A stretch of DNA of 29,852 nt from NCBI GenBank assembly GCA_016215705.1, contig JACRIR010000060.1, positions 1-29,852 of the forward strand. The letters run 5' to 3'. This document shows, in pieces, positions 1-29,852 of the stretch. This DNA is from Candidatus Poribacteria bacterium (GTDB lineage Bacteria; Abyssobacteria; SURF-5). Position numbers and translations under genes: made by a program. Each line of letters opens with the position of its first letter. The first letter of the stretch is position 1. The notes under the pieces are model-generated. The model did no database searches. It was not told where the DNA came from and saw only the letters and a program-made list of their open reading frames with translations.

Positions 1-499
1 ATTCGCTCCTCTCTCTCACCCTTCAGGCGTGGTGGGGGACCGGAGGCAGCCGCTTGTCTTCACAGTTCAAAACATGCGCGCGGGAAGGAGCGCATGGCCA
101 AACAATCAACTCCACGCCCGGGCGTGGAGCCCCAGGCTTCCTTAGTCGCACGTTTCATGATTCCTGCGACGTATTCGCCTGACCTCTGTAGGGGCGACCC
201 GGCGGGTCGCCCGCAAGAGACGTATTCTTCAGGCGTACGCTGTAGGGGCGACTCGGTAAGTCGCCCGCAAGAAAAATGCACGGCAGGTGCGGATTCATTC
301 CCTCTTTCATGGGAATGGCAGTCTGGATGTTGTATTCGTGTAATTCGTATAATTTGTGAGATTCGTGATCCAAACTTCTTCTTTGGTTGTCGCTGTGCCG
401 CGTAATCTGCGGATAAAGGAGAAGCTTAATTCGTGAGATTCGTGATCCGGGAATCTTCCTGGATAAGAGGGACTCTCGAACAGTCCCAAAGGAGGAACT
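1..499. repeat. Repeat-bearing intergenic region
   Basis: No convincing gene lies here. Two near-identical units of about 31 bp, at 187-217 and 241-271, each hold a short palindrome (TAGGGGCGAC...GTCGCCC). Each is preceded by a related stretch beginning ACGTATTC, so the whole unit repeats with a period of about 54 bp. A second direct repeat, GTGAGATTCGTGATCC, occurs near 355-371 and again near 433-449 in AT-rich sequence. These are typical dispersed intergenic repeats. The short open frames across them read through the palindromes and have no ribosome binding site or recognisable product. Confidence 0.6.
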
Positions 500-1015
500 G
501 TGAGAATAAGCCAACTACAGAAACGGAGCATACTCAGACTTTTTGCAGCCGGTAAGTCTCTCGAAGAGGTTGCAGAAATCCTCAACCGCTCCGATGCGCA
601 TTCACCGGACAATCAGCCGGGCCGGAAGACGGAAGCGGCCCCTGCGCCTGCTCGGAAACCCCGCGCGCGCATCAGTATGTCGCGCCTCGAAAAGTTCTTC
701 GAGGAGTATCTCGCCATGCCGATAAGCGAGAAACAACGACAGACTCTCCTCGCAGAACAAGTGTCAGACCGCATGCACCGCCTGTTGGATGACATCGCGG
801 ACCTCAAACGAGTGGACGACGCGCTGCTGGAAAAGTCCGAAGAAAAAACACTGATCCCTTTGCTCGACATCAAACGGAAAATAAAAGAACGAATGGCGAA
901 GGAAGACATGCCTCGAGCCGGGGGAAATAGCCCGTCGGATTCGTCGCAAGAAGCCATAAGAGGAGCCATCAATGAGTGTTGTGAGAGAGTACTCAACTAC
1001 GGAAATCCGGAATAG
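500..1015 (+). CDS. Putative terminase small subunit-like protein
   Basis: This 171-residue protein begins at a GTG codon preceded by a strong Shine-Dalgarno AAAGGAGG (about 488-495), which fixes the start. Residues 1-30 (ISQLQKRSILRLFAAGKSLEEVAEIL) look like a helix-turn-helix of the kind used for DNA recognition by small terminase subunits. Then comes a Pro/Ala/Arg-rich linker (about 33-58) and a charged, helical, probably coiled-coil region (60-135). The 3' end overlaps the large terminase gene by 44 bp, so the two are translationally coupled. In phages the small subunit recognises the packaging site and regulates the large subunit. I did not recognise a specific family; the call rests mainly on position and the N-terminal HTH. 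Confidence 0.55.
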   Translation: MRISQLQKRSILRLFAAGKSLEEVAEILNRSDAHSPDNQPGRKTEAAPAPARKPRARISMSRLEKFFEEYLAMPISEKQRQTLLAEQVSDRMHRLLDDIADLKRVDDALLEKSEEKTLIPLLDIKRKIKERMAKEDMPRAGGNSPSDSSQEAIRGAINECCERVLNYGNPE

Positions 1016-2345
1016 GTGCGCCGGCGAGATGCTCGCGATGGCGCGCTTCCTCGGCTATCAAGTGGCGCCGGTGCATCAGCGCATGGCGCAATCGGAAGAC
1101 GACGAACGCTCGCTGATTCTCGCGCCGCGCGGATTCGGAAAGTCAACTCTTCTTTCGGTGGTGAGATGTATCTCCGAGATCGTTCGCAATCCGGACGTCC
1201 GCATCCTCCTTGCAAGTAACACTCAGCCGCAAGCGGAAGCGTTCTTGCGCGAGATTCGCGGCCACTTCGAGAGGAATCAAGGATTCGTTGGAGTCTTCGG
1301 CGACTTCGTCGGCCCCAAATGGAGCGACAATCAGATCGTGGTCCGCCAAAGAAACCGCATAGCCAAGGAACCGACCGTCTTCGCCGTCGGAGTCGGAGGC
1401 GGGCTGATCTCGAAGCATTTCGACATCATCATTTGCGACGACATAGTTGACGAGGAAAACTCGCGCACGGAGCCGCAGCGCGAGAGACTCAGAGTGTGGT
1501 TCTTCAAGGTCCTCCTTCCGTGTCTCGAGCCCCACGGGAAGCTCTGTGTCATCGGCACACGCTATCATTACCGCGATCTCTATGGCCACCTTATCGAGAA
1601 CGGTTTTGCGCCGGCCACCATCATCCGCGCCCTCGACGCCGATGGATCGAGCGCTTGGCCCGAAAAGTTCCCGGCCGAAAAACTCGAGAAAATACGGCGG
1701 CAGGCGGGCACGGTCATTTTCAACGCTCAGTACCAGAACGATACCGAGGCCATGAAGGGAGCCGTCTTCAAGGCCGACTGGCTTCACTACTACGACAGCA
1801 TGGATAATCCGGGGACACCTTGCCCCAAGGTGTCCCCGGATTATCAACATCCCGACCCGCCGCTCGCGGTTTTCCAGGGCGTCGACCTCTCGATTGGGCG
1901 CGACGAAAGGTCGGACTATTTCGCAATGGTCACGATAGGCGTCGATACGTGGGACAATGTCTACGTGCTCGACTGCTTCATGGCGCGCCTCAGTTTCAAA
2001 CAACAGACCGCCGCCATCCTTGAAAGATACAAGCGATTCGATCCGATCAAGCTCGCCATCGAGGCGAACGCATATCAGGCCGTACAGGTGGAACGCGTTC
2101 GCGAGCTTGGAGCCGTCCGCGCCACGAAGGTGTTCACCACCTGCGACAAACTCTCGCGCGCATGGAAACTATCGGCCCTGTTTGAAGATGGCCGCGTCCG
2201 GCTCAATCGTAACATGACCGAACTCGTCGAGCAACTACTCGTGTTCCCGCAAGGCGAGCATGACGACCTCATAGACGCGCTCGACCTCGCAATCGGCGTC
2301 TCCTACTCGCGCGGCCCACGGATACGATTCATCGGCCGCCCTTAG
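972..2345 (+). CDS. Phage-type terminase large subunit (ATPase-nuclease)
   Basis: This 457-residue protein has the two-domain plan of large terminases, the motors that package and cut phage DNA. The ATPase domain shows a Walker A (APRGFGKST, 51-59), a Walker B (DIIICDD, 151-157) and a coupling motif GTRYH (195-199). The RNase H-like nuclease domain starts at FQGVDLSIG (301-309) with Asp305, continues with AIEANAYQ (Glu364) and ends with GEHDDLIDALD (Asp431/432), the usual acidic triad. The ATG lies inside the preceding gene behind an AGAGGAG ribosome binding site. Residues 277-291, between the domains, are encoded by a perfect palindrome of the repeat family found elsewhere in this window. 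The TAG stop is the first base triplet of a 124-bp inverted-repeat element. No portal, capsid or tail gene is nearby, so this is a remnant or a domesticated pair. Confidence 0.9.
   Translation: MSVVREYSTTEIRNRCAGEMLAMARFLGYQVAPVHQRMAQSEDDERSLILAPRGFGKSTLLSVVRCISEIVRNPDVRILLASNTQPQAEAFLREIRGHFERNQGFVGVFGDFVGPKWSDNQIVVRQRNRIAKEPTVFAVGVGGGLISKHFDIIICDDIVDEENSRTEPQRERLRVWFFKVLLPCLEPHGKLCVIGTRYHYRDLYGHLIENGFAPATIIRALDADGSSAWPEKFPAEKLEKIRRQAGTVIFNAQYQNDTEAMKGAVFKADWLHYYDSMDNPGTPCPKVSPDYQHPDPPLAVFQGVDLSIGRDERSDYFAMVTIGVDTWDNVYVLDCFMARLSFKQQTAAILERYKRFDPIKLAIEANAYQAVQVERVRELGAVRATKVFTTCDKLSRAWKLSALFEDGRVRLNRNMTELVEQLLVFPQGEHDDLIDALDLAIGVSYSRGPRIRFIGRP
1803..1845. repeat. GGGGACAC palindrome inside terminase gene
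   Basis: Two perfectly complementary 20-nt arms (1803-1822 and 1826-1845) flank a 3-nt CCC loop. The core of the arm is GGGGACACC. The same architecture (A/T-rich outer arm, GGGGACAC or GAGGACAC inner arm, 3-nt loop) recurs at 5917-5957, 6052-6096, 19532-19574 and 29733-29773. This copy is translated in frame as part of the linker between the ATPase and nuclease domains. Confidence 0.85.
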
Positions 2346-2466
2346 TGTAGTGTCTCAGAAATAACTTGAAGCGCTGCGAAGGGGACCGTCCCAGATTTAC
2401 GGGCGCTTTGCGCCGTAGAATCGGGACTGTCCCCGAAGATCAAGAAGCGTTAGAGACACTACACTA
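2343..2466. repeat. 124-bp inverted-repeat element (MITE-like)
   Basis: The ends are perfect 14-bp inverted repeats (TAGTGTAGTGTCTC at 2343-2356 and its complement at 2453-2466). Inside is a second imperfect inverted repeat with GGGGACCGTCCC and GGGACTGTCCCC arms around a GGCGC...GCGCC centre near 2400-2414. There is no coding capacity. The structure fits a non-autonomous miniature element or a nested REP-type hairpin. Its left end supplies the stop codon of the terminase gene. Confidence 0.7.
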
Positions 2467-2690
2467 GCGTCAAGTCGCGCTTGAGTTAGTCATTGCAGAC
2501 GCGCGCTTTCGTAGGGGCGAAGGGGCGCACGCCTCCGTAGGGGCACGGTAGGTGCGCGCTTTCGTAGGGGCACGGCGCGCCGTGCCCCTACAAGTACCAA
2601 CAGAACTAACTTGATCTGACACTAGTCCATCACACCGCCCCGTGTTATATTGGTTGAAGAGTTACATTTAGACGAAGGAGGTAGATTCAG
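2467..2690. repeat. TAGGGGC repeat cluster between terminase and DJ-1 gene
   Basis: Several copies of CGTAGGGGC follow one another between 2510 and 2570. A perfect 28-nt palindrome, GTAGGGGCACGGCG with its complement, occupies 2564-2591. The cluster is bracketed by related sequences in opposite orientation: CTAGCGTCAAG...TTGAGTTAGT near 2464-2491 and AACTAACTTGATCTGACACTAG near 2603-2625. This suggests a second, degenerate inverted-repeat element. The promoter of the next gene should lie between about 2630 and 2675, but I cannot assign -35/-10 boxes with confidence. Confidence 0.6.
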
Positions 2691-3266
2691 ATGGAACTAA
2701 AAGGAAAGAAGGTTCTGATTCTCGCCGATGATTTGTATGAAGACCTCGAATTGTGGTATCCGAGAATAAGGCTGACCGAGGCCGGCGCTCTAGTAAAGGT
2801 CGCTGGCATAGAAAAACGAACATACAACGGCAAACACGGCTATCCCGTCGAAGCAGACGACAAGATTTCGGCCTATGACCCGAAGGATTTCGACTGCGTA
2901 GTGATACCCGGCGGCTATGCGCCGGATAAGCTCAGACGCTCGAAGACGGTCCTGAATTTCGTGAAACGAATGCACGACGACGGCAAAGTCGTGGCCGCAA
3001 TATGCCACGCAGCATGGGTTCCCATCTCCGCAGACATCGTCAAGGGCAGAACGATGACGTGCTTCTTCGGAATCAAAGACGACCTCGTCAACGCGGGCGC
3101 AAAGTACGTCGATCAATCGGTCGTGTGCGACGACAACATCGTGAGCTCGCGCACTCCCGATGACCTCCCCGATTTTTGCCGGGCAATAATCGCGCTGCTC
3201 GCGGGTAAAGGCGAATGCCAGACGGTCACTATGGGCGCAATGGAAGCAAGCGACGTGTATATATAG
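2691..3266 (+). CDS. DJ-1/PfpI family protein (class I glutamine amidotransferase-like)
   Basis: The 191-residue length matches the compact PfpI/YhbO subgroup. The nucleophile elbow AICHAAW (103-109) supplies Cys105 followed by His106. Glu17 in the EDLELWYP segment corresponds to the acidic residue that contacts the cysteine in this family. The PGGYAPDKLR segment (73-82) is the conserved loop before the elbow. Family members act as cysteine peptidases, glyoxalase III or protein/nucleic-acid deglycases against methylglyoxal damage; which applies here cannot be told from sequence. The ATG is preceded by GAAGGAGG at about 2674-2681. The gene stands alone and converges on the glycosyltransferase gene downstream, 32 bp away. 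Confidence 0.88.
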   Translation: MELKGKKVLILADDLYEDLELWYPRIRLTEAGALVKVAGIEKRTYNGKHGYPVEADDKISAYDPKDFDCVVIPGGYAPDKLRRSKTVLNFVKRMHDDGKVVAAICHAAWVPISADIVKGRTMTCFFGIKDDLVNAGAKYVDQSVVCDDNIVSSRTPDDLPDFCRAIIALLAGKGECQTVTMGAMEASDVYI

Positions 3267-3298
3267 AAACGCCTGAAGTGAGCCGCCGGAGTCGAGTG

Positions 3299-4810
3299 TT
3301 ACGGGCACACGAACATAAGAATTTCCGGCCTCACTTCCACGCCTGTGAGCGGCCAAAACGCATTCTCGTCGGATACGAGGGCATCTCTCTGAATGCAATA
3401 TCCCTCGAAGTTCGCCGGGCCCACTCCCCGCGACCAGATTCTCCGGGACCGATGCACGTCGAAAACGGCGGCTTGAAATTTCTTTTGCGCGACCGCCTCG
3501 CGTATCTCGTTTATGAGACTCATCCGCCCTCTTTCTCTGTCGCTGCTCATGATGCTGTAGAGCGCTTCCCCATGCGCGTAAGTGTTCTTGCCGGCGAGTG
3601 ACGGCAGATACGAGTGGTAGGGAACATAGACCTCGCCAGGAATCCTCGCGATTCGATCAACAAGTCTCCAACCCGCTTCTTCATCCTGCGCAGTCGGAAT
3701 CAGTGGAAGCGGATTATATGCGAGGACGGCGAATTGCAAAAGCAAAACGAGATAAATGGAAGCTTCCCATTGTCCTGCGGCGTCGGCGCAACGATCCCTG
3801 ATAGTCCTGACCGTCAGGTCGGCGCCCAACCCGAATAGGACCGCTATCATGGCATACGCCGTGAGAAGAACATTGTCGAAGCCGCCCTCATGTACCCTCG
3901 ACATCCATGAAGCGCCGACCATCGCGCCCGTCGCGAGAAAATAAAACAGCCACTCTTTGTAGTTCGGCCCGAAGAAACAAGAACAGAAGTATACTGCGGC
4001 CATGCCGCAGGCTACACCCATCGGCGCCAGAATATCCGCCGTCCAGAACTGGAGAAGCAAACTCTTGAGTAACGGATGGCCCGACGGAATGCCGAAAACG
4101 TAGTAGGCGTACCACCCGTCATGCAACCGGTCGAGCGCAAAAGTGCTGATGCCTATTATCGCGGCTGCCACGATTCCGAAAATAAGCCCGCGCCGGAAAT
4201 CCGCCAATAAGCAATAAATGACAACCGGCAAGGTGATCGCAAGCGCAGTCTGTTTGGTGAGGAACGCAAGCGAGAAAACGATTGCCGCAAGAACCCACGC
4301 TCTCGCACTCTCTCCGAACTTTACCAGATACAGTCCTGCAAGAAGAAACAGGAGAAACAGCGAATCAACGCGCGCGATGTCGAGCCACGCGCCGCTGAGC
4401 CGGTAGGTCGCAGCGAACAGCCCCGCTGACACCAACGCCGCAAAGCCACTCCCTGTTTGCCTCCTGACGAAAAGGGCGATAAGGACAAAACAGCCAACCG
4501 AGGAAACAAACGCAACCAGCCTCAACGGCGGAAAACCGACGCCCGTAATCTTCGCGACCGCGGCAGAAAGATAGAAGTACAAAGGAGTATAGAAGAAAGG
4601 AACGAAATCCAGTGAAGGCCGGACGTACAAAGGTTGTCCGGCCAGTATTCTCTTCACGTGAATGACAAGACTCCCCTCGAGCCATTCCATCTCGAATGGA
4701 TATCTCATGCGGAAGGGAACGACGAAGAGATACATGAGAACGTAGACAATTGCGGTTGCGCCCGTCACGCTCTTGAAAAATCTCGAAACCTGCTGTGCTT
4801 TGTCATTCAC
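3299..4810 (-). CDS. GT-C fold membrane glycosyltransferase (PMT/ArnT-like)
   Basis: This 503-residue integral membrane protein has roughly ten hydrophobic segments from residue 15 to about 380 and a soluble C-terminal part of about 120 residues. The acidic cluster FEMEWLEG (39-46) just after the first membrane segment matches the position of the catalytic or metal-binding acids in the first periplasmic loop of GT-C enzymes. These move a sugar from a polyprenyl-phosphate carrier to an acceptor outside the membrane. The assigned start is GTG with only a weak upstream purine run, so a downstream start is possible. The next gene upstream on the same strand encodes a polyprenyl-phosphate sugar synthase, which would make its donor. 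The acceptor is unknown. Confidence 0.75.
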   Translation of the reverse strand: MNDKAQQVSRFFKSVTGATAIVYVLMYLFVVPFRMRYPFEMEWLEGSLVIHVKRILAGQPLYVRPSLDFVPFFYTPLYFYLSAAVAKITGVGFPPLRLVAFVSSVGCFVLIALFVRRQTGSGFAALVSAGLFAATYRLSGAWLDIARVDSLFLLFLLAGLYLVKFGESARAWVLAAIVFSLAFLTKQTALAITLPVVIYCLLADFRRGLIFGIVAAAIIGISTFALDRLHDGWYAYYVFGIPSGHPLLKSLLLQFWTADILAPMGVACGMAAVYFCSCFFGPNYKEWLFYFLATGAMVGASWMSRVHEGGFDNVLLTAYAMIAVLFGLGADLTVRTIRDRCADAAGQWEASIYLVLLLQFAVLAYNPLPLIPTAQDEEAGWRLVDRIARIPGEVYVPYHSYLPSLAGKNTYAHGEALYSIMSSDRERGRMSLINEIREAVAQKKFQAAVFDVHRSRRIWSRGVGPANFEGYCIQRDALVSDENAFWPLTGVEVRPEILMFVCP

Positions 4811-4838
4811 CCCTGTTGACTCCGCATGCGTCCGGTTC

Positions 4839-4881
4839 CCTTAATCGGGGACTCCGTGCCCCCTGGTGTCCCCCATTAAGG
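4839..4881. repeat. Degenerate GGGGAC palindrome between two glycosyltransferase genes
   Basis: The arms CCTTAATCGGGGACT and GTGTCCCCCATTAAGG pair imperfectly around a C-rich centre. It has the layout of the other hairpin repeats in the window but several mismatches, so it is an older or decayed copy. It lies between the minus-strand genes ending at 4943 and starting at 4810 and could form an RNA hairpin in their transcript. Confidence 0.6.
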
Positions 4882-4942
4882 AATCTGTTGAATTCGTATG
4901 CGATGGTAGTTGGATTCTTCGCCTTGCTCAGAATGATAGCTA

Positions 4943-5878
4943 CTATTGTTCGAGACCGACTGCTTCGCGAATTATCCATGGCGGGCGACCCTTCGCTTGC
5001 TCGTATATTCTGCCAAGATATTCGCCGAGGATGCCCATGCAAACCAGTTGCGCGCCGCCAAGGAGCGTCACAAGCGCTATCGTTGTCGTGGATTCCCATG
5101 CGCGCCTCGTCTCTGATCCGGAGATGCCATTCAACCCGAAGAGCGAAACCATCAACCACAGTATGGCTGCCATGCAAGCTGCCAGCCCAAGATATGTCGC
5201 GAGCTTGAGCGGCAAACTGGAAAACGCAAAAATGCCGTCGAGCGCAAGCTTGAGGAGTTTGGAAAATGTGTACTTCGCTTCTCCCGCTGCCCGCGCGCCT
5301 CGCTCGTATTCTATTCCCACTTGTCGAAAGCCGACCCACGATCTCAGGCCCCTTACGAATCGTTCGCGTTCCGGCATCGTCTTGAGTACGTCGGCCACTT
5401 TCCTGTCCATGAGAGAAAAATCGCCGGAGCCATATGGCATATCAATATTCGCCAGCTTCCCGATGACCTTGTAGAAGAGGTCGTAGCAAAACCTCTTTAG
5501 AAGACTTTCTTTGCGCTTTGTCCGTATGCCGTATACTACCTCGTAGCCTTCCCTCCATTTGGATATGAAACGGTGAAGCTCCTCCGGCGGATCCTGGAGG
5601 TCGGAATCGAGGACGATCACACAGTCGCCGCGCGCATAGTGGATGCCCGCCGAAATAGCGTTCTGATGCCCGAAGTTGCGCGAAAACCGGAGCGCCTTCC
5701 AACGCGGATCACTTTTATGAATCGCGCATACGATCTCCCATGTGCCGTCGGAAGAACCGTCGTCAACCATCAACACTTCAAAAGGTTCATCCCATTTCTC
5801 GGCTGCTGCGGCGAGCCGGGCATGGAATTGAGGAAGCACATCTCGCTCATTGAAGCATGGGGACACAATTGAAATCAC
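4943..5878 (-). CDS. GT2 polyprenyl-phosphate sugar synthase (GtrB/ArnC/DPM1-like)
   Basis: A 311-residue family 2 glycosyltransferase with a cytoplasmic catalytic domain and two C-terminal membrane helices (about 225-250 and 260-290), the standard plan of GtrB, ArnC and DPM1 relatives. Key motifs are SPCFNE near the N terminus, VDDGSSDGT (37-45), and the DxD-containing VLDSDLQDPPE (about 90-100). The GSGDFSLMDRKV segment and the RGLRSWVGF region are also characteristic. The reaction is transfer of a sugar from a nucleotide donor to undecaprenyl phosphate at the inner face of the membrane. Translation starts at a GTG behind AGAGGA. It is paired with the GT-C gene downstream on the same strand, which fits the classic donor-synthase plus transferase arrangement. 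Confidence 0.88.
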   Translation of the reverse strand: MISIVSPCFNERDVLPQFHARLAAAAEKWDEPFEVLMVDDGSSDGTWEIVCAIHKSDPRWKALRFSRNFGHQNAISAGIHYARGDCVIVLDSDLQDPPEELHRFISKWREGYEVVYGIRTKRKESLLKRFCYDLFYKVIGKLANIDMPYGSGDFSLMDRKVADVLKTMPERERFVRGLRSWVGFRQVGIEYERGARAAGEAKYTFSKLLKLALDGIFAFSSLPLKLATYLGLAACMAAILWLMVSLFGLNGISGSETRRAWESTTTIALVTLLGGAQLVCMGILGEYLGRIYEQAKGRPPWIIREAVGLEQ

Positions 5879-5916
5879 AGCGTCAGTCCTCTTCGAGAAC
5901 GCAGCGCCACACTTGG

Positions 5917-5957
5917 CTTATTCGAGGACACGATGCGACATCGTGTCCTCCAATAAG
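5917..5957. repeat. GAGGACAC hairpin repeat
   Basis: 19-nt arms (5917-5935 and 5939-5957) pair with one mismatch around a 3-nt CGA loop. The inner arm is GAGGACACGATG. A further related half-arm follows at about 5966-5986, suggesting a tandem or partly deleted second copy. Confidence 0.8.
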
Positions 5958-6051
5958 CACAATGCCGTATCGTGTCCCCGAATGAGCGCGCCTTTCCTGG
6001 GAGCAGCCTGCCACGCTTGTTGCATGGTCAATTGTGAAGCAAAGGCCGCTG

Positions 6052-6096
6052 CCATAAATTGAGGACACCATGCGGCACGGTGTCCTCAATTTATGG
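6052..6096. repeat. GAGGACAC hairpin repeat
   Basis: Arms of about 20 nt (6053-6072 and 6076-6095, extendable by one pair) flank a CGG loop with one mismatch next to the loop. The outer A/T-rich arm (ATAAATT) differs from those of the other copies, while the GAGGACAC inner arm is kept. Confidence 0.8.
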
Positions 6097-6497
6097 GCTT
6101 CTTAGGAAGGATTATACATGAGACGGACGGTTTTCTACAACACCGCTGGATTCGGAGTGCCAAGGCCGGATTTGGAGCCACGGGAGAGGAAATGGGCAAC
6201 AAAGAGAACGCACTCCTTGAGGCAACTGTGCGCAGAAAGGGAGTCGATTCCTCCGAGGTTCGCTTCACTCTCTATGTAGCGCAGACGACATCACGGCCCA
6301 CCCGCCATGCGACGTGAGGCTGAAGAAAGGGCACAGGACGATTCCTCGACGCTTCTTGACTGGACTGCCTCCTTCAGATACACTCTTTTTGGCAGGATTT
6401 TTGTAACCGGTCATGTCCGCCGCGAGAGCGCGTCTATTATCCTGTGGCGGTATGAACTTATGGGCGGCGCAACGCCTCGAAGCGATTTGCTGTCAAC

Positions 6498-6632
6498 GTG
6501 AAATTGAGCGCCAAGAAATATAAGTGTGAAGTCGGAAATGGAATCTCCGACGAAGAATACGAACGGATGGAATTGAACCTAATGAATTCGCGCCGGTCTC
6601 GAACCAGGAACAAATCGAGAATAGCCAGATGA
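6498..6632 (+). CDS. Possible small ORF coupled to the membrane protein gene
   Basis: A GTG-initiated frame of 44 codons ends in a TGA that overlaps the ATG of the following gene as ATGA. It would encode a basic peptide with a Cys-containing N-terminal third and a C-terminal run rich in Arg, Ser and Lys. The frame continues open upstream to about 6456, so it could be the tail of a decayed gene rather than an intact one. A weak 64-codon frame (6307-6501) ends by overlapping this GTG in the same way. No clear ribosome binding site and no family recognised; reported only because of the overlap geometry. Confidence 0.22.
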   Translation: MKLSAKKYKCEVGNGISDEEYERMELNLMNSRRSRTRNKSRIAR

Positions 6633-8179
6633 TAGGTGAGAAGTGGGCGCGCCGCATTAGCGCTTTGGTGATTATGTCCGGGTTTGTGTACTCCATATAC
6701 CTTCTCGGCCATGTTCAGGATGAGGTCTTCTACAGTTGTGACGGCGGAATCAAAGCCCTCCTGGTAAAGCAATACTGTCAGAAAGGGTTTGGCGTTACTC
6801 TTGATATTGAAGCCCAGGAATGGGTAAAGGAGATATGGGACCAAGGCTTTTACCCCTTTCATCCTCCATTCGTATATGAATTGGATAAAGGGTATGTCTC
6901 TTCTTTCCCCATTTTTCTTGCGGCTCTGACCGCCTTTTTTTACAAGCCATTCGGCCTGTACGGACTCTACGTCATCCCGACGGCAAGTCTCTGGGCGCTG
7001 TGGATCATGTTCAGACAGGTCGCCCAAAGGCTTGATCTGCGCGAAGAAATTGTTGCCATATCACTCGCGGTGATGGTATTTGCGTCTCCCCTCACCCTAT
7101 ATGGAGCAATGTTTTGGGAACACACGCTTGGGGTTCTATTGACTTTCTGCGGCGCTGCCTTCCTCCTTACCTACCGGGAGAAAAAGTGTCGGGGCCGAGG
7201 GCTTGTTTGCGGAATCCTGGCGGCGCTTTCAGTGTGCTTCCGGTCAGAGGCATTGGTTCTTGTCGCCGCCTATGCGGTTCTGTCCATATATTTGTATCTG
7301 AGACATGATTTCACTAACGCGAGGTTCTTCCTCGTTGGCATGACATTGGGTCTTGCAGGTCTCTTGCTGTTCAATACTCAGGCTTACGGACATCCGCTTG
7401 GTGTACACAGCCTTCAAGTACTCGAAGACTATTCATTGCTGGGTGACTTCGGCGCCAGGCTCCGGATATTGCAGGCGCTTTTGACCGGCCTCTTTCAGTC
7501 TTTTCAAGTCCTGATCTTCATACTAATTTATATGCCTGCGCTGTATTTTGCGAGGAGGCGCGAGACGACCTCGGCTCATGCGCACATTGCATTCATCTGC
7601 GCATTTTTTGTTTTGGGTGTTCCATTTGTCTTGCCCGGCATCGGGGGAAAGCAATGGGGACCACGGTTCTTGTTGCCTCTGATACCTTTGTTCTGTCTAT
7701 TGATCGGAATCTGCTTGCGCCGGCTTCTCGATCAACCCGCAAAATGCGTAAAGTACGCTCTGTTGTCAATATTTGTTGCGGCTTTTGGACTAGGGGTCTA
7801 TAGGAATACCATCCAGGGTTCCGTTCACCTGGCCGAGGACTACAATCTCAGAGTGAAACCAGCTTTGGATTTCCTTCGGCAAAGCGACGGCGTTTGCGCG
7901 GTGGTCGTTCATCAAGAGATCGCGCAGGAACTGGCCGGCGCATTTGAGACTACGCCCATGTTTTTGGCCCGCAGCGATAGTGAATTGGAATCCTTGACGA
8001 ACACACTTTCTCGAAATGGAATCCGGAAGTTTCTGCTCCTCACTTACCCAACGGATGGAATTGCGATTGGTCCCGACTATTCACCTGGAGCGAGAATGAA
8101 CGTGAATGAATTCGGGATCGTCGGTTCATACAAGATTTTCCAATTGGAGCTAAGCAAGGGAGGTCTTTCTCCTAATTAG
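6629..8179 (+). CDS. Multi-pass membrane protein, probable GT-C glycosyltransferase
   Basis: A 516-residue protein with about eleven hydrophobic segments from residue 10 to about 405 and a soluble C-terminal region of about 110 residues. An acidic stretch after the first membrane segment (HVQDEVFYSCDGGIKALL, 28-45) is placed like the catalytic loop of GT-C (PMT-type) transferases, and the Asp-Gly-Gly-x-Lys reading resembles the loops of uncharacterised bacterial mannosyltransferase-like proteins. The alternating loops with isolated Arg-Glu pairs also fit. No strong Shine-Dalgarno precedes the ATG. The next gene begins 15 bp after the stop and is of the same general class, so the two are probably one operon for cell-surface glycan work. 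The substrate cannot be inferred. Confidence 0.6.
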   Translation: MIGEKWARRISALVIMSGFVYSIYLLGHVQDEVFYSCDGGIKALLVKQYCQKGFGVTLDIEAQEWVKEIWDQGFYPFHPPFVYELDKGYVSSFPIFLAALTAFFYKPFGLYGLYVIPTASLWALWIMFRQVAQRLDLREEIVAISLAVMVFASPLTLYGAMFWEHTLGVLLTFCGAAFLLTYREKKCRGRGLVCGILAALSVCFRSEALVLVAAYAVLSIYLYLRHDFTNARFFLVGMTLGLAGLLLFNTQAYGHPLGVHSLQVLEDYSLLGDFGARLRILQALLTGLFQSFQVLIFILIYMPALYFARRRETTSAHAHIAFICAFFVLGVPFVLPGIGGKQWGPRFLLPLIPLFCLLIGICLRRLLDQPAKCVKYALLSIFVAAFGLGVYRNTIQGSVHLAEDYNLRVKPALDFLRQSDGVCAVVVHQEIAQELAGAFETTPMFLARSDSELESLTNTLSRNGIRKFLLLTYPTDGIAIGPDYSPGARMNVNEFGIVGSYKIFQLELSKGGLSPN

Positions 8180-8194
8180 GGACAAACGCGCAGC

Positions 8195-9880
8195 ATGTTT
8201 CTTAAAAATGAATCCACGAGAAAAGCGGCATCGGCCATTCTGCTGGTTCTCACCCTATACCTTGCAACGATCGCGATCGTTCGCCCTTTCGGCGAGTATC
8301 CGCTGAACGACGACTGGTCGTACGCAAAGACCGTCAAGACTTATGTCGAGACAGGGAAGATACAATTGACGAGCTGGGTGCGAATGACTTTTCTCGCTCA
8401 GATGTATTACGGGTCGCTGTTTGTTCGCGCGTTCGGGTTTTCGCATTTGATTCTTCGAGTCTCGACGATGGGGCTCACGGTCTTTACGTTTGTAGTTTTC
8501 TTCCTCATGCTGCGGACCGCGGACATATCGCCCCGGCGGGCCGCGCTGGGATGCATATGCCTCCTTTCTAACCCGTTTTTCCTGGGAAACAGCTTCACGT
8601 TTATGAGTGAAATCCCTTACCTCTTTTCGGTTCTTGTCGCGACGCTCTTGTATTCAAGAAGCTGCGAGCGTGATGCGCCGCTATGGCTTGCGTTGCTTGC
8701 GGGCATGGCTGCCGGCGCTGCCATGCTGGTGCGTCAGACCGCCATACTTCTCCCGCTTGCGGCAGTTGTATCCGCCGCGCTGTCACGGCAGCGCCGGAAA
8801 ACACGAGTATGGGCAAACACTCTTGTGTTCAGCTTGTTTCCGCTCGCTTCCTTGTTTGCCTTTGAGATATGGCTGCATTTGGTCCATGGACCTCTTCCGG
8901 CAACGTGGCAAACACGTCATCTTGCAAGTTTTCCTCTCGTGTGCAAACACCTTGCAGAAATATCGGCAGTCTCCATCTGCTACCTGGGTCTGTTGTCGGC
9001 GCCGGTCACCCTTTCCTTCGGGCTTTTTCAGCGCGATTGGTGGAAGAACAAGCGAACGGCAACCGTCGGCCTTGTGGCTCTTGCAGCGCTATCATTGTAC
9101 AGCGTCATTAGGAGCGCGGAGTGGACGGGTATTCCCGCTGATTGGAGGAAGCTCTCTCTTTTCAGCGCCGAATGGATGCCCTATTTGGGAAATACATGGT
9201 TTGATTTGAAGACATTCGGACAAGGACCTTATATCCTGAAAGATGTCATCATTCTTCACCATTTGTCGGCGGTCGCGTGTCCGGATTGGATTTTTGTTGT
9301 GGCGACGGCGTTGTCGGTGGTGATGGGCGCGGCCTTCGCCACAATACTATGGGAAGGACGCTCCAAAATACAAAGGGCTCCGACTATCGTGAGGTTCTCA
9401 GTGACGGCGGCGCTCCTTCACTTGGGATTGCTGACATTGCAGGATTTCTATCTGGACCGAAATCTTCTCCCCGTCTTTCCCTTTGCGCTCCTTGTGCTGC
9501 TTTTTGTCTTGCGTGAGGATCGCGCCTCGCGGGCGCTGGCCGGTGTGTGCGCTTGTCTCCTCTATGTCATCACGGTTGCAGGTGTGTTTCAGTACCACCG
9601 CTGGAACGATGCCCGCTGGCAGGCAATAGACTACCTCAAGAAAGAAGTCGGCGCGAGCCCACACCAGATAGACGGAGGATTCGAATACAACGGGTGGATG
9701 TTCTTCGATGACTATTTCGGACCGCCGCGTGGTGACAACAGTTGGTGGTGGGTGTACGATGACAAATATATAATCGCGTTCTCGGAAATAGATGGCTGTC
9801 GGATTCTTAGACGATTCCCCTTCCGCTCTGCTTTCCCATTTGTTTCACACGAGATATTGGCGCTTGAAAGGAAATCCTGA
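8195..9880 (+). CDS. GT39-like GT-C membrane glycosyltransferase
   Basis: A 561-residue polytopic protein. The loop after the first membrane segment carries NDDWSYA (38-44), a good match to the acidic DD/DE motif that GT39 and related enzymes use for catalysis from a polyprenyl-phosphate sugar. A Glu-containing second loop follows (FTFMSEIPYLFSV, about 134-146), like the conserved second acidic loop of this class. About eleven membrane segments extend to about residue 460, then a soluble C-terminal domain rich in aromatic residues. It starts at an ATG 15 bp after the upstream membrane protein, so the two are probably cotranscribed. It ends 11 bp from the convergent STAS gene. Sugar and acceptor are unknown. 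Confidence 0.75.
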   Translation: MFLKNESTRKAASAILLVLTLYLATIAIVRPFGEYPLNDDWSYAKTVKTYVETGKIQLTSWVRMTFLAQMYYGSLFVRAFGFSHLILRVSTMGLTVFTFVVFFLMLRTADISPRRAALGCICLLSNPFFLGNSFTFMSEIPYLFSVLVATLLYSRSCERDAPLWLALLAGMAAGAAMLVRQTAILLPLAAVVSAALSRQRRKTRVWANTLVFSLFPLASLFAFEIWLHLVHGPLPATWQTRHLASFPLVCKHLAEISAVSICYLGLLSAPVTLSFGLFQRDWWKNKRTATVGLVALAALSLYSVIRSAEWTGIPADWRKLSLFSAEWMPYLGNTWFDLKTFGQGPYILKDVIILHHLSAVACPDWIFVVATALSVVMGAAFATILWEGRSKIQRAPTIVRFSVTAALLHLGLLTLQDFYLDRNLLPVFPFALLVLLFVLREDRASRALAGVCACLLYVITVAGVFQYHRWNDARWQAIDYLKKEVGASPHQIDGGFEYNGWMFFDDYFGPPRGDNSWWWVYDDKYIIAFSEIDGCRILRRFPFRSAFPFVSHEILALERKS

Positions 9881-9891
9881 TTGAACGCATG

Positions 9892-10221
9892 CTATCGTGG
9901 GGTCGGCGGCGCGGTTCGGTGACTGAAGGCAAGCGAATCCGAGATGCCCGCCACTTTCAACGCTTTGTACATTTCACTTCGCATTCCGCTAATGACCACT
10001 TTCTTCCCGTTTGTCTGGAGTTGGTCGACGACCCACTTGAGACCCACCAGCCCGCTGGCGGTGATGTGGGTGGCCGACGAAAAGTTAAGCACTGCGCCCG
10101 GAACAGAATCCTCCTTGAGCTTCGGCCCCAGTGTTTCCATCAGGCCGGTCGCGGCCTTCGAGTCGAAGCAGCCGGTTATCTCATGTTTGAAGTAGTCCGA
10201 TTTCTTGGTTTCTTTCGCCAT
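9892..10221 (-). CDS. STAS-domain protein (anti-sigma factor antagonist-like)
   Basis: A 109-residue single-domain protein of the SpoIIAA/STAS type. The strand-helix pattern is complete: GAVLNFSSATHITASGLVGL (42-61) is the phosphorylation loop and helix, and KKVVISGM (73-80) the following strand. Ser56 in TASGL lies at the position of the serine that is phosphorylated in SpoIIAA, whose loop reads DSSGL, so the usual Asp and first Ser are replaced by Thr and Ala. Such proteins bind anti-sigma kinases or act in stressosome-type switches. No kinase, phosphatase or sigma factor is adjacent. The C-terminal tail (about 98-109) is Pro/Thr/Arg rich. The ATG follows a weak AGGT. It lies downstream of adhE on the same strand, 270 bp away. 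Confidence 0.82.
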   Translation of the reverse strand: MAKETKKSDYFKHEITGCFDSKAATGLMETLGPKLKEDSVPGAVLNFSSATHITASGLVGLKWVVDQLQTNGKKVVISGMRSEMYKALKVAGISDSLAFSHRTAPPTPR

Positions 10222-10491
10222 GTTGTTTTACCTCGCGAGGGCGTTTTCGCCGCCCTGTTGCCGCCTTGTATAAATCCCCCTCAATCCCCCTTTGCAAAGG
10301 GGGAAGTGGAACCGGCTCCTCAATCTCTTGTGCAAGCGATCCCGCAATTTTGTGGGTGCGAGTTTATTCGCACTCGCGACGCGGAAAGAGCCCGAAAACA
10401 ATCCCATCCTCGCTCGCCAACTATGGGACAGTCTCCATTTCTCTTGTTCTTTCCCCTTTCGCCTTATTCCTTTCGCCTTTCCCCCCTTCGA
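10222..10491. other. Intergenic region with hairpins between adhE and STAS gene
   Basis: A perfect 20-nt palindrome with arms TCCCCCTTTG lies at 10285-10304, directly after another TCCCCCTCAA run. A second short hairpin (GTGCGA / TCGCAC with a 6-nt loop) sits near 10358-10375. Both look like dispersed genomic repeats; the first could also act as a terminator-like structure for the adhE transcript, although no clear T-run follows on the minus strand. No gene is seen. Confidence 0.5.
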
Positions 10492-13089
10492 TTACAGTTG
10501 CCCCTTGTATGCGCGGCGGAAAAGGTCTTCGATTTCCTCAACCATCGGGAAGCGCGGGTTCGAGCGGCTGCTCGGGTCGTCGAATGCTTTGTCGACGAGG
10601 TCCGGTAATGCCCTCTCGAAATCCCGTTCGGAGACGCCCAGTTCCTTGATGGTTGTCGGCATGTTGCAGTTCTTGAGGAGCCCCAAGATCGTATCAATCA
10701 GCGCGTCTACTCTCTCCGCTATCGAGTAGCCGTTCAGGCCCACGAACGTGGCCGCCTCCGCGTATTTCTTGTCGGCGACGTATGCCTTTATGTTCGGGTG
10801 CGGCATGAACTTTGTCGGCGTCGACGAATTGTATCTCACCGTGTAAGGCAGCAACACGCCGTTGGCCCGCCCGTGCGGAATCTTGAAGCTCGCGCCGAGA
10901 CTGTGCGCGAGCGCGTGGTTGACTCCGACAAAGGCGTTGCTTATGGCAATGCCGGCGATGCAGGAGGCGTTGTGCATGTTCTCTCGCGCCTCGTAGTCCG
11001 CCGGATCACTGAACGCGCGCGGCAGATAATGGAACACCAGCCGCATCGCCTGCAGCGTGAGCGAATCGGTATACCGCGAGGCCGCAATCGAAACGTGTGC
11101 CTCGAGCGCATGGGTTAGCACGTCCATGCCCGTGTCGGCGGTTACGGAAGGCGACAGGTTCATGACGAGCGTCGGGTCCACAATCGCCATGTCGGGCGCG
11201 AGCGAGTAGTCGCTCAGCATGATTTTGCGGTTGGTTTCGCAATCGGTCACGACCGCAAACGGCGTGACTTCCGAGCCTGTGCCGCTCGTCGTCGGAACGG
11301 CGATGAGACGCGGCCGGCCGGCCGGCGGAGTCGGATATTCCGTCACTCGTTTTCGCGGGTCGAGGAACGGCAGCGCAAGCTCCTCGAACTTGGTCTGCGG
11401 GTTCTCGTAGAACAGGCGCATCGCTTTCGCGGCGTCGATGACCGATCCGCCGCCGACCGCGATAATGTGATCGGGCATGTAGTTGTTGAGCACCCTGACG
11501 CCGTTCAAAACGGTGGCGAGCGTGGGCTCCGGCTCGACCTCGGAGAAAGCGTGAACATGAGTGGTCGGCTTGAGGAAACTGCGCACCATATCGACGTGCC
11601 CGCGTTTCTCGCCGCCCTTCGTGGTGATGATTACCGTTGTTTCCGAGTTGATGCTTCGCAGATTCTCGAGGGAGTTGAAATTGAAGTAAATCTGGTTGGG
11701 CAGCCGGAACCACGCATTGCCCGGCGTTCGGCGCGCGACTCGCTTTATGTTCATGTAGTGGTATATGTTCAGGTTGTCCATCGTGATGTTGCCTCCGCCA
11801 GTGCCGCAGCCGAAGGAGAAAGTGGGGGAAAGGTCGTTATACACGCCGCCGAGGCCGCCAATGGTCGCCGGCGAATTCACGACGATTCTGCCCGCGTTGA
11901 GCGCCGAGGCGAATTTCTGGACAACCTGCTCGTCCGTTGCGAATATCGAGGCCGTGTGGCCGAGCCCTCCGCCGTAACTGACATCGAGGCACACGTTGAT
12001 CGCGTCGTCAACCGACCCCACGGGCAGCACGCCGAGAACGGGGAAGAGTTTCTCGACCGAGAGCGGATGGCCCGGGCCGACTCCCTTGAGGGGCGCTATG
12101 ATGAGCCGCGTGTTCGGAGAAACTTTCATGCCGCATTGCTTCGCGATATCCTGCGCGCTCTGGCCGACGGCAAGCGGATGCATCATCCCCGTCTCCGGAT
12201 GAATAACCGTTTGCTCGAGCAGCCCGACCTCTTCGTCATTCGCGATATGCGCGCCGAGCGACGCGAATTTCTGAATGACCTCGTCGTAAACCTCTGAATC
12301 TATCGCGATCGTCTGCTCCGACGCGCAGACGGTTCCGTTATCGAACGTCTTCGAGACAATAACGTCCACGACCGCCATATCGATGTCGGCGCTCTTGTGT
12401 AGATAGCAGGGGGTGTTGCCCGCGCCGACGCCGAGAGCCGGTTTGCCGGTGCTGTAGGCCGCCTTTACCAGACTAGTGCCGCCGGTCGCATCGATCAATT
12501 GGATGTCCGGATGCGTAAACAGGTATTGCGTGTCCTCGATGGTCGGCTTCTCGATGCAAGCGATCACGCCCTCCGGCGCGCCCGCCCTCTCGGCGGCCTC
12601 ACCCATTATTCGGGCCGCCTCCGCGCAGCAGTTGGCCGTCCGGAAATGGGGCGAGAAAATGAGCGTGTTGCGCGTCTTGAGACACGTGATGCATTTGAAC
12701 AGAACCGTGCCGGTCGGATTCGTTATCGGCGTGATCGAGAAAATCACGCCGATGGGTTCGGCCACCTCCACGAGATTGCGTTCGGGATACTCGCGAATCA
12801 CGCCGACCGTGCGCTTGTCCTTGATATGATTCCACACAAACTCCGTCGCGACGAAGTTCTTGAGCACCTTGTCCTCGAAGACGCCGAGCTTGCTCTCCTC
12901 GACCGCGATCCGCGCGAGCCGCTTCGTGCTGCGCAGGCCGGCCATCACCATCGCCTTGACGACGGCGTCCACCTGTTCTTGCGAGAATTGCGCAAACTCG
13001 GCGGCCGCCAGTTTCGCGCGTTCGACGAGTCGGTCGAGGTAGGCCTTGCGTGTGGAACTGATTGGTTGTCTTGATTGGCGAAGACTCAT
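10492..13089 (-). CDS. adhE: Bifunctional acetaldehyde-CoA/alcohol dehydrogenase
   Basis: An 865-residue fusion, close to the 870-890 of typical AdhE. The N-terminal half is an acylating aldehyde dehydrogenase with catalytic Cys255 in NGTVCASEQT and the nucleotide-binding GVGAGNTPCY region (220-229). The C-terminal half, from about residue 455, is an iron-dependent alcohol dehydrogenase with the NAD-binding GGGSVIDAAKAM motif and His/Asp metal ligands in TADTGMDVLTHALEAH and NHALAHSLGASFKIPHGRANG. It converts acetyl-CoA to acetaldehyde and ethanol with two NADH and normally assembles into spirosome filaments. The conserved linker (CGTGGGNITMDNLN, then NIKRVARR) is intact. The ATG start lies behind a purine-rich stretch. 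It implies fermentative, anaerobic metabolism. It is not obviously part of the peptide locus, although the strand is the same. Confidence 0.96.
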   Translation of the reverse strand: MSLRQSRQPISSTRKAYLDRLVERAKLAAAEFAQFSQEQVDAVVKAMVMAGLRSTKRLARIAVEESKLGVFEDKVLKNFVATEFVWNHIKDKRTVGVIREYPERNLVEVAEPIGVIFSITPITNPTGTVLFKCITCLKTRNTLIFSPHFRTANCCAEAARIMGEAAERAGAPEGVIACIEKPTIEDTQYLFTHPDIQLIDATGGTSLVKAAYSTGKPALGVGAGNTPCYLHKSADIDMAVVDVIVSKTFDNGTVCASEQTIAIDSEVYDEVIQKFASLGAHIANDEEVGLLEQTVIHPETGMMHPLAVGQSAQDIAKQCGMKVSPNTRLIIAPLKGVGPGHPLSVEKLFPVLGVLPVGSVDDAINVCLDVSYGGGLGHTASIFATDEQVVQKFASALNAGRIVVNSPATIGGLGGVYNDLSPTFSFGCGTGGGNITMDNLNIYHYMNIKRVARRTPGNAWFRLPNQIYFNFNSLENLRSINSETTVIITTKGGEKRGHVDMVRSFLKPTTHVHAFSEVEPEPTLATVLNGVRVLNNYMPDHIIAVGGGSVIDAAKAMRLFYENPQTKFEELALPFLDPRKRVTEYPTPPAGRPRLIAVPTTSGTGSEVTPFAVVTDCETNRKIMLSDYSLAPDMAIVDPTLVMNLSPSVTADTGMDVLTHALEAHVSIAASRYTDSLTLQAMRLVFHYLPRAFSDPADYEARENMHNASCIAGIAISNAFVGVNHALAHSLGASFKIPHGRANGVLLPYTVRYNSSTPTKFMPHPNIKAYVADKKYAEAATFVGLNGYSIAERVDALIDTILGLLKNCNMPTTIKELGVSERDFERALPDLVDKAFDDPSSRSNPRFPMVEEIEDLFRRAYKGQL

Positions 13090-13297
13090 TTCCCGGATCC
13101 CCCCTGCTTCAAACTAGGAACAAGTCCCGGTTGCGCGCATCGAGCGGACACGAACTGTCGCGCTTCCGCGCGCAATGATGTGATATGCCTCAAGTGCAGC
13201 TTTCCAGAATGCGGAATAATCCTATCACGTCTTTCGGGAAAATGCCAATTCTCAGGGAGGCGAAAAGGCGAAGAGGAAGAAAACATCCCGGCGAGAA

Positions 13298-14230
13298 TCA
13301 AAGTGATCTCTCAGATTGCCGCGATCGTCTTCCTTTCCACCCTGCAAGGGCTTGACTCCAGTAATAATGCGCACATTCTCGAATGAACACATAGTGATCG
13401 AGATTCCCACTCCGGGTTACTTGTTGAAGCGCCGGCTCTGCGATGAGTTTCGGTTCCAGTTGATGGTGAGGTTGCGGCTTGCCCACGTATCCCAGACAAA
13501 ACCGACATGAGTCCATCGTGGCCGGAGAAAGCAGAAACCTCTTCAAAGCCTCAAGAAGGTCTTTTGCCTCACGGAAGTTGAATGCATCCCGGTTTGGATC
13601 GTAGCCGTTAATGCCTAGCTTCAACAAATACTCCGGCAAGAAAGGCGGAACGGCGCACTTATATAATTTGCCTTCATGCACCATGTGGCACTGAAAGACA
13701 TGGGCATTCTTACATGTCCTGAAGATCATGTCGGTAATCCAATCGTTGGGGTGCGGGCTGGTCACCAGGGATATTCTGAAAGCACATTGGTCGCGCACAC
13801 ACAAACGTGCTCCGAACATTTTCGCCCGCAGCTTGAATTCGTCAATGCTTTCCTTCAGACGTATGCCCGGATACAGGTTGACCAGGACACAATCCACGAG
13901 TTTCCAGAAATCGGCGTTCATAGAATGGAGAAGAAGTCCATTGGTCGTCACCATCAGTCTATCGGCTATCCCGGACTCTTTGGCTATTGCAAGAAAGGAG
14001 TTGATCTCCGGATTCAGAAGCGGCTCGCCCCCGATAAGACGAATGACATCTGCATGCAGGCATCTGCTCAAGAGATGTATGTCAGACGAAAAACTCTCAA
14101 TGAATGGGAACTTCTTCGGAATGAATGGAGACATGTGGGAACACGAAGAACAGCGCAAGTTGCAATGATAGGAAACGGAGTATTCAATTGATCGGGTTAT
14201 TATTTTTCCGTTCTTAATCTTGTATGACAT
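13298..14230 (-). CDS. Radical SAM protein at the distal end of the RiPP locus
   Basis: A 310-residue radical SAM protein. The cluster-binding cysteines are C23, C27 and C30 in YHCNLRCSSC, followed by the GGEPLLNP segment that contacts SAM. After the partial barrel there are further cysteines (CKNAHVFQCHMVHEGKLYKC and CRFCLGY), consistent with a small SPASM/twitch-like second cluster-binding region. The upstream gap to the GT2 gene is 148 bp and contains a repeat, so it may have its own promoter. No good Shine-Dalgarno precedes the ATG. The reaction is unknown. Candidates are peptide modification, as for the other radical SAM genes in the locus, or modification of a sugar or lipid. Confidence 0.82.
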   Translation of the reverse strand: MSYKIKNGKIITRSIEYSVSYHCNLRCSSCSHMSPFIPKKFPFIESFSSDIHLLSRCLHADVIRLIGGEPLLNPEINSFLAIAKESGIADRLMVTTNGLLLHSMNADFWKLVDCVLVNLYPGIRLKESIDEFKLRAKMFGARLCVRDQCAFRISLVTSPHPNDWITDMIFRTCKNAHVFQCHMVHEGKLYKCAVPPFLPEYLLKLGINGYDPNRDAFNFREAKDLLEALKRFLLSPATMDSCRFCLGYVGKPQPHHQLEPKLIAEPALQQVTRSGNLDHYVFIRECAHYYWSQALAGWKGRRSRQSERSL

Positions 14231-14378
14231 TATTTTTCAACAGCGGGCTTCATTTTCCATGCTTGAATCATCAGTGTCATGTCAAGTTGATTTTGCTGGC
14301 ACTTGTAGGGGCGCAGCATGCTTGCGCCCCTACGAAGAACCAATCACCAATACCCACAATTTTTGTCTTGACAGCGCA
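14231..14378. repeat. TAGGGGC palindrome in the gap before the distal radical SAM gene
   Basis: GTAGGGGCGCA (14305-14315) and its complement (14323-14333) flank a 7-nt centre. On either side are TGTCAAGTTGA (about 14280) and TTGACAGCGCACTAG (about 14368-14382), which resemble the borders of the element near 2464-2626. This looks like a second copy of that composite inverted-repeat element, lying just beyond the 3' end of the GT2 gene. Confidence 0.6.
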
Positions 14379-15290
14379 CTAGCATGATTTCCGCATCCAG
14401 CGCTTTTCCTCGGCGTTTTCGGGCCGTTCATTATGGAGCCGCCTCACCATATCATAGTTTTTCCACAGGTCTTCAGTATTGGTTATCTGGCCGAAATCTT
14501 TTTCGAGATAATAGGTCGCGAGGTTGCACTGCAGCGCGATTGGCGCGTTGTCTTTCGTATATCGCAGTATCAATTCCCAATCCACGAGCGCGGTCAACTG
14601 TTCGTTGAAGCCACCAATTTCTTCATACAGGGACCGTTTATGCATGAATATGTTCAAGTCAATATAGTTCCTTATAAGGAGTTGCTTCCTATCGTAGTGT
14701 TGCAATCGGAGAAATTTCCGCCCTCTGACGTTGTCCACAACCTGAACGCTGCAATAGGCAGAATTGATTCCCGGGTTGTCAACGAACGTATTCACCATTA
14801 AGAGAAGGAAATCCGATGACCAATGGTTGTCCGAGTCCAGATACGCAATCAGTTCACCTGAGGAACGCTCCAGTCCAACATTACGCGCGTGGCTGACTCC
14901 TTCATGTAAATTTCTTATGTAGACTATTCGTGGGTCATCTCCATATTGTGATCCCACTAGTTCCGCTGTATTATCAGAGCTTCCGTCATCGGATATGATG
15001 ATCTCGAAATTCGAATAGCTCTGTCTTAGTACTGAGTCAATTGCCCTTTCGATGATGAATGCCCTGTTCCAAGTGGGCATGATGACAGACACCTTGGTTT
15101 GTTGCTCCCTTTTCTGATACTCATTTACGAGTCGCAGTTCGTTCAGTTTGTATCGGAGGACCTTGGCAGAAAGCACTCGCTCCAGTTTGGAGTCCTGAGC
15201 AGAGACTCCATCCACAGGATACTGTTCCAGAGAGGCGCCGCTGCACGGAGGTTGTAGCCTCACGATGTCGTCACGGTGATCCGCCATCAT
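14379..15290 (-). CDS. Family 2 glycosyltransferase in the RiPP locus
   Basis: I choose the ATG at 15290, which overlaps the TGA of the upstream methyltransferase as ATGA and has GGGGAAGAA just before it; an earlier start would overlap that gene by 79 bp. The resulting protein has 303 residues. An N-terminal extension of about 65 residues precedes a GT-A domain with SVIMPTWNRAFIIERAIDS, the SDDGSSDNT nucleotide-sugar motif, and a DxD-type motif AYLDSDNHW, where the metal-binding acids are expected. There are no membrane helices, so the enzyme should be soluble. It follows a methyltransferase and an ABC exporter, so decoration of the peptide or of an associated glycan is possible. The substrate cannot be read from sequence. 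Confidence 0.85.
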   Translation of the reverse strand: MMADHRDDIVRLQPPCSGASLEQYPVDGVSAQDSKLERVLSAKVLRYKLNELRLVNEYQKREQQTKVSVIMPTWNRAFIIERAIDSVLRQSYSNFEIIISDDGSSDNTAELVGSQYGDDPRIVYIRNLHEGVSHARNVGLERSSGELIAYLDSDNHWSSDFLLLMVNTFVDNPGINSAYCSVQVVDNVRGRKFLRLQHYDRKQLLIRNYIDLNIFMHKRSLYEEIGGFNEQLTALVDWELILRYTKDNAPIALQCNLATYYLEKDFGQITNTEDLWKNYDMVRRLHNERPENAEEKRWMRKSC

Positions 15291-16309
15291 TTCTTCCCCG
15301 TAACCAAGTGGAAATTGTCGATTGGGATTCGGCGAATATCGCCAAAGCCCACGTCTTGGAGCCATTCTGTGATCTCTCGATGAGAATAACAGCGGCCAGT
15401 CGGCGTAGCCGTGAGCATGTTCACCGCAAAAATGGCTGCTTGGAGAGGATTGGTCCTCGACTCATCCAGCATTAAGTCCCAGATGAGCGCCTTTCCGCCC
15501 GGGGAAAGAGACGCGTGTACTCTCTTGAGCAAAGCGTGGTTTTGCTCTTCTCCAAAGAGGCATATGACCGAACATAGCACAGCCACGTCGTATCCATTGC
15601 CGATGTCATCGACAAAGAAATCGCCTTTCTTTACGGCTATGCGGCTGGAGAGGTTGTGTTTCGCGATTTCTCTTTCGGCAACATCCAAGAGGTGCGCATC
15701 CTTGTCGAAAAGGACAACCTGCAGGCGGGGGTGGCGGCGCGCGAATGCGATTGAGCAAGCGCCGGAACCCCCTCCCACGTCGAGCAGTCTCCCTGCGCCG
15801 AAGCAGTCAGCGGCTCTCATCATTCTGTCCATTGTGCACGCGGCTTGCATTTCCATTGCGGAAGCGAGATGGCCACTCATCTCGGGCGTCCATTCTCTTG
15901 TATGACAGCGGCCGGAAGTGACAATCTCGGTGAGATGAGACCATCTCTCCCACTGATTTGCAATGTGGAGCAGCGCTCCGGCTATCGAATGCGGATTCTC
16001 CCGCGCCAGCAGGCGAGATAGCGCTTCGACATTCGAGAAATTGTTCCCCGTTTTGTTGAGGAGATTCATAGCAACCAATGCGTTAAGGAGAATTTCGGTG
16101 GCTCTGGGGTTTGTGTTCATCCGATCCGCCAGTTCCGAGACGCTGAAACAGTTGTTTGCCAAGCGTCCGAAAATGTCGAACTCGAGCGCCGTGAGAAGGA
16201 TGCGAGCGGGCATAAACCCTCTGGCTATGGACTGCACCCACGACGCCAAGGAATCTTCGCGTATCGGACCGTTCAAATTCAACTGATTGGCGCTACCTGC
16301 CACAGGCAC
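15287..16309 (-). CDS. SAM-dependent O-methyltransferase family protein
   Basis: A 340-residue protein with the plan of the acetylserotonin/caffeate O-methyltransferase family. An N-terminal winged-helix dimerisation domain (about 20-105) includes LTALEFDIFGRLA and FSVSELADRMNTNPRATEILL, followed by a Rossmann methyltransferase domain. Motif I is LLDVGGGSGACSIAFA (175-190), with the acidic end of the second strand in VVLFDKDAH. The typical catalytic His of plant relatives cannot be placed with confidence. Relatives methylate hydroxyls in natural products such as polyketides and carotenoids. Translation starts at GTG 16309 or, given the spacing to GAGGT, perhaps at the GTG at 16303. The gene lies 18 bp after the permease gene and is translationally coupled to the GT2 gene. 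Confidence 0.85.
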   Translation of the reverse strand: MPVAGSANQLNLNGPIREDSLASWVQSIARGFMPARILLTALEFDIFGRLANNCFSVSELADRMNTNPRATEILLNALVAMNLLNKTGNNFSNVEALSRLLARENPHSIAGALLHIANQWERWSHLTEIVTSGRCHTREWTPEMSGHLASAMEMQAACTMDRMMRAADCFGAGRLLDVGGGSGACSIAFARRHPRLQVVLFDKDAHLLDVAEREIAKHNLSSRIAVKKGDFFVDDIGNGYDVAVLCSVICLFGEEQNHALLKRVHASLSPGGKALIWDLMLDESRTNPLQAAIFAVNMLTATPTGRCYSHREITEWLQDVGFGDIRRIPIDNFHLVTGKK

Positions 16310-16327
16310 ACCTCAACAATGGGGAAA

Positions 16328-17146
16328 CTAGTAATGTATCAGTGACCCGTCGATCTTTGCTCTTCTTACCGCATAGTTGAAAACAATGAGACTCATCGGC
16401 AGAACAACGATAATGAACGCCAGCAAAGGGATGATGTTGGGCAAGAGTTCTCTCAACGTGTATCCCTTGAGCAGCGCCATCCGCATCCCCTCCAAAGAGT
16501 GGGTGATTGGCAGAAGATACGAGACCCTCTGCAACCAATCGGGAAGGACGGCCACCGGATAAAACACCCCGCCGAGCAGCCAGGATGCATTACTGAATAG
16601 CCACGTTAAGGGATCGCCCCGTTTCAAGACCATGATGAAGCCGGCAGAGGTGATCCCCAGGCCGCTGAACGAAACGATAGTAAGAAGAAGAATCACGAGA
16701 GCGCCGAGGTAATTGCCGTCGCCTATCTTCAAACCAAAGAGGAGAACACCGAGGAGCAGGTACACAAGTACTCGCGCCGATGTCAGAATGAAACTGTACA
16801 GTGAAGAAGATATGATTATTGTTGGAATTCCCGTCTGGGTGACAAGAAGGGTCTCGAGTGTGCCCAGCACCTGCGCCTCTCTAATGCATCGCGAAAAACC
16901 GTTAAGTGATACTTGCAGATAACTTGCGAAGGCAATGCCAATGATAACAAAGGAGAAATAATCTCCGCCATAAGTCTCAATGTATGGGAGGACGGCGCTT
17001 CCAAACAATTTTGACAGGAAGAAAAACGTTAAGGCGGCGAAGAAAATCCCGAACCACTGCGAAATGAATGAAAACCTGTAACTGGATGCGCTGATAAAGT
17101 CTTTGTATATGAAAGCCAGCGGTTTCCTGAGCGTTATCATTCCCAT
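16328..17146 (-). CDS. ABC-2 type transporter permease
   Basis: A 272-residue membrane protein with six predicted helices and the typical ABC-2 N-terminal segment of about 25 residues before the first helix. The motif after helix two (REAQVLGTLETLLVTQTG) is the amphipathic coupling-helix region usual in DrrB/NodJ-type permeases. The start ATG overlaps the stop codon of the ATPase gene (TAATG), so the two are translated together and should form a heteromeric exporter with two permeases and two ATPases. Its position in the locus suggests export of the mature peptide or self-immunity. A lipid or glycan substrate cannot be excluded. Confidence 0.9.
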   Translation of the reverse strand: MGMITLRKPLAFIYKDFISASSYRFSFISQWFGIFFAALTFFFLSKLFGSAVLPYIETYGGDYFSFVIIGIAFASYLQVSLNGFSRCIREAQVLGTLETLLVTQTGIPTIIISSSLYSFILTSARVLVYLLLGVLLFGLKIGDGNYLGALVILLLTIVSFSGLGITSAGFIMVLKRGDPLTWLFSNASWLLGGVFYPVAVLPDWLQRVSYLLPITHSLEGMRMALLKGYTLRELLPNIIPLLAFIIVVLPMSLIVFNYAVRRAKIDGSLIHY

Positions 17147-18153
17147 TATTGTCTCCGGATAATCCTGCCGAAAAGCTCCTCGAGCGATTCACATTCGGGA
17201 TAGCATGCTTGAACATTGATGTCGTTTCTGAGTAATTCCTCCAGAAGCGGAGAGATACTCTCTTTTACCGTACGCACTTCCAGGCGGAACAGAGGGCCGC
17301 TTGAGGAGGGTTCAGCAATCGGACCGCGAATCCCATATTCATGACACATATCCGAAAGCGCGTCGCTCAGTCGTTCCATTGCGCCGTTCACCTTAAGCAC
17401 GTATTTCGTCTCACCGTCGACAAGCTGTCTGATCTTGTTCAGAGAATCGCACAGCTTCACATGTCCGCGGTCCATGATGGCAATACGATCACAAAGCTTC
17501 TCGGCTTCGTGCATATTGTGGGTGGCCAAGACAACCGTTTTCCTCTCTGCGTTGACGAGCCGCTCTCGAATGAACGTCCTGACATCCTGCGCAATGAGGG
17601 GATCGAGATTCCGCGTTGGCTCATCCAGGAAGAGTATTTCAGGGTTCGTGAGCAATCCCCTCGCGATTGCCAGTTTCTGTCTCATTCCGGAAGAGTAATC
17701 TTTGAAGACTTTGTCGATATCCGCCCCCAGGCCCGTAAGTTGGACCACCTGATCAATTCGCTCCCTGGACTGGGGGGAGGTAAGATTATTTAGCGTTGCG
17801 AAGAACTTAAGATTCTGTCTTCCAGTCAGTCGCCAATAGAAGCTTCTCTCCTCGCTCACCACATACCCGATACTCTTCCTGATTTTCCGCCCGCATTTCA
17901 TCACGTCGTGGCCGTTGACAAAAGCCCTGCCTTCATTGGGCAGGATAAGGGTGCACAGTATCTTGATGAGCGTAGTTTTGCCGGCGCCGTTCGGTCCGAG
18001 CAAACCGAACAATTCACCCTTCATCACCTTGATATTGATATCCTCGAGGGCGGTGATCTCTTTTCTCTTGAGCGGGCTAGTCAATAGCTCGCGGTATCCT
18101 TTGGGCTGCGGAAATCGTTTGGTAACGCCGACAGTTTCTATTGCATGCGACAT
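17146..18153 (-). CDS. ABC transporter ATP-binding protein
   Basis: A 335-residue ATPase with Walker A GPNGAGKT (53-60), signature YSSGMRQKLAIA (153-164), Walker B ILFLDEPT (173-180) and the switch histidine in LATHNMHEAE. It belongs to the DrrA-like group that works with ABC-2 permeases and carries the usual C-terminal extension of about 100 residues, which is predicted to regulate dimerisation. The unusual RNLD in place of the common SGLD after Walker B is a small variation. The 5' end overlaps the nucleotidyltransferase gene by 16 bp and the 3' end overlaps the permease gene by 1 bp, so it is tightly coupled on both sides. Confidence 0.93.
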   Translation of the reverse strand: MSHAIETVGVTKRFPQPKGYRELLTSPLKRKEITALEDINIKVMKGELFGLLGPNGAGKTTLIKILCTLILPNEGRAFVNGHDVMKCGRKIRKSIGYVVSEERSFYWRLTGRQNLKFFATLNNLTSPQSRERIDQVVQLTGLGADIDKVFKDYSSGMRQKLAIARGLLTNPEILFLDEPTRNLDPLIAQDVRTFIRERLVNAERKTVVLATHNMHEAEKLCDRIAIMDRGHVKLCDSLNKIRQLVDGETKYVLKVNGAMERLSDALSDMCHEYGIRGPIAEPSSSGPLFRLEVRTVKESISPLLEELLRNDINVQACYPECESLEELFGRIIRRQ

Positions 18154-19415
18154 GGAGCATTCTCTTGGCGGATGGTAGCCGGCTTGAAGGGTCCCCAGCC
18201 GGCAATGCGTGTGATACTCTTTACCATGACTTTGCAGAACCGATGCGCGAGCTTAATGGAGCGACGGACGGCATAGTACGGAGACAGAGGTCCGGATATC
18301 GAGGATGGTTTATTGTCTCCGGGCAAGTCTAACGGCGCACGGAGCAACGACCGGCCAATAAACGTGACTAGCTGCGTGAGATCGCGTCTCTTGAGCAGCT
18401 CCTTGCATAGTCCGGCCCAGAACCAGTCCGGAAACAGGAGATTCGACTCATCACGGACAAGTAAGGTTCTTTTGACAATCATCCGGAGAAGGCGGTCCCG
18501 CAGGGGCTCGAATTCGGATGTCTTCCGAAGGTTCTTGGGAATCCGTTCTCTTATCGTCGCGTCCATGACATCGGCCGCGAGCGAGAGCGGATAATAGAGA
18601 TGAGCGGTGAAACCGCCTTCATGCGCTTCTTTCAAAATCCAATCCCAGTTGATCGTTTCATTATACTGTCCAACAACCCGGCAGATGTCGGACAGACCTC
18701 GCAGGTCCCTAAAACCGAAAAGTGAAGAATTCAGACAGAGATGTATTATAAGGTCTTCCGGAGAAAGCGCCTTCGCCTCGGCCGCTCCGATCTTGAGGTT
18801 GCCGGAACGTTTCCACAGTCCGTCGGGATTCATGTGGAAATGCATGTTTTGCGGGAGAATGTTTCGATGGATTTCTATGGCGGTCTCCTTTATCGGATGG
18901 TACCGAGGCGCCCAATGATGGTGGTGCGTCTTGTACCATTCTCTCGGCCTGTAATACTCACAGTGGGAGTAACCCAACTTAGACAAAGCCTCATCCGCCG
19001 CTTCGAGGTCCTTTTCTTGAACCATGAGGTCGACGTCGGACATCTCCCGAAGCGCCCGGTATTCGGGAAAGATTTCGCCGAGCGCAGCGCCTTTCAGGAT
19101 TATGGTTTCTATGCCGAGCAGGTTGAAGGAACTCAGAACGTTCTCTAGTTCGCTGTGGCAGAGCAAATTCCGTAGTCCGACCTGGTAATACGCATTCCTC
19201 AATGCTCTCCAGATTGGCCCGGGCACAACTTCGTGTCCCTCAACGAGCCCCAGCGAGTGGTACAGGAGCGATACGATCCGGCTTTGTTGTGCTGTTTGGA
19301 GAATATAGTCCCAATCCAGCCCTTTCCTCAAAAGCATGTGAATCTCGGACACCGCCCCTTCATTGGAGGCTGAGCCAAGACAGGCAAAAATGAATCTGTC
19401 CTCACGGGAAAACAT
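18138..19415 (-). CDS. Nucleotidyltransferase family protein (NTP_transf_5 type)
   Basis: I choose the ATG at 19415 because GAGG stands five bases upstream; this gives 425 residues. A longer frame begins with a GTG inside a hairpin repeat and is unlikely. The core motif is IILKGAALGEIFPEYRALREMSDVDLMVQ (105-133), with the KGA loop and Asp127/Asp129 as metal-binding acids of a polymerase-beta-type nucleotidyltransferase. The N-terminal helical region and the long C-terminal region fit the uncharacterised family often found beside PqqD, HprK-like kinases and peptide exporters. Its biochemical role is unknown; transfer of a nucleotide to a protein, peptide or phosphosugar is possible. The stop overlaps the ABC ATPase gene by 16 bp. 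Confidence 0.85.
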   Translation of the reverse strand: MFSREDRFIFACLGSASNEGAVSEIHMLLRKGLDWDYILQTAQQSRIVSLLYHSLGLVEGHEVVPGPIWRALRNAYYQVGLRNLLCHSELENVLSSFNLLGIETIILKGAALGEIFPEYRALREMSDVDLMVQEKDLEAADEALSKLGYSHCEYYRPREWYKTHHHHWAPRYHPIKETAIEIHRNILPQNMHFHMNPDGLWKRSGNLKIGAAEAKALSPEDLIIHLCLNSSLFGFRDLRGLSDICRVVGQYNETINWDWILKEAHEGGFTAHLYYPLSLAADVMDATIRERIPKNLRKTSEFEPLRDRLLRMIVKRTLLVRDESNLLFPDWFWAGLCKELLKRRDLTQLVTFIGRSLLRAPLDLPGDNKPSSISGPLSPYYAVRRSIKLAHRFCKVMVKSITRIAGWGPFKPATIRQENAPCRMQ

Positions 19416-19701
19416 CAAACCCTCGTTTCCTTGGGAGCGGCGTAAGGGCATATTGCCGAAATTGTCTTCGGAGTCGCGCCAATATGTCACTGATCCTTCG
19501 ATTCGCTCCCGAGAGAATAGCAATTGTTTCCCATAATTCGGGGACACGATGGGGCATCATGTCCCCGAATTATGCGACGTTTTTTCTACAGTTAACCACG
19601 CGGTGGCGCTGTCAAGCGCTCAGGATCGCGTTCATGCTCGGCCGTTTGCAAACAGAGCTGAAAGCATAACTTTGCGACCGAAACATTATTTGGGAAGTGG
19701 G
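19416..19701. other. Gap with hairpin repeat inside the RiPP locus
   Basis: This 286-bp gap separates the second PqqD gene from the nucleotidyltransferase gene, both on the minus strand. The only structure I see is the hairpin repeat at 19532-19574. No small peptide gene with Gly-Cys or leader-like sequence was found here. The hairpin could weaken read-through and divide the locus into a modification part and an export/tailoring part. Confidence 0.5.
19532..19574. repeat. GGGGACAC hairpin repeat
   Basis: 20-nt arms (19532-19551 and 19555-19574) flank a GGG loop with a single mismatch. The inner arm is GGGGACACGATG and the outer arm CATAATTC. It is the same family as the copies at 1803-1845 and 29733-29773. 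Confidence 0.85.
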
Positions 19702-19977
19702 TTACGAAGCCGCCCTGATCAGTCCGCGCTCGAGGAGTTCTTCGAGAAAAATCTTCATGTCGCTCCAAATCACTGTTGGCTCAGCGTCGAACTTCTCCTG
19801 AACCCGGTTTACCGCTTCTTCCAGAGTGCATCCCTCCTTCAAGGAAGTCCATATGCTCACCCCGGTTCCATTGAGCGCGTAAGTCAGTTTCGAGCCAAGA
19901 TGGATTAGTGTGCCCTCATCTTCATTGATAATAGTGTCGATCACATCCGGATTCGGGGTGAATCTGCATTGCTCCAT
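19702..19977 (-). CDS. PqqD-like leader-binding protein (second copy)
   Basis: A 91-residue PqqD-family protein, if begun at the ATG at 19977 behind GGGGAAAG. An earlier TTG overlapping the radical SAM stop codon lacks a ribosome binding site. The PqqD pattern is clear: two N-terminal strands (TIINEDEGTLIHL and LTYALNGTGVSIW, where the Leu/Tyr-x-Leu-Asn-x-x-Gly turn is diagnostic), then helices from about residue 51 to 87 (TLEEAVNRVQEKF ... MKIFLEELLERGLI). Such domains (RiPP recognition elements) bind the leader peptide and present the core to a modifying enzyme. It directly follows a radical SAM gene, so this pair probably works together. Confidence 0.88.
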   Translation of the reverse strand: MEQCRFTPNPDVIDTIINEDEGTLIHLGSKLTYALNGTGVSIWTSLKEGCTLEEAVNRVQEKFDAEPTVIWSDMKIFLEELLERGLIRAAS

Positions 19978-20012
19978 ACGTTTCTTTCCCCATCTTGTGA
20001 AGCGCGTTTCTC

Positions 20013-21044
20013 TCAATCAGCAGGCGCTAATCTGACCGGATTGCACAAAGATGTCCCGAGGAGGTCTTTGGCCCAGGGGTCGTCAGTCATTTCGGCCATC
20101 CAATTCACCTTCTGGAAATGTTTGAGACAATACCAGCAAGAGAAGTGGTCCATCTCTCCCAGCTTCCCGTCACCCAGGAGCCGGACTTTTCTGTTAGTGA
20201 AGGCAGCCACTGCGTCGACCATTCGCTGGTACGCTTCGTGGACGCTGATCTCCGCCAGATTTCCAAGGAGTTCCGACCCGCGCAATCCTCCGCCAAAGTC
20301 CGCCAGTTGACAGCAAAAGCTCAGTGAGCCATCGGACGTAACGTATATCTGCCTCATGCTAAGCGGCGGGCACAGGACGAGGGGATCAGAATCGAAATAT
20401 CCCGCCGTAAGTGATATCGTCGTCTTGAAGATTTTCCTGAGGCGAGCCGACTCCTCGTTGATTCGTCTGAAATCGGCAGGTTTGAGGTGGATTCCGAGCG
20501 CGGTCGTCCGGGGCGTGGGTTGCAGCGGGATAATGGCGACCTCGCCCGCCCCGATCTTCGAGGCAAGAAGCGCCATCTCCTCGAGTTGGTGGATGTTCCG
20601 TCGGGTTACTGTCATCCGTAAGCCAAACGGAATTCCCTTGTATCTGCAAATGCTCGCGGCCTGCAAGACCCGCCGGTATGATCCGTCAGCCCGATTGAGG
20701 TCGTGCACTTCCTCCGTCGCGCCGTCGAGGCTGAAACCCAGCCTTCGGACTGTGTCCATGCGGGGACCCATGCTCCGGTACCAGTCGGTGAAATTCCATC
20801 CGTTCGTTATCATGGTGAACGCGAGTGTGTTCCGGGCAAGCATCTCCACGACCTCGTCGAACTTGCCATGGAGCGTCGGCTCGCCTCCCGAGAATGCCAG
20901 GAAGGCTACGTTGCATGCTTTTGCAAATGAGATGACCTTCTCGAGAACGTTCAGCGGGAGGTCTTGGGCCGAGCCATCAATCATGCAGTGGCGGCAATTC
21001 AAGTTGCATCGGCTTGTAAGCTGGACTCCTATGCTTAAAGGCAC
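20013..21044 (-). CDS. Radical SAM/SPASM-like peptide maturase
   Basis: A 343-residue radical SAM protein. It begins at a GTG preceded by GGAGGGGG with good spacing. The cluster motif C13, C17, C20 lies in TSRCNLNCRHC almost at the N terminus, followed by FLAFSGGEPTLHG. The C-terminal third has cysteines in LVLCPPLSMRQIYVTSDG, LSFCCQLADFGG and FSCWYCLKHF, matching a SPASM-type domain that binds auxiliary iron-sulfur clusters. It sits between two PqqD genes (stop-to-start gap 24 bp upstream), an arrangement usual for radical SAM peptide modifiers. Likely chemistry in such systems is formation of thioether or carbon-carbon bonds or epimerisation in the core peptide. Which one occurs cannot be told. 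Confidence 0.9.
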   Translation of the reverse strand: MPLSIGVQLTSRCNLNCRHCMIDGSAQDLPLNVLEKVISFAKACNVAFLAFSGGEPTLHGKFDEVVEMLARNTLAFTMITNGWNFTDWYRSMGPRMDTVRRLGFSLDGATEEVHDLNRADGSYRRVLQAASICRYKGIPFGLRMTVTRRNIHQLEEMALLASKIGAGEVAIIPLQPTPRTTALGIHLKPADFRRINEESARLRKIFKTTISLTAGYFDSDPLVLCPPLSMRQIYVTSDGSLSFCCQLADFGGGLRGSELLGNLAEISVHEAYQRMVDAVAAFTNRKVRLLGDGKLGEMDHFSCWYCLKHFQKVNWMAEMTDDPWAKDLLGTSLCNPVRLAPAD

Positions 21045-21068
21045 TGCCTGCTCCCCCTCCTCGAGCGG

Positions 21069-21347
21069 TCAACGCTCTTCAAGAGTAACCACTCCAAGAT
21101 TAGCGAAGTCCTGAATAATGGTTTTCAAATCGTCCAGGATACTCGCTTCGCCGGAAGACTGGTACGCCTCTCTCACACGCTGTTCCATGTCGGTGACGCT
21201 GTGAGAGCCGTCGCACATGTTCCACACGAATTCCGCCACCGAGTTAATGACGTGAACGTTCCCATTCTTCGAGTCATAAAGGATAGACTCTTCACCAAGT
21301 TGGCGAGATAATATTCCTTCTTTTCTTAGAGGTTTCCTTAAATCCAT
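21069..21347 (-). CDS. PqqD-like leader-binding protein (first copy)
   Basis: A 92-residue PqqD-family protein starting at the ATG at 21347, which follows AAGGGGGT. The strands GEESILYDSKNGNVHVINSVAEFVWNMC (residues 17-44) contain the typical Asn-x-x-Ala-x-x-Val/Ile-Trp segment of the family, and the C-terminal helices (TDMEQRVREAY ... LKTIIQDFANLGVV) complete the winged-helix fold. The start overlaps the 3' end of the S26-like gene by 10 bp. Its sequence differs clearly from the other PqqD in the locus, so the two may serve different maturases or different precursors. Confidence 0.88.
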   Translation of the reverse strand: MDLRKPLRKEGILSRQLGEESILYDSKNGNVHVINSVAEFVWNMCDGSHSVTDMEQRVREAYQSSGEASILDDLKTIIQDFANLGVVTLEER

Positions 21348-21943
21348 GCCTTTACCCCCTTGATCCATTCGCCGGCCTTCCCCGATGCGATCTTTTCGAT
21401 GTGGTGCCATGCATGGTAGGCATGGAGAATCCATCCCCAAAAGACACGTCCGACCGGCCAAGGCTCGACCAGCGATCTCAAAGGACTGCGGAACACGCCA
21501 GTCAATCTGCTCCGGAATGGAGACCCGGTTCTTGATCTCTTGAAGACCAGATACGATCGAGTGGCGAGCGCTCGGTTCATCATTTTCCAGAACAGCGAAT
21601 TCAAACGAAGGCGCCCGTTCGAGCCTGCTATTTCAATTACTTTGCCCACTATCCGATCCGGGGAAATCAACTGCGTATGAAGTTCCTGATCTGCCTTTAC
21701 GAGGTATTCGAGAGCGCCGTTCTCTGCGGATGAACGGATCACTCGACATACGAGATTTCTTTCACATGAGGCGAACACGACGATGTCGCCCGCCCTGATG
21801 TGTTTGTCTCCGTGCTTGATGACCAGGGTGTCCCCCTCGCGAATCATTGGGGACATGCAATTGCCTTCAATCGAGCAAGCGCTTTTCTCGCCTCGCTCTT
21901 GCCAGATGTCCAGAACGGTTTCAAGGTGGACTTGGGGAATCAT
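21338..21943 (-). CDS. S24/S26 peptidase-fold protein with Cys at both catalytic positions
   Basis: 201 residues from the ATG at 21943; the start is not fixed by a good ribosome binding site. The signal-peptidase-like core is clear: EGNCMSPMIREGD (26-38) aligns with the family box G-x-S-M-x-P, AGDIVVF (51-57) with the next box, and NLVCRVIR (63-70) with the box that carries the catalytic Lys or His. In this alignment the nucleophilic Ser is Cys29 and the base is Cys66; both codons (TGC and TGT) were checked on the minus strand. There is no obvious N-terminal membrane anchor. The C-terminal 80 residues are basic with a Trp/His-rich patch. Relatives beside PqqD and HprK-like genes are assumed to process peptides. 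This one may be inactive as a serine peptidase, may be a cysteine enzyme, or may bind metal or the Cys-rich peptides. Confidence 0.72.
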   Translation of the reverse strand: MIPQVHLETVLDIWQERGEKSACSIEGNCMSPMIREGDTLVIKHGDKHIRAGDIVVFASCERNLVCRVIRSSAENGALEYLVKADQELHTQLISPDRIVGKVIEIAGSNGRLRLNSLFWKMMNRALATRSYLVFKRSRTGSPFRSRLTGVFRSPLRSLVEPWPVGRVFWGWILHAYHAWHHIEKIASGKAGEWIKGVKAWI

Positions 21944-21962
21944 GGCCCAACCACACACTTTC

Positions 21963-22922
21963 TCATAGACTCTGCTTGTCCAGTAACTGCATGACAAGGC
22001 TCGCGGTCTCTTCCAATTCACCCATGACCAGGTTGAAGCATCGGGCGCCATTAATTGTCGGAGCCAGCTTGTAGAGGTGGAGGCCGGGGTCGTTGATTGG
22101 ACCGATTGAGGAATTCAGGAACTCAAAAACCGCATGCGAGCCGGAGACATACTCCAGTCTTGGCTCGTCGCCAAAACCGCGCATAAATACTATGAACCGC
22201 AGCGGATACCTGTCCGAAAGGCTGGCTGGGGAAATCTCCTCAATATCGAGCATCTGCTCCGGGCCTTCCCCCTGCGCCGGCACATTCTCCTGTTTGGTTC
22301 CAGACAGATGCAGCAGCAGTCGCGATTCTTTACGCAGATTGACCTTTCGGGGAAACGGCTCGATTGCGGCCCCTTCAATATCGAGACATCCAACCTCGTC
22401 GGAAAGGAACTTGCACCCCAGACTCAACAGTTTTAGAACAAGGGTTGTTTTCCCTAGTCCGGAGGCAGCCGGAAATACAACGGCGTTTTCGCGCCACGAG
22501 ACGGCTCCTGCATGCACGAAGTGATGCTCCCTGGCGGAAACGGCGATTGTTCTCAGCAGCGAGGATTGGATGAGGGTTAGGGGCGGACAAAACCCGGACA
22601 GGTCATCGGCGGCTGTGCGTAGATTCCTCGATGTGTAGTAGTAGCGTCCATTTGTCTGAGATGCCCGGTACAGATAATTCCTGTCATCGATGAGCAGTTC
22701 ATTCCTCTCCGGCAGATGGTCTAGGATTTGCATTCCCGGGCCGGGAACCTCTTCCCAGTGCATTCTCCGTGTTTTTGGGTCAATGTCGGGGCCATCGTAA
22801 AAACGACCGTACATGGACCGCAGGTGGGCAAGTATTGCTTCCGAGTTGGACCTGACCCTGACTTCCTTGCCTAGAAAGCAGTAAACATCGACCGGGAGAA
22901 AATCAACCCCTACGGAATCCAC
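21963..22922 (-). CDS. HprK-related P-loop kinase
   Basis: A 319-residue protein. The second half matches the HPr kinase/phosphorylase P-loop fold: Walker A PAASGLGKTT (151-160), the acidic pair in FLSDEVGCLD (172-181), and the PFPRKVNLRKES segment that is characteristic of HprK-like proteins accompanying PqqD genes. The preceding HFVHAGAVSWRENAVVF is the typical lead-in strand region. The N-terminal half (1-130) is less conserved. Known relatives are predicted to phosphorylate serine or a peptide; the substrate here is not known. Translation starts at GTG behind AAGGA, 27 bp after the radical SAM gene. The next gene begins about 20 bp after the stop. Confidence 0.85.
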   Translation of the reverse strand: MDSVGVDFLPVDVYCFLGKEVRVRSNSEAILAHLRSMYGRFYDGPDIDPKTRRMHWEEVPGPGMQILDHLPERNELLIDDRNYLYRASQTNGRYYYTSRNLRTAADDLSGFCPPLTLIQSSLLRTIAVSAREHHFVHAGAVSWRENAVVFPAASGLGKTTLVLKLLSLGCKFLSDEVGCLDIEGAAIEPFPRKVNLRKESRLLLHLSGTKQENVPAQGEGPEQMLDIEEISPASLSDRYPLRFIVFMRGFGDEPRLEYVSGSHAVFEFLNSSIGPINDPGLHLYKLAPTINGARCFNLVMGELEETASLVMQLLDKQSL

Positions 22923-22949
22923 AGGTTTCGTCCTTGCGTGATACTAATT

Positions 22950-24068
22950 CTACAAGTTTTGTTCCGCGGGGCTTTTCGAGCCCACGCGTAATTCTTGTCC
23001 TCTTGCACGCCAGCAACCCGGATCGGCCCTGAATGGGTCGCCGGTCATTGCATACGAAAGACATCTCAACCCCCCTCCGCACGACCGGGAAAAGGAGCAT
23101 TGTTCGCATCCCTGATTCACTCGGCTGTGGTCACGCAAGGCCCGAAGCAATTCGCTCTTCGCATACAATTCCGCCAGCGACTTCTCCATGAGGTTCCCGA
23201 CGCGAATGGGCATCCTGCGGCATGGATACAGGTCTCCGTTTGGCATCACACTGACCAATGTATCACCCGCGGCACATCGATAGGGGGTCCCCCCTGCAAA
23301 AAGGAACTGCAGGGCGCGGCGCATGAAGACCTCCGTCCGGCAAAATCGGCGCATCCCCTCGGCGTGGGCCTTGTGCATGGCCTCGAGGAATTCACGAGTT
23401 TCTTCGGGCGAGAGCACTTCCTCTGCAACGGCTACTCCGTTTCCGGACGGAATGATCCGATCCGACCACACTCGCGTCGCGCCTACTTCCCGCCCCAGCC
23501 GTGCGACTTCGTCGAACTCGCGAAAATTGGACCTCTGGGCAGTAAAGGAAATCGCCGTCCGTATCCGCTCTCGCGCCAGGTTCTTCAGCGCTGTAACCGT
23601 TTGATCCCATGCGCCCGGCCCGCGGATGCTGTCGTTTCTCTCTCTTGTGCCCTCAATGCTTACCTGGACGTATCCTGTACCCAACTCCCTCAGACGATGG
23701 GCAGTCGCCAAGTCGATGAAGCTGCCATTGGTGAGTATGCCGAAGCTCAACCATTCCCGGTTTGAATGGAACGCTTCCAGCAGTTGAGGGAAGTCAGTCC
23801 GTATAAAAGGCTCCCCGCCCGTCACATTGATATGAGCGCGCGCCTTTGGCGTCTTCGACCGACTATCGCAGAGTTCCGCGAGTTGCCTGAACTGCTTCAG
23901 GATCGTGAGTAAGTCACGAAACGGAAGTTCCTCGCCCTCGTAGCTTTCCTGGTAGCAATGGCTGCATCGCCGGTTGCACCGGTCGGTAATATGCCATTGA
24001 AGCACGAGGTGATGACGGGGCTCAGGCCGCGTCTCCGTTATGTCGGAAGGGTAGGTACTCATGCCCAT
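22950..24068 (-). CDS. Radical SAM/SPASM maturase directly after the precursor genes
   Basis: About 372 residues; the start could be ATG 24068 or ATG 24062, neither with a clear ribosome binding site. The radical SAM motif is C31, C35, C38 in TDRCNRRCSHCYQE, followed by HINVTGGEPFIRTDFPQ. The C-terminal SPASM domain is complete, with a first Cys in YRCAAGDTLVSVMPNGDLYPC and a cysteine-rich tail (NQGCEQCSFSRSCGGGLRC then DPGCW), which should bind two auxiliary clusters. It lies only 24 bp after the second precursor gene, the usual place of the cognate maturase. Enzymes with this tail act on RiPP precursors such as sactipeptides, ranthipeptides and PqqA-like peptides. It is the best candidate for the enzyme acting on the Gly-Cys cores. 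Confidence 0.92.
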   Translation of the reverse strand: MGMSTYPSDITETRPEPRHHLVLQWHITDRCNRRCSHCYQESYEGEELPFRDLLTILKQFRQLAELCDSRSKTPKARAHINVTGGEPFIRTDFPQLLEAFHSNREWLSFGILTNGSFIDLATAHRLRELGTGYVQVSIEGTRERNDSIRGPGAWDQTVTALKNLARERIRTAISFTAQRSNFREFDEVARLGREVGATRVWSDRIIPSGNGVAVAEEVLSPEETREFLEAMHKAHAEGMRRFCRTEVFMRRALQFLFAGGTPYRCAAGDTLVSVMPNGDLYPCRRMPIRVGNLMEKSLAELYAKSELLRALRDHSRVNQGCEQCSFSRSCGGGLRCLSYAMTGDPFRADPGCWRARGQELRVGSKSPAEQNL

Positions 24069-24092
24069 CAAGAATTGAGCGAAAACAATATC

Positions 24093-24263
24093 TCAGTTCT
24101 GAAGAATGGAGCCACCGCCGCAACCACAACCACATCCGCCGCCGCCTCCGTCCGTATACGAGTCCACGCTTCCATGCGGCTTGATTGTCTCCTCGAGTTC
24201 TTCTTTTGAGTACGTCGCCAACACCATTGGTTTCACATACAGTTTCTTGAAGTCCCGTTCCAT
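24093..24263 (-). CDS. RiPP precursor peptide A, Gly-Cys repeat core
   Basis: A 56-residue peptide. AAGGAG stands seven bases before the ATG. The leader (about 1-38) contains YVKP (9-12), then VLATYSKEELEE and PHG.VDSYT. The core is a glycine run followed by CGCGCGGG, three Cys alternating with Gly, and ends SILQN. A Tyr-x-x-Pro motif in the leader is what PqqD-like domains recognise in lasso peptides. The next gene is a radical SAM/SPASM enzyme. Precursor B, 108 bp upstream, shares most of the leader while synonymous codons differ, so the protein sequence is under selection. No homologue was looked up. From memory, the alternating Gly-Cys core is like that of the predicted selenobiotic family, but here all positions are Cys. 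Confidence 0.88.
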   Translation of the reverse strand: MERDFKKLYVKPMVLATYSKEELEETIKPHGSVDSYTDGGGGGCGCGCGGGSILQN

Positions 24264-24272
24264 ACGTTCTCC

Positions 24273-24314
24273 TTATGTTCCCGCGCCGAGGCGAAAACTA
24301 CCTCTTGAACGCAC
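24273..24314 (-). CDS. Possible 13-codon leader ORF between precursor genes
   Basis: A near-perfect Shine-Dalgarno, AAAGGAGGT (complement of 24325-24333), stands 10-11 bases before a GTG that opens a 13-codon frame. Its TAA overlaps the ribosome binding site of precursor A. The peptide would be basic and Gly/Ser rich with no Cys. It could be a translated spacer that couples or tunes precursor A, or the ribosome binding site may be a leftover from a lost peptide gene. There is no support from a family. Confidence 0.2.
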   Translation of the reverse strand: MRSRGSFRLGAGT

Positions 24315-24371
24315 CCGTTTGCAAACCTCCTTTAGACCTGTCAGAAATCAAAAGCTGATGATGCAGCAGGA

Positions 24372-24548
24372 TTACCCGGCGCCGCAGCCGCATCCACAGC
24401 CGCATCCACAGCCGCCCCCGCCGTCATTCGTATACGAGTCAACGGCTCCATGCGGTCTGATCGCCTCTTCCAGTTCCTCCTTGGAATATGTGGCCAGAAC
24501 GCGAGGCGCGGCATAAGCCCTTTTCCCGTCTCTAGTGACTTCGTCCAT
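24372..24548 (-). CDS. RiPP precursor peptide B, Gly-Cys repeat core
   Basis: A 58-residue peptide. GAGGGGGTGAG precedes the ATG. The leader carries YAAP (12-15) and then VLATYSKEELEE, PHG and VDSYT in the same order as precursor A. The core begins with GGGG at 43-46 and continues as five Cys separated by single Gly (47-55), ending GAG. The Cys codons mix TGT and TGC and the Gly codons vary, so this is not a simple slippage repeat. It lies 4 bp after the stop of the glycosyltransferase-like gene and 108 bp before precursor A. Opposite-strand frames across it are Pro/His-rich artefacts of the Gly-Cys repeat. Confidence 0.88.
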   Translation of the reverse strand: MDEVTRDGKRAYAAPRVLATYSKEELEEAIRPHGAVDSYTNDGGGGCGCGCGCGCGAG

Positions 24549-24552
24549 TGTC

Positions 24553-25350
24553 TCACCCCCTCTCAGTTCTTACTGCCTGTACCGTATCGCCGAGTCTCTC
24601 GTTCTGTCTCCTCCAAATTCCTCTGAGAGACTTGATGTCTCCTCTTTTGGCCCGCTCATGCACATCCAACATAAACTCTCTGATTTCAGAGTCATACGAT
24701 GCCAAGAGCCAGTCGATGTGCGACCCGCAAAATATGTGGTCGTAACGATTCAGGTGTTTCTCAGTGAAACGCGAAACTCTATCCGAGAATGCCGCGTACA
24801 GGCTTGCCCCTGTATCATAACGGTACCATTTACCGTTAAAGACAAAAGAATATGGGAGAAAAGGGTGAAAGTCAAAATGGTTGACACGTGCTTTCCGGAT
24901 CGCCTCCGCCAGTTTTCTCACGTCGGGAATCCACAGAAACGATGTGTGTAGCCGGGGCATCGTGCGCGTCTTCGTGACGCTGTCGTGAAACGGCTGAATC
25001 AGTTTCCCCGCGACCAGCCCGTCAAACTCAAAATCCTCACAGTTCTCCCAGAAACATATGTCGGGGTCAAGGAAAACAACAGACCCCCCAGCGCCATTAT
25101 TGGCAAGGCCCGAGATCGTATCCTGAATGAAGTCATGGTGTTGAGTTCCCTTGCCCGAAAGTTGTTGAAACCGGCAATCATTTCCCCGCGCCAGTGATTC
25201 GATTTTCTCTCTGGCCTCCGGAAGACTTGAGTTGTCAACCACTACAACCTCAGCATTCGGGAAGCCAATTCGCAAGCTCTTGAAGATGAGTTCCGTCCCG
25301 TAGAACAAGTCCATGTTTCGGCAATATGTCAAGATGAAGACATTCGACAT
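24553..25350 (-). CDS. Glycosyltransferase-like GT-A protein next to the precursors
   Basis: A 265-residue soluble protein, starting at the ATG at 25350; a GTG at 25365 is the alternative. The N terminus (NVFILTYCRNMDLFYGTELIFKSL) and VVVVDNSS (35-42) match the first strands of GT-A enzymes, and VVFLDPDICFWEN (91-103) carries a DxD motif (Asp95, Asp97) for metal and nucleotide-sugar binding. The rest is rich in aromatic residues and has HTSFLWIPD and a GSHIDWLL segment typical of acceptor-side regions. I cannot name the family. Its stop lies 4 bp before precursor B, so the two share a transcript, and the peptide may be its acceptor. S-glycosylation of cysteine is known for glycocins, but no data point to it here. 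Confidence 0.7.
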   Translation of the reverse strand: MSNVFILTYCRNMDLFYGTELIFKSLRIGFPNAEVVVVDNSSLPEAREKIESLARGNDCRFQQLSGKGTQHHDFIQDTISGLANNGAGGSVVFLDPDICFWENCEDFEFDGLVAGKLIQPFHDSVTKTRTMPRLHTSFLWIPDVRKLAEAIRKARVNHFDFHPFLPYSFVFNGKWYRYDTGASLYAAFSDRVSRFTEKHLNRYDHIFCGSHIDWLLASYDSEIREFMLDVHERAKRGDIKSLRGIWRRQNERLGDTVQAVRTERG

Positions 25351-25365
25351 ACTTTTCGTCCACAC

Positions 25366-25811
25366 CTAATGCGTTTACGGAGCGGATGTTCTTCACGACC
25401 CTTTGCTTATTAACGGCAGGGCCCACATTTTGGTCGTATGACCGAGAAAATGATTTTGCAGCATTCTGAAAACAAAGCAGTCCACCGCCTTGTCAGGAAT
25501 GCAAATGGCAACATGGCCCCTTCTTCCTAAGTGCAATAGTTGTGCCCAAGGAATTGGTTTTATCATAAGAATCAATTGCGCCAGAAAGCAGTAGAAAGTA
25601 TTTGCTATCAAGGACTTAGTTTGTTAGGCAGGTAAACGACAATGAGTATCGGGAAAAGCGCAACGGAGGGGGATGCTTTTGTTTCAGGACAATTGGGAGA
25701 GGTATGTTCAGAATAATCATCAAACGCAAACAGGCTTGCTGGAGCGAAAAGACCGCCTTCCTGTTTCTGCGGTCGGAAATAGAAGATATGGTTTTGTCAT
25801 AGCCAATAGCT
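25366..25811. other. 446-bp gap upstream of the RiPP locus
   Basis: No confident gene. A minus-strand frame at 25393-25566 (57 codons from an ATG, 72 from an upstream TTG) reads PWAQLLHLGRRGHVAICIPD and then LGHTTKMWALPL, which has the look of a protein fragment, but it has no ribosome binding site and no family I recognise. It could be the tail of a lost gene. The promoter of the peptide locus should lie in or near this gap; I could not assign -35/-10 elements reliably. Confidence 0.4.
25747..25774 (-). terminator. Possible Rho-independent terminator of the flavin oxidoreductase gene
   Basis: Read on the minus strand, GACCGC and GCGGTC pair around a 12-nt loop and are followed by TTTT, about 38 nt after the stop codon of the oxidoreductase gene. 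The stem is short but GC-rich. It would separate that gene from the peptide locus downstream. Confidence 0.4.
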
Positions 25812-26957
25812 TCATCCCTCCTTTGCAGACTGTTTCTTTGGCCGGCCCGCCTCATAGCATCTCAGTGGATGAACGAACGCGTTTTTCAGACAAGTATTGC
25901 ACGACGCGCACTTTGATGTGGACCAGTCGCCTGCCTTCAACTTTCTGATGAGGTCCGGTTCGCAGATGAAAGGTCTCGCTAATGCCACAAAATCCGCTAT
26001 TTTCTCCCGAACCACATTTTCCATCACACTCGGTGTGCGCATTCCGCCCACCAGAATTATCGGCACGTCGACGCCTTTCTTCAAGGCAACGCTTAAGGTT
26101 TGAAAATACGCTTCTCTATTCACATTCCTGGTCGCGAGCGCATCCAACCGGCGAATATAGCCCGCGCTCTCCCGAATCCCACCCGTCACCTCGATGCAAT
26201 CAATGCCTGCCTCAACGATTATCCCTGCAATCCTCACCGCTTCATCGACGACTAATCCCCCGGGCACAAAATCATCGCAATTCATTTTTATCATCAAAGG
26301 GTAATCGTCTCCCGTGAGTTCCCGCGCTCTCTTCACGATTTCGACCACAAAGCGTGAGCGGTTTTCCGTGGCGCCTCCGTATTGGTCCGTGCGGACGTTT
26401 GTATAGGGAGAGAGGAAGTTGCTGATTAAGAATCCGTGTCCCCCGTGGAGCTGGACACCGTCAAACCCGGCCTCTCTGGTGCGACGGCAGGCCTGCGCGA
26501 ATCTCTCCACCATGTCTTGGATTTCTTTTACCGTCATCGGGCGGGGTGCGAACCCGCTGATTCTGTCCGGCACAAGGGAAGGCGCGATTGGATCTGTTCC
26601 TCTGAGAACAGGATTGTCTTGACGACCCAGATGAGTGATCTGCATCACGATCCTGGAGCCGTGCTTATGCACCCCCTCTGTTATTCGTCTCCATTCATCA
26701 ATAAGGCTGTCGTTATCTATTGCCACCGGATGCGGCGCGCCGCTTTTGAATTGCGGGAATTTCTTGTAGCGTTCCACAAAAGCGCCGCCGGTAACAATTA
26801 ACCCGACTCCTCCGTCCGCCAAATTACCGTATAGAACACCGAGACTCTCGGCCGGCCCCCAATTTGCGGTCCCCATGCCCTCAAAAGTAGCAGAACGAAC
26901 AAACCTGTTCTGCATCTCGAGATTGTTGATTCTCGCCCGGGTGAACAGTATAGACAT
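25812..26957 (-). CDS. Old Yellow Enzyme family FMN oxidoreductase
   Basis: 381 residues from the ATG at 26957, chosen because GGAGGG stands six bases upstream; an earlier ATG at 26975 lies in front of this ribosome binding site. The TIM barrel shows the family signatures NRFVRSATFEGMG near the N terminus, QITHLGRQ, and the active-site strand VQLHGGHGFLISNFLSPYTNVRTDQYGG. The end carries SKCASCNTCLKNAF followed by a further Cys, similar to the [4Fe-4S]-binding region of the 2,4-dienoyl-CoA reductase subgroup. The C-terminal flavin/NAD(P)H domain of that subgroup is absent, which is a short variant. It would reduce activated double bonds. It is divergent from a TetR gene that is followed by an acyl-CoA dehydrogenase, suggesting an enoyl- or dienoyl-CoA-linked role. 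Confidence 0.9.
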   Translation of the reverse strand: MSILFTRARINNLEMQNRFVRSATFEGMGTANWGPAESLGVLYGNLADGGVGLIVTGGAFVERYKKFPQFKSGAPHPVAIDNDSLIDEWRRITEGVHKHGSRIVMQITHLGRQDNPVLRGTDPIAPSLVPDRISGFAPRPMTVKEIQDMVERFAQACRRTREAGFDGVQLHGGHGFLISNFLSPYTNVRTDQYGGATENRSRFVVEIVKRARELTGDDYPLMIKMNCDDFVPGGLVVDEAVRIAGIIVEAGIDCIEVTGGIRESAGYIRRLDALATRNVNREAYFQTLSVALKKGVDVPIILVGGMRTPSVMENVVREKIADFVALARPFICEPDLIRKLKAGDWSTSKCASCNTCLKNAFVHPLRCYEAGRPKKQSAKEG

Positions 26958-27150
26958 CAATGACCCTCCGCACATTCACGGGACAATCCATAGCTACCCA
27001 CTATTATCTCACAATAGAGGTCCAAATAGTAAACAGAAACAGCCTATGATCTGTCTCCTCGACTTGCATTCTCGATTCCGCAAACTCTTTCTGTTGTGAC
27101 GCGTTTGCGGACGACTTGTGAATTTTGAAGATCTGACCCTTGGCCCACAC

Positions 27151-27179
27151 TTGACAGCGCCGGTTCCACATGATAAAGT
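27151..27179 (+). promoter_or_regulatory. Sigma-70-type promoter of the tetR gene
   Basis: TTGACA (27151-27156), a 17-bp spacer and TAAAGT (27174-27179) make a good housekeeping promoter, about 45 bp before the chosen tetR start. The -10 region directly adjoins the palindromic operator. Confidence 0.65.
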
Positions 27180-27180
27180 A

Positions 27181-27196
27181 GTACGTACGTATGTAC
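27181..27196. promoter_or_regulatory. Palindromic TetR-type operator
   Basis: GTACGTACGTATGTAC is a 16-bp palindrome with one mismatched pair. It lies just downstream of the -10 box and about 26 bp before the tetR start codon. This is where an autoregulatory TetR dimer would block transcription. The divergent oxidoreductase gene starts 224 bp away, so the same protein may control both directions. Confidence 0.65.
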
Positions 27197-27222
27197 AATA
27201 TTATTGGAAAGGTGTTGATAAG

Positions 27223-27909
27223 ATGGGTAGAAAGAGCCTGGCTAATGAGAGACGCGCGGAGATTGCGCACGGCCTTTATCGATGCATTGCCAAGCGCGGA
27301 TATGCGAACACTTCAGTTCGCGACATAGCCAAGGAGGCAAATATCGGGCTAGGGATGATCACGCACTATTTCAAAAGTAAGGAGGAAATTCTGTATGTGA
27401 TGACAGAGAACACTTACAAGCGATACTGGAAGATGTTCATGCTCTTTTCTCGGAAACATCAGAAGAAGGCGGTTCGCGAGCGCCTGCGTTTGTCCCTCGA
27501 GTTTCTCTTTATGAGAGTCGCCGGCGATAAAGAGAAGAGCAGGGTTTTCCGGGAACTCATGAACATTTCCCAACACGATGAATATCTCCTCGAATTCCTG
27601 AGAGAGCACTACAGGAAGTATCGCGCTCTGGTCGCTGAAGCGCTTCTGGAGATGCTGCCTGACCAGGATCGAGAGGACACGCCCATCAGAGATTTGTCGG
27701 CCTTCCTCGTGGCTGCGACCGAGGGCGCAGCCCTTCTATGCTGTGTCGAACCCAGACGCATTTCGCTCAAGAGGTTATCGAGCATCGCCACGCGGCTTGT
27801 TGATTCAATGCTTGAGAACGAGCATTGTGAAGCTGACCGCTCTGTCATTAAAGGAAAAGGCAATGGCGGAAGCGGTGGTCAGCGTTTTGCGCGAGGCGGG
27901 CTCAGATAG
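27223..27909 (+). CDS. TetR family transcriptional regulator
   Basis: 228 residues from the ATG at 27223, which has AAAGGTG upstream. A longer frame from a GTG at 27118 would include the promoter and operator and is rejected. The N-terminal HTH is clear: RRAEIAHGLYRCIAKRGYANTSVRDIAKEANIGLGMITHYFKSKEEILYVM (about 9-59), with the recognition helix around IGLGMITHYF. The C-terminal ligand-binding domain is helical (AVRERLRLSLEFLFMRV ... LLEFLREHYRKYRALVAEALL). The tail after about residue 210 is low complexity (Gly/Ser rich). Neighbours (flavin oxidoreductase, acyl-CoA dehydrogenase) suggest an acyl-CoA or unsaturated acid ligand, as with FadR- or PaaR-like TetR proteins. That is inference. Confidence 0.9.
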   Translation: MGRKSLANERRAEIAHGLYRCIAKRGYANTSVRDIAKEANIGLGMITHYFKSKEEILYVMTENTYKRYWKMFMLFSRKHQKKAVRERLRLSLEFLFMRVAGDKEKSRVFRELMNISQHDEYLLEFLREHYRKYRALVAEALLEMLPDQDREDTPIRDLSAFLVAATEGAALLCCVEPRRISLKRLSSIATRLVDSMLENEHCEADRSVIKGKGNGGSGGQRFARGGLR

Positions 27910-27954
27910 CGCCATCGCCAACGGAGGATCGGGGGCGATCATGGAGGTTTCCAG

Positions 27955-28335
27955 ATGAAATTCGTATTGATTGTGGGCGCATTGCTCAATCTTATCGGTG
28001 GTGTCAGCATTGTCGTTTCTATGTTCGTGAAAGTGCCGCGCAACTTTCCCAAAATATCAGAGATAGGTGAAGTCAACCCGGCAGACTATATTTTGTTTCG
28101 CCTATTTACAGCGGGAACCGCTGTCTGTTTCGGTCTGATGTACATATACCTGTATTTGAATCCGATATATGTGATCCCGTTTTTGTTCTTCGGAATGGCT
28201 ATGAAATATTGGGCGTTTGTTGTCAGCCTGGTTGCTTATACTCGTTACGAATTGCCCAAGGACGCGCTGGTACTATTTGGATTCTCAAACCTGGTTGTTG
28301 CAATTCTTTTCAGTATGTATCTAATAGTTCGATGA
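27955..28335 (+). CDS. Small four-helix membrane protein, unknown function
   Basis: A 126-residue protein with four hydrophobic segments (about 3-22, 40-60, 66-88 and 100-124). There is a short loop of charged residues after the first (VKVPRNFPKISEIGEVNPADY). The ATG has GGAGG eight bases upstream. I do not recognise a family. It lies between the regulator and the acyl-CoA dehydrogenase on the same strand (45 and 49 bp gaps), so it is probably in their operon, perhaps for transport or sensing of the substrate. Confidence 0.7.
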   Translation: MKFVLIVGALLNLIGGVSIVVSMFVKVPRNFPKISEIGEVNPADYILFRLFTAGTAVCFGLMYIYLYLNPIYVIPFLFFGMAMKYWAFVVSLVAYTRYELPKDALVLFGFSNLVVAILFSMYLIVR

Positions 28336-28384
28336 TCACGCAGTTATCTTCATTGAACGACCTTATGAGAAGGAGACTGCAAGA

Positions 28385-29611
28385 ATGGATATTTCTGCGA
28401 TAGGCTTGAACATTTCTGAGGAGCATCGGGCGGCGGCGGAAACGGCTCACAGATTTGCGATGGAAGTCATGAGGCCGGCAGGAGTCGCATTAGACAAGGT
28501 ATCCGACCCCCGCGACGTAATCGGTCGGGATTCCGCATTGTGGAAGGTGTACAAGAAACACCGAGAACTCGGTTTCCACAAAAGCGCTATCCCTAAATCT
28601 ATGGGAGGGATGCAGGAGGATATCGACGCGTTAACTGGAATCCTGGTTCAAGAACAGCTTGGATATGGTGACGCCGGATTGGCCTTGAGTTTCGGCGTTT
28701 CGATGATGCCATTCATCATAGCTTCGATATTTGCCAAACCGGAGATAGAGCCTGCGGTCCGGGAGTATTGTGAAGATACTGAAGGTAAGATGGTCGGATG
28801 CTGGGCGTTTACCGAACCGGACCACGGTTCTGACTGGATCTTGGGAGCTGAACCGGAGTTTGACCGGCAACAATATGCGCCTTCTGTCCGCGCGATCCGG
28901 AATGGCGGAGATTTTGTTATTCAAGGACAGAAGTCCTCTTTCATAAGTAATGGAACCATTGCCACACACGGGGCCATCCATGTCGGCCTCGACAGTTCTC
29001 GCGGCATGAAGGGCGCCGGCATCGCGTTCATGCCTTTGGATTTGCCGGGTATTTCTCGCGGAAAACCAATGGACAAGTTGGGTCTGCGCTCTTATAGTCA
29101 GGGAGAAATCATCTTTGAAGATGTCAGGATTCCCGAATGGATGATGGTTATTCCGGATCCGGAACTTGCGCTAAACATATCGCAAATGCTGTTTGCGGCG
29201 GCTAATGGAAGTCTGAGTCTCACTTTTGTGGGCTTGGCTCAGGCCGCATTTGATGAGGCGCTGAAATATGCGAAATCAAGAATACAAGGAGGCCGCCCGC
29301 TGATCGAACATCAAAGTGTCAAATTGAAACTCTTTAATATGTTCACTATGGTTGAGTGCGCCCGCACATATTCCCGGCAAGTGGCTCTTCAAAATGCAAT
29401 GGCGCCTCCGGGATCGGCCAAGCATTCTTTGTCGGCGAAAATCCTTGCCACCGAAACCGCTTATCATGTGGCCAGCGAGGCGATTCAAATTCATGGCGGA
29501 TATGGTATGAGTCGAGAGTTTCTCATTGAGAAGTTGTTTCGCGACGCTCGAGTGGGAATGCTTGGTGAAGAGAACAATTCCCTCGCTCTCGCAGGCGGGT
29601 CGTATTTGTAA
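28385..29611 (+). CDS. Acyl-CoA dehydrogenase
   Basis: A 408-residue flavoprotein of the acyl-CoA dehydrogenase family, starting at an ATG behind AAGGAGA. Signatures are GCWAFTEPDHGSDW (FAD/substrate contact segment), the middle beta-domain with GQKSSFISNG and FEDVRIPEWMM, and the C-terminal helical domain with IQIHGGYGMSREFLIEKLFRDARVGMLGEENNSLA. In short- and medium-chain enzymes the catalytic Glu lies in an EGT motif at this end. Here LGEEN occupies that place and the exact base is uncertain. It oxidises an acyl-CoA to the 2-enoyl-CoA with electrons passing to ETF; no ETF gene lies in the window. Substrate preference is not known. It is in the operon of the TetR regulator. Confidence 0.92.
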   Translation: MDISAIGLNISEEHRAAAETAHRFAMEVMRPAGVALDKVSDPRDVIGRDSALWKVYKKHRELGFHKSAIPKSMGGMQEDIDALTGILVQEQLGYGDAGLALSFGVSMMPFIIASIFAKPEIEPAVREYCEDTEGKMVGCWAFTEPDHGSDWILGAEPEFDRQQYAPSVRAIRNGGDFVIQGQKSSFISNGTIATHGAIHVGLDSSRGMKGAGIAFMPLDLPGISRGKPMDKLGLRSYSQGEIIFEDVRIPEWMMVIPDPELALNISQMLFAAANGSLSLTFVGLAQAAFDEALKYAKSRIQGGRPLIEHQSVKLKLFNMFTMVECARTYSRQVALQNAMAPPGSAKHSLSAKILATETAYHVASEAIQIHGGYGMSREFLIEKLFRDARVGMLGEENNSLALAGGSYL

Positions 29612-29852
29612 ATGATCAATTGGAATGCGTAGTTGGGATAGCCTTCCGGCCGGGAAAGTACAGTCTTTTTGAACAACGGTGGATGATCGCCGACATGGAG
29701 GTGACGCCGTATCAGATAGGCATGGAGATGGAGAAAATCGGGGACACGATGTCGCATCGTGTCCCCGATTTTCCGAGGTGTCTTGTAGGGGCGCGATTCA
29801 TCGCGCCCGATATGTGTTGGTTGGTTGCGGCTACGCCGCGCTGCGAATAAAT
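29612..29852. repeat. Repeat-bearing 3' region
   Basis: No gene is seen in the 241 bp to the end of the window. It holds a perfect hairpin repeat (29733-29773, 19-nt arms around TCG, inner arm GGGGACACGATG), then a TAGGGGCGCGATTCATCGCGCCC palindrome at about 29787-29807. The hairpin is the cleanest copy of the family besides the one inside the terminase gene. Confidence 0.7.

Follow-up and report, generated by a model that had tools for sequence, protein, structure and literature searches.

Two leader peptides with Gly-Cys ends beside a radical SAM maturase in a RiPP-type gene cluster

We found that the window, that is, the whole stretch of 29,852 nucleotides analysed here, encodes two small leader peptides ending in alternating Gly and Cys, followed on the same strand by the gene of a radical SAM/SPASM protein (rSAM1) and further RiPP maturation genes, and that relatives of rSAM1 in three other genomes are encoded beside membrane proteins with Gly-Cys tails. 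In our judgement, what is new here is a Gly-Cys-tail maturase working inside a leader/RRE RiPP cluster, the chassis of which is known in outline (PMC13381572).

Precursors A and B and their gene cluster

The genes under discussion are as follows, where loci and genomes used for comparison are denoted L and G, respectively.

24553-25365, minus strand: 270-aa protein, glycosyltransferase-like (GT-A) by eye, no Pfam or NCBIfam match
24372-24548, minus strand: precursor B, 58 aa, MDEVTRDGKRAYAAPRVLATYSKEELEEAIRPHGAVDSYTNDGGGGCGCGCGCGCGAG; YxxP leader; core GGGGCGCGCGCGCGAG (5 Cys)
24093-24263, minus strand: precursor A, 56 aa, MERDFKKLYVKPMVLATYSKEELEETIKPHGSVDSYTDGGGGGCGCGCGGGSILQN; YxxP leader; core GGGGGCGCGCGGGSILQN (3 Cys)
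22950-24071, minus strand: rSAM1, radical SAM/SPASM maturase; CX3CX2C motif and SPASM cysteines; Gly-Cys-tail clade
21963-22922, minus strand: HprK-like kinase homologue, probable peptide kinase; P-loop ASGLGKTTL; HprK_rel_A model TIGR04352 at 56 bits (cut-off 200)
21338-22051, minus strand: S24/S26 signal-peptidase homologue (SpI type), candidate leader peptidase
21069-21461, minus strand: PqqD-type RRE 1; PF05402 at 38.5 bits
20013-21044, minus strand: rSAM2, second radical SAM protein
19702-20016, minus strand: PqqD-type RRE 2; PF05402 at 50.2 bits
18138-19547, minus strand: nucleotidyltransferase NTP_transf_5; PF14907 at 175.9 bits; also in paeninodin-type and LPP clusters
17146-18153, minus strand: ABC exporter ATPase; 46-59% identity to the L118 and L123 counterparts
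16328-17146, minus strand: ABC-2 permease; 51% identity to the L118 counterpart
15287-16309, minus strand: O-methyltransferase (Methyltransf_2), possible tailoring gene
14379-15365, minus strand: family 2 glycosyltransferase, possible tailoring gene
13298-14230, minus strand: third radical SAM-like protein; weak Pfam match; cluster membership uncertain

Both precursor ORFs lie on the minus strand where the original prediction had placed them, with the sequences, shared leader and Gly-Cys ends it had described and with good Shine-Dalgarno sites (GAGGGGGTGAGACA-ATG for precursor B and AAGGAGAACGT-ATG for precursor A). The leaders open with YAAPRVL in A and YVKPMVL in B, i.e. YxxPxVL, and thus contain the Tyr-x-x-Pro motif that had been pointed out (YAAP and YVKP). 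In the leader block from VLATYS to VDSYT, 21 of 24 residues are identical between A and B, and 11 of these 21 codons differ synonymously, so that the figures given earlier were exact. When 43 codons were aligned, the differences at the first, second and third codon positions numbered 7, 6 and 26, respectively, and in the 24-codon block the NG86 estimate of dN was about 0.08 with dS saturated. Since the differences are mostly at third positions, the peptides are real and selected, which bears out the proposed selection on the peptide. An antisense ORF of 136 aa (24106-24516, plus strand) covers both precursors, and the third-position excess between the copies favours the minus frame over this ORF. 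As such, A and B are old duplicate genes, retained for their peptide sequence. The tail was also considered as a simple DNA repeat, and this was rejected because each copy uses varying codons for Gly and Cys, which also differ from A to B.

Neither precursor matches an NCBIfam or Pfam model. A precursor profile search of 386 genomes recovered no leader homologue besides the window's own, and G001 and G002, which belong to the same family as the window's genome, contained neither the precursor pair nor an rSAM1-clade match, so the conservation is that of the two paralogues alone; the window's phylum contributes three genomes to the collection searched. Five weak profile matches (L035-L039) were rejected as chance, considering that L035 and L038 lie inside other genes and that the remaining ones have stops or lie inside long unrelated frames. 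No precursor relatives were found in viral contigs, and in a plasmid collection precursor B and the signal-peptidase homologue had no match and the rSAM relatives were distant only.

The rSAM1 gene starts about 22 bases past precursor A on the same strand. The maturation operon predicted to accompany the YxxP leader is present, with two PqqD/RRE proteins, two radical SAM proteins, an HprK-like protein, the signal-peptidase homologue, the nucleotidyltransferase and the ABC exporter. The gene of the 270-aa protein ends a few bases before precursor B and may be a cluster member. By eye, the ORF at the window's left end (972-2345) looks like the large subunit of a phage terminase.

The rSAM1 clade and its Gly-Cys-tailed neighbours

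The rSAM1 protein scored below the cut-off of every NCBIfam family, the best models being ACGX (TIGR04340, 158.5 bits with a cut-off of 400) and SbtM (TIGR04082, 140.9 bits with a cut-off of 350), and SbtM was the first- or second-best model for the members of its clade. Although ACGX is the best model for rSAM1, the window precursors lack the ACGX repeat, and a TIGR04340 search of 192 genomes gave no matches, a negative that carries no weight, since its controls gave none either. The nearest relatives of rSAM1, with 58% and 47% identity, come from an ANME-2 archaeon (L031) and Aliikangiella coralliicola (L032), respectively, and three more (L044, L063 and L064) were obtained from genome searches of the ANME-2 and Aliikangiella groups. 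With a profile built from three of these six clade members, the six scored about 480-685 bits, and nothing else exceeded about 240 bits. In a quick maximum-likelihood tree, the six sequences were monophyletic (SH-aLRT 98), and the window rSAM1 joined two archaeal sequences (support 96). The nearest solved structures by sequence are SkfB, 5wgg (a 453-residue radical SAM protein, which we take to be the thioether-forming CteB), PqqE and anaerobic sulfatase maturase. An AlphaFold model of rSAM1 was of low confidence (mean pLDDT 59.6) and was set aside. On the viral contig L077 (IMGVR_UViG_3300010283_000006), four clustered radical SAM-type ORFs with CX3CX2C motifs occupy 823-5990, and the last of them shows 31% identity to rSAM1.

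For three of the five other clade members, the rSAM gene lies at most two genes from that of a membrane protein with a Gly-Cys tail. In L031, the rSAM gene is preceded by two genes, one for a TIGR04222 membrane protein with the C-terminal end QGGGCGGGGCGGGCGGCGG and one for a small nucleotidyltransferase, with one gene between the tail protein and the rSAM. In L068, from the genome of L064 (a gammaproteobacterium), a TIGR04222 protein ending DGGAGCGGGGCGGG is encoded directly 5' of the rSAM gene, and in Aliikangiella (L032) the same position is taken by a membrane protein that lacks the TIGR04222 domain and ends SSGGGCSGGCGGGCGGCG. The other two relatives are without an intact adjacent tail gene. 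The L063 genome has a TIGR04222 gene with the shorter end ETGGGCGGG, on a contig other than that of the rSAM gene. In the L044 genome (L065, about 8900-9050), the ten residues MIEEFVQIPG encoded upstream of the rSAM gene match the N-terminus of the L031 TIGR04222 protein exactly, and the rest of the gene is missing after these ten codons; the stretch looks like a remnant of a TIGR04222 gene.

As in the window, the TIGR04222 ('near_uncomplex') proteins of L031 and L068 thus carry a C-terminal Gly-Cys tail beside the same rSAM clade. The carrier differs, being a membrane protein in the TIGR04222 systems and a 56-58-aa leader peptide in the window, and no TIGR04222 domain was found in precursors A and B or in the window's genome. 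Considering that three unrelated carriers (the TIGR04222 protein, another membrane protein and the leader peptide) share only the tail, the tail follows the enzyme. This is read most simply as modification of the tail by rSAM1, with the tail of the window carried by an RRE-recognised leader. The original prediction had made its case depend on related genomes having a homologous small ORF next to this maturase; this failed for the leader, which was found in none of the 386 genomes, and stood for the core, which recurs on the Gly-Cys-tailed neighbours.

Such ends are rare. Beyond A and B, a six-frame translation of the window contained no strictly alternating Gly-Cys, and the DNA pattern for Gly-Cys-Gly-Cys-Gly-Cys occurred only once more in the genome (5.47 Mb), on the strand opposite a long ORF, which was taken as chance. 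In all, this pattern had two further sites, in G000 C265 and G386 C108, both antisense to long ORFs. Among 3,768 distinct ORF ends from 125 loci (714 kb), six passed a Gly-Cys-tail filter, a count that is a description and not a blind test, as the filter was defined after the tails were known. These six are the two window precursors, the tail proteins of L031, L032 and L068, and one antisense frame, which entered the sample through its pattern match and was counted as chance; five of the six lie beside members of the rSAM1 clade.

The chassis in comparison with known systems

In lasso peptides and LPPs, the YxxP motif is documented as a site of RRE binding (PMC12710340, PMC13381572). LPPs, or linear polyphosphorylated peptides, are phosphorylated and reportedly restricted to Bacillota (PMC13381572). 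Their clusters share with the window a YxxPxVL leader, a discrete RRE, an HprK-like kinase, an NTP transferase, an exporter and a signal-peptidase-type protein, and their one to three precursors have a conserved N-terminus and a variable C-terminus, as do the window's. However, the LPP leader reads YxxPxVLxHQxIxFETxxS, of which the window has YxxPxVL and lacks the HQxIxFETxxS part. The LPP exporter is MsbA-like, whereas that of the window consists of ABC_tran and ABC2_membrane as separate proteins. Polyphosphorylation takes place at Ser3 of the LPP core, whereas precursor B has no core Ser, and the LPP paper does not mention radical SAM (Popov et al. 2026, PMC13381572).

Compared with the SynChlorMet cassette, PqqD1 and rSAM2 of the window are nearest to ScmD and ScmE in NCBIfam, with scores of 39 bits (cut-off 100) and 91 bits (cut-off 400), respectively, and precursors A and B match none of the cassette models. 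Neither a lasso macrolactam synthetase (Asn-synthetase-like) nor a B2 peptidase was among the cluster proteins scanned, and the scanned proteins included no MNIO (DUF692) enzyme of the kind found in bufferin and methanobactin RiPPs. Strict membership of the lasso, MNIO, LPP and SynChlorMet groups was therefore rejected on missing motifs or genes or on scores below cut-off.

A search with the signal-peptidase homologue led to L118, L120, L123 and L124, in which YxKP precursors (e.g. MESREKPRKCYIKPQINQVMLKIEEAVLAGCKTGAG...) adjoin an rSAM, an HprK-like protein and a peptidase, and most of which also have nucleotidyltransferase or ABC genes. The nucleotidyltransferases of L118 and L120 show about 28-30% identity to that of the window, and the kinases, PqqD proteins and rSAM2 counterparts are of distant similarity only. 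Since these loci have looser versions of the chassis, it is not unique to the window. The combination of the alternating core with this gene set had seemed undescribed: for the chassis this does not hold, given the LPP RiPPs (PMC13381572), the SynChlorMet cassettes of NCBIfam and the YxKP clusters elsewhere, and for the combination of a Gly-Cys core, the rSAM1 clade and this chassis it stands, as neither a paper nor a model in NCBIfam or Pfam was found. Likewise, the open-licence literature yielded no description of an alternating Gly-Cys core with a radical SAM enzyme.

YxKP-leader precursors were observed at L118 7436-7597, L120 7497-7667, L123 2343-2480, L124 1892-2062 and L122 180-377. All five have variable Cys-containing cores and lie in or next to a cluster with an SpI homologue, and four of the five clusters also have an rSAM and an HprK-like protein; they come from genomes of families other than the window's and resemble LPP and SynChlorMet clusters. 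YEKP-leader precursors with CxQCSxCHGCR cores were observed in L066 (about 1650-1820, minus strand) and L002 (2773-2910), adjoining a PqqD and an rSAM that by score is next nearest to the window's clade. In L066, and likewise in L072 (a longer piece that includes L002), an asparagine-synthetase-like gene lies nearby.

Proposed maturation and its meaning

We propose that the locus makes two ribosomal peptides whose Gly-Cys cores would be modified by rSAM1, with a leader/RRE chassis and export. First, one of the two PqqD proteins would bind the YxxPxVL leader, as in lasso peptides and LPPs, a role that we infer from the leader motif. Second, rSAM1 would oxidise the Cys residues of the Gly-Cys ladder, with thiooxazole-type heterocycles, as with SbtM, as the most likely outcome. 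We regard it as highly probable that rSAM1 acts on the Gly-Cys core, and the two steps together, leaving the exact chemistry aside, as likely.

The thiooxazole-type product is a best guess by analogy, which we hold tentatively. It is made because SbtM is among the best models and makes thiooxazole, and because MNIO enzymes, which are also partners of TIGR04222 proteins, make thiooxazole too. According to PMC11002830, four hydrogens are removed by SbtM to form the thiooxazole. TIGR04222 proteins partner MNIO enzymes in other genomes, and MNIO enzymes make thiooxazole in bufferins (PMC12452194). Both SbtM and rSAM1 are radical SAM/SPASM proteins, and SbtM acts on Cys or Sec. However, the N-terminal extension of SbtM is absent from rSAM1, the match of which starts at model position 200 of 516, and since the SbtM score is far under the cut-off, shared chemistry is a guess. 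Next to the SbtM gene of L096, no SbtA peptide could be made out clearly.

A rival to this second step only is that rSAM1 forms sactionine-like thioether links between Cys sulfur and the Gly alpha carbon, giving a stapled rod instead of heterocycles. The complete SPASM domain of rSAM1, the presence of SkfB and 5wgg among its nearest solved structures, and the Gly residues on both sides of nearly every Cys of the A and B cores are consistent with such links. The sactionine and ranthionine models StsB, PapB and SkfB score under ACGX and SbtM, and the sequence alone does not reveal the chemistry; we consider the thioether product a serious candidate that is nevertheless somewhat doubtful.

In a third step, the peptide would be decorated by the kinase, the nucleotidyltransferase and perhaps the methyl- and glycosyltransferases. 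Finally, the leader would be cut off and the ABC-2 exporter would ship the peptide, which possibly binds a soft metal such as copper; the bound metal and the role of the peptide are guesses. Whereas the SpI peptidase of LPPs has Ser, His and Asp, the window homologue has Cys in place of the catalytic Ser (GNCMSP) and His (VCRV). Among eight aligned peptidase homologues, His was kept in all and Ser in seven, L114 also having GNCM. Cys at both dyad positions counts against the leader-removal part of our explanation.

The decorating genes also bear on a broader alternative, in which the Cys residues are glycosylated or form a free metal-binding ladder, the rSAMs act on residues other than these, and an LPP-like product results from the kinase and nucleotidyltransferase. 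Glycosyltransferase, kinase-like and nucleotidyltransferase genes are indeed in the cluster, and LPPs are phosphorylated (PMC13381572). However, precursor B contains no Ser and no Thr after its glycine run, so an LPP-like core phosphosite is absent there, and the relatives of rSAM1 track the Gly-Cys tail and not the leader, which makes this alternative unlikely. Gly-Cys repeats as such are able to bind metals, and A and B could then be ordinary metal-storage or structural peptides upstream of an unrelated RiPP cluster, but the YxxP leader, the PqqD genes, the short same-strand gap to rSAM1 and the recurrence of the tail-rSAM pairing in three other genomes render this very improbable.

Returning to modification of the core by rSAM1, we put forward, with less than even confidence, that the Gly-Cys tail is a portable tag read by one radical SAM family in archaea and bacteria on any carrier, and that the window, with the tag on a leader peptide in an RRE-dependent cluster, would represent a new RiPP class with a modified Gly-Cys ladder core. 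Membrane proteins with Gly- and Cys-rich tails, e.g. TIGR04222 proteins, are numerous, and their modification has been proposed (PMC12452194). Analysing membrane proteins is difficult, whereas precursors A and B, with 3 and 5 Cys in a bare ladder, suit co-expression and mass spectrometry, and the locus is a small soluble handle on Gly-Cys-tail modification. Taken together, the locus suggests that a maturase may move between membrane-protein partners and leader/RRE RiPP partners, with the core motif alone being kept.
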